64,000 nucleotides of DNA from positions 419,898 through 483,897 of the forward strand of contig NZ_LMEH01000001.1 of assembly GCF_001425325.1 (NCBI RefSeq), in the 5' to 3' direction. This document shows positions 1 through 64,000 of the stretch, in pieces (the first letter of the stretch is position 1; the number at the start of each line of letters is the position of its first letter). The DNA is from Leifsonia sp. Root1293 (lineage in GTDB: Bacteria > Actinomycetota > Actinomycetes > Actinomycetales > Microbacteriaceae). The notes under the pieces were generated by a model. It was not told where the DNA came from. It ran no database searches and saw only the letters and a program-made list of their open reading frames with translations. The translations under genes were made by a program, and so were the position numbers.

Positions 1-378
1 ACGGGCCGACAGTTCTGGAAGCGGTCCAGCATCGCCGGCGAGATGCTGGAGCGCGTCGGACTCGGACACCGCATCGACACCATGCCGGTCAAGCTCTCGG
101 GCGGCGAGCAGCAGCGTGTCGCCATCGCACGCGCGCTCGTGCGCGGCCCGCGCATCATCCTGGCGGACGAGCCGACAGGGGCCCTCGACATCGACACCGG
201 CGCCAGCATCATGCAGATCCTCGACGAGGTCGCCACGGAGAGCGGTGCCGGGCTCGTCACGATCACCCACGACCCGGCCATCGCCGCGCGATCGCACAGG
301 CACTTCACGCTCGACCGCGGCATCCTCACGGAGACGGATGCGCGCACTCCAGCCGAACTCGCGGTGGTGACAGCGTGA
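1..378 (+). CDS. ABC transporter ATP-binding protein, MacB/LolD type (5'-truncated by window edge)
   Basis: ATPase subunit of an exporter-type or lipoprotein-release-type ABC transporter. The frame is open from base 1, so only the C-terminal 125 residues are present and the Walker A motif lies outside the window. Visible are the ABC signature LSGGEQQRVAIARALV (bases 94-141), the Walker B run IILADEP (154-174) and the switch histidine in ITHDP (262-276). It acts at the cytoplasmic face of the membrane and powers the permease encoded next, whose GTG start overlaps this stop by 4 bp. The substrate cannot be told from this fragment. Confidence 0.93.
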   Translation, partial: TGRQFWKRSSIAGEMLERVGLGHRIDTMPVKLSGGEQQRVAIARALVRGPRIILADEPTGALDIDTGASIMQILDEVATESGAGLVTITHDPAIAARSHRHFTLDRGILTETDARTPAELAVVTA

Positions 379-1598
379 GCGGCTTCCTCGTCGGGCTGGT
401 CGGCGCCGTGGCCGAGGCCTGGCAGGAACTGCGGATCCACCGCACCCGGGTGCTGCTCTCGCTCATCGGCGTGGCCGTCGCCGTCTGCGCGATCACGACC
501 GTCGTCGGTCTCGGCGGCATCGCGGAGCAGGCGAATCGCGAGAACAGCGACCGGAACGGTGGTCGAGCGGCGACCTTGTCGCTCTCGGCATCCACGCCCG
601 ACGGATCAGCCGTCGACCCTGCCGTCATGCAGTCGGCCTGGTCGGACAGCCTCGAGCGCTACGGCATCAGCTACGCCTCGCGCGTCACCTGGGGCAGCGC
701 CACGGTGCAGTTCGTCGACGGTGCGGTCCCGGTGCAGACCATCGCGATGGACCCGCCGTACGCGACGATGCACCGAGTGCAGCTCGACCAGGGCACCTGG
801 TGGGACGACACCGACGCCGACCGGTATGCACCGTCGATCATCGTGAATGAGGCCTTCTGGCAGCGACTCGGCTCGCCGCCGCTGTCGTCGAACCCGACGG
901 TTCCGCTGCTGGCCGAGAACAGCGTGACCGCCGTCGTCACCGGTGTGTACAGGTCCGGTACCTGGGACACCGAGCCCGCGATGTACATGCTCCAGGACGC
1001 CTACGACCGCTTCATCCCGACCGATCCCACGATGCCATCGCCTCCGCAGTACGAGCTCTGGGTGCCGACCGAGAACTCGGATGCGCTGAGGACCGCGCTG
1101 GAGTCCGACTTCACGAGCGTGCTCGGTGACGGCGCCCAGGTCTTCGTGAACCGCCAGGACTGGGGTGCTCAGCAGGACGGCGACCCCTTCCTCTCCCTCA
1201 AGCTGATGGTCGGCGGCGTCGCGCTGCTGGTGCTGCTCCTCGGGGCTCTCGGGCTCATCAACATCGCGCTCGTGACGGTGCGCTACCGCATCCGTGAGAT
1301 CGGCATCCGTCGCTCGTTCGGCGCCACCAGCGGCCGCGTGTTCTTCTCCGTGATGATGGAGAGCATCGTCGGCACGGTGGTGGCGGGCATCGTCGGAGTG
1401 GGCATCGCCGTCGTCATCGTCACCTCGCCCTGGCTGGTCGAGCTCATCGGCCAGGGCATGGTGAGCGACGTTCCGCCCTTCCCGATCGAGGCGGCGGTCA
1501 TCGGGCTGCTTGCAGCGACCGTGGTCGGCGCCCTCGCCGGACTGCTGCCGGCCGTCGTGGCCGTGCGGGTGAAGGTGATCGACGCCATTCGCTACTGA
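375..1598 (+). CDS. FtsX/MacB-like ABC transporter permease
   Basis: Integral membrane subunit, 407 aa, partner of the preceding ATPase (ATGA-type 4-bp overlap, GTG start). One N-terminal membrane helix (about residues 17-45) is followed by a large extracytoplasmic domain of roughly 220 residues that resembles the MacB periplasmic core. Three C-terminal helices follow (about 275-300, 325-350, 370-400), separated by the cytoplasmic RYRIREIGIRRSFGA coupling segment typical of FtsX-domain permeases. Known members export peptides, antibiotics or lipoproteins, or act as mechanotransmitters. The substrate is unknown here. No membrane-fusion protein gene is visible, but the upstream part of the operon is cut off. 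Confidence 0.9.
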   Translation: MSGFLVGLVGAVAEAWQELRIHRTRVLLSLIGVAVAVCAITTVVGLGGIAEQANRENSDRNGGRAATLSLSASTPDGSAVDPAVMQSAWSDSLERYGISYASRVTWGSATVQFVDGAVPVQTIAMDPPYATMHRVQLDQGTWWDDTDADRYAPSIIVNEAFWQRLGSPPLSSNPTVPLLAENSVTAVVTGVYRSGTWDTEPAMYMLQDAYDRFIPTDPTMPSPPQYELWVPTENSDALRTALESDFTSVLGDGAQVFVNRQDWGAQQDGDPFLSLKLMVGGVALLVLLLGALGLINIALVTVRYRIREIGIRRSFGATSGRVFFSVMMESIVGTVVAGIVGVGIAVVIVTSPWLVELIGQGMVSDVPPFPIEAAVIGLLAATVVGALAGLLPAVVAVRVKVIDAIRY

Positions 1599-1685
1599 CG
1601 GACCACGGATGCATTCGGGCCGCATTCTGGCCGCGTCCCGGCAGCGTCATGGCCGCATCCGTAATCCGTCCGTAATGCGCGCGCC

Positions 1686-1691
1686 GTACGA
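1686..1691 (+). promoter_or_regulatory. -10 box TACGAT, leaderless promoter
   Basis: TACGAT fits the actinobacterial -10 consensus TANNNT and ends 7 nt before the ATG at 1699, so the transcript is expected to start at or next to the A of the ATG. No Shine-Dalgarno sequence precedes that ATG. Confidence 0.5.
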
Positions 1692-1698
1692 TCTGAGG

Positions 1699-2190
1699 AT
1701 GACGGCATTCGGCCTCCGCGCAGCGGTGGGAAGCGATTCGCGCTTTCTGACCGACATGGTCGTCGAGGCTGCCAACTGGAACCCGAGCGCGTCGAGGCAG
1801 CGTGTCAGCGTCCTGGCCGATCCCGAGTACACCCGCTACATCGCGGGGTGGCAGCGTCCGAGCGACGCCGGCGTCGTCGCCGAGGATGCCGACGGCATGC
1901 CCGTGGGCGCCTGCTGGTTCAGGCTGTTCCCGACGGATGCCCCGGGGCACGGCTTCGTCGCCGTCGGCGTTCCCGAACTCATCCTCGGAGTCAGCCCCAT
2001 CTGGCGCGCGCAGGGTGCCGGCCGAGCGCTGCTCCGCGAGGTCGTGTCGGTCGCGCGTGCTGCGGGTCACGCCCGCCTCGCGCTCAGCGTCGAGCGCGGC
2101 AATCATGCGGCCGATCTCTACCGCAGCGAGGGCTTCGTCACGATGGCGACGCCCGGCGCCCGGGACACGATGGTGCGCAACCTGCGCTGA
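1699..2190 (+). CDS. GNAT-family N-acetyltransferase
   Basis: Acetyl-CoA-dependent acetyltransferase of about 163 aa with a single GNAT domain. The acetyl-CoA loop region appears as SPIWRAQGAGRALL (about residues 101-114), followed by RLALSVERGNHAADLYRSEG, the usual last helix-strand of the fold. An in-frame start at 1609 would add 30 residues with no GNAT similarity. I chose 1699 because the fold begins at FGLRAAV and because of the -10 box just upstream. The substrate (amino acid, polyamine, antibiotic or protein N-terminus) cannot be predicted. It stands alone between the ABC operon and ftsK. Confidence 0.85.
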   Translation: MTAFGLRAAVGSDSRFLTDMVVEAANWNPSASRQRVSVLADPEYTRYIAGWQRPSDAGVVAEDADGMPVGACWFRLFPTDAPGHGFVAVGVPELILGVSPIWRAQGAGRALLREVVSVARAAGHARLALSVERGNHAADLYRSEGFVTMATPGARDTMVRNLR

Positions 2191-2276
2191 GCTCCGGCAT
2201 CGATCTGGGCCCGTCCGCCACCAGCCGATCGCGAGACACCCGACCCGGCTTCCGCGGGAATGACCGGGGCCGGAAG

Positions 2277-2282
2277 TACCGT
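2277..2282 (+). promoter_or_regulatory. -10 box TACCGT upstream of ftsK, leaderless
   Basis: TACCGT ends 6 nt before the ftsK ATG at 2289. This is the same TANNNT-N6-ATG layout seen at several other genes in this window. Confidence 0.45.
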
Positions 2283-2288
2283 TGAGCC

Positions 2289-5234
2289 ATGGCTACGAGC
2301 ACCAAGGCGACTGGTCGCGCACGCGCGACTCCTTCGTCGCGCGGCGGCGCGGCGAAGCCACCGGCCAAGACACCCGCGAAGACTCCGACCAAGGCAACGC
2401 CACGCGCTGCCTCCAAGACGAGCGCCCAGACGCTGAAGTTCACGGAGGTCGAGGAGAAGCCGAACCTGCTCGTGCGCGCCTGGATGGGTCTCGCCCACGT
2501 CGCCGGGGGAGCAGCCCGCGCCCTCGGCCCGGAGCAGCTCGCCAAGGAGGAGCGCCGCGACGGCCTGCCCTTCTTCATCATCCTTCTGGCCATCGCCGGC
2601 GCGGTGTTCGAATGGTTCCTCATCAACGACCCCGTCGCGCAGACCCTCGACGCCTGGACCTTCGGCGGCCTCGTCGGTCGCGTGGCCTTCGCCCTGCCGA
2701 TCATCATGCTGGTGTTCGCGGTGTGGCTGTTCCGGCATCCGTCGTCGGTGCACGACAACTCCCGCATCGGAATCGGCCTCGGCATCCTGCTGGTCTCCAT
2801 CGCGGGCCTCTGCCACGTCTTCGGCGGTCAGCCGGCGCCGAGCGACGGCATGAACGTTCTCGCCCGCGCCGGCGGCATCCTCGGCTGGATGATCACCTGG
2901 CCGATGATGCTTGTCGCCCCGTGGCTCGCCGTCGTCGTGATGATCGTGCTCATCGCCCTCTCGCTGCTCATCATCACCAAGACGCCGCCGAATCGCATCC
3001 CGCAGCGCATGCGCGAGCTCTACGCCTGGCTGTTCGGAGCCCACCTCCCCGATGAGGATGAGCGCGACGAGGCACGCCTCGCAGCGAAGGCTGCCAAGAA
3101 GGAGCGCTCGCAGGCTGTCGAACTCGACGGCATCGACGGCCTCGGCCTCGATGGAGACGACGAAGCATCGACGCCCGACAACCTGCCCTGGTGGCGCCGC
3201 AACACCAGCGGCCGCGAAGAGGACCCGGCCTTCGAGGCCGCGGGTGTCGACGGTCTCACGGATGTGTTCGGAGGAGCCCCGGAGGGCGCATTCGATAGCG
3301 CGCTCGACGGCGTCGGTGACGGCGCCGACGCACCGCCTGCTCGAGGCGGCGTCACGGGTGACCACTACGGCACCGAGGTCATGGCCGACCTGCAGGCCGC
3401 TGAAGACGCCGTCAAGCGCTTCACCGGCGAGGTCGGGGGAGCGACCACCCTGCTCGCCGACGGTGCTGCGGTTCCAGATGCCGCCCCCGGCGTGCTGCCC
3501 GGCTTCTCCGCGGCCGGCGCCGTCTTCGACCAGGCCGGCGTCGCGCCGGTCGACGATCAGCCCACGGCTCCGTACCACCTGCCGGCGGCATCCACCCTCG
3601 CGGCCGGAGCACCGGCCAAGACGCGCTCCGCCGCCAACGACGAGGTCGTTCGGGCCATCACCGACGTGCTGCAGCAGTTCTCGGTCGACGCCCGCGTCAC
3701 CGGCTTCTCGCGCGGCCCGACGGTCACGCAGTACGAGGTCGAGCTCGGCCCCGGGGTGAAGGTCGAGCGGGTCACCGCCCTCTCGAAGAACCTCTCCTAC
3801 GCGGTCGCCTCGAACGAGGTGCGCATCCTCTCGCCCATCCCGGGCAAGAGCGCCATCGGCATCGAGATCCCCAACAGCGACCGCGAGATCGTCACCCTCG
3901 GCGACGTGCTGCGCTCCGGCGCGGCGGCCAAGAGCACGCACCCGATGACCATCGGCGTCGGCAAGGACGTCGGCGGCGGCTTCGTGCTCGCCAACCTCGC
4001 CAAGATGCCCCACCTGCTCGTCGCCGGTTCCACCGGCTCGGGCAAGTCGAGCTTCGTGAACTCGATGATCACCAGCCTGCTCATGCGGGCCACGCCGGCC
4101 GACGTGCGCATGGTGCTGATCGACCCGAAGCGTGTGGAGCTCGCGCCCTACGCCGGCGTTCCCCACCTCATCACGCCCATCATCACGAACCCGAAGAAGG
4201 CCGCAGAGGCGCTCTCCTGGGTCGTGAAGGAGATGGACATGCGCTACGACGACCTCGCGTCGTTCGGCTTCCGTCACATCGACGACTTCAACAAGGCCGT
4301 CATCAACGAGGAGATCATCCTCCCTGCCGGCAGCGAGCGCCAGCTGAAGCCCTACCCGTACCTCCTCGTCGTCGTCGACGAGCTCGCCGACCTCATGATG
4401 GTCGCCCCGCGCGACGTCGAGGACTCGATCGTGCGCATCACCCAGCTGGCCCGAGCATCCGGAATCCACCTCGTGCTCGCCACCCAGCGACCGAGCGTCG
4501 ACGTGGTCACCGGTCTCATCAAGGCCAACGTTCCTAGCCGTCTGGCCTTCGCGGTCACGAGCGTCACCGACTCCCGCGTCATCCTCGACCAGCCCGGAGC
4601 CGACAAGCTCATCGGTCAGGGTGACGCCCTGTTCCTGCCCATGGGTGCCTCGAAGGCCCTGCGTGTGCAGGGGGCGTGGGTGAGCGAGAGCGAGATCGAA
4701 CGCGTCGTCAAGCACGTGACGCGCCAGGCCCGACCCGAATACCGGCCGGATGTCGCCGTGTCGGCCGAGCGCAAGGCCATCGACTCCGACATCGGAGACG
4801 ACCTCGAGCTGCTGCTCGCGGCTGCCGAGCTCGTGGTCTCGACCCAGTTCGGCTCCACCTCCATGCTGCAGCGCAAGCTCAGGGTCGGCTTCGCGAAGGC
4901 CGGTCGCCTGATGGACCTGCTCGAGTCACGCGAGATCGTCGGCCCCTCCGAGGGATCGAAGGCCCGCGACGTGCTCGTCACCGCCGAGCAGCTGCCCGGT
5001 GTGCTGGCCCGCCTGCGCGGCGAGGACGACGGATCGGCGCCGAGTGCGGCATCCGTCGCCCCGTCTGCTCCCCAGCAGACGACGGTGCAGCAGGGCATGC
5101 AAGCGGGCATGCAGCAGACCGCCGCGCCCGTCGACCCCTACGGTGACGACCCGGTCGCCCGCATGACCGAGGGCTATCCTGAGGAGGAGGGCGATTCCGA
5201 CGAGGACGCCTGGAACCTGACCGGCAGGGACTGA
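2289..5234 (+). CDS. ftsK: DNA translocase FtsK/SpoIIIE family
   Basis: Septal ATP-driven DNA pump (981 aa) that clears chromosome ends from the division septum and activates dimer resolution. A basic Ala/Thr/Lys-rich leader (1-55) is followed by four membrane helices (about 90-235), an acidic low-complexity linker (about 250-440) and the motor. Walker A is [10 protein letters not shown] near residue 580, Walker B is [14 protein letters not shown] near 690, followed by the [20 protein letters not shown] segment. A winged-helix gamma domain lies at about 838-905 ([20 protein letters not shown]) and reads polar sequences. A Gln/Ala-rich acidic tail follows. The length and order are normal for actinobacteria. 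pgsA follows with 1 bp of spacing. Confidence 0.97.
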
Positions 5235-5235
5235 C

Positions 5236-5865
5236 ATGGCTTCGCTCGACGCCGAGGTGCCTCGCGCCTCGAACTGGAACCTGCCCAATCTGATCACCGT
5301 CGTGCGCATCCTGCTCGCGCCGCTGTTCTTCTGGATGCTGTTGGTCGATAACGGCGCCGACGGGGCCCTTCGCTGGTGGGCGGCCGTCGTCTTCATCGTC
5401 GCCATCGCCACCGACGGCGTGGACGGTGCCATAGCCCGCCGTCAGGGCCTCGTGACCGACCTCGGCAAGATCCTCGATCCGATCGCCGACAAGCTCCTCA
5501 CCGGCGGCGCTCTCGTGTGCCTGTCGATCCTGGGCGAGCTCTGGTGGTGGGTGACCATCATCATCCTCGTGCGCGAGGTCGGCATCACCGTCTGGCGCAT
5601 GGTGGAGCTTTCGCACCGCAACGTCGTGCCGGCGTCCCGCGGCGGCAAGCTCAAGACGATCGCGCAGTCCATCGCAATCTCTCTCGCGCTCGTTCCGCTG
5701 TGGACCGTGCTCGGCGACTGGGTGTTCTGGGTGAACTGGGTGGCCATGGGCATCGCCTTCGCCCTCACGGTGTGGTCGGGCGTCGAGTACCTGGTCTCGG
5801 CGTGGAAGCTGAAGCGGGCACTGCCAGCTGCAGCATCGGGATCGTCGTCGGCGACGGATGCCTGA
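5236..5865 (+). CDS. pgsA: CDP-diacylglycerol-glycerol-3-phosphate 3-phosphatidyltransferase
   Basis: Integral membrane enzyme (209 aa) that makes phosphatidylglycerol-phosphate, or a related anionic phospholipid precursor, from CDP-diacylglycerol. The CDP-alcohol phosphotransferase signature D-G-x2-A-R-x8-G-x3-D-x3-D is complete around residues 58-86 (DGAIARRQG...DLGKILDPIADK), and about five hydrophobic helices surround it. It sits between ftsK and cinA as in other actinobacteria. Actinobacteria carry several PgsA-like paralogues, so the exact acceptor (glycerol-3-phosphate versus another alcohol) rests on synteny rather than on a residue I can read. The 3' end overlaps cinA by 8 bp, so the two are almost certainly cotranscribed. 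Confidence 0.92.
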   Translation: MASLDAEVPRASNWNLPNLITVVRILLAPLFFWMLLVDNGADGALRWWAAVVFIVAIATDGVDGAIARRQGLVTDLGKILDPIADKLLTGGALVCLSILGELWWWVTIIILVREVGITVWRMVELSHRNVVPASRGGKLKTIAQSIAISLALVPLWTVLGDWVFWVNWVAMGIAFALTVWSGVEYLVSAWKLKRALPAAASGSSSATDA

Positions 5866-6367
5866 GGCTCACGTGCCCGACCCCGCGGCCCGCCTCATCG
5901 CCGAGCTGACGCGCCGCCAGCTCACCATCGCCGTCGCCGAGTCGCTGACTGGCGGCCTGCTCGCTGCCGAACTGATCCGCATCCCCGGGGCATCCGCCGT
6001 CGTCACAGGGGGAGTGGTGGCCTACAACACCGCCATCAAGCGCAGCGTGCTGGGCGTCGACGCCGGTCTGCTGCGTGAGCACGGCGCCGTGCATCCGCAG
6101 GTCGCCGAGCAGATGGCCGCAGGCGTACGCAGGGTGCTCGCCGTCGACGGACGCGATGCAGACGTGGGCATCGCCACGACGGGTGTCGCGGGGCCAGACC
6201 CTCAGGATGGCCGGCCCGTCGGCACTGTGTTCATCGCAGTCGCCATCGGTGAGCAGATTCAGGTGCGTGAGCTCGCCCTCGACGGCAGCCGCGCCGCCAT
6301 CCGCGCAGCCGTCGTGACCGAGGCGATCGGCGCCGCGCTCGAGGTCGCGTCCGTCGAGGCGGAATAA
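5858..6367 (+). CDS. CinA C-terminal domain protein, nicotinamide-nucleotide amidohydrolase type
   Basis: 169-aa protein made only of the CinA C-terminal domain. Members with demonstrated activity (PncC) deamidate nicotinamide mononucleotide to nicotinic acid mononucleotide. Family hallmarks are VAESLTGGLLAAELIRIPGAS near the N-terminus, VVTGGVVAYNTAIK, and GIATTGVAGP with a following DGRPVGTVFIA run. The MoeA-like N-terminal half of full CinA is absent, as is usual for this actinobacterial locus. It overlaps pgsA by 8 bp. The link to competence implied by the name is not supported here. Confidence 0.9.
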   Translation: MPEAHVPDPAARLIAELTRRQLTIAVAESLTGGLLAAELIRIPGASAVVTGGVVAYNTAIKRSVLGVDAGLLREHGAVHPQVAEQMAAGVRRVLAVDGRDADVGIATTGVAGPDPQDGRPVGTVFIAVAIGEQIQVRELALDGSRAAIRAAVVTEAIGAALEVASVEAE

Positions 6368-6426
6368 CCTGCGTTAACTCGCCGTTACATCGGGCGTATT
6401 CACAAGAAAACGCCGGAACAGCGCAG

Positions 6427-6432
6427 TACGCT
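6427..6432 (+). promoter_or_regulatory. -10 box TACGCT of the clgR transcript
   Basis: TACGCT ends 6 nt before an ATG at 6439 that opens a short frame running into clgR. It therefore predicts a leaderless transcript beginning with the mini-ORF rather than with clgR itself. Confidence 0.45.
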
Positions 6433-6438
6433 GGATCT

Positions 6439-6513
6439 ATGAGTACCTGTCGTACTCTGTATCAACTCACCCGCACCAGGGTGGACTGGCAGCACAGAAG
6501 GGGGTTCCAATGA
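6439..6513 (+). CDS. Leaderless 24-aa upstream ORF overlapping clgR start
   Basis: ATG at 6439 opens a 24-codon frame (begins MSTCRTLYQL, ends HRRGFQ) whose TGA overlaps the clgR ATG as ATGA. A -10 box lies 6 nt upstream. The frame crosses a good Shine-Dalgarno sequence (AGAAGGGGG) that serves clgR. Ribosomes reading the mini-ORF would terminate on the clgR start, so translational coupling is likely. The peptide itself matches nothing I recognise and may have only a regulatory role. Confidence 0.4.
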   Translation: MSTCRTLYQLTRTRVDWQHRRGFQ

Positions 6514-6818
6514 TTCTGGTTCGTCAGGAAATCGGCGATGTTCTCAGGGACTTCCGTCTGCAGAAGGGCCGCACGCTCCGTCAGGTCGCGAGCAAGGCCA
6601 GTGTCGCACTCGGCTACCTCAGCGAGGTCGAGCGCGGACAGAAGGAAGCATCCAGCGAGATCCTCGCATCGGTCGCCGATGCGCTCGACACACCGATCTC
6701 CGTCATCATGCGCGAAGTGGGCGACCGTCTGGCCGTCCTCGAGGGGATCAACCCGATTCCCGACACAGTGCCCGAGGACCTCGTCGTCGACTTCGACGCC
6801 GAGCTGCTCGTCCGCTGA
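6510..6818 (+). CDS. clgR: XRE-family HTH regulator, ClgR-like
   Basis: Small transcription factor (102 aa) with one lambda-repressor-type helix-turn-helix at about residues 8-64 (RDFRLQKGRTLRQVASKAS, LGYLSEVERGQKE, SSEILASVADAL). In Corynebacterium, Streptomyces and Mycobacterium the orthologue at this position activates clp protease and stress genes and is itself turned over by Clp protease. The location behind pgsA-cinA and ahead of recA matches Rv2745c. The strong AGAAGGGGG Shine-Dalgarno sequence and an overlapping upstream mini-ORF suggest coupled translation. An inverted-repeat terminator follows. Confidence 0.88.
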   Translation: MILVRQEIGDVLRDFRLQKGRTLRQVASKASVALGYLSEVERGQKEASSEILASVADALDTPISVIMREVGDRLAVLEGINPIPDTVPEDLVVDFDAELLVR

Positions 6819-6839
6819 GTCCCCATACACGTCTCCTCA

Positions 6840-6876
6840 CGCCAGCCGGTCATCGACCGGCTGGCGTTTCTTTCCC
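6840..6876 (+). terminator. Intrinsic terminator after clgR
   Basis: A perfect 11-bp stem (CGCCAGCCGGT paired with ACCGGCTGGCG, 6840-6850 and 6856-6866) with a 5-nt loop is followed by TTTCTTTCCCC. It separates clgR from the DUF3046 gene. Confidence 0.85.
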
Positions 6877-6942
6877 CTGTTGGTCTCCCGTCGCCGCGGC
6901 TCGCGCCGAGCGGTCGGGTCTTTTCGGTCTGTGGAGTCATCT

Positions 6943-7167
6943 GTGAAGTCCAGCGAGTTCCGCCTCGCCGTGCAGGAGGAGTTCGGCGACGCCTACGGAC
7001 GTTCCCTACTCCGCGACCTCGTTCTGCCCGACCTCGGCAACGTCACGGGCGATGAGGCCCTCGCCGCCGGCACCCGCCCGCGCGACGTCTGGTACGCCCT
7101 GTGCGCCGCGATGGACGTGCCCGAGAACCGTCGGCACGGCGCAGGCCTCCGCGAGCCGCGCCGCTAG
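6943..7167 (+). CDS. DUF3046 family protein
   Basis: 74-aa protein of unknown function, conserved next to recA throughout actinobacteria. The family pattern is intact: SEFRLAVQEEFG, then YGRSLLRDLVLPDLG, then EALAAGTRPRDVWYALCAA and DVPENRRHG. I chose the GTG at 6943; an in-frame GTG at 6931 would add four residues and cannot be excluded. It is a short, mainly helical cytoplasmic protein. Its fixed position suggests a link to the SOS or recA locus, but no function is established. Confidence 0.85.
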   Translation: MKSSEFRLAVQEEFGDAYGRSLLRDLVLPDLGNVTGDEALAAGTRPRDVWYALCAAMDVPENRRHGAGLREPRR

Positions 7168-7465
7168 TCCCTGTCGCCCTGCACCGCCTTCGCGGACCTG
7201 GGTGCGCCACACGACACGCCGTCGTCGTATCTCGAACGGATGTTCGGATCTTGCTAGGCTCCTCAACAGCAGCGAATCGAAGACGGACAGTGCACCGTCG
7301 TCAGGGTCATCCGAGCAATGTCGGAGGCCCGGCGTAGCGTTCCTTCCATCAGCGATGAACTGCTGACTGCCTTGTCAGTCGCGTGCCCGGTTCATGAGCG
7401 CCAGCTCTTGCCTCACGCGACACGACAGCCTAGAGGCGACGGAATATCGACAGAAGGAGACCATG
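7168..7465 (+). promoter_or_regulatory. recA promoter region with LexA (SOS) box
   Basis: CGAACGGATGTTCG at 7233-7246 matches the Gram-positive SOS box CGAACRNRYGTTCG at every position. A -10 box TAGGCT follows at 7255-7260, so LexA would cover the space upstream of -10, as at mycobacterial recA P2. A second element TTGTCAGTC at 7372-7380 resembles the -35 part of the LexA-independent PafBC-dependent DNA-damage promoter (TTGTCRGTG), but I see no TANNNT at the expected spacing, so that reading is weak. The rest of the roughly 300 bp holds no convincing gene. Confidence 0.85.
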
Positions 7466-8557
<1,092 letters not shown>

Positions 8558-8596
8558 CTTCTAGAGCAGCACCGATACGAGACCGGGGAGAGACAC

Positions 8597-9226
8597 ATGC
8601 CGTCGAACAGCAGCACGAGCAACAGCACGGGCAGCACCAACGAGCGTCTCGCCCCGGTCTCGTATCTTCCCTGGGCCGGGTCGGAGACCGACACCGACGC
8701 CGCGGCAGAAGAACTCGTCTCCCAGCGTCGGGTTCCCGGCGTCGACCCCGAGCGCGACCTTCTCGAGGCCGAGAACGTGCTCACTCGGCGGCTGCGCGGG
8801 CGCTCGCTCTCCGTGGCCGAGGCTCGAGCGGTGCTCATCGAACTCGAACTCGACGGGGGAGCAGCAGAGGAGCTCATCGAGCGCTTCGAGCGCATCGGCT
8901 ACCTCGATGACACCAGGCTCGCTGAGCAGATCGTGCACACCCACCACGAGCGCAAGGGTCTCGGGCGCTCCGCCGTCGAGGCCGAGATGCGACGCCGCAA
9001 GCTCGACCAGCACGCGATGAGCGCGGTTCTCGACGAGCTGTCGGTCGACGAGAGCGGCCCGGCAGCGGAGCTCGCCGCGGGCAGACTCAGCCGGATGAGT
9101 TCTCTCGACGACGAGACGGCCGAGCGTCGGTTGCTCTCCTTCCTGATGCGCAAGGGCTACTCCTCGAGCGTCTCCCGAGAGGCCGTCAAGACGGCATTCT
9201 CAGCGATCGGGCGACGCGCCCGCTGA
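8597..9226 (+). CDS. recX: Regulatory protein RecX
   Basis: RecA filament modulator (209 aa) that limits RecA ATPase and strand exchange. An N-terminal extension of about 60 residues (Ser/Thr/Asn-rich) precedes three tandem three-helix RecX repeats. The first contains [18 protein letters not shown], the second [19 protein letters not shown] with [18 protein letters not shown], and the third [20 protein letters not shown]. The ATG at 8597 follows GGGGAGAG. It lies directly behind recA, as is standard in actinobacteria, which should keep the RecX:RecA ratio low through read-through. Confidence 0.93.
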
Positions 9227-9229
9227 ACG

Positions 9230-9235
9230 TACACT
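9230..9235 (+). promoter_or_regulatory. -10 box TACACT upstream of miaB, leaderless
   Basis: TACACT begins 4 bp after the recX stop and ends 7 nt before the miaB ATG at 9243. miaB-miaA can therefore be transcribed independently of recA-recX. Confidence 0.45.
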
Positions 9236-9242
9236 GGTCTGC

Positions 9243-10874
9243 ATGAGCAGTACCGTCGTCAGCAGTGAACCGACCCTGATCGCGCCATCCGTCGCGGCGT
9301 TCGACGGCGACGGTCGGGCACGCACCTTCGAGGTGCGCACCTTCGGCTGCCAGATGAACGTGCACGACTCCGAGCGCCTGAGCGGTTCCCTCGAGGCGGC
9401 CGGCTACGTGCGAGCGGTCGACAGCGAGCCCGACATCGTCGTGATCAACACCTGCGCCGTGCGCGAGAACGCCGACAACAAGCTCTACGGCAACCTGGGG
9501 CACCTCGCGTCCGTCAAGAAGCGGCACGACGGCATGCAGATCGCGGTCGGCGGCTGCCTCGCCCAGAAGGACAAGAGCACCATCCTCGAGAAGGCGCCCT
9601 GGGTCGACGTCGTCTTCGGAACCCACAACATGGGCGCCCTGCCGCGCCTGCTCGAACGTGCGAGGCACAACGACGAGGCCCAGCTCGAGATCCTCGACTC
9701 CCTCGAGACGTTCCCCTCGACGCTTCCCACGAAGCGCGACTCCAGCTACAGCGGGTGGGTGTCCATCTCGGTGGGCTGCAATAACACCTGCACGTTCTGC
9801 ATCGTTCCGTCCCTGCGCGGTAAGGAGAAGGATCGCCGCCCGGGCGACGTGCTCGGCGAGATCCAGGCCATCGTCGACGACGGAGCCATCGAGGTCACGC
9901 TTCTCGGCCAGAACGTCAACTCCTACGGTGTCGAGTTCGGAGACCGGCTGGCGTTCGGCAAGCTGCTGCGCGCCGCCGGAGCCATCGACGGCCTCGAGCG
10001 CATCCGTTTCACCAGCCCGCATCCGGCCGCATTCACCGACGATGTCATCGATGCCATGGCCGAGACCGACGCCGTGATGCCCCAGCTGCACATGCCGTTG
10101 CAGTCGGGCTCCGACCGCATTCTCAAGGCCATGCGTCGCTCCTACCGGTCCGAGAAGTTCCTCGGCATCCTTGACCGCGTGCGTGCCAGGATGCCGGAGG
10201 CCGCCATCAGCACCGACATCATCGTCGGCTTCCCCGGGGAGACCGAAGAGGACTTCCTCGAGACGATGCGAGTCGTCGAACTGGCCAGGTTCGCGACGGC
10301 ATTCACATTCCAGTACTCCATCCGTGCTGGAACCCCCGCGGCGACCATGGACGAGCAGGTTCCCAAGGCCGTGGTTCAGGAGCGCTACGAACGTCTCGTG
10401 GCTCTGCAGGAGCGCATCTCCTGGGAGGAGAACCAGAAGATCATCGGCCGCGAGGTGCACGTGCTCGTCGCCAACGGCGAGGGGCGCAAGGACGCCGCGA
10501 CGCACCGCCTCAGCGGTCGCGCCGAAGACAGTCGACTCGTGCACTTCGAGGTGCCACCGGATGCCGTTGCTCCCCGCCCCGGCGACGTGGTCTCGGTCGT
10601 CGTCACGCAGGCCGCGCCGTTCCACCTCATCGCGGATGCCGTTCCGGGCGAACCGCTCCGCATCCGCCGCACCCGCGCCGGAGATGCCTGGGACCTGGCG
10701 CAGGCCGAGTCCTGCGGAGTGCCATCTGGCGCCGCCGCGGGCAGCGCGTCCGGCTCCACTCCAGGCACGGTCTCCCTCGGACTCCCGACCCTGCGGTCAG
10801 CCACGCGGGTCGATCTCGGGCTGACTGGCACCCGCGCCACGGCTTCCCACGCCACAGGTGACCACGCCCACTGA
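9243..10874 (+). CDS. miaB: tRNA-2-methylthio-N6-dimethylallyladenosine synthase
   Basis: Radical-SAM methylthiotransferase (543 aa) that adds the 2-methylthio group to i6A37 of tRNAs reading UNN codons. The N-terminal UPF0004 cluster cysteines are in [17 protein letters not shown] and VGGCLAQKD. The radical-SAM cluster is [18 protein letters not shown] (about residues 178-195), and a TRAM domain follows near residues 400-470. The last 70 residues are an Ala/Gly/Ser/Thr-rich tail of low complexity that exceeds the usual length of about 450-510. Its 3' end overlaps miaA by 17 bp. MiaB acts after MiaA, so the gene pair encodes successive steps. Confidence 0.96.
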
Positions 10875-11805
10875 GGCGGCGGCGCTGCCACTCATCGCCG
10901 TGGTCGGCGCCACCGGCACCGGCAAGTCAGCCCTCGCCCTCGATATCGCCGAGCACCTCATCGCCGACGGGCTCTCGGTCGAGATCGTGAACGCAGACGC
11001 CTCGCAGCTCTACCGCGGCATGGACATCGGCACGGCGAAGCTCGCGCCCAGCGAGCGTCGCGGCATCCGTCACCACCTCTTCGATGTACTCGAGGTGACC
11101 GAAGAGGCGAGCGTCGCGCGCTATCAGACCGAGGCGCGCGCTGCCATAGCCGGAATCCGCGAACGTGGCGCAGTACCGATTCTCGTCGGCGGATCCGGCC
11201 TCTACGTCTCGTCGGTCGTCTACGACTTCCGCTTTCCCGGCACCGACACCGAACTCCGAACCCGACTGGAACAGGAGCTGAGCGAACGCGGTCCGGGCCT
11301 GCTCCACCAACGACTCAAGGCTCTCGACCCGAACGCCGCCGAACGCATCGGCTCGCAGAACGGACGCCGCCTCGTGCGCGCCCTCGAGATCATCGAGATC
11401 ACGGGGGAACCGCACGCCGCCTCGCTTCCGGATGAACCCGTCGAATGGGCACCTCTGGCGATGATCGGCCTCGCCCTCGATCGAGCTGAGCTCGTGGAGC
11501 GGCTCGATTCGCGGGTCGAGCAGATGTGGGCCGACGGGATGCTCGGCGAGGTCGAGGCGCTCATTCCGGCCGGCATCGAGCGCGGCATCACTGCAAGCCG
11601 CGCCATCGGTTACGCACAGGCCCTCGCCCAACTGCGGGGCGAGATCGACGAGGCCGAGGCGATCGACCTGACGCAGGCACTCACCCGGCGCTACGCGCGC
11701 CGCCAGGTGAGCTGGTTCAAGCGCTACCCGAAGACGACCTGGCTGGAAGCGACGGATGAAGCCCGAGTGGCGTCGGCGATGCGAGTCGTGCTCGATCAAC
11801 TCTGA
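10858..11805 (+). CDS. miaA: tRNA dimethylallyltransferase
   Basis: Prenylates the N6 of A37 in tRNAs using dimethylallyl diphosphate (315 aa), making the substrate of MiaB. The P-loop [10 protein letters not shown] lies near residues 15-24, followed by [18 protein letters not shown] (the DSxQ-like substrate motif), [11 protein letters not shown] and the C-terminal [11 protein letters not shown]. The GTG start lies inside the miaB 3' end. In most actinobacteria dapF (and hflX) follow directly; here about 4.3 kb with two exopolysaccharide-type genes intervene. Confidence 0.96.
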
Positions 11806-11932
11806 CCCACGGAACGTCGGCGACGCGACACGCCCATCGGACCGGGGTACACGCAAGAAATCCGCGCCGGTCGCAACATCGGCGCAAACGGTGGCCTCTC
11901 GACTGGGTCATGTGCCCCACTCTGGGGGTGCG

Positions 11933-11952
11933 TGTCCTCACTTCTGAGGACA
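11933..11952 (+). terminator. Hairpin downstream of miaA
   Basis: TGTCCTCA-CTTC-TGAGGACA forms an 8-bp stem followed by ATTTCCC. A smaller CCCCA/TGGGG hairpin lies just before it (11915-11927). It probably ends the miaB-miaA transcript, though the T-run is weak. Confidence 0.5.
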
Positions 11953-11982
11953 ATTTCCCAGCTTTCTAAGCATTACGGCGCA

Positions 11983-12056
11983 TAGATTCGGTTGTGAGCC
12001 GCTCTCGCCTTCCCTGGGCTGACGAGTGCTCGATCATCCCGAACGAGAGCCTCTGA
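11983..12056 (+). promoter_or_regulatory. Promoter plus leaderless 20-codon mini-ORF coupled to the GT2 gene
   Basis: The -10 box TAGATT (11983-11988) lies 5 nt before a GTG at 11994. That GTG opens a 20-codon frame (begins MSRSRLPWAD) ending in a TGA whose last base is the A of the ATG at 12056, a TGATG junction. This is the same arrangement as at 53124-53146 and very like the one at clgR. Confidence 0.4.
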
Positions 12057-14473
12057 TGTCCTCCGTGAAATCCCTTCCGCATGCCCGAAAGCGCCAGTGG
12101 GGCGCTGAGAAGCGCACACGACCGCTGCCGACGGTGCACCCGCGTCCGTCGAACCGCACCATCACGTGGAGCCGCGTCGCCATCGTGCTGACCGTCGTGT
12201 TCTGGGCCGTCTACGTGGTGACCACGGTCATCCGTCAGTTCATCGATGGTGGCCGTCAGGACTTCCGCTTCACGATGGAGGCCATCGGGTACCTGGTGGT
12301 CGTCACCTTCCTCACCTTCTCGGCCCTCATGTACCTGGTCGCGCGCGAGGGCGCACTGCAGCGGTTCAGCAAGCATGTTCGGGTGCCCCGCGCCGAACTC
12401 GATCGTCATTTCGCCGAGAACCGTTCCTCGATCACAGTCCTCGTTCCGTCGTACGCCGAGGAGCCGCACGTCGTCCGAGCCACGCTGCTCTCTGCGGCAC
12501 TGCAGGAGTACCCGTCGATCAAGGTCGTGCTCCTCCTCGACGACCCGCCCTTCCCGAAGCAGCCGGCTGTGCTCTCGAGGCTCGAGGAGACCCGCGCCCT
12601 CGCCGACGACATCTCAGCGATGCTCGCGGAGCCGCGCGAACGCTTCGCGGCCGCCCTCGCCTCCTTCGAAGCGCAGATCGCCTCGGGTGTGCTGCCCGAC
12701 GACCTCGCGGTCGCCCACGCCGACGCTCTTGCCGAGCACTACGCGTTCGCCGCGCAGTGGCTGACGGATGCCGGCGAGCGGGAGACCCTCGACGACCACG
12801 TCGACCTCTTCTTCGTGGAGCAGGTGCTGGGCGGACTCGCCGACGAACTCCTCCTCACCGGGCGGGCCATCGCCACGTCGGTCGAGGAGGACGCGGTGCT
12901 CTCCTCGGATCGCATCGGCCAGCTCTACCGTCGCCTGGCCTGGACGTTCGACGCCGATCTCGACGTGTTCGAGCGCAAGCGTTTCGCGTCGACGTCGCAC
13001 GAGGCGAACAAGGCCATGAACCTGAACGCCTACATCGGGCTGATGGGCGGCCAGTTCACCCTCGCCGAGACGCCGAACGGCCCGGCACTGATCCCCGCGG
13101 CCGCCGGCGACCCGTTCGACGTGAGCTTCGCCGACAGTGACTTCCTGCTCACCCTCGACGCCGACTCGATCCTGCTCCGTGACTACTGCCTGCGCCTGGT
13201 GTACTTCCTGCAGCAACCCGACAACGCGCGCGTCGCCGTCACCCAGACGCCGTACTCGTCGTTCCGCGGTGCCGCCACCCGCATCGAGCGTCTTGCCGCC
13301 GCCACCACAGACATCCAGCACGTGCTGCACCAGGGGATGAGCCACTTCGGTGCCACCTTCTGGGTGGGCGCCAACGCCGTCATCCGCAAGGTCGCCATCG
13401 AGGACATCGCGGAGACCGAGTTCGTGGGCGGCTTCGAGGTCAAGCGCTACATCCAGGACCGCACGGTCATCGAGGACACCGAGTCGAGCGTCGACCTCGG
13501 AACCCACGGCTGGAGCCTCGTGAACTACCCCGAGCGTCTCAGCTACTCCGCCACCCCGCCCGACTTCGGATCGCTCGTGGTGCAGCGCCGCCGCTGGGCC
13601 AACGGCGGCCTCCTCATCCTGCCCAAGCTCTGGCGCCAGGTGCGCGCCCGCAAGCGCCGCGGCGAGCAGGTGCCGATGCTCGAGCTTCTGCTCCGCGTCA
13701 ACTACATGGCGTCCATCGCGTGGGCGAGCTTCGGACTGGTCTTCCTGCTGGCGTATCCGTACGACGGCCGTCTGCTGAGCCCTGTCGTGCTGCTCGCGGC
13801 TCTGCCGTACTTCCTCGCCATGGCGAGCGACCTGCGCTACGCGGGCTACCGCCGCAGCGACGTGCTGCGCATCTACGGCTTCAACCTCATCATGCTGCCG
13901 GTGAATCTCGCCGGCGTGCTGAAGTCGATGCAGCAGGCGCTCACCGGCAAGAAGATCCCGTTCGTGCGCACTCCCAAGGTCAAGAACCGTACAGCGGCGC
14001 CGTTGCTCTACGTGGTGACGCCGTTCCTCATCGTGGCCTTCTCACTCCTCACGCTCTGGCGCGATGTCACCGCCGGCAACTGGGGCAACGCGGCGTTCGC
14101 CGGCATCAACGCCGTGCTCGCCAGCTGGGCGATCGTGGCCTACATCGGCATCGGCAACGCACTCGTCGACACCTGGCTCGGACTCATCAAGCCGCTGTAC
14201 GTGCCGCGGGTCCAGCCGGTCGAGGCCACCACGACGGCGACGGATGCCGACGGGCTCGACTGGCGCTCCGTGCTCTACCACGGTCACGCAGACGAGGCGG
14301 TCCCGATGCTGGAGGCCGTGGGCACGCCGCACCGAAGGGCCGCATCCGTTCGCCCCGTGCCGGATGCAGCCCGCGAGGACGCAGCTCGCGGCGTCGATGG
14401 AACTCACGACGCTCACGACGCGCGCCACTCCCACGACGCACACGATCTCCGCGACGAGAGGAAGGCAGCCTGA
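12056..14473 (+). CDS. Processive family 2 glycosyltransferase (cellulose/chitin/hyaluronan-synthase-like)
   Basis: Membrane synthase (805 aa) expected to polymerise a nucleotide sugar and extrude the chain. Two N-terminal helices (about 40-65, 80-103) precede a GT-A domain beginning SSITVLVPSYAEEPHVV. A long helical insert (about 175-330) follows. The catalytic motifs are LLTLDADSILL (the DxD), TQTPYSSF, IEDTES (the acceptor-site ED) and QRRRWANGG (the QxxRW signature of processive enzymes). Five further helices follow and a His/Asp-rich tail ends the protein. The ATG at 12056 is preferred to the GTG at 12026 because a leaderless mini-ORF ends on it. The polymer is not predictable; the partner gene suggests beta-1,4-linked GlcNAc or a similar sugar. 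Confidence 0.88.
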   Translation: MSSVKSLPHARKRQWGAEKRTRPLPTVHPRPSNRTITWSRVAIVLTVVFWAVYVVTTVIRQFIDGGRQDFRFTMEAIGYLVVVTFLTFSALMYLVAREGALQRFSKHVRVPRAELDRHFAENRSSITVLVPSYAEEPHVVRATLLSAALQEYPSIKVVLLLDDPPFPKQPAVLSRLEETRALADDISAMLAEPRERFAAALASFEAQIASGVLPDDLAVAHADALAEHYAFAAQWLTDAGERETLDDHVDLFFVEQVLGGLADELLLTGRAIATSVEEDAVLSSDRIGQLYRRLAWTFDADLDVFERKRFASTSHEANKAMNLNAYIGLMGGQFTLAETPNGPALIPAAAGDPFDVSFADSDFLLTLDADSILLRDYCLRLVYFLQQPDNARVAVTQTPYSSFRGAATRIERLAAATTDIQHVLHQGMSHFGATFWVGANAVIRKVAIEDIAETEFVGGFEVKRYIQDRTVIEDTESSVDLGTHGWSLVNYPERLSYSATPPDFGSLVVQRRRWANGGLLILPKLWRQVRARKRRGEQVPMLELLLRVNYMASIAWASFGLVFLLAYPYDGRLLSPVVLLAALPYFLAMASDLRYAGYRRSDVLRIYGFNLIMLPVNLAGVLKSMQQALTGKKIPFVRTPKVKNRTAAPLLYVVTPFLIVAFSLLTLWRDVTAGNWGNAAFAGINAVLASWAIVAYIGIGNALVDTWLGLIKPLYVPRVQPVEATTTATDADGLDWRSVLYHGHADEAVPMLEAVGTPHRRAASVRPVPDAAREDAARGVDGTHDAHDARHSHDAHDLRDERKAA

Positions 14474-16092
14474 TGGCCACGAAGAACCGCGTGAGCGCAT
14501 CCGCCCCGCAGGATGCAGTCCAGGCCGTCGAACTCTCGGACCGCCGCCTCTCCCCGCTGCGGGTGTCCATCGCCATCGTCGTGCTTCTCGCCGTGATCGC
14601 CGCCGGATTCCTCGGCGCGCGCTCGTGGGCCTCGACGCAGGCCGATCCGTCGCAGGCTCAGCCCTGGTTCGCCGGGTACGTCGACGTGACGGCAACGCCG
14701 ACCTACGAGTTCGAGACCCAGGGCACCACCGACACCCCTGACGCCGTGCTCTCCTTCATCGTGTCCTCAACGACGGATGCCTGCACTCCCAGCTGGGGCA
14801 CGGCCTATTCGATGGAGCAGGCCGGCGACACCCTCGACCTCGATCGCCGGATCGCCCGCCTGCAGCAGGGTGGCGGAACCATCGCCGTCTCGTTCGGCGG
14901 CCTGCTGAATGACGAGCTCGCAGTCACCTGCGTCGACGAGACGAAGCTTCAGGCTGCCTACGCCAGCGTTCTCGACCGCTACAAGGTCGGCACAATCGAT
15001 CTCGACCTCGAGGGCGCCGGTCTCACCGACCGGGCAGCGGCCGAACGCCGCGCCACTGCCATCGCCGCGCTCCAGAAGCAGCGCCGCGCTGCCGGAGATC
15101 CCATCGCCGTCTGGCTCACGCTTCCCGTCGCGCCTTCGGGCCTGACCGAAGCCGGAACGGATGCCGTCACCGCGATGCTCGACGCCGGCGTCGACCTGGC
15201 CGGCGTCAACGCCATGACCATGGACTACGGCTCCAGCCTCGCCGACGGTGACAGCATGGCCGAGGCATCCGAGAAGGCGCTCACCGCGACCCAGCGCCAG
15301 TTGGGCGTGCTCTACAGTCGCGCCGACATCACCCTCGGTGACGCGACCCTCTGGTCGAAGGTAGGTGCGACGCCGATGATCGGCCAGAACGACGTGGCTG
15401 ACGAGGTGTTCTCTCTCAAGGACGCCAGGCGATTGAACGCGTGGGCGACCGACAAGGGTCTCGGCCGCATGTCGATGTGGTCGGCCAACCGCGACAAGAC
15501 CTGCGGATCGAACTACACCACCACCTCGATCGTCTCGGATGCCTGCAGTGGCGTCGAGCAGGGCGACACGTCGTTCGCCGACCTGCTCGCCACGGGCTTC
15601 CCCGGATCGCTCGCCGCCGGTGAGAACGCCGCCGCGACGACCAGCGAGCCCACCCAGGCCGCCGAGGTCGCGGATGACCCTGCCACCTCGCCCTACCCCG
15701 TCTGGTCGACCGACGCCTCCTACCTCAAGGGCACGAAGGTCGTCTGGCACCGCAATGTCTATACGGCCAAGTGGTGGACCAAGGCCGAGGTTCCCGACAA
15801 TCCCGTGCTCAACGACTGGGAGTCGCCGTGGCAGCTCGTGGGGCCGGTGCTCGAGGGCGAGACGCCGATTCCACAGGCGACCCTGCCAGCAGGCACGTTC
15901 CCCGAGTGGGCGGGCACGGCCACCTACCAGAAGGGCGACCGGATCCTCTTCGAGGGTGTTCCCTACGAGGCGAAGTGGTGGACGCAGGCCGACAGCCCAG
16001 AGGCATCCGCAGCCGACCCCGACTCGTCGCCGTGGGAGCCCCTGACCCAGGCCGACATCACCGCCCTCGTGTCGGGAACGCCCGCCGGCTGA
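14473..16092 (+). CDS. Exported GH18 chitinase-like protein with two chitin-binding modules
   Basis: 539-aa protein whose ATG overlaps the synthase stop (TGATG). A signal-anchor helix (about residues 30-52) leads to a GH18 barrel. The catalytic D-x-D-x-E is seen as IDLDLEGAG with Asp176, Asp178 and Glu180, which fits the family catalytic loop. Two C-terminal CBM5/12-like repeats follow, each with an aromatic signature (VYTAKWWTKAE near 435 and PYEAKWWTQAD near 496). It probably trims, releases or anchors the polymer made by the upstream synthase; plain chitin scavenging is the alternative. The tight coupling to a synthase favours a synthesis-editing pair. Confidence 0.85.
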   Translation: MATKNRVSASAPQDAVQAVELSDRRLSPLRVSIAIVVLLAVIAAGFLGARSWASTQADPSQAQPWFAGYVDVTATPTYEFETQGTTDTPDAVLSFIVSSTTDACTPSWGTAYSMEQAGDTLDLDRRIARLQQGGGTIAVSFGGLLNDELAVTCVDETKLQAAYASVLDRYKVGTIDLDLEGAGLTDRAAAERRATAIAALQKQRRAAGDPIAVWLTLPVAPSGLTEAGTDAVTAMLDAGVDLAGVNAMTMDYGSSLADGDSMAEASEKALTATQRQLGVLYSRADITLGDATLWSKVGATPMIGQNDVADEVFSLKDARRLNAWATDKGLGRMSMWSANRDKTCGSNYTTTSIVSDACSGVEQGDTSFADLLATGFPGSLAAGENAAATTSEPTQAAEVADDPATSPYPVWSTDASYLKGTKVVWHRNVYTAKWWTKAEVPDNPVLNDWESPWQLVGPVLEGETPIPQATLPAGTFPEWAGTATYQKGDRILFEGVPYEAKWWTQADSPEASAADPDSSPWEPLTQADITALVSGTPAG

Positions 16093-16095
16093 GTC

Positions 16096-16159
16096 GCTTC
16101 GGCGACCGGACGTTCAAGCAACCGCTCGCTGAGGACCGAGCGGAGCGACCGTCCGAAGC
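16096..16159 (+). terminator. Hairpin region between GH18 gene and dapF
   Basis: A 7-bp stem CCGCTCG/CGAGCGG (16122-16128 and 16137-16143) sits inside outer arms GCTTCGG (16096-16102) and CCGAAGC (16153-16159). There is no T-run, so termination is only possible, not shown. Confidence 0.35.
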
Positions 16160-16175
16160 GCTGACGAGCCGCCCA

Positions 16176-16181
16176 TAGACT
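16176..16181 (+). promoter_or_regulatory. -10 box TAGACT upstream of dapF, leaderless
   Basis: TAGACT ends 6 nt before the dapF ATG at 16188, so dapF has its own promoter and need not depend on the inserted exopolysaccharide genes. Confidence 0.5.
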
Positions 16182-16187
16182 TTCCCC

Positions 16188-17069
16188 ATGGCGATCGATC
16201 TGCATTTCACCAAGGGACACGGCACCGGGAACGACTTCGTGCTCTTCGCAGATCCCGATGGTGAACTCGAGCTCACCCCGGAGCAGATCAGCGCCATCTG
16301 CGACAGGCACTTCGGTGTCGGCGCCGACGGAATCATCCGTGCCGTTCGCTCGCGGAGCCTCGCCGACGGTGCTGCCGCGCTCGCAGAAGACCCCGACGCC
16401 GAGTGGTTCATGGACTACTGGAACTCCGACGGCACCGTGTCGGAGATGTGCGGCAACGGCATCCGTGTCTACGCCCGATTCCTCATCGAGCAGGGCCTGC
16501 TCGAGTTCGCCGAGGGTGACTCCGTCGCCATCGGCACACGCGGGGGAGTGCGCGACCTGCAGCGCTCGGGAACCGGCTTCCAGGTCGACCTCGGTCGCTG
16601 GAGGCTCGACGGCACCGAGCCGCTGGTGCGTGCCCGCGAACTGTCCGTAGCCCGCCCCGGCCTCGGCATCAACGTGGGCAATCCGCACGTCGTCGTGGCC
16701 CTGGCCGACGAGGACGAACTCGCCGACATCGACCTGACCGTCATCCCGATCCTCGAACCCGAGGCGCCGGACGGCGCGAATGTGGAGTTCGTGATTCCGC
16801 ACGAGCCGCTCGTGCACGACGGTGTCGGTCGCATCCGGATGCGCGTGCACGAGCGCGGCTCGGGGGAGACTCTCTCCTGTGGAACGGGCGCTGTCGCCGC
16901 GGCCCTCGCCGTGAGGCACTGGGCCGGAGCCGGTGCGCCGAACGAGTGGCGAGTCGACGTTCCCGGCGGGCGTGTCGGAGTGCGGATGTTCCCCGCCGAG
17001 GACGGCGAGCACGTCGCCCTCTCGGGACCGGCAGAGCTGGTCTTCGATGGAGTGCTGGGCCTCGGCTGA
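16188..17069 (+). CDS. dapF: Diaminopimelate epimerase
   Basis: Converts LL- to meso-diaminopimelate for lysine and peptidoglycan (293 aa, cytoplasmic). Both catalytic cysteines are present: Cys88 in [14 protein letters not shown] and Cys231 in [15 protein letters not shown]. The N-terminal [12 protein letters not shown] and the [11 protein letters not shown] segment are typical. It is the last member of the conserved miaB-miaA-dapF order. Many Microbacteriaceae use other diamino acids in the wall but still need the enzyme for lysine synthesis. A convergent gene starts 7 bp beyond. Confidence 0.97.
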
Positions 17070-17075
17070 CGGCGG

Positions 17076-18488
17076 CTAGGCGCCGAACTCCGAACTGACG
17101 AAGCGCCCACTGTCGACCGCGTCGCGCAGCAGCTCGAAGTCGGCGAACGACCTGTCGGCGTACTCATCCGCCCAGGCGACCACGGCCTTGTCGAACACGT
17201 CACCGGTTCCCAGGTAGCCCGAGATGCTCGCCGCCGCCGGGCTCTGCGAATGGGCCCGAGCGAGGAGGGATGCGCACGCGTCTGCATAGTCGACGAACTG
17301 GCCAGGGCTGAGGGCAGCGATGTCGAACGACACGTTGCGGTCCCGGAACTGCCGCACGTAGAAGCTGCGACCCTCCTCGCCCGCGAGGTATCCGAGGAAC
17401 GGATCCGACACCGCCTGGAGGATGCGCTGGTTGGCGATCACCCTGAAGCCATGCTCCGTGGCGATCATCGCCGGGTCGATGCCGGGCGCGGGATCGATCG
17501 GTGCTTCACCGAACTCGTGCACCACCGATCTGGCGGCCTCCTTGAACTGCAGCACCAACGGTTCGCCGCGCGGTCCGGTGAGCACGGCGATGTAGCACCG
17601 CGTGCCCACGCTGCCGACTCCGACGACGCGGCGCACGGCATCCGTCACCGTGTACTGCGAGAGCAGGAGTGCGACGTCGGGAGCGACGGACGCGCGATAG
17701 GCGTCGAAGATCTCGGTGAGGCGCGCCTCGAGCTCGGGTTCGATGTGCATGAGCGTGGGGCGGTCCTCGACGATCTGCAACGACCCGTCGTCGGCCCGCG
17801 TCATGATCTTCTCGACCACGCGGGCCGAGGTGCGGTTGCGGGCGGCACGCACGGCCTTATCGATGATCTTCTGCGTCTCAGGGCCGAACCGCGACGTGCC
17901 GGCCTTCACCTCGGCGTGCAGGAAGTAGCGGTCGATGGCACCCAGTTCGAGCGCGGCACGAAGGGCGATGCGATAGGCGGCCGCTCCGGTCAACGCGGCA
18001 CGCCGGATCTCGGACCTGGCGTATCCGTTCTCACGACCGGCGATGACGATGCTGGTGATCAGACGCTTCACGTCCCACTCCCAGGGGCCGGACGCCGCCT
18101 CGTCGAAGTCGTTCAGGTCGAAGACCAGCGTGCGTTGGGGTGAGGCGTAGATGCCGAAGTTGGAGATGTGCGCATCGCCGCACAGCACGACGTTCAGCCC
18201 CGTGTTCGGCTCGTGCGCGAGGTCGGCGACCTGGATGGCAGCAGTGCCGCGATAGAACGCGAACGGACTCTGCAGCATGCGGTGCACCCGCAGGGGGATG
18301 AGGTCGGGCAGCCGCGGGTGATGCTGGCGCTCGAGGATGTCGAGCGGATCGCGGTCGGGGTTCTCGGCCATCGACGCCTGCTCGCGCCGGGGGAGCACAG
18401 CACGCCGAGACCTGCCATCGGCGTACAACTCGTCATGCCTCGTGACCTCGTCGTGGTCGAAGCGCAGGCGTCCTGTGGTGTCGCTCAT
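17076..18488 (-). CDS. DUF2252 family protein
   Basis: 470-aa protein of the DUF2252 family, which has a protein-kinase-like fold related to aminoglycoside phosphotransferases; no function is established. Family landmarks: PLRVHRMLQSPFAFYRGTA, then NVVLCGDAHISNFG (catalytic-loop-like, near residue 101), VFDLNDFDEA (DFD magnesium-site-like) and WDVKRLITSIVIAGRE. The middle carries GVGSVGTRCYIAVL and LVLQFKEAARSV. The ATG follows AGGAATGG. A -10-like TAACCT lies on the minus strand at 18525-18520. It probably stands alone or is cotranscribed with the acetyltransferase gene upstream, 29 bp away. Confidence 0.87.
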   Translation of the reverse strand: MSDTTGRLRFDHDEVTRHDELYADGRSRRAVLPRREQASMAENPDRDPLDILERQHHPRLPDLIPLRVHRMLQSPFAFYRGTAAIQVADLAHEPNTGLNVVLCGDAHISNFGIYASPQRTLVFDLNDFDEAASGPWEWDVKRLITSIVIAGRENGYARSEIRRAALTGAAAYRIALRAALELGAIDRYFLHAEVKAGTSRFGPETQKIIDKAVRAARNRTSARVVEKIMTRADDGSLQIVEDRPTLMHIEPELEARLTEIFDAYRASVAPDVALLLSQYTVTDAVRRVVGVGSVGTRCYIAVLTGPRGEPLVLQFKEAARSVVHEFGEAPIDPAPGIDPAMIATEHGFRVIANQRILQAVSDPFLGYLAGEEGRSFYVRQFRDRNVSFDIAALSPGQFVDYADACASLLARAHSQSPAAASISGYLGTGDVFDKAVVAWADEYADRSFADFELLRDAVDSGRFVSSEFGA

Positions 18489-18517
18489 GGCACGTCCATT
18501 CCTGGTCGAGGATGAAG

Positions 18518-19183
18518 TCAGGTTAGCGCTCGGGCGTCGTCCTGCGCATCGACTCGCAGGGTGACGACGGCTCGGCTCGGCGACGGCCGCGCCGTGAGCT
18601 CGAATCCCGCCGCCAGGAACTGCGAGAGAGTGCCGTGGTAGAGCTCGGCGCTCGACTTCCGCTCACGGCCGGCATCGACGGGATAGCCCTCGATGACGCG
18701 CGCACCGAGTCGGACCGCCTGATCGATCGCGCCCTGGAGCAGTGCGCCGCCGATGCCCTGTCGGCGGTGCCCGACGCGCACCACGAAGCAGGTGACCGCC
18801 CAGACCGAGTCATCGTCTTCGGCTTCCGTGCTTCCCGTGACGACCTTCGCGGTGCGCAGGCGCTCGTAGACCGTGCGCGGCTCCACGGCGCACCAGCCGA
18901 CGGGTTCGGCCGCGTCGCCGTCGTTCTCGCTCCGGCTCGCCTCGGCATCGGGCTCGAGATACGCGATGACGCCGGGCGGATGCGACTCTCCCCGCCGCGC
19001 CGTCTGGACCTGCTCCTCGAGCAGGTTGCGGCACTCGCCGGCACTGATCGTCTTCCACGCTGCGTTCGGCAACTTGAAGAACTGGCACCAGCACCCGGCC
19101 GGGTCGCGGCGCGTGCCGAACACGCGCTCCACGTCGGCCCAGGGGGCATCCGTCACTGGAACAATGCGCACCTTCGCTGCCAT
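18518..19183 (-). CDS. GNAT-family N-acetyltransferase
   Basis: 221-aa acetyltransferase with an N-terminal segment GCWCQFFKLPNAAWK, seen in a subgroup of actinobacterial GNAT proteins, then the GNAT core. VWAVTCFVVRVGHRRQGIGG holds the acetyl-CoA pyrophosphate loop (R-R-Q-G-I-G). GARVIEGYPVD and FLAAGFELTARP follow, the usual end of the fold. The substrate is unknown. The minus-strand -10 box TAGGGT lies 6 nt upstream of the ATG, predicting a leaderless mRNA. The DUF2252 gene follows closely on the same strand. Confidence 0.85.
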   Translation of the reverse strand: MAAKVRIVPVTDAPWADVERVFGTRRDPAGCWCQFFKLPNAAWKTISAGECRNLLEEQVQTARRGESHPPGVIAYLEPDAEASRSENDGDAAEPVGWCAVEPRTVYERLRTAKVVTGSTEAEDDDSVWAVTCFVVRVGHRRQGIGGALLQGAIDQAVRLGARVIEGYPVDAGRERKSSAELYHGTLSQFLAAGFELTARPSPSRAVVTLRVDAQDDARALT

Positions 19184-19189
19184 GCCTTC

Positions 19190-19195
19190 ACCCTA
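19190..19195 (-). promoter_or_regulatory. -10 box TAGGGT, leaderless promoter for the GNAT gene
   Basis: Read on the minus strand, TAGGGT is followed by GAAGGC and then the ATG at 19183. Confidence 0.45.
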
Positions 19196-19273
19196 CGACC
19201 GAGCGCCGACGGTGTCTCGAGCACCCTTTTCGGCACGCTATGATTGACAGGTTGCCTCGGCCAGCCGGGGCAT

Positions 19274-19350
<77 letters not shown>

Positions 19351-19391
19351 AAGGGCCGTTCGATGAACCGGTCTAACAACTGCTGGAAAAT

Positions 19392-19425
19392 GAAATCGCT
19401 CCTGAGCTATCTCAGGAGCGATTTC
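19392..19425 (+). terminator. Hairpin terminator after tRNA-Pro, left bracket of the island
   Basis: A perfect 15-bp stem (GAAATCGCTCCTGAG, 4-nt loop CTAT, CTCAGGAGCGATTTC) is followed by TGTTTT. It ends the tRNA transcript. The same 15-bp stem recurs at 36794-36826, 17.4 kb downstream. Confidence 0.88.
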
Positions 19426-19772
19426 TGTTTTCGTGTACTTAGTCCGCGGATTGGATCGATCGAGAACTCTCGCGTCCCCTATTTGGTGGTCGAGACGGCG
19501 ATGGCCTTCTGGGCGGGGAACAGCTGAGATTGCGGCAACTGTCGTCGGTATCGATCTCAGCCTCGCTGGGTTGGTTCAAGCTCAGCGCACCGGGAGGGCG
19601 GGCCGACGTCACTCCTCCTCCGGCATCGGCATCGTCGGTGTCGCCGGACGAATGAGGGCCGGCGGCAGGCAGACGCAAGGTGTCCTGCGTCGTTTGGCAC
19701 TAGCCCGGCAAGCGGAACGCAAGTACCGTGCAGGGATAGCTCGGCATCACCCGAATGCAAAGGAGCGTTTCC
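19426..19772. other. Intergenic stretch at the island's left end
   Basis: About 350 bp between the tRNA terminator and the first island gene. Only low-quality open frames are present on either strand (Arg- and Ser-rich, no start signals). AAAGGAG at 19759-19765 belongs to the next gene. Confidence 0.5.
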
Positions 19773-21251
19773 ATGACTGACGACACCCCTCCCGCCCCTC
19801 CTGGCGAAGCACCACCACTTACCAAGCAGGATCTCGAACGTCAGACGGCAGCGGAAGCCCTCCAGAAGGTCATCTCCGATCGGAAGAACGCCGACCAGAA
19901 GGCTGTCGACGATCACGAGACTGCCGTCATTGCGCAGGCCAAGGCGAAAGCTGATGCCGAGGCGGCGACGGCAACCGCCGTGCAGGCTGCTGAAACGACG
20001 CGCATCGCCCAGGACAAATCGAAACTCGACAACGACACGGTCAAGCTCTCGAATGAGCAAAAGGTCCGTGAAGGCAAGCAGGCCGACTACGACTCCCTAG
20101 CCGCCAAGGTTGCGGCAGCCGTTCCGAAGATCAGCGAAATACCGATGAACACCCTGACAGTGCCCGCGGGTACGGCCTTCCGGGAATCGGAGAACGTCGC
20201 ACTGGTCTTGGACACAGCGGTCAAAGCATTGGTAGAAGATCTCAAGTCATCACCCTCATTCCCGGGCTCGGAGCCGATCACCATCGTGCTTACAAGTGAC
20301 TCGATGCTCGCACAGTCGGCCGTCGCGTATTTCTCACTCCGCGCAGAGATCACCGCACTGACCGGTCAGGCGACGAGCCTGAATGAGGCGGCTCTCGCAC
20401 TTCTCGACCCGACAGGGTCCACCCCCGAAACCACCGACTTCAGCGGACCCGGTGACGTGATCTCTGCGGGCGTTGCAGCGGCCGCAACAGCTGTCACCGA
20501 GATCGCCGCTCTTTTCGAGACCGACTCGACAGTCACAAACGTGATCAGTGAGCCCAGCGAATTCACCGTTCAGGCGAAGCTCATCCGTCACATCCGTGGC
20601 ACGTTCCCGGGCGCGACGATCGTCCTCGACCGTGTTTCACCGATCAGTCAAGACTCCGAGCTCCTCGAACTACTCGAATCACTCCTCGCCGTCTACGGTT
20701 CACTCACCGACACATCAGTTCTCTTGAGCCAGAAGATCGTCGAGCTGAAGGGCGACGACAACGCCTCGCTGAGGGCCCCGTATCAGGCGATGAAGGGACG
20801 GGTCGATGCGGTGAAGTCGCGTGTAGAAGCTCTGATCGCGAAGATCACGACGGTGCCGTCAACTGGCGGGATGGCGCCGCTAACCGAGGCAATCATCCGA
20901 TCAACGACCGCCGTGGCAGGAGCCGACACGTACGTCTTGATCGTTCCGACCGCGAAGGTCTACACAGACCAGGTTGTTGTGAAGAGGAGATTCGCGGCTC
21001 CCCGCCTTGCCGTGTCGACCCACATCGAACTTCCCTATGTGCTGCTCAAAGGCGGGCACGTCGTGTGGGCGTCAGCGCCGGCGGCCCGAACCGGCTTTAC
21101 TGCCAAGTTCGCCGCACACGGAGTCGACACGGGTCCGTTCGAGGCGAAGACATTCCAGAAGCCCCCAGACCCGCCGGTCCTCCCTGAGGGCGAAGCGTCC
21201 CTTCCAACATTCCCCAGCGAAGATGTCGGCCGACATGCGGCGTCGGAATAG
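19773..21251 (+). CDS. Hypothetical protein with N-terminal coiled coil
   Basis: 492-aa protein that I do not recognise. Residues about 15-115 form a charged Ala/Lys/Gln-rich segment with heptad character (KADAEAATATAVQAAE, LSNEQKVREGKQADYDSLAA) after a Pro-rich start. The rest is a mixed alpha/beta region with PITIVLTSDS, FTVQAKLIRHIRGTFPGAT and AGADTYVLIVPTAKVYTDQ, and a Pro-rich C-terminus. No signal peptide or membrane helix is seen. The ATG at 19773 is preferred to 19755 because AAAGGAG lies 7-8 nt upstream. It precedes the SIR2 gene by 262 bp on the same strand and could be a partner, but the gap argues against tight coupling. Confidence 0.75.
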   Translation: MTDDTPPAPPGEAPPLTKQDLERQTAAEALQKVISDRKNADQKAVDDHETAVIAQAKAKADAEAATATAVQAAETTRIAQDKSKLDNDTVKLSNEQKVREGKQADYDSLAAKVAAAVPKISEIPMNTLTVPAGTAFRESENVALVLDTAVKALVEDLKSSPSFPGSEPITIVLTSDSMLAQSAVAYFSLRAEITALTGQATSLNEAALALLDPTGSTPETTDFSGPGDVISAGVAAAATAVTEIAALFETDSTVTNVISEPSEFTVQAKLIRHIRGTFPGATIVLDRVSPISQDSELLELLESLLAVYGSLTDTSVLLSQKIVELKGDDNASLRAPYQAMKGRVDAVKSRVEALIAKITTVPSTGGMAPLTEAIIRSTTAVAGADTYVLIVPTAKVYTDQVVVKRRFAAPRLAVSTHIELPYVLLKGGHVVWASAPAARTGFTAKFAAHGVDTGPFEAKTFQKPPDPPVLPEGEASLPTFPSEDVGRHAASE

Positions 21252-21512
21252 CCACGCCCGACAGTGAGGAAGTGTCACTGGGGGCCAATGGAAATCTTGA
21301 CCTAAGAGGTCTTATCGGCGCGTGGAGAATTTCTGACTTCGCGGATGGGTCGTTGTACCACCCGGCGTCCGGCTCACTCGCTCGACCTTCTGGACGTGTC
21401 GCGCGGAGAAGTCGACGAAAGGCCGAGACACACCCACCTGGACTCCCTAGAAGGTCTGACTCGATGCGCTCTCACGAATAGGTTGACTCTGCGACGTCGA
21501 GCCGCGTAAGCA

Positions 21513-24500
21513 ATGCGAAATGGAACGGAATACAACTGCATGTTCATAACCGAGGGCGTGGATCTCCCGGAGCAGATCATTGACGCTCACGCGAAGGGCC
21601 GGTTGGTGTTCTTCGTGGGGGCGGGTGCTTCGATGGACGATCCATCGAACTTACCGTCGTTCACAAAGCTGGCGCGCAATCTGGCCGACGAGGCGAAAGT
21701 CCCGTTCGATGAGGACATTGCGATCGACCTATTCCTGGGGTCAATGCCATCCAACTTCGACGTGCACGCTCACGCTCACAGGCTGACGTCACCCAATGAC
21801 TCTGCGCCGAATCCGACCCACCGCGCGATAGTCCGTGTTGCCTCGTCGACCGGGTCTCCGCGGGTCGTGACGACCAATTTCGACGACCACTTGGCCTCGG
21901 CGGCGGCATTCGAATCCGTATCAATCGACGACAAATGGATCGGGCCCGCGCTGCCGATGGGTGACGAGTTCACTGGTGTGGTCCACCTTCATGGCTCAGT
22001 TCTCCGGAAGCCGAGCGAACTAGTTCTCACCGATCATGATTTCGGACGTGCATATCTGACCGACGCTTGGGCAACGCGTTTTCTCCAGCGGATGTTCGAG
22101 AAGTTCACAGTCCTCTTCGTCGGTTACAGCCTCGACGACCCGATCATGCGGTACCTATCGCTAGGGCTACCGTCGAAGACCCGCAGGTACGTGCTGACCC
22201 ATAAGCCGGCCGACGACAAGTGGAATCACTTGGGGATTCTTCCGATTTCGTACCCAGGAACTGACGATGACCATTCAGCCTTGTTGGCAGCGCTCCAAGC
22301 CTGGGATTCGCGGGCACGCATGGGGCAGCTCGATCATCGAGCGCGGATGCGTGAAATCGTGGAGGGCGGGCCGTCGCTCACCCCGGTAGATCACGACTAT
22401 GTCGTTCGCCGCCTGCGCACGGTGGAAGGTGCTCGCGACTTCGCGGAGTATGCAACAACTGTGCCATGGCTTCGGTGGGCTGAGGGCAGGTCGCGGTTCA
22501 AGGCCCTGTTCAACGGTCGAACCTCGAAAGACACAACGCCAGTCCTAGCGCAATGGTTTGGTCGTTTCGTGAGTGATCCCGACCTGCACGGCGCTGCCCT
22601 GCAAACTGCATGCCGGCTCGGGCAGCGGTTCGCCCCAGCCCTCGTGGATTCCGCCTCGTGGTCGGCCGAGCACCTGTCGAGAGCTGACGTCCAAGCAGGG
22701 CGCCGGTGGAAAACGCTTCTCGCTAGCTCCATCCACGGATACTCCGCACCGCCCGAACTGGGCTTCCTCCTGCCATACGATTCGACACGTCGAATCGAAC
22801 ATCACGCAGTTATCAGAGCTGCGCTTCAGCCCTACCTCGCTCTGACGAGCCGTTGGTACGCGCATGATGAAGACGGAACGACACCGCCCGATGCCGAGCT
22901 GACGTGGCACACGAAACAGGCACCGCTAAGCGCTCAGCTCGAGCGAGTGGTCCAAGAGACAGACGCCGGAGACCAGATACTCGGTGCATTGCTCGAAGAT
23001 GCACTGAATAACGCGTATGCACTGCTTAGCGGCTACCACGGTGACCGGGGATTTGACCCGCTCGGCTTCCGGCGATCAGCAATAGAACCACACCAGCAGG
23101 ATGCCCATCGAGGCCCGCAAGATGCGCTGATCGATGCGCTCCGAGACTTTGGCGCCAAGAGTTTGTCGGGAGACGGCGAACTGCCCGAACGGTGGTGGCG
23201 CAACGGAAGTTCACTCTTTCGTCGACTCGCACTTCATCTAATCGCGCTCGATCAGTCCAGAACACCGAATCAGAAGTTGCAGTGGCTTCTCGAACGAAAC
23301 GTGCTCTATTCCGCAGATGAGAAACACGAGACGTTTCGGGTCCTCGCCGGCTCGTTGCAAGGTTCCAGCGCTGCGGTCCGCGCGGAACTACTGGCCGCAT
23401 CGTTGGTCGGACCAACGTATGCGGAGGACGTTCCAGATCGCGACCGCCACCGCGCCTACTCGACCTACAATCTCATGGCGTGGATCTCGCGGTCCGCGCC
23501 CGACTGGGTCGAGGCCGCTGCCGCATTCGCGAGCATTCAAGCTGCCAACCCAACGTTCCTGGTTCGTGATCATCCCGATTTCGACCACTGGTCCTCCAGC
23601 GGAACCTGGGGCGGTCGCCTCCCGAAGGACCCCGACGACTTCGCACGGGAAGCTCAGACTGATCTGGCGGCAACGTTCGACGATCTGATCAACCGAGACT
23701 ATTCAGAACGCAGCATCGACGAACCAACGTGGGATGAAGCCTTGTCGGTGATTGGACGCGTAGCCGAAACTCATCCTTCGCTCGGCGATCAAATCTGGCG
23801 GCTCATCGATGGTCGCAACGATCTTGGTGACCGTGCCGGAACCCTCAAGCGATCGATCATCGGCGGATGGGAGCGGGCAGACCTCGGAAACGACGCTTTG
23901 AAGATTACGACGCTAGTTCAGGCCGAGGTGCAAGCGACTGAGTCAGCGTTCTCGATCAGTGGGTTCCTCCTCGCCCAGATTCAGAAGCTCGTCGAGAGCG
24001 ATGAGACGCAGGTTGTTTCCGCCTTACGCGAGCTTGCTCGCGCTCTGTGGATCACGCAAAACTCCCATTTCGAACACGGCCCCGACTCGCCGCCATCATC
24101 CCTAGCATTGAACTCCTGGCCAGGAAATGTCGCGTCATATTGGGCGACGGAGATCGATCGACGCTGGCGTCACAACCGCGACGACTGGGATGGGCTAAAC
24201 GAGGGAGAGAGCTCCGCCCTCCTCGACCTTCTCGGTGGGCCACCCTCCACACAACACGCCACCCGTCCCGCACTCGCAAGAAACGTATTCTTCCTGTTCG
24301 CGGCCGATCCCGCGTTCGTCGAAGCGCACATATTGCCGCTATTTAGTGACGCAGCCTCCGCGTACGAAATGTGGGAGAGCTTTCTTTACCACCCCAGAGT
24401 CAACGACAAAATGCTTGGCGCCGGTCTCCTCGACGCCATGGTCCTCGAGTGGGGTCGACTCGACTCTATCGCTGAACACGGCCTACCAAATCAGTTCTTC

Positions 24501-25049
24501 GACCTCGTGGCGTCCGTCGTGACCTTCGCCGGGCTCACCTCGACCGACAGACAAAGACTTCTCGACGAATCAGTGCTGGCGGCGGACGGAGATCACGCGG
24601 CGAACTTTGCATCGGCGGTAGTCAACCTCCTCGACACTCCGGACGTGAACGGAGCCGAAGTATGGAACCTCTGGGTCCGAGATCACCTGAGCGCGCGATT
24701 GACCGGATTGCCGAGAACGGCGCGGACTGAAGAACTGGCGCGCTGGGCAGACACGATCCCGTTCCTCGGTGAACAAATCCCGGACGCCACCGACTTGCTG
24801 CACGGCAGTGGTATCGGGCTGGGCAAGGCCTACCACGCCCCGGAATTTCCCGACGGCACGTTGGAGCAATTCGGTACGGAGATAGTTGCACACTTGACGG
24901 AGCGGGTTCGAAACACACCTTCGTCGGGTGGGCATCTTTCGTACGAAGTGGCGGAACTGATCAGCGCAGTCCGTGCGACTCTCGATGATGCGGTCCAGCC
25001 ACTTGTGGAGGCCGCTCGGGAGCAGGGTCTATTTCACAACGTGGACTAG
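21513..25049 (+). CDS. Giant SIR2-domain protein, probable anti-phage NADase/STAND-like effector
   Basis: 1178-aa protein with a SIR2-type NAD-binding domain at residues about 15-270 and a roughly 900-residue helical C-terminal region. SIR2 motifs: FFVGAGAS (NAD-binding GAG), VVTTNFDDHL (the TN(F/Y)D motif near 119-126 with the Asn used by NADase members), VVHLHGSV (catalytic His near 159) and FVGYSLDDPIMRYL near 203. No P-loop is evident. This architecture resembles defence-associated sirtuins (DSR1/DSR2) and SIR2-DUF4020 proteins, which deplete NAD+ on sensing phage. The subfamily is my inference. The start may be 21513 or the ATG at 21540; neither has a strong Shine-Dalgarno sequence. Confidence 0.82.
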   Translation: MRNGTEYNCMFITEGVDLPEQIIDAHAKGRLVFFVGAGASMDDPSNLPSFTKLARNLADEAKVPFDEDIAIDLFLGSMPSNFDVHAHAHRLTSPNDSAPNPTHRAIVRVASSTGSPRVVTTNFDDHLASAAAFESVSIDDKWIGPALPMGDEFTGVVHLHGSVLRKPSELVLTDHDFGRAYLTDAWATRFLQRMFEKFTVLFVGYSLDDPIMRYLSLGLPSKTRRYVLTHKPADDKWNHLGILPISYPGTDDDHSALLAALQAWDSRARMGQLDHRARMREIVEGGPSLTPVDHDYVVRRLRTVEGARDFAEYATTVPWLRWAEGRSRFKALFNGRTSKDTTPVLAQWFGRFVSDPDLHGAALQTACRLGQRFAPALVDSASWSAEHLSRADVQAGRRWKTLLASSIHGYSAPPELGFLLPYDSTRRIEHHAVIRAALQPYLALTSRWYAHDEDGTTPPDAELTWHTKQAPLSAQLERVVQETDAGDQILGALLEDALNNAYALLSGYHGDRGFDPLGFRRSAIEPHQQDAHRGPQDALIDALRDFGAKSLSGDGELPERWWRNGSSLFRRLALHLIALDQSRTPNQKLQWLLERNVLYSADEKHETFRVLAGSLQGSSAAVRAELLAASLVGPTYAEDVPDRDRHRAYSTYNLMAWISRSAPDWVEAAAAFASIQAANPTFLVRDHPDFDHWSSSGTWGGRLPKDPDDFAREAQTDLAATFDDLINRDYSERSIDEPTWDEALSVIGRVAETHPSLGDQIWRLIDGRNDLGDRAGTLKRSIIGGWERADLGNDALKITTLVQAEVQATESAFSISGFLLAQIQKLVESDETQVVSALRELARALWITQNSHFEHGPDSPPSSLALNSWPGNVASYWATEIDRRWRHNRDDWDGLNEGESSALLDLLGGPPSTQHATRPALARNVFFLFAADPAFVEAHILPLFSDAASAYEMWESFLYHPRVNDKMLGAGLLDAMVLEWGRLDSIAEHGLPNQFFDLVASVVTFAGLTSTDRQRLLDESVLAADGDHAANFASAVVNLLDTPDVNGAEVWNLWVRDHLSARLTGLPRTARTEELARWADTIPFLGEQIPDATDLLHGSGIGLGKAYHAPEFPDGTLEQFGTEIVAHLTERVRNTPSSGGHLSYEVAELISAVRATLDDAVQPLVEAAREQGLFHNVD

Positions 25050-25522
25050 GGGCCGAGGATGTCGAAGGGCGTGGCTCGCTCCAGATTGCACCACGGAGAA
25101 CAGCCCCTCTCCGACGGCGCGCGTCGTCGGCCGTGTGGACCATCTAGGGGTTTAGAGGACACATTGGTTGGGCCCCGCACCTTTGCAGGAGGTCTCAGTG
25201 CAGCAGAAAGCTGCTGTCCACGTGGTACAGCTCAGCTGCAACGACTGGCTGGTACGTCCCGGCTTCTAGTCCTTGTGATGACATATCAGGGCGTTATCGG
25301 CTTCCAGGAGATCTGAGCGATCGTCCCCACGCCTCCAGCAGCCGTACGGCGGATAGATCTCGCGGTCAAGATTCCCGATCGAGCGCTGCTCGACTCATCT
25401 GAGGGCGGCAAATGTCGCACCTCTCGACTCCCCAACTGGGGGTTTCGGCGTCTCGTGCGCCACGCCACGCTGATCCCAGCCCATGACCGAGCTCCTCGGA
25501 AAACTGCGGCATTCATTGGGGG
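25050..25522. other. Intergenic stretch between SIR2 gene and RHS gene
   Basis: About 470 bp without a convincing gene. It contains the repeat CATATCAGGGCGTTATCGGC at 25282-25301, which recurs with one change at 31771. Short frames on both strands lack ribosome-binding sites and have unnatural composition. Confidence 0.5.
25282..25303 (+). repeat. Direct repeat copy 1 flanking the RHS module
   Basis: CATATCAGGGCGTTATCGGC followed by TT. The copy at 31771 reads CATATGAGGGCGTTATCGGC, 19 of 20 identical and in the same orientation. A weaker relative (AAGAGGTCTTATCGGC) lies at about 21304-21319, ahead of the SIR2 gene. Confidence 0.6.
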
Positions 25523-28500
25523 ATGAATATGCGTCGACTGGGTTTGCTTCCGCTCTGCCTCGCAGTCTTGATCGTTGCGACAGGTGGGACGATCGCGACT
25601 ACTTCGCCTGCAGTCGCGGAGTCGCAGCCGATCAGCTCACTCGACTTAGTTGGCGATGCCACGACATTCGCCGCCGGACAAGACGTGACACTAACGGCCA
25701 CAGCCAACAATGCGGCCACTGCTTCAACTCCTATTGTGATTCGCGACCTCACCACGGCCGAAGACATCAAATCGTGTGATTCGGGCACGGTGTGTGTGAC
25801 TCCGGTGTCCTTCTTTTCAGGAGGTCCACACGAATATCGGGCCGTGGCAGGAAGCGTCGAGTCGCAAAACGTCACCGCGGCCCGAGCGGCCTGGATCGTC
25901 GGGCTCGAGACATCCGCATCAACGGTCGCTGCCGGCGCGCCAGTCACTCTAACCGCCGAGGCAAATCAGAATGTTGGTCTGACCGACGGCACATACGTTA
26001 TTTCCATCCTGGACACCACCACCGGATCGACTGTGCGTACATGCACTTCCGGCACTGTGTGCGCTGCAGCAGCGCCGTCCCTGTATTCCAGCAATGACAA
26101 CTCCCACGAGTTCATCGCTGTGGTCAGCGCTCCGGGGTCCTTCAACAGTCTTGAGGACGTCGTTGACGCGCAAGCAGTATCGACCACTGTCACGATCGGA
26201 CGGGCCGTCTGGGAAGGCACAGTGACCACGGACCTGACCAACGTGGAACTCGCCGGAACCGTGACGGGAACTGTCACTGTTGATCAGGATGTCGCCGACA
26301 CGGAAGACCGATACTCCCTCTATCTCTTCGACGCCGTTTCAGGCGCGCAGCTCAGAAGATGCGACACCGGCAACACCTGTCAAGCCACCGTTACATGGCG
26401 ATCAGCCGATTGGGCCCTCGTCTTCGTCGGTATGGTTGCCGAGCGCACCCCCGACCCAATCGTCCTGGGCGAGGCCCAAGGATTGTTGTACGGAGAGCAG
26501 GTCTTCGTGGGAACCCCTTCCTGGAGCGTCGACATGGCTGCCGACAAAGGGGAGATCGGCCCGAACGAGTCAGTCGGGCTAACGGCGACAACCAATCTCG
26601 ATGTTGGGCTGACCGACGGCGCTCTTGCCGTGTACATCATTGAGGCAATATCGGAGCGAATCGTCGCTCGTTGCACCACCGGCACCACGTGCAGTGTGGA
26701 TGACGAGTTCTACAAGCCGACCGACATGCTCTGGGCGGGACACAGCTACTGGGCTTGGGTTGCTGACAACAATCCTGACGCCGAGTTCTACCAAGATGTC
26801 CAACGCATTCGTGCTGGCTCGAACAGCGTCTCTGTGCAGCAACGTGCATGGGAGGGATCAGCCCAGCAGACAGGACACAGTTCCACGGGCGATCAATTCT
26901 TGGTGCGGCTAAACCAAAGTATGTCGGTGACGAACGGGAGAGTCCGGATCGTACTGGTCGATCAGGACAACGGCAGCACAGTAGACAGCTGCACGTCCGG
27001 ATCGGTATGCATGCTCCAATCAGATGCAGCCTCGACCTATGGCTACTTCATCGGAATCGAGGGCTTGGACTACCAGTCACACGCTGAGCCTGGGTCGGAG
27101 TACAGCTGGGTAAGCATGGGAGGATGGGGCTTCGCGGGGACCCTTGGCCCCGCGTCCGGCCCGGTGCTTCCCGGTGAATCTGCAGGCGGCGGAAACCCAG
27201 CAGAGCAGGCATGCCAGTGTGAGCACGCAGACCCCGTGAATAGTGCGACCGGCGAATTCTACGAGACAACGGTAGACCTGAAACTTCAAGGTGTTGGACC
27301 GGGTGTGGAGGTCTCACGCACATATAGTTCCTCAGGAGCCTCCAGCGCCGGAGCGTTCGGCTTCGGGTGGGCTAGCACGCTCGAGCCCAGACTCGAGCCA
27401 ACTCTCGGTGATTTGAGTGGGTCGGACCTACCGCAGCAGATCCAAGTCGTCCAGGAAAACGGGTCGACCACACTCTTTACAGGCGCCGGCCAGAGCAGCT
27501 ATTCAACCCTGCCGCGAGTTCACGCGGAGTTGATATACGACGAGTCCAATGAGAAATGGATCTACACCAGAAATCACCGCGATCGATTCACCTTTGACGC
27601 TCACGGCACTCTCGTTGAGGAGAGCGATCGCAACGGAAATCGTCTGCTCTACTCTCACGACGTCGCCGGGAAGCTCACTTCGATCTCCACCCCAGACGGG
27701 CGCACCATCACCTTCGCATGGACGGCCGACCGCATAACAAACGCAACAGACTCCGCCGGACGTGAGGTCGCATACAGCTACGACGAAGCCGGCAACCTAG
27801 CCGCAGTCACTGACGTTGACGGAAAGCAAACGTCATATACCTACGATGGTGACCATCGCCTCGTGGCGACAACTCTCGCTGATGGAGGTGTCGTCACAAA
27901 TGCCTTCGATGCAGAAGGCCGGATGCAATCGCAAACCGACCAGATCGGGAGGACCACCCAGTTCAGCTACGACGACAACACGAACGATCAATACCCGCGG
28001 TCGAACACAGTCGCGAATCCTGACGGCACAATCACAACTGACGTCTATGTGAATCAACGTATCGTCTCCCAGACCGTCGCCACGGGAACAGATCTCGAGG
28101 CGACCACGGCTTACGAGTACGACACCAACGGAAATCTCATCGCAGAGACATCGCCAAGCGGAGCGACCAACCAAGCTACCTATGACGACGACGGCAACAA
28201 GCTCACAGAAACAAACCCCCTCGGCAAGACCACAACGCGAACCTACAACGCAGATGGCGATCTCCTGACGATCACGGATCCCGTCCAGCGAGTCAGCACG
28301 TTCACCTACGACACCCGCGGAAACATCCTGACTCATGTGACCCCTGGTGGCAGCGCGACCGAGTTCGCACGCAACAACGATGGCACGATCGCTACCCGAA
28401 CAGATCCACGCGAGATGGCAACGACGTACACGTACACAGCTGCCGGCCTCCCGGCCACCGTCACGGACCCAGAGGCGGGAATTAGCCAGTACGAATACAA

Positions 28501-30976
28501 CAGTGCAGGCAACCTCTCAGCAACCACCGACCCGAACGGTCACACCAGTACTACTACGGTCACTGCCAGCGGTAATGAGCTCACAAGCACCGATGCGGAC
28601 GGCAACACCACCACTTACAGCTACGACGCCGTCGGCAATCTCACCACCGTCACCCAAGCCGACGCATCGACATACAGCGGCACTTACGACCTAGCAGGCC
28701 AACTGACCTCACGCACCGACACGAGTGGCCGAACCACTAGTTTCACCTACACGCCTGCGGGCAAGCTAGCGACTGAGACGACAGGCGATGCCATCACCAC
28801 CTACACGTACGACAACCGAGGCAGAAAAGCGACTGTCACTGATCCGACCGGCCGAACCACAGGTTACGAGTACGACCCTGACAATCACCCCACTGTCACA
28901 CACCTGCCCTCAGGGGCCACAACCACGAACTCCTACACTCAGGCGGGGCAGCTGGCCGCGTTCGTCGACGGTCGGGATAACACCAGCCACAACACCTACG
29001 ACGAAGTAGGACAACTGATCGCTACCGAAGACGGGCTCGGCCGCATCACGTCCATCCACTACACCGACGACGGCAAGGTGGATACCATCACACACCCCGA
29101 CTCGAATACGACTGAGTATGAATATGACCCATCCGGGAACCTGACCTCATTCACCAACCCGGACGGCAAGCAAACCGTGTACACCTACTCCGACGCTGAC
29201 CGACGGATCAGCGAGACTCTGCCTGGCGGGCTGACCACAACTTACGCATACGACGACGCCGGGCAAGTCCTGACGACCACCAGCCCGGACGGGACCACCA
29301 GCACCTTCTCATACACGAATACCGGTCTAGTCTCGAACATTTCCAGAAGCGAACCCGGATCAACCGACACCGCATTCGAGTACAACCAAGTCGGTCAGGT
29401 CACCCAGATGACGGACGCTACCGGGCTCACCGAATACGACTTCAACGACGCCGGGCAGCTCGAAACAGAGACAACCACGGCCGGTGAGATCACGAACGAG
29501 TACGACAGCTATGGAAACCGGATTGGAATCACCTACCCAAGCGGTCACCACGTCACATACGCCTACGACCTAGCCGACCGCATGACAGCTGCAACGGACT
29601 GGGCCGCACGCACCAGCACCTTCAGCTGGGATGCCAACGGCAACCTCGCAACCGTCGCCCATCCCAACGGCTTGACTCAGACCTACACCCGCGACGCGGC
29701 CGACAACATCACACAAATCGATGCCAGCAACACCTCGGGACCGCTCCTCACGCTCGACTACAGCTACGACGAAGCCGGACAGCTCACCAACAGCAGCCGG
29801 ACTGACAGCGCCGGAAGCTCGACCGTCAACTTCACGTACGACTTGGTGGGTCAACTGCATGACACTGACACCGCTCTGAGCTATGACGCAACTTCTGCCG
29901 GTCTACTCACCACAGCTGGAATGGACGTTCTCGCCTACAACAGCGCTCAGCAGGTAACCGAGCGCAGCATTGGAACGACAACTCTTGACTACGGTTACGA
30001 CGATGACGGACGCCGCGTCAGCGAAGAGGACCTCGGCGCTTCCGGGTTGGAGTCGGCGACCATGACCTACTCGGCGGAAGGAGCCATCGCCAGCTACACC
30101 AAGGGCGCCAGCACGGTCAATTACACCAACGACGGCATGGGCCAACGACGATCAAGAACCGATGCCAACGGAACAGAGAACTGGGTCTGGGACACCGCCA
30201 ATGCGATTCAGCTCCTCCTGGACGACGGCCATGACGAGTTCATTTACGGCCCAGGCACCACCCCGGTCGCTGAAATCAATAAGACAACCGGTGCCATCGA
30301 GTACTTCACAACGGACAACGTCGGCTCACCGCGCTTGTTCGCCGACGAGACCGGCGCGCAGACGGCAACCCGCGATTATGACCCGTATGGAAACCTGAGC
30401 AACAGCACTGGGGCAACGGACAGTCACGTTGGCTACACAGGTGGATGGACCGACCCAGTCAGCGGATATGTTCACCTCCGCGCCCGCGACTACGACCCCA
30501 AGACGGGCCAATTCACGACCCTCGACCCTCTCCGTGAGCAGACCAACAGTGCCTATTCCTACGTTCGAAACAATCCTCTGCTCTTAACTGACCCGACTGG
30601 CCTGTGCGCACAGCTCGGATCATCAAACGGAAACTGGACGGACAAGCCCGGGAAGATCGCGTCGAAATGGGGAATTCCTGTAGACGAGATCGAGAACGCG
30701 ATTGAGGACCTCAAGCAGGACGGTGGCAAGTTCGGTGGAAAGCGGCGAAATCCTGACGTCGAGATCAATACCGAAACCGGTGACGTTCGGATCAAGGGCG
30801 GCGGCGACGGCGAATCGATCGGAAACCTTGACGACTATCTCAATTCAACGGCTTCTAGCATGGAGCCACCGCAGTTCGATTGGAACGCTGCCGGGGTCAC
30901 TGTCGGGACAGCAGTCGCCGTCGCTATAGCCGGCATCCTCTACGCGCTGAATCCCTTCAATGCGGCCACCGCTTAG
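25523..30976 (+). CDS. Secreted RHS/YD-repeat polymorphic toxin
   Basis: 1817-aa exported protein. A Sec signal peptide (residues 1-35, MRRLGLLPLCLAVLIV core, cleavage near AVAES) is followed by five tandem domains of about 100 residues, each carrying a C-x-(S/T)-G-x-x-C pair (near residues 85, 173, 280, 383, 490). A DUF6531-like entry segment follows (NSATGEFYETTVDLKL, about 573), then some 900 residues of RHS YD repeats. The RHS core ends RDYDPKTGQFTTLDPLREQ (about 1656) and YVRNNPLLLTDPTGL. A variable 120-residue tip follows, containing NPDVEINTETGDVRIKGGG and a final hydrophobic helix. This resembles WapA-type contact-dependent toxins. The tip family is unidentified. Confidence 0.92.
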   Translation: MNMRRLGLLPLCLAVLIVATGGTIATTSPAVAESQPISSLDLVGDATTFAAGQDVTLTATANNAATASTPIVIRDLTTAEDIKSCDSGTVCVTPVSFFSGGPHEYRAVAGSVESQNVTAARAAWIVGLETSASTVAAGAPVTLTAEANQNVGLTDGTYVISILDTTTGSTVRTCTSGTVCAAAAPSLYSSNDNSHEFIAVVSAPGSFNSLEDVVDAQAVSTTVTIGRAVWEGTVTTDLTNVELAGTVTGTVTVDQDVADTEDRYSLYLFDAVSGAQLRRCDTGNTCQATVTWRSADWALVFVGMVAERTPDPIVLGEAQGLLYGEQVFVGTPSWSVDMAADKGEIGPNESVGLTATTNLDVGLTDGALAVYIIEAISERIVARCTTGTTCSVDDEFYKPTDMLWAGHSYWAWVADNNPDAEFYQDVQRIRAGSNSVSVQQRAWEGSAQQTGHSSTGDQFLVRLNQSMSVTNGRVRIVLVDQDNGSTVDSCTSGSVCMLQSDAASTYGYFIGIEGLDYQSHAEPGSEYSWVSMGGWGFAGTLGPASGPVLPGESAGGGNPAEQACQCEHADPVNSATGEFYETTVDLKLQGVGPGVEVSRTYSSSGASSAGAFGFGWASTLEPRLEPTLGDLSGSDLPQQIQVVQENGSTTLFTGAGQSSYSTLPRVHAELIYDESNEKWIYTRNHRDRFTFDAHGTLVEESDRNGNRLLYSHDVAGKLTSISTPDGRTITFAWTADRITNATDSAGREVAYSYDEAGNLAAVTDVDGKQTSYTYDGDHRLVATTLADGGVVTNAFDAEGRMQSQTDQIGRTTQFSYDDNTNDQYPRSNTVANPDGTITTDVYVNQRIVSQTVATGTDLEATTAYEYDTNGNLIAETSPSGATNQATYDDDGNKLTETNPLGKTTTRTYNADGDLLTITDPVQRVSTFTYDTRGNILTHVTPGGSATEFARNNDGTIATRTDPREMATTYTYTAAGLPATVTDPEAGISQYEYNSAGNLSATTDPNGHTSTTTVTASGNELTSTDADGNTTTYSYDAVGNLTTVTQADASTYSGTYDLAGQLTSRTDTSGRTTSFTYTPAGKLATETTGDAITTYTYDNRGRKATVTDPTGRTTGYEYDPDNHPTVTHLPSGATTTNSYTQAGQLAAFVDGRDNTSHNTYDEVGQLIATEDGLGRITSIHYTDDGKVDTITHPDSNTTEYEYDPSGNLTSFTNPDGKQTVYTYSDADRRISETLPGGLTTTYAYDDAGQVLTTTSPDGTTSTFSYTNTGLVSNISRSEPGSTDTAFEYNQVGQVTQMTDATGLTEYDFNDAGQLETETTTAGEITNEYDSYGNRIGITYPSGHHVTYAYDLADRMTAATDWAARTSTFSWDANGNLATVAHPNGLTQTYTRDAADNITQIDASNTSGPLLTLDYSYDEAGQLTNSSRTDSAGSSTVNFTYDLVGQLHDTDTALSYDATSAGLLTTAGMDVLAYNSAQQVTERSIGTTTLDYGYDDDGRRVSEEDLGASGLESATMTYSAEGAIASYTKGASTVNYTNDGMGQRRSRTDANGTENWVWDTANAIQLLLDDGHDEFIYGPGTTPVAEINKTTGAIEYFTTDNVGSPRLFADETGAQTATRDYDPYGNLSNSTGATDSHVGYTGGWTDPVSGYVHLRARDYDPKTGQFTTLDPLREQTNSAYSYVRNNPLLLTDPTGLCAQLGSSNGNWTDKPGKIASKWGIPVDEIENAIEDLKQDGGKFGGKRRNPDVEINTETGDVRIKGGGDGESIGNLDDYLNSTASSMEPPQFDWNAAGVTVGTAVAVAIAGILYALNPFNAATA

Positions 30977-30994
30977 AGCTAGGAACCTGAACCA

Positions 30995-31642
30995 GTGACA
31001 TCTATCGCGTACGGTCTGTCGATCTACTTCCCCACCAGAGACGTGGTCGATCCTCAGTTTGAGATTGCAGGGACGAGAGTTGCCGAGCGACGCGATGGCA
31101 GCGTGGTCGTTACATTCAGCTCGGTCACGACCATCACGGCCCACAGCGAGCAAGCCCTGAGTGAGCAACTCAACGCTCACGATTCGGCAGCTCTGGATAC
31201 GCTCACAAGAGTTGGAATCAGCGGGCAGTTGCTCGCGCGCATCGGAGCGATAGTGAATGTTCGACTCTCGCTCCGTCCCACGCTCCGGGAAATGTCAATC
31301 GAACTCCCGGTTTCATCGGTCCGAGGCTGGCGCCGTCTGGGCGCCGACCTCTACATAAATGCCTACGTCGGCGGCGCGGAGGTCGATCATCCTGGTCCTG
31401 ACGAAGTGACTCTCTTCGAGAACGGGCTTGGCGCTCAAGGTGGATCGACAGTAGTTACAAAGAATTCGGAAGAACGCGTCGAGCACTTCGAGCATGCGGT
31501 TCGCCGCATCGCACGTTCCACGACCAAAGAATCGGCTCTCGGGATCGAATTACGACCAAGATCCGGGACGGCAGGGATCGTCATCTCGCACGAAATGCTC
31601 GCGCTGTTGGACGGTCGCCGAATTCTCCTTTGTTCTGCCTAA
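30995..31642 (+). CDS. Probable immunity protein for the RHS toxin
   Basis: 215-aa cytoplasmic protein starting with GTG 18 bp after the toxin stop, so cotranscribed. It has no signal peptide and no membrane helix; the composition is mixed alpha/beta (MTSIAYGLSIYFPTRDVVD, LGADLYINAYVGGAEVDHPG). I recognise no family. The immunity assignment is purely from position, since polymorphic toxin genes are typically followed by their cognate antitoxin. It may instead be an accessory or orphan gene. Confidence 0.6.
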   Translation: MTSIAYGLSIYFPTRDVVDPQFEIAGTRVAERRDGSVVVTFSSVTTITAHSEQALSEQLNAHDSAALDTLTRVGISGQLLARIGAIVNVRLSLRPTLREMSIELPVSSVRGWRRLGADLYINAYVGGAEVDHPGPDEVTLFENGLGAQGGSTVVTKNSEERVEHFEHAVRRIARSTTKESALGIELRPRSGTAGIVISHEMLALLDGRRILLCSA

Positions 31643-31770
31643 TTCGCACTGGAACCACCCTCTCCGAGTGAGGTTCCAAACCGTAAACCCGCCGGAGCCA
31701 TCCCCGCATTCGATACGCTGCCCATGATCCTTGAATTTGTGCATCCAGTCAGTGGGGGATCGTGGCTGGC

Positions 31771-31793
31771 CATATGAGGGCGTTATCGGCCTT
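31771..31793 (+). repeat. Direct repeat copy 2 flanking the RHS module
   Basis: CATATGAGGGCGTTATCGGC followed by CTT, in the same orientation as the copy at 25282. The two copies enclose exactly the RHS toxin and the gene behind it. Confidence 0.6.
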
Positions 31794-31970
31794 GAACGTG
31801 ACTTCGCCAGTCGGACGGGTAGCAGTACGAAGAGTCGCCCACGGCGAGGAATCATCTAATGGTTTCGCGGGGCAGGGCCATTGGCGCGAAAGTGCGAGCG
31901 TTAGCGACAGCGGGGAGGGGGAATGCATCGTAGGGCGGGCGCTTCGACGCCAACCATCGAAGCTTAGAGA

Positions 31971-31976
31971 TACGAT
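31971..31976 (+). promoter_or_regulatory. -10 box TACGAT, leaderless promoter
   Basis: TACGAT ends 6 nt before the GTG at 31983. Confidence 0.5.
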
Positions 31977-31982
31977 CTCCGC

Positions 31983-32657
31983 GTGACGTCGAAACCGGAA
32001 TCCAGAAAGATGGGTCCTGCCTTGGCTGCAGGATTTGTCGGAACTGGAATCGAAGCGGTCATCGCCGCGAATGGTCTACCAACGCACGGAGTAATAGCCA
32101 GCGCTGGAGCTGTTCTGGGTACCCGCGCCCTCGAAGCGCTGGCAGCAGAGCGAAGTCGTCGCGTCTCGAAGGCACTACGCGTGGCGGAGGACATCAGTGG
32201 ATTATCGCGGGAAGAGCTTGACGACCTGATTGCCGATGACCCGACTTCCGTCTCGCTCGTCCTGCAACTCTTGCAAGCTGCAGGTAACGCTGGAGACGAA
32301 TCAGTCCTTAAGCTCATTGGCTACGTTGTAGGCGTCGGAATCAAGGATCCCGACGTAGTGGAACGACAATCGACGCTGTTGCTTGCCATCGACGGGCTGA
32401 ATGCAGCACATATACGAATGCTCGGCGTTCTAGCGCGTGAGCACATTCCAGAGGGTCACAGCTATGAGGCCGACATCGTTGCCGATTGGCTCAAGGAGTC
32501 CTCCGATGTGGTGAGAATGCTTGGTACGGGACTCTTACTGCGAGGCCTCATTGAAAATCCATACGGCGGGTATGGGGGCGGCGAATACTACTCCCTCAGT
32601 CAGCTAGGCGTGGAGGTTGTCAATGCTGCAATGATCCTCGAAAAAGGCGAGGTCTAG
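31983..32657 (+). CDS. Hypothetical protein, island family A (copy 1)
   Basis: 224-aa protein of unknown function. A Gly/Ala-rich, weakly hydrophobic N-terminus (ALAAGFVGTGIEAVIAANG) may be membrane-associated. It is followed by a helical body (RSRRVSKALRVAEDISGL, then DDPTSVSLVLQLLQAAG) and a C-terminal winged-helix-like end (YYSLSQLGVEVVNAAMIL). It aligns by eye over most of its length with the protein at 35606-36286, so the island holds two diverged copies of this family. Leaderless GTG start. No neighbour on the same strand is closer than 340 bp. Confidence 0.72.
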   Translation: MTSKPESRKMGPALAAGFVGTGIEAVIAANGLPTHGVIASAGAVLGTRALEALAAERSRRVSKALRVAEDISGLSREELDDLIADDPTSVSLVLQLLQAAGNAGDESVLKLIGYVVGVGIKDPDVVERQSTLLLAIDGLNAAHIRMLGVLAREHIPEGHSYEADIVADWLKESSDVVRMLGTGLLLRGLIENPYGGYGGGEYYSLSQLGVEVVNAAMILEKGEV

Positions 32658-33328
32658 GCAGCCCGCGAACTGTACGCGTCGACGCGAGGTTGCCGAGCCT
32701 CCGAGTTGGTATCGCCACTCGACTCATCCAGCGTCCCGATTTGAGTTCCCGGTCCCAGGACGTTCAACAAGGGTCGTTGTCCCGATGCGCACACGAGCTC
32801 CAATGAGGGTTGCAAACGAGAATCGGCCAGATCGTTTGCCACGGCCCTCGAGTACTGCTCGGATCCGGAATAGATGATGCGCAATGGCATGCCCGCACTC
32901 GATGCCTACGCTGGCCCACCTCACCAGGCCCCGGAGAATCGAACAGCGGTGACTGACCTCTGAGGTTCCCCGTCGAGTGAAATCAGCCGAGCCTTGCGCG
33001 ACATGGCACGACCGCGGAGACCGAAGCGGGCGCGACTCGAGCACCGGCCCGGGTTGGGTCTCTGCGCTCGTCACAACCTCGGGCAAGCATCGCGAACCAT
33101 GTGCTGTCCGAAGGAAGCCCGGGTTGTCCTCGCTCGGGCCGCGCAATAGGAGTCAGCTTGAGTCCGCTTCGCCTGTCACAACTGAAAGTCCACTTAACAG
33201 AAACTCGACATTAACTGAGCAATCGCTGGCGTGATCGCTGAAGTTGCGGTTATATGTGTAACCTTGGTGTTACTCAAGTAGCAGAGACAACCGCCTCCCA
33301 TCTGAACGCTACGGAAGAGACGATAACC
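32658..33328. other. Long gap with only doubtful short frames
   Basis: About 670 bp. A minus-strand frame at 32654-32890 (78 codons, begins MPLRIIYSGS) has fairly natural composition and could be a gene remnant, but it has no ribosome-binding site and overlaps the previous gene's stop. Other frames are Arg/Ser-rich and implausible. The right end carries the operator described at 33248. Confidence 0.4.
33248..33273 (+). promoter_or_regulatory. Interleaved inverted repeats, likely toxin-antitoxin operator
   Basis: GGTTA-N6-TAACC (33248-33263) and GTAAC-N6-GTTAC (33258-33273) overlap by one half-site. Each has a 5-bp arm and a 6-nt spacer, so adjacent arms fall on one helix face. They lie about 60 bp ahead of the antitoxin GTG and are suited to binding by the encoded HTH protein (autoregulation). 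An ATG at 33254 lies inside the first repeat and is therefore an unlikely start. Confidence 0.5.
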
Positions 33329-33757
33329 GTGACCACGTTAACGCTGTCAAACGATTCCATCATCATTGACGATCAGCTTCGAGATGAAGCGATTGAACTT
33401 GTTGATACTGCGGAAGACAACCACCTCGACCATCTCGAGGTGGTGATTGATGGCAGCCGTCATGAAGTGCCGGAGACGCTATCGCGCCTTCTTGTTCATG
33501 TGATTGAGCGCGCGGCGCGCGGCGGAACGCTTCACATTCGATCCATGCCCCAAGAACTCACGACGACGGTTGCAGCCGAGCTGTTGGGAGTCTCTCGGCC
33601 TACGTTCATGAAGTACATTCAGACCGGAGCAATCACTTCGCGCATCGTCGGCACGCACCATCGTGTGAAGGCCCAGGACGTCATTGCACTTCGCGAAGAG
33701 CGCAACTTGGCGCGTGTCGGAGCTTTGGCAGCGCTTCGCGAGGTCCTCGACGACTAA
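33329..33757 (+). CDS. HTH (excisionase-type) antitoxin
   Basis: 142-aa protein from GTG 33329. A N-terminal alpha/beta region (LTLSNDSIIIDDQLRDEAIE) is followed by a C-terminal HTH_17/excisionase-type winged helix: TTTVAAELLGVSRPTFMKYI, then RIVGTHHRVKAQDVIALREE. Proteins of this build pair with PIN-domain toxins, bind their own promoter and neutralise the toxin. The toxin gene follows after 9 bp. An upstream ATG at 33254 would add 25 poorly structured residues and lies inside the operator. Chromosomal or island maintenance is the likely role. Confidence 0.82.
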   Translation: MTTLTLSNDSIIIDDQLRDEAIELVDTAEDNHLDHLEVVIDGSRHEVPETLSRLLVHVIERAARGGTLHIRSMPQELTTTVAAELLGVSRPTFMKYIQTGAITSRIVGTHHRVKAQDVIALREERNLARVGALAALREVLDD

Positions 33758-33766
33758 CCTTGGCAG

Positions 33767-34414
33767 GTGATCCAGCAGCGGGTGTTCGTTGATGCCGACG
33801 TCTTGTACTCCGCGTGCCTTCGAAACTGGCTGTTTCAGCTCCGTGTCTCTACGGGCTCGATGTTTCTGCTGTACACAAGCGAAGATGTGCTCGCCGAATT
33901 GCTCTCGAAGCTGAGAGACAACAATCCCCGCTGGGATGGCGGGAAGATCTCGCGCATCCGGGCAACAATAACTGAAGTCTTCGACGAGATCGTCCAGGAC
34001 TTCGACGGATCGATCGACTATCAAGGTGAGGATCCAGACGACTTTCACGTGCACGCAGCCACGGTCGCTGCGAAGGCTGACATTCTCGTGACCTGTGACA
34101 AGCTTCTGCTGAACCAGCCCAACGCAGACAAGCTGAGCTATGAGGCATTCCATCCAGACGACTTCTTTGTGCTCGTAAACGATTCGGCACCGCTAAACGT
34201 TCGGGCGGCCACAATGGACCAGCTCCGCTTCTACGTGGGAAAGTTCGGCGAAAAGAATAGTGGTCTAGTGGATGCGCTAATCGTCGCGAAGACCCCGCAG
34301 TTCGCGGACGTAGTTCGGACGCATCTCATCGATTTGTCTGGTGCTCTGTCGAGGATCGACCGCCGCAAGCTCCACAAGTATGAGCGCCTTGCGCTCGAGG
34401 TGGAGTCGCGGTAG
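33767..34414 (+). CDS. PIN-domain toxin (VapC-like ribonuclease)
   Basis: 215-aa protein with a PIN-fold nuclease domain over the first 130 residues or so. The acidic metal-binding set is present: VFVDADVLYSA (Asp near 8-10), DVLAELLSKL (Glu near 46), DPDDFHVHAAT (Asp near 90) and ADILVTCDK (Asp near 111). VapC enzymes cleave tRNA or rRNA once freed from antitoxin. It is longer than a classical VapC (about 130 aa); the extra C-terminal 80 residues are helical and unassigned. It starts with GTG 9 bp behind the HTH antitoxin gene, so the two form one operon. Confidence 0.85.
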   Translation: MIQQRVFVDADVLYSACLRNWLFQLRVSTGSMFLLYTSEDVLAELLSKLRDNNPRWDGGKISRIRATITEVFDEIVQDFDGSIDYQGEDPDDFHVHAATVAAKADILVTCDKLLLNQPNADKLSYEAFHPDDFFVLVNDSAPLNVRAATMDQLRFYVGKFGEKNSGLVDALIVAKTPQFADVVRTHLIDLSGALSRIDRRKLHKYERLALEVESR

Positions 34415-34648
34415 GCGAATCAAGTGGCAGTCATTTCGTCGTCCGGAAGTAATCAGGTGTCGGGCGAGAGGCTGGAACTAATGAGTCGCACCCGCAATTT
34501 GATTGTCCGGCCTCACGACGGCTACGGATGGCACGCCAACCGACCACCAACAATCCAGGTGGCTGCGATCAGGAATGGCCCGTACACCCAGCCACGCATC
34601 CGCGCGATTCGAGCACTCCCCGCTAGAGTCTTCGCCGGCAGCTCTCGG

Positions 34649-35299
34649 CTAAGTCGTGGAGTCCTTCTTGGCGTCGTCGACCCGGGCCGTCGGCGCGACC
34701 CATGACCGGCCCGGTGGAGTCCACCCCAGCTCAACGATCGCACCCTTGAGGGCGTCCGCGTCGATCGTTTGCACTGGTACCGTTTCCGGGTGCTGCTGGA
34801 TCCAACGCGATTCCGCGACTCGGCCGACCTGGAGGATCGTTTCGAGGGCGAACCCGTAGGCGAGAGCAAGCGGTTGGCCGCCCGGCATGAAGCCGAGTAC
34901 AAGGAACCCGACGGCGAAGATATACCGCAGGTTTTCCCGGCCGGGCGAAGACAGCGGATTGACGGTTAACGCGAGCCGCAGCGATCCGTTGCCCGCCCAT
35001 ATCAGGTTGAGGACGACCTCCGGATGGTCCAGGAGCTGGGCGACCACCTTGAGGTCATCCAGGTTTTCCACGCTCTCGAGTACGTCGCGCTCCAACACGG
35101 CGAGCTGCGCAGCGTCGATGGTGAGTTGAAGCGCTTGCAGGACCGCCATCTGTTGACGCAGCCGAGACCCGCGGATGTGCACTTCTAGGACGTACACACC
35201 GTTCAGGTCGTGCCGCTCGAGGTCCCCCATCTCCTCCATGAAAGGCTGAACAGCGAGCGCAAGTCGTGCTGCATCCGCGGCGTACGCGAGCGAAGTCAT
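34649..35299 (-). CDS. Hypothetical protein with one membrane segment
   Basis: 216-aa protein of unknown function, transcribed divergently from the gene at 35606. A helical first half (residues 1-110: AADAARLALAVQPFMEEMGD, LTIDAAQLAVLERDVLESVE) is followed by a hydrophobic stretch near 128-152 (YIFAVGFLVLGFMPGGQPLA) and a short charged tail ending VDDAKKDSTT. The minus-strand -10 box TAGCGT lies 6 nt before the ATG, giving a leaderless transcript. Its helical N-terminus and island position leave open a sensor or effector role, which is speculation. Confidence 0.65.
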   Translation of the reverse strand: MTSLAYAADAARLALAVQPFMEEMGDLERHDLNGVYVLEVHIRGSRLRQQMAVLQALQLTIDAAQLAVLERDVLESVENLDDLKVVAQLLDHPEVVLNLIWAGNGSLRLALTVNPLSSPGRENLRYIFAVGFLVLGFMPGGQPLALAYGFALETILQVGRVAESRWIQQHPETVPVQTIDADALKGAIVELGWTPPGRSWVAPTARVDDAKKDSTT

Positions 35300-35605
35300 G
35301 GCCGCACGCTACACCACGTCGAGACGCATGGATCCTATGGACGTTCCAGAGAAGAGTGGGTCCATTCGCTGTGGGTGCCCGCCAGGGTTTGGCTCTGGAG
35401 CGTGGCTGATGCCCACGCGCTCCGGCACGGACTGGTTCGAAGGAGCGGAACCAGCAAGGTCCAGTTGCACTGCCAGCTCCTCCGGCCGACTCGGGCCAGC
35501 CCCTTCCCGCCTTCCATTAAGGCGCACAGTCTTGATCCGCGACGGCTACCCGTAGGTTGTGGACAAGAGAGCCGGGTCGGCGGTAGAAGCAACTAGCCTC
35601 GCGGC
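35300..35605. promoter_or_regulatory. Divergent intergenic region with two leaderless promoters
   Basis: On the minus strand TAGCGT (35311-35306) is followed by GCGGCC and the ATG of the 216-aa gene. On the plus strand TAGCCT (35594-35599) is followed by TCGCGGC-type spacing (6 nt) and the ATG at 35606. The roughly 300 bp between hold no supportable gene. Confidence 0.5.
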
Positions 35606-36286
35606 ATGGCCATCCCAGAACCCCCGGCAGGATTTGATACCGCAGTTCGCGCTGTCTTGTCGACGATCCCCTACTTTGGTGGTGCGATCGAGATTGTCTA
35701 CACCGATGTGCGTGATCGTAGAGCGGAGAAGGCGGCGGAGTTGGTTGCAGTGGTTCAACAAGCCGTAGGGGAGCAAACGTTCCTGGAGCGGTTGAGCACC
35801 GACCCCCGCCTCGAGCGCGTCTTCGTCGACGCAGTCGAATCTGCGGTGCGGACAAGTATTCGCGCTAAGCGGCGTGTACTTGCGGGCGCTGTTGTGAATG
35901 CGGCTAGGGACTCCGGCCAGATCGATCAGAGCGAACTCATTCTCGATGCACTTGCAAGTCTTGAGGTTCAACACGTCCGCGCTCTTGCACGGTTGTCGGA
36001 CGAGTGGGATGCGGTCGTTGCAGTCGCCGCGCGAGCTCCGAACAGTGACCGTCCATCAGGGTGGGGAACTAGCGCGGTCTGGAGAGCTCTACCCGAGCCG
36101 ATTAGGGCGGCTCTTGTTCGAACAGGGACCGCTAAGCCGTCGCCAACCGCGTACGGTGCCACTATCGAGCCGCGTCGGAACGAAGGAATCACGGACTTCG
36201 GCCTTGACGTCGTGGCGCGACTGCGTGTTGAGGGATGGGACGCCGAGGCCGTTGCCAACGGCTGGAACATGAAAGTTGGGACATGA
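35606..36286 (+). CDS. Hypothetical protein, island family A (copy 2)
   Basis: 226-aa protein related to the one at 31983-32657. Shared pattern: weakly hydrophobic start (STIPYFGGAIEIVYTD), RDRRAEKAAELVAVVQQAVG, a DP-containing turn, LILDALASLEVQHVRALARL near residues 111-130, and a winged-helix-like end ITDFGLDVVARL. Function is unknown; a DNA-binding or protein-interaction C-terminus is an inference from the last 40 residues. Leaderless ATG with TAGCCT 6 nt upstream. It is divergent from the 216-aa gene, so the two may share regulation. Confidence 0.75.
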   Translation: MAIPEPPAGFDTAVRAVLSTIPYFGGAIEIVYTDVRDRRAEKAAELVAVVQQAVGEQTFLERLSTDPRLERVFVDAVESAVRTSIRAKRRVLAGAVVNAARDSGQIDQSELILDALASLEVQHVRALARLSDEWDAVVAVAARAPNSDRPSGWGTSAVWRALPEPIRAALVRTGTAKPSPTAYGATIEPRRNEGITDFGLDVVARLRVEGWDAEAVANGWNMKVGT

Positions 36287-36793
36287 GGGTGAGCCGGAGA
36301 CGAGCGACGGTTGACGGTTGATGCAGAGCCTTCCGGCCGACGCCGACGCGGAGCCGCCGCCGAAACTGGGCCAATCCGGACAAGTCGCGGCGTTCAAGCT
36401 GGATTCGCCAGACGAAGAAGAGTCATACTCGACGCTCCCTCCGTAGGCGCGCAATGCCAGAATCGTCGGCTCTGTGCTCTGCTTCAATATTCTGACGGCC
36501 GCACATTCTGTCGTCGAAGCAACGGGCGTAGATGACGACCTGTACCGTCGATCGCCAACTCGCACGCGGCTGCTTGTCCCGAGGACCTCGTCTCAGCCGG
36601 CTGACGCTGACAATCGTTGGGGACGCCGATCCTCCGCACATCCTCACAAACGGAGCTGTGATTCACTCCTGCGCTAGGCAACCGACGTCCTCAGAGGATA
36701 GTGAGCAAGTGTCACGGGATAGTGGGATTCCGGCTCCACGGAGTTCCCAGTGTTTTCGAGTGCTGTTCGAGTTTATGGATCGGCCCACCAAAC
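36287..36793. other. Degenerate right end of the island
   Basis: About 500 bp. A short frame at 36321-36446 (41 codons, begins MQSLPADADAEPPP, ends YSTLPP) has natural composition and a TGATG junction with a 12-codon frame starting at 36283, but no ribosome-binding site; it may be a gene remnant. Near the right end, GTTCGAGT...GGCCCACCA (about 36767-36790) loosely resembles a tRNA 3' end but the T-stem does not pair. Confidence 0.4.
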
Positions 36794-36826
36794 GAAATCG
36801 CTCCTGAGTTTCTCAGGAGCGATTTC
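36794..36826 (+). terminator. Hairpin, right bracket of the island
   Basis: GAAATCGCTCCTGAG-TTT-CTCAGGAGCGATTTC is the same 15-bp stem as at 19392-19425 with a different loop, followed by CCTTTG. It can terminate transcription in either direction. Duplication at both island ends may mark a recombination event or simply a recurrent terminator type. Confidence 0.8.
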
Positions 36827-36927
36827 CCTTTGTGGGGCACATAACGGCAGCACTCCTTCGAGCGGAGGCGGCCGCGGCTTCTTCGACAGCTACATGTGAG
36901 TGCGGACGATCCGAGATGTGGAAGCAC

Positions 36928-37713
36928 CTACAGGCTCAGCGGTGTGTACTCGGCCGCCCGCCGCAAGATGAGGTCGTCAATGCGGGCCCTCGTCTTGGCC
37001 GACATCTCTAGTGACTCCTCCGCGCTGCGCACGACCAGCGGCGAGTTCCGATGCAGCATGTACGCCGCTGAAGACAATTTCCGGCGAGCCCCCAACGTGT
37101 CGTTGATGATGTTCGCCCACAAGTCCGGGAACGCAGCGAAGGCGCGATCGCAGAGTTCGTCGATACGATCCTTCTCCGTGGCGTCGTCACCGCGGCGGTA
37201 GATCTCGTATCGGAGCACGTCGAGGCCACAGCTGATTCGCAAGTACCTCCCCAGCGCGCTCTGTTGAGTGATGACCTTCGGCTCGGCGGTGTCTTCGGGC
37301 CAGATCTCCAGCAGGTACGACTCGGTGACGGTCTCACTCTTCACGGCGGAGTCTATGTCCGAGATGGCGTATCGGACCCGGTAGGAGATCCCGTCCAAGA
37401 GCGGGAGCTCCCACACACCCAGGGACGGATCCCAGCCGGTGAGGGTTGCGTAGCCAGCGACGTTGAGGGAGGTTTCAGCCACATCCCGCCAGAACGGCCC
37501 GAGCGGTTCCGGGCGTAGCTCGTGGATTCGGACAGTAACGGGCAGCTCGCCCCACTGGCGTGCGGCGGTCAGAAGCAGTGCATCAGGGTCGAAGTAGTAC
37601 GCGATCGACGTGTCGAAGCCGTCCAACTCGTTGTTGGCTGCCTCGCCTGTCCGGATGTAGAACTGCGAGAAGTCGGCTGAGACGATGAACGACAGTTCTA
37701 CCGATTCAGCCAT
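36928..37713 (-). CDS. Hypothetical protein
   Basis: 261-aa protein of unknown function, just outside the right-hand hairpin. The first 140 residues are beta-rich (VELSFIVSADFSQFYIRTGE, AYYFDPDALLLTAARQWGEL, ISYRVRYAISDID). The last 100 are helical (IYRRGDDATEKDRIDELCD, KLSSAAYMLHRNSPLVVRSA). It has no signal peptide or membrane helix. It might belong to the island's conflict genes, for example as an immunity-like protein, but nothing in the sequence proves this. Transcribed toward the hairpin, which would terminate it. Confidence 0.7.
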   Translation of the reverse strand: MAESVELSFIVSADFSQFYIRTGEAANNELDGFDTSIAYYFDPDALLLTAARQWGELPVTVRIHELRPEPLGPFWRDVAETSLNVAGYATLTGWDPSLGVWELPLLDGISYRVRYAISDIDSAVKSETVTESYLLEIWPEDTAEPKVITQQSALGRYLRISCGLDVLRYEIYRRGDDATEKDRIDELCDRAFAAFPDLWANIINDTLGARRKLSSAAYMLHRNSPLVVRSAEESLEMSAKTRARIDDLILRRAAEYTPLSL

Positions 37714-37895
37714 GCGCCTATCGTCTCAAGCCGGCGGACCCGTGAACCACCACCAGTGCTGGGGCCAATCCGATTCGGGTCAAGACAGCGACGGCACCTG
37801 AGGAAACGTGCCGGGGAGTGCCCGAGACCGGCGACTGCCCGACACCGAGGCGGACCGGATCGCGGGACCGCACCGGGAGCGGTCCGGACTCAGGG

Positions 37896-38807
37896 TCACA
37901 TGCTGATGACGGTCTTTCCGTTGCGTCGCCCCGTGGGATTGAGGGCGGCGACGGCGTCGTCGATGGTGGCGACATCGCCGATATTCGTGCGAAGCCGACC
38001 GTCACGCACTCGCTGCACGATCTCGCTTAGTTGCGCAGGGATGGACTCCACGACGAAGTCGACCGCCAGGCCGTCCTTGGGGCGTGCTCCGGCGAGTCCG
38101 GCCACGGTGATCAGCGTTCCTCCGCTGCGGATCAGGGCCGCGGACTGTTCTTGGATGCTGCCGCCGATCACGTCGAAGACCAGGTCGACTGCGCCGATGT
38201 CTTCCAGAGCGTCGTTCTCGAGATCGAGGAACTCGTGGGAGCCGAAGTCGAGCGCCTTCTGCCGGTCGGAGGCACGTCCGGTGCCGATGACGTAGGCGCC
38301 GGCCTCCCGGGCGAGTTGCGTCACCATCGTGCCGACGGCGCCAGCCGCGCCGTGGGCGAGCACGGTCTGCCCTGCTTGCAGGTGACCGTGTTGGAAGAGA
38401 CCCTGCCACGCCGTGAGTCCGGAGATCGGGAGACTGGCGCCAACGGTGAATTCGACATCGCCTGGGAGCGGCGCGAGGTTGCGTGATTCCACCGCGACGT
38501 ACTCGGCAAGGGTGCCATCGCGATGCCAGTCCGAGATTCCGAGTACCCGTTGACCCACGGACAGACCGGTTGTGCCATACCCCAGGGCAGTGACGACGCC
38601 GGCCAGTTCGTGTCCGAGGATCGAGGGCGTTCGGTCACGGCCGGCACGATCGACCCAGGTCGATGGCCAACCAACCTCCGTCGGAACGTATCCGGAGGCG
38701 CGAACTTCGACGACGACGTCGTTGATCGCCGGCTGCGGATCGGGACGGTCCAGAAGCTCCATTCCGGCTGTTCCGAGAGCCTGATCTGTTACCGCTATCG
38801 CTTTCAT
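37896..38807 (-). CDS. NADPH:quinone oxidoreductase-like medium-chain dehydrogenase
   Basis: 303-aa zinc-independent MDR protein (zeta-crystallin/quinone oxidoreductase type). The GroES-like N-terminus contains ILGHELAGVVTALGYGTTG. The cofactor motif is VLAHGAAGAVGTMVTQLA, followed by YVIGTGRASDRQKALDFGSH, consistent with NADPH. The structural-zinc cysteines are absent. It reduces quinones or enones in the cytoplasm; the physiological substrate is unknown. The Shine-Dalgarno sequence is GGAGGT, 7 nt before the ATG. It is divergent from the DUF4062-STAND gene with a 111-bp gap. No gene is visible in 37714-37895. Confidence 0.88.
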   Translation of the reverse strand: MKAIAVTDQALGTAGMELLDRPDPQPAINDVVVEVRASGYVPTEVGWPSTWVDRAGRDRTPSILGHELAGVVTALGYGTTGLSVGQRVLGISDWHRDGTLAEYVAVESRNLAPLPGDVEFTVGASLPISGLTAWQGLFQHGHLQAGQTVLAHGAAGAVGTMVTQLAREAGAYVIGTGRASDRQKALDFGSHEFLDLENDALEDIGAVDLVFDVIGGSIQEQSAALIRSGGTLITVAGLAGARPKDGLAVDFVVESIPAQLSEIVQRVRDGRLRTNIGDVATIDDAVAALNPTGRRNGKTVISM

Positions 38808-38918
38808 GAGCTACCTCCATGCATCGGCTTCGTGTGAGACGGATGCCGTTCCGTTCAGCTGCCCACCGGCGTTAATTGCGGCGAACGATGGCGCAACATC
38901 CCCGAATAGCGCCATGAT

Positions 38919-41552
38919 ATGCACATGACAGGGCCCGTCAGGCCCGCGATCCGCACACCCGATCAGCGGATCCGGGTGTTCGTGAGCTCGACGCTTCGGG
39001 AACTCGAGGATGAGCGGCGCGCTGTGCGGAGCGCCATCGAGCGGCTTCGCCTCGCGCCGGTGATGTTCGAACTGGGGGCGCGGCCGCATCCGCCGCGGGC
39101 CCTGTACCGCGCGTATCTCGCGCAGTCCGACATCTTCGTCGGCATCTACGGCGACAGCTACGGCTGGGTCGCTCCCGACGAAGAGGTGTCGGGCCTGGAG
39201 GACGAGTACAACCTCGCTGCAGCGTCGATGCCGAAGCTGATCTACATCAGGGCGTCGACGCAGCGCGATGAGCGCCTCGAGCGTCTGATCGACCGCATCC
39301 GTTCCGATGACACCGCCGCGTACCTCCCGTTCGAGAATGCGATCGAGCTGGAAGATCAGGTGGCCGGTGACCTCGCGTCGCTGCTCGCAGAGAGATTCGA
39401 CCAGTCCCGATTCGCCGATGACAGCGAATTCGCCACCGCCACGCCATCGGCCATCGAGAAGATCCCCGTTGCCTATACCGTCACCCTCGGTCGCGAGGGC
39501 GATATCGAACGCCTGCGCGAGCTGTTGCGTCAGGGTGAGAGCAGGGTCGTCAGCCTGATCGGACCGGGCGGCATCGGCAAGAGCAGGCTCGCGATCGAGA
39601 CGGCGCGCGCGGCCGAAGACCTCTTCCCTGACGGCGTGTACTTCGCGCTCCTCGAGGGCGTCCATGAGCCCGGACTGCTCATACCCGCCATCGCATACAC
39701 GCTCGGCATCCGCGACAACGGCGAAGCCGCCATCGAGGAGCGCATCGCCCACGCCCTTGCCGGACGGCGCGTGCTCATCGTCCTCGATAACTTCGAGCAG
39801 ATCGTGGATGCGGCCCCCGTGCTGGTCGGTCTCTACGCGGCGGCGCCACAGGCGACGTTCCTGGTGACCAGCCGCATCGTGCTGCGGATCCGCGGCGAGC
39901 AGGTCTACGAGGTCGCCGCGCTGCCGACTCCCGAGGGCGACGGCGTTGCCACCCTCGACCGTGCTCTCCGCTCTCCGGCCTGCATGCTCTTCGTCGACCG
40001 AGCGACGGCCGTGAAGCCCGCCTTCGAGATCACGACGGAGAACGCGAAGGACATCGCCGACATCTGCCGACGCCTCGAGGGCCTGCCGCTCGCCATCGAA
40101 CTCGCCGCGGCGAAGACCAGGATGTTGACCCCTCACGGCATAGCGCAGCGTCTCGAGCGAAGCCTGCCGTTGCTCACCGCGTCGGTTCGTGACATGCCCG
40201 AACGGCACAGCACCATGCGCGCGACCATCGAGTGGAGCGTGAGCCTGCTCCCCGACGCTCACAGGGCACTCCTCCTCGACCTCGGGGTGTTCGCCACCCG
40301 CTTCACCCTCGAGGCCGTGGAAGCGCTGGGCGACGGTCGCGCGTGGGACGGGACGGCGCTCGACAGCCTCGCGGCGCTCGTCGACGCGTCTCTCGTGAAG
40401 CAGACCGAGATCGATGGTCGGATGGCCTTCTCCCTGCTGGCGCTCGTGCGCGAGTACGCCGTGGAACAGTTGAAGATCACGGGTGATGCCACTCCCATGC
40501 GCGCGGCGCACGCCGACTACTACCGGGATCTCGTCGCTCGCACCGCGCCACACCTGCGGGGCAGCCAGCAGGCGGAGGCCGTCGCGCAGCTCGGCCTGGA
40601 GCTGCCCAACCTGCGCGCCGCCGTGCGGCACCTCATCTACACGGACCGTCTCGACGACGCCGGCGACTTCGCGTGGAACCTGCTTATCTACTGGTGGATC
40701 GCCGGATTCTTCGCCGAGGTTCGGGTCTGGATGCTCGAGCTCCTGGGCAAGGAGCTGCCGATCACCCAGCACACCAGGGCGGTCGCCTGGTTCCTGGCCC
40801 TGTGGGGCGAGATGTGGCACCGGCCATCCGACGGGGTGGTGGCCGGCCTCGCCGAATGCATGCGGTTGTTCAGCGAGAGCGGAGACGAGGATGCCGCGGC
40901 CATGGCCCTCGCCGCGCGGGCGACGGCACGGCTCCAGTTGCCGACGCCCGATGTGAGGAAGGCCGGACGGGAGCTGGCGGACGCCGCCGAGCGTCAGCGC
41001 GCGGTGGGGAACACCTGGGCTGAAGCGATCACGGAGGTGTCCAGGGGGCGCCTGGCGTGGTTGCTCGGTTCCCCCGAGGATGCGTTGACGCGATTCACCC
41101 GGGCCGCCGAGCTTGCCGAGTCGAGTGGGGACCTCTTCACCGCTTCGGTTGCCGGCAACCACCAAGCGCGGCTGCTGCTCGTGCGTGGCAACGTGGATGC
41201 CGCCGAAGACGCGTGCGTGCGCACCCTGATGGTCTCGATCCGCCTGCACCACGAGGAGGGCATCGCGTACGGGCTCGAAGGTCTCTGCGCCGTCGCGGCT
41301 GCGCGCGGAGACGGAGAGCGCGCGGGTGCGCTCTCAGCCGCTGCAGCGGTCATCCGTCACCGCATCGGTGTCTTCGACGCTGAAGCCTTCCGGGTGCACA
41401 CCCCGCAACTGGATGCTGCCCGCGAAGCGGATCCCGACGCGGTCGCCGCAGGGGTGCGCCGCGGCGCCGACCTCACGGTCGGGGAAGCCGTTGCGCTCGC
41501 GCTTCCGCAGTCCGAGATGGCGGGCCTGCGCCGGTCGCTCGCGGAGTGGTGA
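38919..41552 (+). CDS. DUF4062-NB-ARC STAND ATPase with TPR-like C-terminus
   Basis: 877-aa signal-transduction ATPase. DUF4062 (about residues 18-105: IRVFVSSTLRELEDERRAV, SDIFVGIYGDSYGW) is fused to an NB-ARC-type switch. The P-loop is LIGPGGIGKSRLAIETA near 212, Walker B is VLIVLDNFEQIV near 286, and GLPLAIELAAAKTRML near 390 is the GxP-type hinge. The winged helix lies at about 450-520, and the remaining 350 residues are TPR-like helices for ligand sensing. Such STAND proteins act as transcription regulators or defence sensors. DUF4062 is TIR-like in fold by published prediction, so NAD or protein interaction is possible. The start is ATG 38919 or 38925. Confidence 0.85.
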   Translation: MHMTGPVRPAIRTPDQRIRVFVSSTLRELEDERRAVRSAIERLRLAPVMFELGARPHPPRALYRAYLAQSDIFVGIYGDSYGWVAPDEEVSGLEDEYNLAAASMPKLIYIRASTQRDERLERLIDRIRSDDTAAYLPFENAIELEDQVAGDLASLLAERFDQSRFADDSEFATATPSAIEKIPVAYTVTLGREGDIERLRELLRQGESRVVSLIGPGGIGKSRLAIETARAAEDLFPDGVYFALLEGVHEPGLLIPAIAYTLGIRDNGEAAIEERIAHALAGRRVLIVLDNFEQIVDAAPVLVGLYAAAPQATFLVTSRIVLRIRGEQVYEVAALPTPEGDGVATLDRALRSPACMLFVDRATAVKPAFEITTENAKDIADICRRLEGLPLAIELAAAKTRMLTPHGIAQRLERSLPLLTASVRDMPERHSTMRATIEWSVSLLPDAHRALLLDLGVFATRFTLEAVEALGDGRAWDGTALDSLAALVDASLVKQTEIDGRMAFSLLALVREYAVEQLKITGDATPMRAAHADYYRDLVARTAPHLRGSQQAEAVAQLGLELPNLRAAVRHLIYTDRLDDAGDFAWNLLIYWWIAGFFAEVRVWMLELLGKELPITQHTRAVAWFLALWGEMWHRPSDGVVAGLAECMRLFSESGDEDAAAMALAARATARLQLPTPDVRKAGRELADAAERQRAVGNTWAEAITEVSRGRLAWLLGSPEDALTRFTRAAELAESSGDLFTASVAGNHQARLLLVRGNVDAAEDACVRTLMVSIRLHHEEGIAYGLEGLCAVAAARGDGERAGALSAAAAVIRHRIGVFDAEAFRVHTPQLDAAREADPDAVAAGVRRGADLTVGEAVALALPQSEMAGLRRSLAEW

Positions 41553-41574
41553 GATTCCACAGGAACGAGTCCGA

Positions 41575-41614
41575 GTCAAGCCCCTCCCTCCCGCATTTCT
41601 CGCGGCCTTACCGT
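41575..41614 (+). promoter_or_regulatory. GTCAAGCCCC promoter, copy for the 39-aa gene
   Basis: GTCAAGCCCC at 41575-41584 and -10 box TACCGT at 41609-41614, with 28 nt between GTCAAG and the -10. No TTGACA-like -35 lies at 17 nt, which suggests an activator site rather than a -35. Member of a family of seven in this window. Confidence 0.55.
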
Positions 41615-41658
41615 GGTGACCTGCTCGACGATGGCGTCGGCAGGGAGGGGGCGCGGAC

Positions 41659-41778
41659 ATGCTGAGCACTCAGCCGAGATATGGGGAGATCTCCGAGATG
41701 GAGACACTGACCGAGGACAACTTCTTTCCGGAGTTCGATGACGTCGACTACGAGGATGAGAACCCGATAGACGTCTAG
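41659..41778 (+). CDS. Small acidic protein
   Basis: 39-aa protein (begins MLSTQPRYGEIS, core LTEDNFFPEFDDVDYEDEN), strongly acidic and soluble. Support comes from an excellent Shine-Dalgarno run (GGGAGGGGG, about 9 nt upstream) and a GTCAAGCCCC-type promoter 45 bp upstream of the start codon. I recognise no family. The acidic surface and stress-like promoter context suggest a regulatory or protective micropeptide, which is only an inference. Confidence 0.55.
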   Translation: MLSTQPRYGEISEMETLTEDNFFPEFDDVDYEDENPIDV

Positions 41779-41935
41779 CAGGTGTCCCGCTGCGGCGGTC
41801 ACCGCATCATCTCCCTCTCGTCGTGGTCGCAGATGACAGAGGGATGTCCGGATCAGCTTCCGGACCGCGCGGCTCTTCGTTCCCCCGGGGAGCCGCGCCC
41901 CACATGCTCAGCGATGGAGCCCGAACCCCGCTGAG

Positions 41936-41971
41936 ACGGTGGCTCCCGGGCCGAATACCGGGAGCCACCGT
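41936..41971. terminator. Long perfect hairpin between convergent small genes
   Basis: ACGGTGGCTCCCGG (41936-41949) pairs perfectly with CCGGGAGCCACCGT (41958-41971) across an 8-nt loop. It lies 10 bp past the stop of the minus-strand 71-aa gene, so it probably ends that transcript. No T-run on either side. Confidence 0.65.
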
Positions 41972-41980
41972 TGGCCCAGG

Positions 41981-42196
41981 TCAGGCAGTGTCGCCCGTGT
42001 CGCCCGCGGCCTGGTCGTCGTCCGGCAACGGCGTCGTGTCGCCGGCGATGCCGACGCCCTCACCGTCTCTGGTGACGCTGCCCGTCGAACTGTGCTTCGC
42101 GATCTCGTCGTCGTTCGGCTCGGTCACCGGAAGGTTCTTGCGATCGCCGTCCCGGCTGTCACCGGGGGAGATGTCGCCGGTCGAGATGTTCGTCAT
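41981..42196 (-). CDS. Small hydrophilic hypothetical protein
   Basis: 71-aa protein (begins MTNISTGDISPGDSRDGDR, ends AAGDTGDTA) rich in Gly, Asp, Thr and Ser, predicted disordered. The ATG at 42196 follows GAAAGGAGCAGAAC, an excellent Shine-Dalgarno sequence. Longer in-frame versions from upstream are rejected because of this signal. Composition is of the hydrophilin type often linked to desiccation or stress, but no family is recognised. A long hairpin follows the stop. Confidence 0.68.
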   Translation of the reverse strand: MTNISTGDISPGDSRDGDRKNLPVTEPNDDEIAKHSSTGSVTRDGEGVGIAGDTTPLPDDDQAAGDTGDTA

Positions 42197-42246
42197 GTTC
42201 TGCTCCTTTCGCGGGTTCGGACTCCAAACTTCCATGCGCCCAACGG

Positions 42247-42498
42247 ATGCCACAGGGCATTGACATCGATCTCGTCTCACCGGAGCAGGCCGATGCCCTC
42301 CCTGCGTCATTGCCGGTCGAACCGCTCGGCGTAGAGTCGGCGCGCCTCGTCAAGGGCCTCATCCGCTATCTCGTCGACAACAGCGACTACGACGTCGGAC
42401 AGGTGCTGGAACATGGCGGTCACTCGGCGTCGACGGCGCTCTTCTCGTGCGGCGCCCCGACGGGTTTCGACTCAGAGGAGCCGCGCTGGCGAAGGTAG
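42247..42498 (+). CDS. Possible small hypothetical protein, antisense overlap with DUF6766 gene
   Basis: 83-codon frame with natural composition in its first 58 codons (IDIDLVSPEQADALPASLPV, VKGLIRYLVDNSDYDVG) and G/C-rich third positions. The last 25 codons are antisense to the end of the DUF6766 gene. No good Shine-Dalgarno sequence is seen. It is the only frame that explains the 220 bp between the 71-aa gene and DUF6766. Divergent from the 71-aa gene. Confidence 0.4.
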   Translation: MPQGIDIDLVSPEQADALPASLPVEPLGVESARLVKGLIRYLVDNSDYDVGQVLEHGGHSASTALFSCGAPTGFDSEEPRWRR

Positions 42499-43100
42499 AT
42501 CGACAGGGCGACCATGCTGCCGACGGCGAGGAACTCGGACTGCCAGTTCTGGAGAGTCCGGTTCCAGAAGTCCGCACCGACGATGTACTGCATCCAGTCG
42601 AGCGTCGGTTGTCCGTGTTCCACCTGCTCCTGGTTGAAGACGACCACACCAGCCACCGATTGCACCCACCACGACAGGACGAAGATGACTCCCATGGTGA
42701 TCAGCAGCGAGTTGGAGTAGATCACCTGCCGCAATCCGCCGACCGCAGCCCATCGAGGTGAATCAGCGTGGGCGTGGGGGCCGACCAACTGCTCGTCATC
42801 GCTGCCGACACCTTCGTCGCCCGGCCTCTTGGACTCGGGGCTGCCCTTCTGCACGAGCCAGATCGTCGCGAGGATGAAGAGGAAGAACTGGAGGTACTCC
42901 GATTGCCAGTTCTCCGCCACGTCGACGACGAAGTCCGACGAGGTGATGAACTGTCCGTATGTGACGGTGGCGCTTCCATGGGAGAGCTGGTCCTCGTTGT
43001 ACGCGGCGAGCCCGGCGAACGACTGGCCGACAAGCGCGAGGAGGAAGATCGCCGCGAAGAAGAGGCTGAGGGTGTGTTCCTTGACCTTGTGCATCATCAT
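42420..43100 (-). CDS. DUF6766 family membrane protein
   Basis: 226-aa integral membrane protein built of two homologous halves. Each half has two helices: SLFFAAIFLLALVGQSFAG with ENWQSEYLQFFLFILATIWL, and LLITMGVIFVLSWWVQSVAG with NWQSEFLAVGSMVALSIYL. Each half ends in a soluble (R/K)GSPESK or RGSSESK motif, the family hallmark. Function is unknown; homologues are common in bacteria near stress genes. The start ATG overlaps the stop of the 27-aa gene (ATGA), so translation is coupled. It belongs to the operon driven by a GTCAAGCCCC promoter. Confidence 0.85.
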   Translation of the reverse strand: MMMHKVKEHTLSLFFAAIFLLALVGQSFAGLAAYNEDQLSHGSATVTYGQFITSSDFVVDVAENWQSEYLQFFLFILATIWLVQKGSPESKRPGDEGVGSDDEQLVGPHAHADSPRWAAVGGLRQVIYSNSLLITMGVIFVLSWWVQSVAGVVVFNQEQVEHGQPTLDWMQYIVGADFWNRTLQNWQSEFLAVGSMVALSIYLRQRGSSESKPVGAPHEKSAVDAE

Positions 43101-43180
43101 CGCCCCGAGAACGCGATGACGAACATGTAGGCCAGCCCGCCGGCGATCAACAGCAGCCAGCCGCTGAAGACGACTTTCAT
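43097..43180 (-). CDS. 27-aa single-helix membrane peptide coupled to DUF6766
   Basis: Begins MKVVFSGWLLLIAGG, contains LAYMFVIAF and ends SGR; essentially one transmembrane helix. Its TGA overlaps the DUF6766 ATG by 4 bp. AGAGGT lies about 10 nt upstream of its ATG, and a GTCAAGCCCC promoter sits 46 bp upstream. The size and hydrophobicity fit a small subunit or stabiliser of the DUF6766 protein. Too short for most gene finders. Confidence 0.65.
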   Translation of the reverse strand: MKVVFSGWLLLIAGGLAYMFVIAFSGR

Positions 43181-43225
43181 CTCACACGACCTCTCAAACC
43201 GATTGCGGCACGTCTGTGCGATTCG

Positions 43226-43264
43226 AGAGTAGATGCACAGAACCCCCGATCACAGGGGCTTGAC
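43226..43264 (-). promoter_or_regulatory. GTCAAGCCCC promoter of the DUF6766 operon
   Basis: On the minus strand GTCAAGCCCC spans 43264-43255 and the -10 box TACTCT spans 43231-43226, with 27 nt between GTCAAG and the -10. Confidence 0.6.
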
Positions 43265-43295
43265 GTGTCGACGCATCCGTCTCCCAGATGGCAGC

Positions 43296-43550
43296 TCAGA
43301 CGGTCGCGATTGAATCGGCCGTCGGCGACGGCATCCGCCGTGACACCGTCCTGATGGCATCGCCGAAGGACTCGAACCATTGGCAGACGCCGGGCACCGG
43401 CGCCATCCACATGAGCTCATAGCCGTTCTCCACCCTCTCGAGGTAGGCGAGGAGGCAGCGAGCGTCATTTTCGGCGACTCCTCTGTCGCACAACCGCCAG
43501 GATTCCTCTGCGATGGCATCGACTCTGAGCCGTGGATTCCGTTCGATCAT
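43296..43550 (-). CDS. Hypothetical protein, 84 aa
   Basis: Soluble 84-aa protein (begins MIERNPRLRVDAIAEESW; middle LAYLERVENGYELMWMAPVP) with no recognised domain. GAAGGGGGTGG lies upstream of the ATG. A promoter of the GTCAAG family with a slightly degenerate element (GTCAAGTCC) and CACACT at the -10 position lies 24 bp before the start codon, which groups it with the neighbouring stress-like genes. Confidence 0.65.
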   Translation of the reverse strand: MIERNPRLRVDAIAEESWRLCDRGVAENDARCLLAYLERVENGYELMWMAPVPGVCQWFESFGDAIRTVSRRMPSPTADSIATV

Positions 43551-43573
43551 CTGCCACCACCCCCTTCACCATC

Positions 43574-43612
43574 CAGTGTGCGCCGGGCCGAAGAAGCTGG
43601 ATTCGGACTTGA
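43574..43612 (-). promoter_or_regulatory. GTCAAGTCC promoter variant of the 84-aa gene
   Basis: Minus-strand GTCAAGTCC spans 43612-43604 and CACACT spans 43579-43574, with 27 nt between GTCAAG and the -10. One mismatch to the element and one to TANNNT, but spacing is conserved. Confidence 0.45.
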
Positions 43613-43666
43613 CACCGCCCGGAATGAGTGGCAGAGCGGGCCGACGTGACCGCCGGAAGGAGGCGG

Positions 43667-43710
43667 CTGCGCGCGGGCGTGCTCCGGTGCGTCGAGCAGC
43701 CCGCGCGCAG
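43667..43710. terminator. Hairpin after the SDR gene
   Basis: CTGCGCGCGGGC (43667-43678) pairs perfectly with GCCCGCGCGCAG (43699-43710) over a 20-nt loop, 9 bp past the stop of the minus-strand SDR gene. No T-run. Confidence 0.6.
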
Positions 43711-43719
43711 ACATCGGCG

Positions 43720-44559
43720 CTACAGGATCGGCTTGCCCCCGGTCACGGCGATGCGCGCACCCGAGACGTAGCTGGCCTCATCGGATGCGAGCATCACGTA
43801 GGCCGGGGCGAGTTCGGCCGGCTGCGCGGGACGCCCCAAGGGAACCTGCTGTCCGAAGCTCTCCACCTTCTCCTCGGGCATGGTGGCTGGAATGAGGGGA
43901 GTCCACACGGGTCCGGGAGCCACGCTGTTGGCTCTGATGCCCTTCTCGGCGAGCAGTTGCGCAAGCGACGCGGTCATGTTCGCTATGGCGGCCTTGGTGG
44001 CTGCATACGGGAGCAGTGTCGGCGAGGGCTGGTCCGAGTTGACGGAGGAGGACCCGATGATCGACGCCCCGGGCTGGAGGTGAGGCAGCGCAGCCTTGAC
44101 CAGGTGGAAGTAGGCGCTCACGTTCGTCGCCCAGGTGTAGTCCCACTCCTCGTCGGTGACGTCTTCCAGTTTCTCGTGGTCCATCTGGAACGCGGCGTTG
44201 CTCACCAGGATGTCGAGGCCACCGAGCTCCCTCACCGTCGCGGCAACGAGCTGCCGGCACTGTGCGGGATCGGAGATGTCTCCCGGAAGCAGGAGTGCCT
44301 TGCGGCCGGCATCCTCCACGAAACGCTGCGCCTCGGCGGCATCCTCGTGCTCGTCGAGGTAGCTGATCGCGACGTCTGCACCTTCACGCGCGTAGGCGAG
44401 GGCGACGGCCTTTCCGATACCGCTGTCTCCGCCGGTGATCAATGCGACCTTGCCCTCGAGCCGGCCGGATCCGCGGTAGCTCGACTCCCCGTAATCAGGT
44501 TTCGGATCCATGGCTCGGTCTGTGCCGGGAACTGATTGTTGCTGGGACGGCTGGTTCAT
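43720..44559 (-). CDS. SDR-family oxidoreductase, general-stress type
   Basis: 279-aa short-chain dehydrogenase with a polar N-terminal extension of 35 residues (MNQPSQQQSVPGTD, YGESSYRGSGRLEGK) typical of the YghA/YdaD/YhdG-like group. The cofactor motif is ALITGGDSGIGKAVALAYA, the NAG-equivalent is LVSNAAFQ, the active-site Ser is in IIGSSSVNS, and YAATKAAI supplies Tyr and Lys. NAD(P)H-dependent reduction of an aldehyde or ketone is expected; Bacillus relatives are SigB-dependent. The ATG at 44559 follows GGAGGT. The frame stays open for 1.3 kb upstream, but that extension is antisense to other genes and is rejected. Confidence 0.9.
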   Translation of the reverse strand: MNQPSQQQSVPGTDRAMDPKPDYGESSYRGSGRLEGKVALITGGDSGIGKAVALAYAREGADVAISYLDEHEDAAEAQRFVEDAGRKALLLPGDISDPAQCRQLVAATVRELGGLDILVSNAAFQMDHEKLEDVTDEEWDYTWATNVSAYFHLVKAALPHLQPGASIIGSSSVNSDQPSPTLLPYAATKAAIANMTASLAQLLAEKGIRANSVAPGPVWTPLIPATMPEEKVESFGQQVPLGRPAQPAELAPAYVMLASDEASYVSGARIAVTGGKPIL

Positions 44560-44632
44560 GAGTGGAAACCTCCAGAGTGAATTTCGATCCGTGGACGACT
44601 CGAGTCCATCGGGTCGTGCGCGATCGCACAGC

Positions 44633-44641
44633 GGGCTTGAC
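44633..44641 (-). promoter_or_regulatory. GTCAAGCCC element upstream of the SDR gene
   Basis: The minus-strand 9-mer GTCAAGCCC lies 74 bp before the SDR start codon. No TANNNT box appears at the usual 26-28 nt, so it is a sequence match without the full promoter layout. Confidence 0.4.
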
Positions 44642-44707
44642 ATCACTTGCGGTAGGCGAATATCGGCGCTCGCCGCGAGGGCCGTGCCCGGGCCGTGGTT
44701 TCCGGAT

Positions 44708-44747
44708 GTCAAGCCCCTCCTGTGAGCGTTTCGACGGCGCCTATCGT
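44708..44747 (+). promoter_or_regulatory. GTCAAGCCCC promoter of the CBS gene
   Basis: GTCAAGCCCC at 44708-44717 and TATCGT at 44742-44747, with 28 nt between GTCAAG and the -10. Confidence 0.6.
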
Positions 44748-44794
44748 GGCGGCCACAAGGGTCACCAGAAGGGTCACGACGAAAGGAAACGACC

Positions 44795-45241
44795 ATGACT
44801 ACAGCACGCGACATCATGTCGCCCGACCCCCGCTGCATCGGTGAGAACGACACTCTTGTCGATGCCGCCCGGCTGATGTCGGAGCTCGACGTCGGCGCCC
44901 TGCCGATCTGCGGCGAAGACGAGCGGCTCAAGGGAATGCTCACCGATCGGGACATCATCGTGAAGTGCATCGCCCGTGGGGGCGACCCCGCGCAGGCCAC
45001 CGCAGGGTCCCTCGCGGAAGGCAAGCCCGTTACCATCGGGGCCGACGACGACATCCGCGAGGCACTGACCACCATGCAGGACCACCAGGTGCGCCGGCTC
45101 CCCGTCATCGATGGACATGACCTCGTCGGGATCATCAGCCAGGCGGATATCGCGCTGGCTCTGTCGGCGACGGAGACTGGCGAGACGGTCGAGTCCATCT
45201 CCGAATTACACCGGCGGGCCCTGTCGATCTCGGTCGAGTGA
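44795..45241 (+). CDS. CBS-pair (Bateman) domain protein
   Basis: 148-aa protein consisting of two CBS domains: MSPDPRCIGENDTLVDAARL, LKGMLTDRDIIVKCIA for the first, and IGADDDIREALTTMQDHQVR, LVGIISQADIALAL for the second. Stand-alone Bateman modules bind adenosyl nucleotides and report energy or redox state; in mycobacteria the hypoxic response protein HRP1 has this form. It has no catalytic domain. AAAGGA lies upstream of the ATG, preceded by a GTCAAGCCCC promoter. A DUF7882-type gene follows after 68 bp with its own -10 box (TACCCT, 45245-45250). Confidence 0.93.
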   Translation: MTTARDIMSPDPRCIGENDTLVDAARLMSELDVGALPICGEDERLKGMLTDRDIIVKCIARGGDPAQATAGSLAEGKPVTIGADDDIREALTTMQDHQVRRLPVIDGHDLVGIISQADIALALSATETGETVESISELHRRALSISVE

Positions 45242-45309
45242 GCGTACCCTGAAAGGGTCACATTTCTAACTCGTTCCCAGACCCTGAACGGAGATGATGA
45301 GGTGACGAC

Positions 45310-45657
45310 ATGGGGACTCTCACCTACGACGTAGTGAAACAGGTACATTTCGACGATCGGCTGCTCGCGCACCTGCAATTGGTCATAGCGACCAAGTTGC
45401 GCCGCGGCGAGTCGTTCAATTTCTCGTGGAAGACGGATGCGTCGGAGGGCAGCGGTCGTACGACGATCTGGCTGCATCCGGCCATTCCGCTCCTCTACGA
45501 GTTCCAGGGCAGCAGGCAGCCCGCCATCAATCGCCTGTGGCTCGACGACCTGATGACATCGGCCGACACCGTGACGGGACTCCAGGTGATCCCCGAACCG
45601 CGGGCAGACCGCGTGCGCCCGCGTCTGGAGGAGGCCGTCAGCGCCAGCGCCTTCTAG
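45310..45657 (+). CDS. DUF7882-type small protein
   Basis: 115-aa protein recognisable by MGTLTYD, VHFDDRLLAHLQLVIATKLR, ESFNFSWK, GRTTIWLHPAIPLLYEF and INRLWLDDLM. I associate this family, often several paralogues per genome, with Microbacteriaceae; its function is unknown. It is soluble with no signal peptide. The ATG at 45310 follows GAGGTGACGAC. It may be read through from the CBS gene or from TACCCT just behind that gene. Confidence 0.8.
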   Translation: MGTLTYDVVKQVHFDDRLLAHLQLVIATKLRRGESFNFSWKTDASEGSGRTTIWLHPAIPLLYEFQGSRQPAINRLWLDDLMTSADTVTGLQVIPEPRADRVRPRLEEAVSASAF

Positions 45658-45703
45658 ATCCTCGGGTCCAAACAATGCGGTACGGGGATGTGCATCGACC
45701 GAT

Positions 45704-45741
45704 GTCAAGCCCGAGTCGTCCACGTCCCGGCTGTCTAGCGT
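45704..45741 (+). promoter_or_regulatory. GTCAAGCCC promoter of the P450 gene
   Basis: GTCAAGCCC at 45704-45712 and TAGCGT at 45736-45741, with 26 nt between. The -10 ends 7 nt before the ATG at 45749, so the transcript is probably leaderless, and the upstream in-frame GTG at 45740 lies inside the -10 box. Confidence 0.6.
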
Positions 45742-45748
45742 GGAGGAG

Positions 45749-47035
45749 ATGAAGACCTCGTTCCCACGTACGGCCGGCCTCGACCATTCCCTCTCCTTCC
45801 TCGCCGACGGGTACCTGTTCGGCTCGCGCCGCTTCGCACGAAACGGGACCGATGTATTCCGGGCGCGCATCATGGGCCGCCCGGTGCTGATCGCCTACGG
45901 TGCGGATGCCGCACGCATCTTCTACGAGGGCGACCGCTTCGGGAGGGAGCGGGCCATGCCTACCTCGGTCGTGCGCCTTCTCCAGGATGAGGGAAGTGTG
46001 CAGAGCCTGGCCGGAGCGGAGCACCGCCACCGCAAGTCGCTCTTCGTCCGGCTGCTCGCCGACGATGATGCCGTTTCTCGCGTTGGTGACCTGGCTGCCG
46101 AGGAGTGGGCGTCTGCCTCGTCGGCCTGGACCGGGCCGGTGCGTCTGCAGGACGAGCTCACGGTGATCCTCACGCGGGTGGCCCTGCGGTGGGTCGGACT
46201 GGATCCCACCAGTGTCGATCGGGACGTGCAGCAGCTCGCAGGAGAACTCTCCGCGATGATCGAGAACGCCGGTCGGTTCGGTCCGCCCAACTGGGCGGCA
46301 CGAGCACGGAGGAACCACACCGAGCAGTGGGCGCGGACGGTGATCCGCAGGATGCGGAACGGTCGGCTCGCCGCTCCCGGCTCGATCCTGTCGCAGTTCG
46401 CCGACCACAGGGACGCAGACGGACAGCAGTTGTCGGTGGAGGTGGCCGCGGTAGAACTCATCAACGTCCTGCGCCCCGTCGTGGCCGTTGCGCGCTTCGT
46501 CGTCTTCGGTGTGCTCGCACTTCACCAGCATCCGGACTGGCGCCGCCGAGTGGCCGAGGATCCCCAGGACGCCGGGCACTTCGTCAACGAAGTCAGGCGC
46601 TACTACCCGTTCTTCCCGGTCGTCGGCGGCCGTGCCAGGCAGGACTTCGAGTGGCGAGGACGCACCGTCGAGACGGGCGACTGGATGATGCTCGACCTCT
46701 ACGCCACGAATCACGACGAGCGCATCTGGGACGAACCGTCACGCTTCCGTCCGCAGCGGTTCGAATCCTGGAACGGCGACCAGAACACGCTGGTACCGCA
46801 GGGCGCCGGCGACGTCGACACCGGGCATCGCTGCCCCGGAGAGCGCGCCACAATCGCCATCATGAGCGCGCTCCTGATGGCAATCGCCGACGACTCGGCG
46901 TGGACTCTGCCTTCCCAAGACCTCCGCATCTCCCTCCGTCGCTTCCCGGCACTGCCCGAAAGCGGCCTGATCATCGACTTCGCGCGCGATCCGTCAGAGT
47001 CAAGCCCCTTGAGAAGCGCTTCTCCCCGTCGTTAG
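45749..47035 (+). CDS. Cytochrome P450 of the CYP152 (fatty-acid peroxygenase) family
   Basis: 428-aa heme protein that should use H2O2 to hydroxylate or decarboxylate fatty acids. CYP152 landmarks: VLRPVVAVARFV with Arg242 (binds the carboxylate), EVRRYYPFFPVVGGRARQDF, and the heme loop PQGAGDVDTGHRCPGE with Cys362. The alpha-helix I acid-alcohol pair of ordinary P450s is replaced by Arg-Pro, as in the family. Residue 85 is Gln (VQSLAG), as I recall for BS-beta hydroxylase; the olefin-forming OleT has His85. Hydroxylase is therefore the better guess, although decarboxylation is a side activity of both. Start chosen as ATG 45749 because of the overlapping -10 box. Confidence 0.88.
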   Translation: MKTSFPRTAGLDHSLSFLADGYLFGSRRFARNGTDVFRARIMGRPVLIAYGADAARIFYEGDRFGRERAMPTSVVRLLQDEGSVQSLAGAEHRHRKSLFVRLLADDDAVSRVGDLAAEEWASASSAWTGPVRLQDELTVILTRVALRWVGLDPTSVDRDVQQLAGELSAMIENAGRFGPPNWAARARRNHTEQWARTVIRRMRNGRLAAPGSILSQFADHRDADGQQLSVEVAAVELINVLRPVVAVARFVVFGVLALHQHPDWRRRVAEDPQDAGHFVNEVRRYYPFFPVVGGRARQDFEWRGRTVETGDWMMLDLYATNHDERIWDEPSRFRPQRFESWNGDQNTLVPQGAGDVDTGHRCPGERATIAIMSALLMAIADDSAWTLPSQDLRISLRRFPALPESGLIIDFARDPSESSPLRSASPRR

Positions 47036-47038
47036 CTT
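46999..47038 (+). promoter_or_regulatory. GTCAAGCCCC promoter with LacI-type operator, sugar ABC importer
   Basis: GTCAAGCCCC at 46999-47008 and TAGCTT at 47033-47038, 28 nt apart, lie within the end of the P450 gene. Between them the perfect palindrome GAGAAGCGCTTCTC (47011-47024) has the central CG of LacI-family operators. A repressor there would block the promoter until the sugar is present. Confidence 0.6.
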
Positions 47039-47102
47039 CGGGATCACGAAGCCGGCGACGTGCAATGCGTGCATGCTCGCCCTCGGGTCGAGAGGAAGAA
47101 CC

Positions 47103-48455
47103 ATGAGATCTCTGCGGGTTGTGGCCGTCGGATGTGCCGCCTTGTTCGTATTGAGCGGATGCTCCGCGACGTCGGCGGGGCCGGGTGACACGTCCTTCAC
47201 CGACAAGGCGACGGGCACCCTGAACGCGTGGGGCTTCGACAACGCCGACGACGTCGGCACGTCCCGGCTGGACTACGCGAAGGAGCAGCTCTCCGACGTC
47301 ACGATCAAGGTCGACGCGACGGCATTCGATGCTCAGAAGTTCACGACCCGGTCGGCGAGCGGGAACGTTCCCGACGTGGTGCAGATGGACCGCAACTTCG
47401 TGGCGACCTATGCGGCACAGGGCTTGATCCTGCCGCTCGACGAGTGCTACTCGGTGCATGACGTCGACCCAGAACAGAGGTACTACGAGTCCGTGGTGGG
47501 AGATATCACCTGGGACGACCAGGTCTGGGCCGTGCCGCAGTTCTACCAGCCGCCGGCGATCATGCTGAACACCCGTGTCATGCAGGCCGCCGGCGTCGAC
47601 CCGAGCGCCATCGACACGTCGAAGCCCGATGAACTCCTGGCGGCAGTCAAGAAGATGTACAAGGAGAGCGGCGGAGTGCCAACCCTGCTCGGCCTCGATC
47701 CCGTCGCTCCGAGTCAGGCCGGCCTGTGGCTCCTCGGCATGGGCGGAAACATCATCGGTGACGATGGCAAGCCGACCCTCGACAGCGAGGAGAACGCCCA
47801 GGCCGTCGACTTCCTCACCGAGCTGCTCGACGCCCAGGGCGGATACGCGAAGGTGAAGAGCTTCAGCGATTCCTTCGACACCTTCGGAGACCAGAACCAG
47901 TTCGTGGCCGACCAGGTCGCAGCTCAGGTCGACGCTCAGTGGTATGTCAACGTGCTGACGCCCTATGTCGGCAAGGTGCAGATCGGAGCCGTTCCGTTCA
48001 AGGACCCGGACGGCGAACCGTTCACCGTGGCGAGCGGCACCGCGTTCGTCATTCCGGCCGCCGCCAAGAACAAGGACGCCGCCTGCGCCTGGGCACTGGA
48101 GCTCACCTCGAGCGACGCCTGGGAGGCTGCCGGTGCCGCCCGCGCTCAGACCGTTGCCGACACTCCCGGAGCGATCAACACCGGACTGTTCACCGGCTCA
48201 CCGGCGGCCGACGAGTCGATCCGGGAACAGTACGTGAAGCCGAGTGGCGACGCCGGGTTCGACCAGACCATCTCCACGTTCTACGACGTTGTCGGGAACG
48301 GTAAGTCATTCGGCGCCTCCCCGGCGGGCCAGGAGATCCAGTCCGAGCTGCAGAATGCCCTGACCAGCGCGTTCCTGGGTGACAAGAGTTCGAGCGAAGC
48401 TCTCAAAGACGCTCAGGATGCCGCCATGCGGGCGTACGACCGGGTGGTGAAGTAA
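47103..48455 (+). CDS. Carbohydrate ABC transporter substrate-binding lipoprotein
   Basis: 450-aa extracytoplasmic solute-binding protein (cluster 1, MalE/UgpB type). The lipobox is VLSGCS with Cys20. The family landmarks are GTLNAWGFDN, FTTRSASGNVPDVVQMDRN, WAVPQFYQPPAIMLNTRVMQ and GTAFVIPAAAKNKDAACAWA. It feeds sugar to the convergent permease pair at 48511-50495. The start at 47103 is chosen over 47073 because of the GAGAGGAAG Shine-Dalgarno sequence and the signal peptide. The sugar is not predictable. Regulated through the palindrome at 47011. Confidence 0.93.
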   Translation: MRSLRVVAVGCAALFVLSGCSATSAGPGDTSFTDKATGTLNAWGFDNADDVGTSRLDYAKEQLSDVTIKVDATAFDAQKFTTRSASGNVPDVVQMDRNFVATYAAQGLILPLDECYSVHDVDPEQRYYESVVGDITWDDQVWAVPQFYQPPAIMLNTRVMQAAGVDPSAIDTSKPDELLAAVKKMYKESGGVPTLLGLDPVAPSQAGLWLLGMGGNIIGDDGKPTLDSEENAQAVDFLTELLDAQGGYAKVKSFSDSFDTFGDQNQFVADQVAAQVDAQWYVNVLTPYVGKVQIGAVPFKDPDGEPFTVASGTAFVIPAAAKNKDAACAWALELTSSDAWEAAGAARAQTVADTPGAINTGLFTGSPAADESIREQYVKPSGDAGFDQTISTFYDVVGNGKSFGASPAGQEIQSELQNALTSAFLGDKSSSEALKDAQDAAMRAYDRVVK

Positions 48456-48466
48456 CCGTCCGATCA

Positions 48467-48500
48467 CACGACGACGGTCGGCCAGCCGACCGTCGTCGTG
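48467..48500. terminator. Bidirectional terminator between binding protein and permease genes
   Basis: CACGACGACGGTCGG-CCAG-CCGACCGTCGTCGTG is a perfect 15-bp stem with a 4-nt loop, placed between the two convergent stops (48455 and 48511). Confidence 0.8.
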
Positions 48501-48510
48501 CTGGGCGTCG

Positions 48511-49470
48511 TCACCCCTTCAGTCCCTGGGTGGCGACGCCGTCGATGAAGTAACGCTGTCCGAAAGCGAACAGAAGCAGCATGGGCAGTGTCACGATGAG
48601 AGCGGCCACCATCACGAACTGATAATCGCCGTGGCCGCCGTTGGTCGGTGAGAACACCGACATGGCGTGGGCGATCCCGAGCGGGACGGTGAATCCCTCG
48701 ACGCTGCCGGCATTCAGGTAGATGAGTCCCTGCTGCAGGTTGTTCCAGCTCGCCTGGAACTCGAACAGGAACACGATGATGAAGGCGGGAATGGACAGGG
48801 GCATCGCGATACGGCGGAACAGACCGAAGTAGCTCGCGCCGTCGAGTCGGGCCGCCTCGAACAGGTCGCGCGGCAGTCCCATGAAGAACTGCCGCAGCAG
48901 GAAGATGTAGAACGCCGAGCCGAACAGGTTCGCCCCGAACAGCGGGATCCAGGTTCCCAGGACCCCCAGGTTCTTCCAGATGAGATATTGCGGGATCATC
49001 GTGACAGCTCCCGGCAGCATCATCGTGGCGAGCACCAGCCCGAAGAGGAGGTTGCGTCCGGGGAACCGGAAGTAAGCGAATCCGAAGGCGACGAGCGAGC
49101 TCGAGATGGCGACCAGCCCGGCAGCGAGCAGGGCGATGACGAGGCTGTTGCCGATCCAGGCCAGGAGAGGCAGCTGATCCCACACCTCGGTGTAGTTCTC
49201 CCACCGGATGGTGCGGGGGATCAGCAGATTGTCGAAGACCTGTTCACGCGGCTTGAGGCTGGCCGCCAGCAGCCAGGCGAACGGGTAGAGGAAGAGCAGT
49301 CCGAACCCGACGAGGGCGACGGTCAGGATCACCCTGCCGGCCGTCCACGGGGTGCGGTTGGCTCGGGGCTCGCGGGTGCGCCGCTCGGCGGCATCCGGAG
49401 CACCCTTCGCGGTCGAGGGGTCTGCCGCTCCCGCGGCCAGACCCGTCGCGGTCGTCACCGGCGTTGTCAT
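48511..49470 (-). CDS. Carbohydrate ABC transporter permease, MalG type
   Basis: 319-aa inner-membrane subunit with six predicted helices after a 45-residue polar N-terminus. The EAA loop that docks the ATPase is EAARLDGASYFGLFRRIAMP. ATMMLPGAVTMIPQYLIWKN and the C-terminal QRYFIDGVATQGLKG are typical MalG endings. Its ATG overlaps the stop of the MalF-type gene by 4 bp. Together with the lipoprotein it would import an oligosaccharide or sugar derivative. No ATPase gene is present nearby, so a shared MsiK-type ATPase elsewhere is implied. Confidence 0.92.
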   Translation of the reverse strand: MTTPVTTATGLAAGAADPSTAKGAPDAAERRTREPRANRTPWTAGRVILTVALVGFGLLFLYPFAWLLAASLKPREQVFDNLLIPRTIRWENYTEVWDQLPLLAWIGNSLVIALLAAGLVAISSSLVAFGFAYFRFPGRNLLFGLVLATMMLPGAVTMIPQYLIWKNLGVLGTWIPLFGANLFGSAFYIFLLRQFFMGLPRDLFEAARLDGASYFGLFRRIAMPLSIPAFIIVFLFEFQASWNNLQQGLIYLNAGSVEGFTVPLGIAHAMSVFSPTNGGHGDYQFVMVAALIVTLPMLLLFAFGQRYFIDGVATQGLKG

Positions 49471-50495
49471 GATCGGTCTCCCTGGTAGTACACGAAACGA
49501 TTGCTGAACTTCACCTGCACCAGCGTGATCACCAGAATGATCACGAAGAGCAACCAGGCCATCGCCGCAGCGAAGCCGAAGTTGAACTGACGGAACGCCT
49601 GTTGGAAGAGGTACACGCCGTAGAACAGCGATGACTCCGGCGACGCATTCGTCTGGTCGCGCCAGAACAGCAGGTACGCCTGGTCGAAGACCTGCAGTGC
49701 CGCGATCGTCAGCACGATCACGTTGAAGAAGATCGCGCCGGAGATCATCGGAACCGTGATCGAGAAGAACTGGCGGATCTTGCCGGCTCCATCCAGGGCC
49801 GCCACCTCGTACAGTTCTCCCGGCACGTTCTTGAGCGCGGCGAGGAAGATCACCATCGTTCCGCTGACCCCCCACAGCGTCATCAGCACGATCGACGGCT
49901 TCACCCACGCAGGATCGACGAGCCACTGCGGCCCCTCGATCCCGAAGATCGCGAGCCCCCTGTTGATGGCGCCGGAGTTGCCGTTGAGGAGCAGCAGGAA
50001 CACGGATGCCGTGGCGACGACCGGCGTCATCTTGGGCAGGTAGTAGACGGTTCGGAACACACCGGCCCCGCGGCCGACGCGGGCGAGGAGAACCGCGAGG
50101 AAGAGCGCGAACGAGATCTCGAGAGGAACCGCGAGGACGGCGTAGAAGAGGGTGTTGCTCAGCGCGATGCCGACCTTCGGATCCGCGAAGAGTTCCGCAT
50201 AGTTCTCGAAACCGGCGGGAGTCGCGATGTTGGTGGCGAGGTTGTAGTCACTGAAGGAGATGACCAGGCTGTAGATCATCGCGCCGAGGGTGAAGACCAG
50301 GAACCCGACGATCCACGGGCTGATGAACATCAGCCCGGCCAGAGCTTCCCGTCGGGCTGCGGTGTTCCGCCGCCGAGGCGGCCGCTCTCCGGCTGTCGGG
50401 GGCGAGCCCGTCGCCGACGCCGGTGGATTCTGGACGTCGGTGGGTCCGGTTGTCAGGGTGATGGTCGCCTTGCGGTGGCCGTTCGCAATAGCCAT
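49467..50495 (-). CDS. Carbohydrate ABC transporter permease, MalF type
   Basis: 342-aa inner-membrane subunit with six helices after a Pro/Arg-rich cytoplasmic leader of about 50 residues. The EAA loop is YEVAALDGAGKIRQFFSITV. FISPWIVGFLVFTLGAMIYS forms helix 1 and FVIILVITLVQVKFSNRFVYY the last helix (quoted here by its ends: FVIILVITLV and SNRFVYY). GAGGCG precedes the ATG. It forms the start of a two-gene minus-strand operon with the MalG-type gene. Confidence 0.92.
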   Translation of the reverse strand: MAIANGHRKATITLTTGPTDVQNPPASATGSPPTAGERPPRRRNTAARREALAGLMFISPWIVGFLVFTLGAMIYSLVISFSDYNLATNIATPAGFENYAELFADPKVGIALSNTLFYAVLAVPLEISFALFLAVLLARVGRGAGVFRTVYYLPKMTPVVATASVFLLLLNGNSGAINRGLAIFGIEGPQWLVDPAWVKPSIVLMTLWGVSGTMVIFLAALKNVPGELYEVAALDGAGKIRQFFSITVPMISGAIFFNVIVLTIAALQVFDQAYLLFWRDQTNASPESSLFYGVYLFQQAFRQFNFGFAAAMAWLLFVIILVITLVQVKFSNRFVYYQGDRS

Positions 50496-50553
50496 GGTTC
50501 ACGCCTCTCATCCGCTGCGGGCACGCCCTTTCTGCGCCCGCAGCATGAAGCCG

Positions 50554-50605
50554 ACGCTAGAAGCGTCTCTGCCGAAGGTGAAGACGCTGGCGCTTCTCCG
50601 AGAAG
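50554..50605 (-). promoter_or_regulatory. Promoter and operator-like half-sites of the permease operon
   Basis: On the minus strand TTCACC (50582-50577), 17 nt and TAGCGT (50559-50554) make a standard promoter. AGAAGCGTCT (50559-50568) overlaps the -10, and CGCTTCTC-C-GAGAAG (50591-50605) lies upstream of -35. These share the GAGAAG/CGCTTCTC half-sites of the palindrome in front of the binding-protein gene. Confidence 0.55.
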
Positions 50606-50685
50606 TGGTGTAGCAGCGGCCAGTCACCGAGGGGTTGCCGTCACGGGCCGGATGTGGTCGGCTGGGTCCGAGCAAAGGGGCCCCC

Positions 50686-52086
50686 ATGAGTGATCCGTCC
50701 TGGACGCAAGTCGTCAAGACCGTCGAACCGGAACAGCCCGAGCTGAAGCGGGTCCTCGGCCCCGGCCTGCTGCTGCTGTTCATCGTCGGCGACATCCTCG
50801 GCACCGGAATCTATGCCCTGACCGGGCAGGTCGCCGCTGAGGTCGGAGGAGCCGCCTGGCTGCCCTTCCTCCTCGCCTTCGGTGTCGCGACCGTGACGGC
50901 GTTCTCCTATCTGGAGCTCGTCACCAAGTATCCGCAGGCCGCGGGTGCGGCTCTGTACACGCACAAGGCCTTCGGCATCCACTTCTTCACGTTCATCGTG
51001 TGCTTCGTGGTGATGACCTCGGGGATCACGTCGGCGTCGACCGCATCACGCGCGTTCGCAGCCAACCTGCTCGTCGCCTTCGGCATCCCCGACCAGACGG
51101 TGACGACCATGCTGATCGCGTTGGCGTTCATCGTGCTCATCATGTTGGTGAACCTCCGTGGCGTCGCCGAGAGCGTGTGGCTCAACGTCTTCCTGACGCT
51201 GGTGGAGCTGTCGGGTCTGCTCCTCGTCATCCTCATCGGAATGTGGGCCATCGCCGGTGGCAACGCGGACTGGTCGCGGGTCGTCGCCTTCGAGACTCCG
51301 GAGGACAAGAGTGTTCTGCTCGCCGTCAGCACGGCGACGTCGCTGGCGTTCTTCGCGATGGTGGGATTCGAGGACTCGGTGAACATGGCCGAGGAGACCA
51401 AGGATCCGAGCCGCATCTTCCCGAAGATGATGCTGAGCGGCCTCGGGATCGCGGCGATCATCTACGTGCTGGTGTCGATCACCGTCGTCGCCCTCGTGCC
51501 CATCGGGCAGTTGGTCGGCAGTGAGACCCCGCTCGTCACCGCGGTCGAGACGGCGGCCCCCGGCTTCCCGATCAACGACCTGTTGCCGTTCATCTCGATG
51601 TTCGCCGTCGCGAACACGGCCCTCATCAACATGATGATGGCGAGCAGGCTGCTCTACGGCATGAGCCGGCAGAACGTGCTGCCGCCCTTCCTCGCGAAGG
51701 TGGCGCCGAAGCGCCGCACCCCGTGGGCGGCGATCCTGTTCACCACCGCACTGGCGGTCGGACTGATCGCCTACGTCTCCCTCGACGCCGAGGGCTCGAC
51801 CGTCGCGCTGCTGGGCGGCACGACATCGCTCCTCCTTCTCACCGTGTTCGCCGTCGTCAACGTGGCCGTGATGGTGCTGCGGCGACAGCCGGTCGACCAC
51901 AAGCACTTCCATACGCCGACGGTGCTGCCGGTCATCGGCGTGATCACCTGCCTCTACCTCGTACTCCCGTGGACCTCCGGCCGCCCGGCCGGACAGTATG
52001 GGATCGCACTCGTGCTCCTGGGCATAGGCATCGTGCTCTGGATCGTCGAGCGCGTGTACACGGCGTCGCGACGCAAGCGAGCCTGA
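50686..52086 (+). CDS. APC-family amino acid permease
   Basis: 466-aa secondary transporter with 12 predicted helices. Helix 1 has GDILGTGIYALTGQVAAEVG, the unwound GxG substrate site of APC carriers. FFAMVGFEDSVNMAEETKDP is the conserved helix-6/loop region, and SRLLYGMSRQNVLPPFLAKV lies between helices 8 and 9. It probably takes up an amino acid or polyamine with protons; specificity is not deducible. AAAGGGG lies upstream of the ATG at 50686; an in-frame upstream opening (50635) lacks a signal. Confidence 0.92.
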   Translation: MSDPSWTQVVKTVEPEQPELKRVLGPGLLLLFIVGDILGTGIYALTGQVAAEVGGAAWLPFLLAFGVATVTAFSYLELVTKYPQAAGAALYTHKAFGIHFFTFIVCFVVMTSGITSASTASRAFAANLLVAFGIPDQTVTTMLIALAFIVLIMLVNLRGVAESVWLNVFLTLVELSGLLLVILIGMWAIAGGNADWSRVVAFETPEDKSVLLAVSTATSLAFFAMVGFEDSVNMAEETKDPSRIFPKMMLSGLGIAAIIYVLVSITVVALVPIGQLVGSETPLVTAVETAAPGFPINDLLPFISMFAVANTALINMMMASRLLYGMSRQNVLPPFLAKVAPKRRTPWAAILFTTALAVGLIAYVSLDAEGSTVALLGGTTSLLLLTVFAVVNVAVMVLRRQPVDHKHFHTPTVLPVIGVITCLYLVLPWTSGRPAGQYGIALVLLGIGIVLWIVERVYTASRRKRA

Positions 52087-52132
52087 CCCGCCTCACGGGC
52101 CTCGCGAGCCTCACGATCCGGGCGTACAGGGT

Positions 52133-52179
52133 CGATCCCGTTCGAACGTGCCTCTGACCGGCGCATCCGAACGGGATCG
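52133..52179. terminator. Inverted repeat between convergent genes
   Basis: CGATCCCGTTCG (52133-52144) pairs perfectly with CGAACGGGATCG (52168-52179) over a 23-nt loop, between the permease stop and the collagen-like gene stop. Probable bidirectional terminator without a T-run. Confidence 0.6.
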
Positions 52180-52186
52180 CTCGGCC

Positions 52187-53110
<924 letters not shown>

Positions 53111-53111
53111 C

Positions 53112-53144
53112 TACCCTGTGCGCATGACTGAAGAGACCATCTGA
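53112..53144 (+). promoter_or_regulatory. Leaderless promoter and 6-codon mini-ORF
   Basis: The -10 box TACCCT (53112-53117) lies 6 nt before the ATG at 53124, which opens MTEETI and stops at a TGA (53142-53144) sharing its A with the ATG of the next small gene (TGATG). Confidence 0.45.
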
Positions 53145-53248
53145 TGCCCGACTACGTGCTCTGGGGTATCTCCATCATCATCCTCGGCGGATCGTTGGTC
53201 GTCACGGTCATGGCGCTCGTGAGGGTGTGGCGTCGCCACGACGACTGA
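53144..53248 (+). CDS. 34-aa single-helix membrane protein
   Basis: Begins MPDYVLWGISIIILGG, continues SLVVTVMALVRVWRRHDD. One transmembrane helix with a positively charged cytoplasmic C-terminus. The start is coupled to a leaderless hexapeptide frame through TGATG. The form resembles small subunits of secondary transporters (for example the MetS-type peptides of NSS carriers), but no transporter lies next to it. Convergent with the YdeP-type gene. Confidence 0.5.
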   Translation: MPDYVLWGISIIILGGSLVVTVMALVRVWRRHDD

Positions 53249-53284
53249 GTTCTCGTGAGCCGCGACCAAGGCATGGGCGACGCG

Positions 53285-55576
53285 CTACCGAGCGGCGAGC
53301 ACCCGCACCAGCACGGCCTTCGACACCGGCGTGTTGCTTCCCATCGCCGTGCTCGCCAATGGCACGAGCACGTTGGCCTCGGGGAAGTAGGCGGCCGCGC
53401 ACCCGCGTGCCGTCGGATAGGCCACAGCGCGATACCCCCGGAGCGCGCGTTCCACATCGTCGTCCCACTCGGTGACGACGTCGACGCTCTGTCCGTCGAC
53501 CAGACCGAGTTCGGCGAGGTCCAGTGGATTGATGAAGACCACCTCGCGCCCCTTCCTGATGCCGCGGTAGCGGTCGTTGAGGCTGTAGATCGTCGTGTTG
53601 TACTGGTCGTGCGAGCGCAGGGTCTGCAGCAGGAGGCATCCGTCGGGCCGCTGCACGTGCTCGAGGGTGTTCACGGTGAGCATCGCCCTGCCGGTGGACG
53701 TGGCGAACGTGCGGGAATCGCGCGGACCGTTGGGCAGCACGAAGCCGTCGCGAGTGCGGATGCGCTCGTTGTAGCGCTCGAAGCCCGGAACCACGCGGCT
53801 GATGTGCTCGCGGATCACGTCGTAGTCGTTCTCGAAGGAGGCCCAGTCGATGGGCACCGCGTCGCCCACCGTCGCCTGCGCGAGCCGGGCCACGATCGCC
53901 ACCTCGCTGAGCAGTCCGGCGGCCACCGGCGGCACCTGCCCGTGGCTGCCGTGCACGGCGCAGACGGTGTCCTCCACCGAGACGAACTGCGGACCGGATG
54001 CCTGGACGTCGATCTCGGTGCGTCCGAGCGTCGGCAGGATGAGCGCCTCGGCCCCGATCACGGCGTGCGAGCGATTGAGCTTCGTGGAGACCTGCACCGT
54101 CATCTCGGTGCCGCGCATCGCCTCCTCGGCGAGAGACGTGTCGGAGATGGCGGCGACGAGGTTTCCGCCCATGCCCATCCAGAACTTGATCTCCCCGCGT
54201 TTCATGGCGGCGATCCCGTTCACCGAGTCGACTCCGTGGCGCCGAGGCGGCTCGAAGGAGAACTCGTCGCGGAGCGCATCGAGGAAGCGGTCCGGCATCT
54301 GCTCCCAGATGCCCATGGTGCGGTCGCCCTGCACGTTGCTGTGCCCGCGGATCGGCGACGCGCCGGCGCCCGGTCGGCCGATGTTTCCGCGCAGCAGCAG
54401 CAGGTTCACGATCTCCTTGATCGTCTCGACCGCCTTGCGGTGCTGGGTGATGCCCATGGCCCACGTGATGATCACACGCTCGGCCCGGATGTAGGCATCC
54501 GCCAGCTCGTCGATCTGCTGGAGCGAGAGCCCGGTGGCGAGAAGGACCTCATCGTCGTCGACCTCGGCCATGGCTGCCGCGAACGCATCGAAGCCGCTGC
54601 AGTGCTCGGCGAGGAACGCATGGTCGAGCACCGTTCCGGGAGCGGAGCGTTCGGCGGCGAGCACCCGCTTCGACACCGCCTGCAGGAGGGCCATGTCACC
54701 GCCGAGCCTGATCTGAAGGAACTGGTCGGCGATATCGGTTCCGCGACCCACGAGGCCGCGCGCCGTCTGCGGATTCTTGTAGCGGCGCAGGCCCGCCTCG
54801 GGCAGGGGATTCACGGCGACGATCCTGGTGCCGTTCCGCTTCGCATCCTCGAGTGCCGTGAGCATGCGCGGGTGGTTGGTGCCCGGATTCTGGCCGAGCA
54901 CGATCACGAGATCGGCGTGTTCGAAGTCGTCGTACGTGATGGTGGACTTCCCGACGCCGAGAGTCTCGCCCATGGCCGTGCCCGTGGACTCGTGGCACAT
55001 GTTCGAGCAGTCGGGGAGGTTGTTCGTCCCGTAGGCGCGCACGAACAGCTGGTACAGGAACGCTGCCTCGTTCGACGTGCGTCCCGAGGTGTAGAACGAC
55101 GCCTGGTCGGGGGAGTCGAGGCTGGTGAGCTTGCTGGCGATGATCTCGAAGGCACGGTCCCAGGTGACAGGCTTGTAGTGGTCGGAGCCGTTCGGCTTGT
55201 AGACCGGCTCGGTGAGACGCCCCTGCATGCCGAGCCAGTACTCGCTCTTCTCCAGCAGATCGTCGATGGAGTGCTCAGCCCAGAAGGTGCTCGGCACCAG
55301 AACCGGCGTCGCCTCCCAGACGACGGCCTTCGCCCCGTTCTCACAGAACTCGGCGACCTTGCGGTGGTCCGGGTCCGGCCAGGCGCAGCTCATGCAGTCG
55401 AAGCCGCCCTTCTGGTTGAGCGTCGCCAGCAGCTTCATCGTGCGCGGGAGGCCCAACTGCTGCACAGCCGGCTCCATCGCGTGCAGGATGCCCGGCACAC
55501 CCGCCGCCCAACTGCTCGGTGCGCCGACCTCGATGTCGGCATCGGTCACGTCATCGACCGGAGGCCGCCGGGTCAC
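53285..55576 (-). CDS. Molybdopterin oxidoreductase, FdhF/YdeP family
   Basis: 763-aa bis-MGD enzyme of the formate-dehydrogenase-alpha-like YdeP group. Near the N-terminus [12 protein letters not shown] (about residues 59-70) replaces the four-cysteine cluster motif of true FdhF, so a complete [4Fe-4S] site is doubtful. Landmarks: [28 protein letters not shown] (the residue at the metal position would be in this region), [13 protein letters not shown] and [15 protein letters not shown] near the C-terminus. YdeP in enterobacteria contributes to acid resistance; no physiological electron partner is known. GTG start overlapping fdhD by 4 bp. Confidence 0.9.
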
Positions 55577-56490
55577 GCTGTTCCCGCCGCGCTCAGGAGT
55601 GCTGCGCTCGCCGCAGGACGGACGCCGCGGCCGGGGTCCGTCGCGTCGCCGGCGTCGTCATCTGGGCCGATACGATCCGCTCGGGAGTAGACCACCATGC
55701 TCTCGCCCCGAAGGAAGCCGACGATCGTGATGCCGAGCTCCGAGGCGAGGTCGACGGCGAGCGACGACGGCGCCGACACCGCGGCCAGAACCGGGATGCC
55801 GGCCATCGACGCCTTCTGGGTGAGCTCGAAGCTGGCACGACCCGACACCATGAGCACGATGCCGGTGAGCGGCAGCAGGTCCTCCTTCACGGCCCAGCCG
55901 ATCACCTTGTCGACCGCGTTGTGCCGGCCGACGTCTTCGCGCAGCACCAGCATCCGTGCTGTCCGTCCGTCGAAGAGGGCGGCGGCGTGGAGTCCGCCGG
56001 TCTTCTCGAACACGGCCTGAGCGGCGCGGAGGCGGTCGGGCAGGCTCGCGAGCAGTTCCGGCGCGACCACGAGGTCGTCGTGAAGCACGGCGTGCTGCGA
56101 CCTGGTGCGTACTGCGTCGATGCTGGCCTTGCCGCAGAGGCCGCACGAACTGGTCGTGTAGAACGCCCGCTCGAGACTCGGATTCGGCGCTGCGACGCCC
56201 GGCGCAAGGCTCACGTCGAGCACGTTGTAGGTGTTCAGGCCCTCGTCCGTTGCTCCCGCGCAGTAGCGCGCCGCCGCGAACTCGTCCCCGCGGGCGATCA
56301 CGCCCTCCGACACCAGGAAGCCGGCAGCGAGGTCGAAATCGGCTCCCGGAGTGCGCATGGTGATGGCAAGGGCGGCGCCTCCGACGCGGATCTCCAGCGG
56401 TTCCTCGACGGCGAGCAGGTCATCTCGGACTGTGCGTGGCGACCCGAGTGTCACCCGGGTCACTCGCTTGCGGGAGGTGATGCGATTCAT
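55573..56490 (-). CDS. fdhD: Formate dehydrogenase accessory sulfurtransferase FdhD
   Basis: 305-aa cytoplasmic protein that transfers sulfur from a cysteine desulfurase to the Mo-cofactor of formate dehydrogenase-like enzymes. The substrate-relay cysteines are in [12 protein letters not shown] (about residues 112-123). [43 protein letters not shown] and [19 protein letters not shown] are family signatures. The C-terminal 35 residues are a disordered extension. It is the first gene of the two-gene operon with the YdeP-type oxidoreductase, its likely client. Confidence 0.95.
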
Positions 56491-56640
56491 GATCCATGCC
56501 TACACCCGGGCCCGGCGACATCCGTGCGATTCGGTGCACATTCTCACCGGGTCGCCGGTCATCCGGCTGACGCGAGCACAGCGGGGCCCGGTCGGCGGGG
56601 GGACTGGTGGTGATGACGCTCGACCAGACAGGATGGCGTC

Positions 56641-56865
56641 ATGGACACTCTCGCCGGCTGGCACCTGCTCATCATCCTGCCCATGATCGCCCTGGTGGTG
56701 GTCTGGGCGGTCGCGCTCGTGCAGATCGGCCGGTCGGGCCTCGACGCGACGGCCAAGGCGCTCTGGGCGCTCATCGTGATCGTCGCACCGTTCCTCGGCG
56801 TGATCGCGTGGTGGCTGATCGGCAAGCCGAGCGACAAGGCGCCGCGCTTCGATCCGCGCGGCTAG
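56641..56865 (+). CDS. PLDc_N-type small membrane protein
   Basis: 74-aa protein with two membrane helices (LLIILPMIALVVVWAVALVQ and LWALIVIVAPFLGVIAWWLI) and the KALWALIVI...PFLGVIAWWLIG pattern of the PLD nuclease N-terminal (PLDc_N) family; the nuclease part is absent. Function is unknown, possibly membrane regulation. The last 4 bp overlap the convergent UbiB-like gene. An upstream Shine-Dalgarno sequence is weak (ACAGGATGG). Confidence 0.75.
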   Translation: MDTLAGWHLLIILPMIALVVVWAVALVQIGRSGLDATAKALWALIVIVAPFLGVIAWWLIGKPSDKAPRFDPRG

Positions 56866-58850
56866 CGCGGTCCTCTCACGAACAGGCGTCGGAGCGACCG
56901 GAGGATCAGCACGAATCCGGCCAGCGCCACGCTGGCGCCGAGGAACGAGTACAGCCGCACGTTCGGGGTGATGAGGGGGCCGGCGTCAGTCACCACCAGC
57001 ACGATTCCCAACGCGACCAAGGCGATGGCGATCAGCGCACCGACGCCCTCCGTCACGATCTCGCCCACCCAGCCGTGGTCCTGGGGGCTGCCCAGGGCGC
57101 GCGCGCTCTTCTCGATGTTGGTGGTCAGGGAGTCGAGGCGACGCGGGAGCTTGCGCACCATGGCGATCCCGATGGCCGCCTGCGCCTGGAGCGAGCCGAG
57201 TACCGCACGCGGAGGCAGGAGCCGAGCCAGGAAGTGCGGCACGCGATCGAGGGCGCGCTCGGCCATGTCGAACCGCGGGTCGAGGATGCGCAGGCAGCTC
57301 TGCAGGGTGATGATCGACCTGAAGGCGATGCCGAGCGGTACCGGCACGCCGAGGCGGTGTTCGCGAACGACGTCGAGCAGCTGGGAGAAGATCGAGCTGT
57401 TTCCGTCGCTGTGCTTCATGAGGGTGAGCACCCGGCCGATGTCTGCCTGCAGGGCCCGGATGTCTGCACTGTCAGGGGCGTCGACGAGGAGGAGCAGGGC
57501 ATCGGTCGTCGCGATGTCGTCTTCCGAGGCGGCGGCGAGCAGCAGGGTGGCGAGCCCCTCGCGCATGCTGCGCTCCAGCACTCCGACGGCACCGAAGTCG
57601 ATCATGCCGAGGCGTCCGTCGTCGCCGAGTATGAGGTTTCCCGGATGCAGGTCGGCGTGGAACACGCCCTGCACGATGATCTGCTCGAGCACGGCGTCGA
57701 GGAGACCGGCGGCGAGTTCTTCGCGCTGGGCCGGCGGCAACGACGCGAGATGACGCCGCGAAGCGTTCAGCGGCGTGCCGTCGATGCAATCCATCGTGAG
57801 GAGTCGGCGTGTACTCGCCTCGTCGTACACCCGAGGCACCACGAGCAGGTTGTTCCGCGACGCGGCGACGGCGCTTCCCACCTGCCGGGTGTTCCGGAAC
57901 TCGATACGGTAGTCGAGTTCTTCGCTGAGCGAGCGGGCGAATCCCGTCGCCAGCGTCACCGCACCGAACTCTCGGCCCCAGCTCGTGCGCTCCTCCAGCC
58001 GGGTGGCGAGTCGCACGATGATGTCCACATCGGCGGCCACCTGAGCCGCGGCTCCAGGTCGCTGCACCTTGAGCACGACCGGAGTGCCATCGTGGAGTCT
58101 TCCCGCGTGCACCTGGGCGACGGATGCGGCGGCCAGGGGCGTCTCGGAGACCTCGGCGAAGACCGAGTCGATCGGGCCGCCGATCTCCGTCTCGATGACG
58201 TCGCGGATCGACTCCCAGGGCAGGGTCGACGCCGACGTCTGCAGGGTCGAGAGAGCTTCGATGTAGGACGCGGGGAGCAGATCCCGGCGCGTGGACAGCA
58301 CTTGCCCGAGTTTCACGAAGGTGACGCCGGCCTCGTTGATCGCATTGACGAGCGCTTGCGGCGTCGACGTTCGCAGCGGCCGAACGGGAGTGCGCGCGGC
58401 CGATCTCCGGCGACCCTGGATCACCCAGCCGACCCCGTGACGGGAGAGGATCGACAGGATCGCGAGATAACGCTGGGTCCGTCGGCGCCGGTGCAAGAGG
58501 TCTCGGAATGAGGTGATCGGGTTCGGCAGGGCCTGGGTGGGGAACAGGGCCTCACTGACGACGAGGATCGCGACGCCGAAGGCGAAGACCCAGCCGAACG
58601 AGAGCGCGATGAACAGGGCGGCCACCAGCCAGGGCACCGCGAGATCGCCAGCGGCATCGACGACCCCGGCCTGAACTGCCGTGGATGCGGCGAACGGCCA
58701 GCTCGCTGCGTAGACCAACAGCCCGACGACGTAGGTGCGGGGCCAGCCGACGGGTGCGCTCATGAGGGACCGCGTCGCGAAGCCGACCCCGACGGCGTAG
58801 ACCAATCCGACGATCGCGAAGAGCGCCCAGAACAGGAATGAATCGAACAC
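56862..58850 (-). CDS. ABC1/UbiB/AarF-family kinase-like protein
   Basis: 662-aa membrane protein. Three or four N-terminal helices (1-100) precede the atypical-kinase domain: VTFVKLGQVLSTRRDLLP (KxGQ motif near 178, the family-specific inhibitory element), AAASVAQVHAGRL (Ala-rich nucleotide loop), VVLKVQRPG, FHADLHPGNLILGDDG (catalytic loop near 397) and MIDFGAVG (DFG near 415). Two C-terminal helices end the protein. UbiB proteins support quinone synthesis or lipid handling by ATPase activity. Actinobacteria make menaquinone, so a lipid role is likelier than ubiquinone synthesis. GTG start behind GGGAGGG. Confidence 0.92.
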   Translation of the reverse strand: MFDSFLFWALFAIVGLVYAVGVGFATRSLMSAPVGWPRTYVVGLLVYAASWPFAASTAVQAGVVDAAGDLAVPWLVAALFIALSFGWVFAFGVAILVVSEALFPTQALPNPITSFRDLLHRRRRTQRYLAILSILSRHGVGWVIQGRRRSAARTPVRPLRTSTPQALVNAINEAGVTFVKLGQVLSTRRDLLPASYIEALSTLQTSASTLPWESIRDVIETEIGGPIDSVFAEVSETPLAAASVAQVHAGRLHDGTPVVLKVQRPGAAAQVAADVDIIVRLATRLEERTSWGREFGAVTLATGFARSLSEELDYRIEFRNTRQVGSAVAASRNNLLVVPRVYDEASTRRLLTMDCIDGTPLNASRRHLASLPPAQREELAAGLLDAVLEQIIVQGVFHADLHPGNLILGDDGRLGMIDFGAVGVLERSMREGLATLLLAAASEDDIATTDALLLLVDAPDSADIRALQADIGRVLTLMKHSDGNSSIFSQLLDVVREHRLGVPVPLGIAFRSIITLQSCLRILDPRFDMAERALDRVPHFLARLLPPRAVLGSLQAQAAIGIAMVRKLPRRLDSLTTNIEKSARALGSPQDHGWVGEIVTEGVGALIAIALVALGIVLVVTDAGPLITPNVRLYSFLGASVALAGFVLILRSLRRLFVRGPR

Positions 58851-59027
58851 TCTGCGCCCTCCCGCGCCCTCATGCGGCTATCGCCAGCGTAGCGGGACGG
58901 CCCCGTCCGCCGCAGGGAGAGAAACCGGTGGCGGATGCGGCCGATCGCCCAGAACCGCCAGAGCGGCACATCGCCGCCCGGCCGCATCCGTTCCGATCAC
59001 GTGACGGAATGCGCATATGAACGGAAC

Positions 59028-59066
59028 TAGGCTGGGGCGATGGCCCCGACGGCGTTCTAGTCGGGG
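59028..59066 (+). promoter_or_regulatory. oleA promoter, leaderless 6-codon frame and leader hairpin
   Basis: The -10 box TAGGCT (59028-59033) lies 6 nt before an ATG at 59040 that opens MAPTAF and stops at 59060. The frame overlaps a hairpin CCCCGAC (59044-59050)/GTCGGGG (59060-59066). The oleA start is 46 nt beyond, so translation or the hairpin in this leader could influence the ole operon. Confidence 0.4.
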
Positions 59067-59106
59067 ACACGAGAGCTTTCACGACGCGAAAAGGGATGGA
59101 ACCTCC

Positions 59107-60129
59107 TTGGACGGAAATGCGACGACGACGCACCGGAACGTAGCGCTGCTGTCGGTCGCGAGCACCATGGCGGAGCGGGTCACCACCTCTGAGGAGATCG
59201 ACTCGCGGCTGGCTCCTGTGCTCAAGCGACTGAAGCTCCCGAGCGGCCTGCTGCAGCGTGTCGCCGGTGTGCGCGAACGCCGCAACTGGGAGGAGGGCGC
59301 CACCTTCGACGACGCCGCCATCTCGGCCGGCAAGCGCGCGATGGCCGAGGCCGGCATCCGTCCCGATCAGGTCGGTCTGCTCATCAACACCTCGGTGACG
59401 CGCCCTCACCTCGAGCCATCCGTCGCCGTGCGCATCCACCACGGCCTCGGTCTGCCGACGTCGGCCATCAACTTCGACATCACGAATGCCTGCCTCGGGT
59501 TCGTCAACGGCATGTCACTGGCGGCCGGACTCATCGACTCCGGTCAGATCGACTACGCGATCATCGTCGACGGAGAGGACGCCGACCAGATCCAGGTGAA
59601 CACGATCGAGCGCCTCGGCCGGGACGGCATCAACCGCAAGCAGTTCATGAGCGAGTTCGCCAGCCTCACCCTCGGTTCCGGCGCCGCAGCGGCCGTCCTG
59701 GGTCGTGCAGACCAGCACCCCGAGGCGCACCGCATCCTCGGCGGGATCACGCGCGCCGCCACCCAGTTCAACCAACTGTGCGTGGGCAGTGTCGACGGCA
59801 TGTTCACCGATGCCAAGGCCCTGCTCCGCGGAGGCATGGAGCTGGTGACCTCGGCGTGGAAGGACGCGTCGAAGAGCTGGGACTGGAAGAGCATGGACCG
59901 CTACATCATGCACCAGGTCTCCGACGTGCACACCGAAGCCATCGTGAAGGCGGTCAACCTCGACCGCACGCGGGTTCCGCTCACCTATCCGCTGCTCGGA
60001 AACGTCGGTCCGGCGTCGATCCCGATTACCCTCGCCGAGGAGGCAGCCACCCTCAAGCGCGGCGACCGCGTTCTGCTCATGGGCGTCGGGTCCGGACTCA
60101 ACACCTCGATGATGGAACTGGCCTGGTGA
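59107..60129 (+). CDS. oleA: OleA, acyl-CoA head-to-head condensing enzyme (thiolase superfamily)
   Basis: 340-aa enzyme that joins two fatty acyl-CoAs into a 2-alkyl-3-ketoacid, first step of long-chain olefin synthesis. The catalytic Cys129 is in DITNACLGFVNGM; the histidine is in RYIMHQVSDVHTEAI and the asparagine in YPLLGNVGPASIP, with LLMGVGSGLNTSMMELAW at the end. The TTG start at 59107 behind AAGGGATGGA gives the family's usual N-terminus (NATTTHRNVALLSV). A longer ATG frame from 59017 is rejected because it begins upstream of the -10 box. It overlaps oleBC by 4 bp. Confidence 0.93.
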   Translation: MDGNATTTHRNVALLSVASTMAERVTTSEEIDSRLAPVLKRLKLPSGLLQRVAGVRERRNWEEGATFDDAAISAGKRAMAEAGIRPDQVGLLINTSVTRPHLEPSVAVRIHHGLGLPTSAINFDITNACLGFVNGMSLAAGLIDSGQIDYAIIVDGEDADQIQVNTIERLGRDGINRKQFMSEFASLTLGSGAAAAVLGRADQHPEAHRILGGITRAATQFNQLCVGSVDGMFTDAKALLRGGMELVTSAWKDASKSWDWKSMDRYIMHQVSDVHTEAIVKAVNLDRTRVPLTYPLLGNVGPASIPITLAEEAATLKRGDRVLLMGVGSGLNTSMMELAW

Positions 60130-62894
60130 GTCTGTCGGCTTCGCTGCCGCCCGCCGGGCTTCCCGGCCTCGACCCCTCCTGGTCGCGTCTCGTCGACGTG
60201 CCGGAGCGGGCGATCGGATCGGCTCCCGGCACGCCGGCAGCAGCATCCGGATCCCGCACCAATCGCTGGCACATCCTCGACAACGCCGCCCAGCTCGCCG
60301 AGCTCGGGGCGACCCCGGTCGGTACCATCCTGTGCGTGCACGGCAACCCCACCTGGTCGTACCTGTGGCGGAAGACCGTGGCTGCGGCGACGGAGGCCGC
60401 TGCGACGGGTCGCCCCGCCTGGCGCGTCATCGCCGTCGACCAGCTCGAGATGGGCTACTCGGAGCGCACGGGCGTCACCCGCACGCTGGCCCGTCGCGTG
60501 CAGGACCTGGCCGACCTCACAGACGCCCTCGCCGTCGACGGACCCGTCGTCACCTTCGGCCACGACTGGGGCGGGGTCATCTCGCTCGGATGGGCCGTCG
60601 ACCACCCCGATCAGCTCGCCGGCGTCATGCTGCTGAACACGGCCGTGCACCAGCCGGAAGACGTGCCGATCCCCGCGGCTCTGCGTCTGGCGCTGGCCGT
60701 GCTGCGACCGGGAACCGTGACCACGACGGCGTTCCTCGACACGACGCTGGCCATCGCGCACCCCCGCCTGTCGTCCGACGTGCGCCGTGCCTATCGTTCG
60801 CCGTACCTCGAGGCCGCCCGCCGCGAGGGCATCGGCGGCTTCGTCGCCGACATCCCGGTCGACGCCTCGCACGAGAGCGCCGCCGAACTCGCCCGGATCT
60901 CCGGCGCCGTCGCCAGACTCGCAGTACCGGCGCTCATGATGTGGGGACCGCGCGACCCCGTGTTCAGCGATCGCTATCTCGACGACCTCCAGCGACGGAT
61001 GCCGCACGCCGACGTTCACCGCTTCGAGAATGCCGGACACCTCATCGCCGAGGACGTGGAGTACGCCGGGCCGGCTCTCGACTGGCTGGGCGACAGAGTC
61101 GCATCGGCCGCCGCTGGCGACGCGTCGACTGCTTCCGCCGGCGTCGGCACCGTCGCCTCGACCGAGCTCGTCGGCGACCCCGCGGTCTCGGAGGCGGCAG
61201 CCGACGTCGTGCTGCCCATGTGGCACCACCTCGAGGCGCTCGCAGACAGCCGGGAGCCCGCTGTCGTCGACATGGTCGCCGGGCCCGGCGGGTCGCCGCG
61301 CACGGTGAGCTGGGCGCTGCTGTCGACGCGCGTGCACCAGATCGCCAGAGGACTCGTCGCCCTCGGCGTGAAGCCCGGTGACAGGGTCTCGCTGCTCGTG
61401 CCGCCGAGCGCCGATCTCACCGCTGTCGTCTACGCGTGTCTGCGCATCGGGGCGATCGTCGTCGTGGCCGATGCGGGCCTCGGCCTCCGAGGGCTGAGTC
61501 GTGCAGTGCGCGGCGCCCGGCCCGATCACATCATCAGCGAGGTGCCCGGTCTCATCGTCGCCCGCGCCTTCGGCTGGCCCGGGCAGCGCATCTCGGTGGC
61601 GACGCTGCCCACAGTGTCGGCCCACGCGCTGAACGTGACGGCCTCCCTCTCCGGTGTCATCCGGGCTGGCGAGGCCGCCCATGAGCTCGAGCTGCCGCAT
61701 CCGCCAGCCGCATCCGCCGTCGCTGCGGTGCTGTTCACCTCGGGTTCCACCGGACCGGCCAAGGGCGTCGTGTACACCCACGGCCAGCTCACCGCGCTGC
61801 GCGATGCCCTGTCGGCCCAGTACGACGTCGGCGTCGGTACCGGCCTCGTCGCCGGATTCGCCCCGTTCGCCCTGCTGGGTCCGGCTCTCGGAGCCAGATC
61901 CGTCACGCCCGACATGGACGTGACGTCGCCGCGCACCCTCACGGCTCGTGCCGTGGCCGACGCTGCGGCAGAATCGGACGCCACCGTCGTGTTCCTGTCG
62001 CCGGCGGCGATCGCGAATGTCGTGGCCACGGCCGATCAGCTCTCCGCCGAGCAGCGCGCAGCTCTGGCACGCGTGCGCACCTTCCTCTCCGCAGGGGCAC
62101 CGGTCTCCGAGTCGCTGCTGACGGCCGCGTCCGAGCTGATGCCGAACGCGGACCCGCACACGCCGTACGGCATGACCGAGGGCCTGCTCATGGCCGACAT
62201 CTCGCTGGACGGCATCCGGTCATCGACGGCGTCGCTCGTCACCGACTCGGGGGCGGATGCGGCTCGAGGTGGCGTGCCCGTCGGTCGACCCACTGCAACG
62301 ACGCGCGTGCGCATCGCGCCGATCGACTCCACGGGTGAGGTCGGCGGCGACCTCACCGACGACGCCGGCGTGACCGGGGAGATCGTGGTCTCGGCTCCGC
62401 ACCTGAAGTCCCACTACGACAGGCTCTGGATCACGAATCGCACAGCCGACGCGCATTCGACACCGGGGGAGCGCTGGCACCACACGGGTGACGTCGGCCA
62501 CCTCGATGACGAGGGTCGTCTCTGGGTGGAGGGACGGCTGCAGCACATCATCGTGACGGCCGACGGCGTCGTCACCCCTGTCGGCATCGAGCAGGCGGTC
62601 GAGCGTGTCGCCGGTGTGCGTCGAGCCGCCGCCGTGGGCGTCGGCCCGCGGGGGACTCAGCAGATCGTGGTCGTGGTCGAACTCTCGGAGAAGCAGCGTC
62701 GGTCGCGTCTCGCCGAGCCCGCACTGTCAGCGGCCGTGCGCAGGGCCGCGGCATCCGGTGGTCACGAGATCGCCGCCGTGCTCGTGGCGGCCACCCTGCC
62801 CACCGACATCAGGCACAACTCCAAGATCGATCGGGCCGCCCTCTCGCTCTGGGCCGACGGCATTCTGCGCGGCGGCCGGATGGTGTCGCCGTGA
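60126..62894 (+). CDS. oleBC: OleBC fusion: beta-lactone decarboxylase plus beta-lactone synthetase
   Basis: 922-aa fusion. Residues 1-320 are OleB, an alpha/beta hydrolase of the haloalkane-dehalogenase type: VHGNPTWSYLWRK, nucleophile Asp147 in GHDWGGVISLGW, histidine 305 in AGHLIAED. It decarboxylates the cis-beta-lactone to the olefin. Residues 355-922 are OleC, an AMP-forming-ligase-like beta-lactone synthetase: LFTSGSTGPAKGVVYTHGQL (P-loop, near 537), PYGMTEGLLMAD, HTGDVGHLDDEGRLWVEGRL and the C-terminal HNSKIDRAAL lysine. Fusion of B and C is known from actinobacterial ole clusters. GTG start overlapping oleA. Confidence 0.94.
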   Translation: MSLSASLPPAGLPGLDPSWSRLVDVPERAIGSAPGTPAAASGSRTNRWHILDNAAQLAELGATPVGTILCVHGNPTWSYLWRKTVAAATEAAATGRPAWRVIAVDQLEMGYSERTGVTRTLARRVQDLADLTDALAVDGPVVTFGHDWGGVISLGWAVDHPDQLAGVMLLNTAVHQPEDVPIPAALRLALAVLRPGTVTTTAFLDTTLAIAHPRLSSDVRRAYRSPYLEAARREGIGGFVADIPVDASHESAAELARISGAVARLAVPALMMWGPRDPVFSDRYLDDLQRRMPHADVHRFENAGHLIAEDVEYAGPALDWLGDRVASAAAGDASTASAGVGTVASTELVGDPAVSEAAADVVLPMWHHLEALADSREPAVVDMVAGPGGSPRTVSWALLSTRVHQIARGLVALGVKPGDRVSLLVPPSADLTAVVYACLRIGAIVVVADAGLGLRGLSRAVRGARPDHIISEVPGLIVARAFGWPGQRISVATLPTVSAHALNVTASLSGVIRAGEAAHELELPHPPAASAVAAVLFTSGSTGPAKGVVYTHGQLTALRDALSAQYDVGVGTGLVAGFAPFALLGPALGARSVTPDMDVTSPRTLTARAVADAAAESDATVVFLSPAAIANVVATADQLSAEQRAALARVRTFLSAGAPVSESLLTAASELMPNADPHTPYGMTEGLLMADISLDGIRSSTASLVTDSGADAARGGVPVGRPTATTRVRIAPIDSTGEVGGDLTDDAGVTGEIVVSAPHLKSHYDRLWITNRTADAHSTPGERWHHTGDVGHLDDEGRLWVEGRLQHIIVTADGVVTPVGIEQAVERVAGVRRAAAVGVGPRGTQQIVVVVELSEKQRRSRLAEPALSAAVRRAAASGGHEIAAVLVAATLPTDIRHNSKIDRAALSLWADGILRGGRMVSP

Positions 62895-63877
62895 GGGTGC
62901 TCGCCACCGGCGCCAGCGGGTTCCTCGGGGGAGCCGTCGTGCGCGACCTCGCGGCAGCCGGTCACGAGGTGCGCACCTTCCAGCGACGTCCGTCAGGGCT
63001 CGCGGGCGAACCCGGAATCACCGACGTGCTCGGATCGGTGACGGATGCCGCAGCCGTGCTGGCGGCCCTCGACGGCATCGACGCCGTCGTGCATCTCGCG
63101 GCCAAGGTGTCTCTGGCCGGCGACCCCGCCGAGTTCGAGGCCGTGAACGTCGGCGGAACACGCACGCTCCTGGATGGCATGCGCAGGGCCGGAGTCGGCA
63201 GGCTCGTGTTCGTGTCGTCGCCGTCGGTTGCGCACTCCGGGTCTTCGATCATGGGTGACGGCGCGCTGCCGGCCGATCCGGCCACGGCCCGAGGAGACTA
63301 CGCGCGCACCAAGGCCGAGGCCGAGCTGCTCGCCCTGGCCGCCGACTCCGCCGAGCTCCGCGTCGTCGCCGTGCGTCCGCACCTCGTGTGGGGGCCCGGC
63401 GACACCCAACTCGTGGGACGCATCGTCGAACGCGCCCGCGCCGGCCGTCTGCCGCTGCTCGGACATGGAGCCGCGCTCATCGACACCACATACGTCGACA
63501 ATGCGGCATCCGCCATGACAGCGGCTCTCGCCCGCATCGACGACGTGCACGGGCGGTCGTACGTCGTCACCAATGGCGAACCCCGGCCCGTCGCCGAGAT
63601 GCTCGGCGGCATCTGCGCGGCCGCCGGTGTTGCGGCGCCGCGGTGGAGCGTGCCGGCGTCGGTCGCCCGCACCGCCGGAGGTCTCGTAGAGGCCGCGTGG
63701 CGGGTGCGGCCCGGCATCGACGAGCCGCCGATGACGCGCTTCCTCGCCGAGCAGCTCTCGACGGCGCACTGGTTCGACCAGCGCGCCACGCGCGCGGACC
63801 TGCACTGGAGCCCGTCGGTCACCCTCGATGACGGACTGGCGCGCCTGGCGGCGCACTATGCCGCCACCGCGCGCTGA
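62891..63877 (+). CDS. oleD: OleD, 2-alkyl-3-oxoalkanoate reductase
   Basis: 328-aa extended SDR (3-beta-HSD-like) that reduces the OleA product to the 2-alkyl-3-hydroxy acid with NADPH. The cofactor motif is ATGASGFLGGAVVRDLAAAG (residues 5-24), VVHLAAKVSLAGDP follows, VFVSSPSVAHSG holds the active-site Ser, and DYARTKAEAE supplies Tyr137 and Lys141. The GTG start overlaps oleBC by 4 bp, so oleA-oleBC-oleD is a single translationally coupled operon encoding the complete pathway (A, D, C, B in reaction order). Confidence 0.93.
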   Translation: MRVLATGASGFLGGAVVRDLAAAGHEVRTFQRRPSGLAGEPGITDVLGSVTDAAAVLAALDGIDAVVHLAAKVSLAGDPAEFEAVNVGGTRTLLDGMRRAGVGRLVFVSSPSVAHSGSSIMGDGALPADPATARGDYARTKAEAELLALAADSAELRVVAVRPHLVWGPGDTQLVGRIVERARAGRLPLLGHGAALIDTTYVDNAASAMTAALARIDDVHGRSYVVTNGEPRPVAEMLGGICAAAGVAAPRWSVPASVARTAGGLVEAAWRVRPGIDEPPMTRFLAEQLSTAHWFDQRATRADLHWSPSVTLDDGLARLAAHYAATAR

Positions 63878-63891
63878 CCGACCTCGCACCC

Positions 63892-63966
63892 GGAACAGGC
63901 CAGAACCGCACATTCGCCTGAGAACAGGCCAGACTGGCCTGTTCTCACGCGTCTGGCCTGTTCTCG
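63892..63966. repeat. Cluster of four 11- to 13-bp repeats, two direct and two inverted
   Basis: AACAGGCCAGA occurs at about 63894 and 63923 on the plus strand and its complement TCTGGCCTGTT near 63933 and 63952. The inner pair forms GAGAACAGGCCAG-A-CTGGCCTGTTCTC (63920-63946), a near-perfect 13-bp palindrome. It lies 15 bp after oleD and may act as terminator, protein-binding site or REP-type element. Confidence 0.75.
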
Positions 63967-64000
63967 CGACGTGGTGATCGCGTACCCGCTGATCGAGTAG

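Follow-up and report, generated by a model that had tools for sequence, protein, structure and literature searches.

A predicted -35-less promoter class with a GTCAASCCC box in front of putative protective genes in Leifsonia sp. Root1293 and other Microbacteriaceae

In Firmicutes and Actinobacteria, the SigB and SigF general stress regulons include protective genes of types similar to those described below, such as SDR, Mn-catalase, CsbD, Dps and PPOX, and are transcribed from promoters of the GTTT...GGGTA type. In mycobacteria, the DosR/DevR regulon, with a CBS protein among its targets, is controlled from class-II placed sites, the DosR site being a palindrome. Class-II activator-dependent SigA promoters carry an upstream site at a constant distance that overlaps or adjoins the -35 position, and combine a poor or missing -35 with a good -10. 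The WYL activators PafBC and SiwR reportedly work from a site at about -26/-24 (PMC10693628, PMC12340889). The promoters analysed here resemble those of PafBC and SiwR in being actinobacterial, in preceding stress genes and in having a putative activator site before the -10, but the site differs in sequence and, at about -45 to -37, does not lie at the -26/-24 position. Half of the DosR site is faintly similar to the box described here. The difference from SigB/SigF lies both in the promoter, box-N23-25-TANNNT, and in the sigma factors: the 14 Sigma70_r2 matches of the Root1293 genome consist of SigA and 13 ECF-like proteins (judged by size and sequence), and no SigB/SigF-type factor was found among them, the search being confined to this genome. 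No recognised description of the box was found in the literature searched, papers carrying the 9-mer being covered only in part.

The window, a stretch of 64,000 nucleotides of Leifsonia sp. Root1293 (contig NZ_LMEH01000001.1, positions 419,898 to 483,897), contains the following features, N being the number of nucleotides between the 9-mer box and the -10 hexamer.

41575..41583, plus strand: box GTCAAGCCC of the micropeptide gene, N25
41609..41614, plus strand: -10 TACCGT of the micropeptide gene, a TANCGT hexamer at N25
41659..41778, plus strand: 39-aa acidic micropeptide, no Pfam match
42420..43100, minus strand: DUF6766 membrane protein (PF20554, E 3.9e-96)
43226..43231, minus strand: -10 TACTCT of the DUF6766 unit
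43256..43264, minus strand: box GTCAAGCCC of the DUF6766 unit, N24
43296..43550, minus strand: 84-aa protein, no match in Pfam or NCBIfam
43575..43580, minus strand: weak -10 CACACT of the 84-aa gene
43605..43613, minus strand: variant box GTCAAGTCC of the 84-aa gene, N24
43720..44559, minus strand: SDR oxidoreductase (PF13561, E 4e-60; NCBIfam PRK06701-like, below cut-off)
44603..44608, minus strand: poor -10-like TGGACT of the SDR gene
44633..44641, minus strand: box GTCAAGCCC of the SDR gene, N24
44708..44716, plus strand: box GTCAAGCCC of the CBS gene, N25
44742..44747, plus strand: -10 TATCGT of the CBS gene
44795..45241, plus strand: two-CBS-domain protein (PF00571)
45310..45657, plus strand: DUF7882 protein (PF25355)
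45704..45712, plus strand: box GTCAAGCCC of the P450 gene, N23
45736..45741, plus strand: -10 TAGCGT of the P450 gene, followed after 7 nt by the start codon (leaderless position)
45749..47035, plus strand: cytochrome P450, CYP152/CypC-like (PF00067; NCBIfam NF053744, E 1e-129, below the equivalog cut-off)
46999..47007, plus strand: box GTCAAGCCC of the lipoprotein gene, N25, within the 3' end of the P450 gene
47033..47038, plus strand: -10 TAGCTT of the lipoprotein gene, overlapping the P450 stop codon
47103..48455, plus strand: solute-binding lipoprotein (PF01547)

All seven boxes and the -10 hexamers of the original prediction are present, and the SDR copy indeed lacks a clear -10, only TGGACT being found at N24. 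The hexamers had been placed at 26-28 nt; the gap is in fact 22-24 nt after the 10-mer form of the motif, or 23-25 nt after the 9-mer GTCAAGCCC. The hexamer CACACT, which had been positioned at 43579, exists but starts at 43580 and is weak as a -10.

In the whole genome of 3.61 Mb, GTCAAGCCC is outnumbered by the reversed word (36 copies vs 53), so that the 9-mer by itself shows no enrichment over the genome; it was dropped as a signal, which is found only in combination with the spacing. Six of the 36 copies are located inside the 5.5-kb region 41575-47038 (Poisson p ~3e-11), and a second cluster was found at 775-794 kb of contig C1, with seven copies in 19 kb (p ~1e-9), both regions being picked post hoc. 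Within the window, the 10-mer with up to two mismatches was detected 71 times against a mean of 79, which is the chance level, and thus only near-exact copies count. For 30 of the 36 copies (the remaining six, without a locus, were left out), TANNNT was found at N23-25 in 12, and in none of the 30 at the other 28 spacings within N10-40. Eight of these 12 sites carry TANCGT, even though the search used the box alone.

The same spacing was observed over the family. In 149 Microbacteriaceae genomes, 53 of the 80 matches of GTCAAGCCC with TANCGT fell at N23-25, as against 27 over the other 28 spacings, or about one per spacing (p ~2e-34), and in 148 genomes the corresponding count for GTCAACCCC was 61 of 90, with 29 elsewhere (p ~2e-40). 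Since related genomes are not independent and kinship was left uncorrected, these p-values serve as a guide only. In the open-spacing searches, for which match lengths were derived by hand from printed coordinates, the reversed control of GTCAAGCCC gave about 94 matches (hand-summed) and exceeded the box in total, so that the evidence lies in the concentration at N23-25 and not in the total; the 90 matches of GTCAACCCC compare with about 31 (hand-summed) for its control. As both words peak at N23-25, the box is best written GTCAA(G/C)CCC (GTCAASCCC), with C tolerated in place of G at position 6. The motif is therefore broader than first proposed. Variants at position 7 were also found, GTCAAGGCC and GTCAAGACC in one genus (g3), GTCAAGTCC in Agreia and GTCAAGGCC in a Frigoribacterium. 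The consensus of the promoter class reads T-GTCAA(G/C)CCC-CT, followed at 23-25 nt from the 9-mer by TANNNT, often TANCGT, without a -35. In the sites collected from many genomes, TANCGT was imposed by the collection pattern.

Among 348 family genomes, 136 matches of GTCAAGCCC were obtained, distributed as 3 at N22, 42 at N23, 70 at N24, 19 at N25 and 2 at N26, while the hand-summed reversed control gave 37. This strict form was present in 83 of the 348 genomes and 35 of 78 genera; of about 149 genomes, 56 carried at least one of the two strict forms with the N23-25 spacing. Neither form comes close to being universal in Microbacteriaceae. The pairing was near background in the 111 genomes searched from other families (24 matches against a hand-summed control of about 56). 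As far as the sequences tell, the promoter class is nearly restricted to Microbacteriaceae.

The location of the sites relative to genes was classified for 133 of 134 distinct strings, one site at a contig end being left out, with gene calls made by our own heuristic (codon-position GC and Shine-Dalgarno). Of the distinct N23-25 sites, 95 of 128 lay between genes, with a gene starting 31-330 nt downstream on the same strand, and none of the five N22 or N26 sites did. Both conditions named as refuting the original prediction were examined to the extent that DNA sequence permits, and the prediction withstood them. The first was a motif equally frequent outside promoters; the motif alone is not enriched over the genome, but the box with its spacing is promoter-specific in this count. 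Leaderless start codons were found 6-7 nt after the -10 at 22 of 147 sites and never at 0-5 or 8-18 nt, a pile-up that would place the box at about -45 to -37. With transcription inferred to start 7-8 nt past the -10, the centre of the box lies near -41, not near -44 as proposed, and the starts expected 6-8 nt after the -10 agree with the leaderless start codons, although they remain predicted. Leaderless genes here generally have TANNNT as their -10, boxed or unboxed (122 at gap 6 and 57 at gap 7, no other gap within 0-19 exceeding 4), in agreement with recognition by SigA. In the sequence logo, no conserved -35 was detected, with no information at that position, as the original prediction had it, nor was any second half-site, leaving the box single and asymmetric; between the box and the -10, nothing was conserved beyond the first bases. 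A DosR-like palindrome of two half-sites was rejected for want of the second half. DNA sequence alone shows the promoter class, its spacing, the position of the transcription start and the repeated occurrence in front of the same gene families.

An alternative sigma factor, either one of the 13 ECF-like proteins of this genome or an unusual one, might read the box as its -35, separated from the -10 by a long spacer. This would account for the spacer tolerance of +/-1 nt, which resembles a -35/-10 spacer, and the CGT of TANCGT recalls ECF -10 elements. The distance between the centres of the box and the -10 is, however, about 31 nt, the usual -35/-10 pair being about 8 nt shorter; nothing is conserved at the normal -35 location; and the -10 retains the T, A and final T of the TANNNT that is general here. 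With an ECF sigma disfavoured by the spacing and by the lack of a conserved element at the expected place, we regard this explanation as very unlikely.

The most satisfactory explanation, which we hold to be probable in the absence of any binding, expression or transcription-start experiment, is that these are -35-less SigA promoters of a general stress regulon, activated via the box by an unidentified activator. The SigA housekeeping RNA polymerase would recognise the -10, and a sequence-specific activator bound to the one asymmetric box, between about -45 and -37, would substitute for the -35 contact, adjoining sigma region 4 and the alpha C-terminal domains in the class-II position. The regulon would be a general stress programme of Microbacteriaceae, serving in stationary phase, drying, oxidation and UV. 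Two features of class-II activator-dependent SigA promoters are present, the fixed-distance box overlapping or abutting the -35 position, and the poor or missing -35 with a good -10. The single asymmetric box counts against this explanation, being unusual for dimeric activators. The observation of a promoter box is confirmed by the sequence comparison and turned out larger than first noted; its interpretation as a class-II activator site is supported, the box sitting in the class-II position, without proof that a protein binds or activates. Protein binding, activation as opposed to repression, the role of SigA and the condition that induces the genes are all inferred. Since sequence alone cannot separate activation from repression, the box might be the operator of a repressor released under stress, only resembling a class-II activator site, but a repressor requires neither the fixed 23-25 nt distance to the -10 nor a missing -35, and this seems to us improbable.

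As for the nature of the activator, a small WhiB-like partner of SigA region 4, or a WYL protein that adapts sigma, may need only a short asymmetric box adjoining the -35 position, as suggested by the single asymmetric site, the missing -35 and the proximity to sigma region 4. The WYL activators PafBC and SiwR reportedly work at about -26/-24, not -41 (PMC10693628, PMC12340889), and this narrower form of the activator model is on balance unlikely, though a real possibility. Somewhat more doubtful still is a GerE-domain (NarL/LuxR) regulator. The genome contains 18 GerE matches, and GGGNCTTGAC, the reverse complement of the box, recalls half-sites of DosR-like regulators. Such half-sites have one free position, like position 7 of the box, which varies in some lineages (GTCAAGGCC, GTCAAGACC, GTCAAGTCC). 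On the other hand, the second half-site is absent from the logo, the tolerated change of G to C at position 6 breaks a DosR-like half-site, and the three of the 18 GerE proteins that were checked are lacking in genomes with the box.

These three were each rejected as the regulator. A response regulator (C1:1816407-1817075) was present in 25 of 80 genomes and absent from at least six box-bearing ones; a MalT-like LuxR protein near the second island was found in 6 of 52; and an RcsB-like response regulator, matched at 1e-12 in 46 of 54, showed at most 44% identity or no match in four box-bearing genomes. The neighbours of the first of these look stress-related by eye. The presence/absence test took in only three of the 18 GerE proteins, and WhiB, WYL, OmpR and other regulators were left out. 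No regulator was found directly behind a box among the families in retrieved regions of at least three genera; two response-regulator clusters and one MarR-like cluster recur as unboxed neighbours.

The unidentified activator would control a set of genes whose stress character, suggested in the original prediction, is borne out in other genera. SDR, Mn-catalase, CBS, CsbD, TopIB, DUF6766 and other families are boxed in several genera and fulfil the description of a regulon of general protective genes, as in the SigB/SigF response. Many gene names were assigned by eye, only those called by Pfam or NCBIfam being tested, and for GTCAACCCC only 40 regions were retrieved for inspection. Relatives of the SDR gene are boxed in other genera, as are those of the lipoprotein gene (two loci); a boxed DUF6766 gene is present in another genus (E 2.4e-91), and a boxed 75-aa protein of another genus resembles the 84-aa protein (41% identity over 39 aa). 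GTCAACCCC boxes precede CBS proteins at two loci, and in the genus of the window the box of a PPOX gene and of an SRPBCC gene differs between two species, being GTCAAGCCC in the first and GTCAACCCC in the second. Boxes in this genome precede the genes of three small acidic proteins, among them the 39-aa micropeptide. DUF7882 recurs in the retrieved regions around boxes (10 genera), but never directly behind a box. The Mn-catalase gene of Root1293 itself has no box, and for a 184-aa gene, 12 of 80 named loci match the box patterns, those of Clavibacter and Curtobacterium not being among them. In Curtobacterium aetherium, of the same family, drying induces Mn-catalase, Dps, photolyase, Ku and ligase, CsbD and sugar-binding proteins with permeases (PMC12029717). 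By our comparison this set matches the boxed set functionally, with no box data for those genes.

Taken together, these patterns point to a box that marks protective genes (stress, drying) in many Microbacteriaceae, and to an unknown regulator of general stress defence. Root1293 has no SigB/SigF-type sigma factor, yet its general stress genes form a coherent set, and its relatives carry such a set too. We suggest tentatively, with less than even confidence, that a family-specific activator, perhaps of a new type, acting with the housekeeping polymerase at -35-less promoters through a lone asymmetric GTCAASCCC box, takes the place of the SigB system as a single factor, without a dedicated sigma; the box would thus be a test case of a stress programme built in this way. 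It offers a handle on how the stress set is switched, as it names the target promoters, locates the predicted transcription starts and makes the master regulator searchable by pull-down. It may also explain the coordination of Dps, photolyase, catalase and desiccation proteins in drying- and UV-tolerant bacteria of soil and plant surfaces.

The seven copies of the box GTCAAGCCC, or of a close variant, and their -10 hexamers were located at the predicted positions, except for two small slips: the gap between box and -10 is 22-24 nt from the end of the longer 10-mer form, instead of 26-28 nt, and CACACT starts at 43580, not 43579. Two of the seven -10 boxes in the window (CACACT and TGGACT) are poor. 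The bare 9-mer is not enriched as such, since the 3.61-Mb genome holds 36 copies of GTCAAGCCC against 53 of a reversed control. Some of these copies are clustered, with six of the 36 within the 5.5 kb of window 41575-47038 (Poisson p about 3e-11) and seven within 19 kb of contig C1 (775-794 kb; p about 1e-9), both regions having been picked after the fact. Loci were obtained for 30 of these 36 copies. Of these 30, 12 carry TANNNT at 23-25 nt from the 9-mer (N23-25), eight of these being TANCGT, and none carries TANNNT at the other 28 spacings from N10 to N40.

The arrangement GTCAAGCCC-N22-26-TANCGT gave 25 matches against 4 for the reversed control in 58 genomes, including the present one (8 against 0 when taken alone). 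In 348 genomes of the Microbacteriaceae, 136 matches were detected (control 37, summed by hand); they come from 83 genomes, which belong to 35 of the 78 genera, and are divided into 3 at N22, 42 at N23, 70 at N24, 19 at N25 and 2 at N26. With the spacing left open, GTCAAGCCC gave 80 matches in 149 family genomes, of which 53 fell at N23-25 while the 28 other spacings shared 27. The reversed control gave more in total, about 94 over all spacings, of which about 9 are expected by chance at N23-25; the evidence is therefore the concentration at N23-25 and not the total. The variant GTCAACCCC showed a matching peak (148 genomes: 61 matches at N23-25, 29 at other spacings; control about 31), and thus the box is GTCAA(G/C)CCC. 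Of these roughly 149 genomes, 56 have either form at N23-25. Outside the family, in 111 genomes from other families of the order, 6 of 24 matches were at N23-25 (p 0.02), at most a trace of the pairing.

A total of 133 distinct box-(-10) matches were classified by position, 128 at N23-25 and 5 at N22 or N26. Only 14 of the 128 lie inside a predicted gene, while 101 have a same-strand gene start 31-330 nt downstream and 95 are in addition intergenic (median distance 81 nt). None of the five at N22 or N26 is intergenic with such a start, indicating that the box at this spacing is located at promoters rather than in non-promoter DNA, in agreement with the original prediction.

In the set of 147 different boxed promoters for which a gene was called, the start codon was located 6 nt (10 cases) or 7 nt (12 cases) after the -10 and never at 0-5 or 8-18 nt; the others are at least 19 nt away, except for one at -1. 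When every ATG was counted without gene calls, 13 were at offset 6, 20 at offset 7 and at most 3 at each other offset from 0 to 20. Such a pile-up is characteristic of leaderless messages. It puts +1 7-8 nt beyond the -10, just past it as had been predicted, so that the box spans about -45 to -37. TANNNT precedes the start codon at gap 6 in 122 and at gap 7 in 57 of the 1531 genes called in the fetched regions, and at no other gap between 0 and 19 more than 4 times; of the 163 box-less cases, 30 have TANCGT. Since TANNNT occurs at these gaps with or without the box, it is the general -10 here, compatible with SigA. The 14 Sigma70_r2 matches in this genome are SigA and 13 ECF-like factors (by size and sequence), with no SigB/SigF-type factor among them, and in this genome the box promoters are not a SigB/SigF system.

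The flanks of 73 non-redundant sites, picked by GTCAAGCCC with TANNNT at N23-25 and mostly out of the TANCGT searches, showed a preceding T and a following CT (TGTCAAGCCCCT), but no repeat, symmetry or further conserved bases between this flank and the -10. In its working the box promoter resembles a -35-less promoter of the class-II activated kind. The DosR site is a palindrome, which the box lacks. PafBC and SiwR, which activate stress genes in actinobacteria, work from a site at -26/-24 (PMC10693628, PMC12340889), and on that basis the box was ruled out as their site. Three of 18 GerE-domain proteins were rejected as the regulator by a presence test in box-bearing genomes, and clustering of the fetched regions revealed no recurrent regulator directly behind the box.

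Within the window the boxed genes encode an acidic 39-aa micropeptide, a DUF6766 protein, an 84-aa protein, an SDR, a two-CBS protein, a CYP152-like P450 and a solute-binding lipoprotein. Elsewhere in this genome they encode DUF4383, CinA, a 184-aa protein and two more acidic micropeptides. A DDVDYEDE-like stretch is common to the three acidic proteins, each of which follows a box:

Window 41659-41778: small acidic protein, 39 aa
Locus L031, 9405-9569: small acidic protein, 54 aa
Locus L032, 1285-1473: small acidic protein, 62 aa

Small acidic proteins follow boxes in other genera too, for example at loci L216 and L234-L236 (by eye). GTCAACCCC precedes a second SDR gene and those for a PPOX protein, an SRPBCC-type protein, an FMN-reductase-like protein and a histidine phosphatase, and GTCAAGGTC that for a TPP enzyme; the baeRF gene is boxed without a clear -10, and the Mn-catalase gene of this genome, although an expected member, has no box.

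Several neighbouring features were also observed. A 27-aa hydrophobic open frame (window 43097-43180, minus strand) overlaps the DUF6766 gene start, so DUF6766 may come second in a unit of two genes. Two permease-like genes (by eye) on the other strand point towards the boxed solute-binding gene (window 47103-50330); at loci L115 and L120 a related gene and permeases share one direction. An 877-aa DUF4062 and NB-ARC (STAND-type) protein (window 38919-41552) ends 22 nt before the first box. In window 20001-36000 the GC content falls from the preceding 0.67 to 0.59-0.60 and then rises to 0.64, possibly marking acquired DNA. DUF7882 (window 45310-45657) is represented by 23 genes of 10 genera in the fetched box regions, but no member immediately follows a box. 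Two GAF proteins (L032:4659-6026; L121), the second with an ANTAR end by eye, are found repeatedly in the neighbourhood of boxes, in three genera.

In other genomes, with a Pfam check on one example each, the boxed families include Mn-catalase, photolyase, Dps/ferritin-like protein, TopIB, CsbD, CBS and glucose-6-phosphate dehydrogenase, together with DUF6766, SDR, DUF4383 and solute-binding protein; a TPP enzyme is there the second gene, after a boxed small one. By clustering, the SDR, the 184-aa family, Mn-catalase and the lipoprotein each lie directly behind the box in three genera. Within the window's genus, both forms precede the PPOX gene (GTCAACCCC in two species, GTCAAGCCC in the third) and the SRPBCC gene (GTCAACCCC and GTCAAGCCC in one species each). 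Position 7 of the box can drift, as the boxes before the 184-aa gene read GTCAAGGCC and GTCAAGACC at N24 in genus g3, GTCAAGTCC at N25 in Agreia and GTCAAGGCC at N23 in one Frigoribacterium. Box patterns were matched at only 12 of 80 named loci of this gene, among them 7 of 7 in Rathayibacter, but at none in Clavibacter and Curtobacterium, nor in Arthrobacter and other genera outside the family. Clavibacter (L290, L292, L294, L297, L300, L305) keeps a TAGCGT -10-like word without GTCAASCCC, in place of which a GGGCATCC word was seen upstream (by eye). For Microbacterium, GGCAA(C/G)CC-like words stand at a similar place in 5 of 8 loci, without a clear TANNNT (by eye).

Drying of Curtobacterium aetherium, another member of the Microbacteriaceae, leads to induction of Mn-catalase, Dps, cryptochrome/photolyase, Ku and ligase, as well as CsbD and sugar-binding proteins with permeases (PMC12029717). 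The resemblance of this set to the boxed genes is one of function. No description of the box was found in the published literature, as far as searched. We conclude that the box and its -10 are a real promoter class, undescribed to that extent, for which the DNA-binding factor, still unidentified, is most likely activating, and which comes with a stress regulon that extends across many Microbacteriaceae genera.
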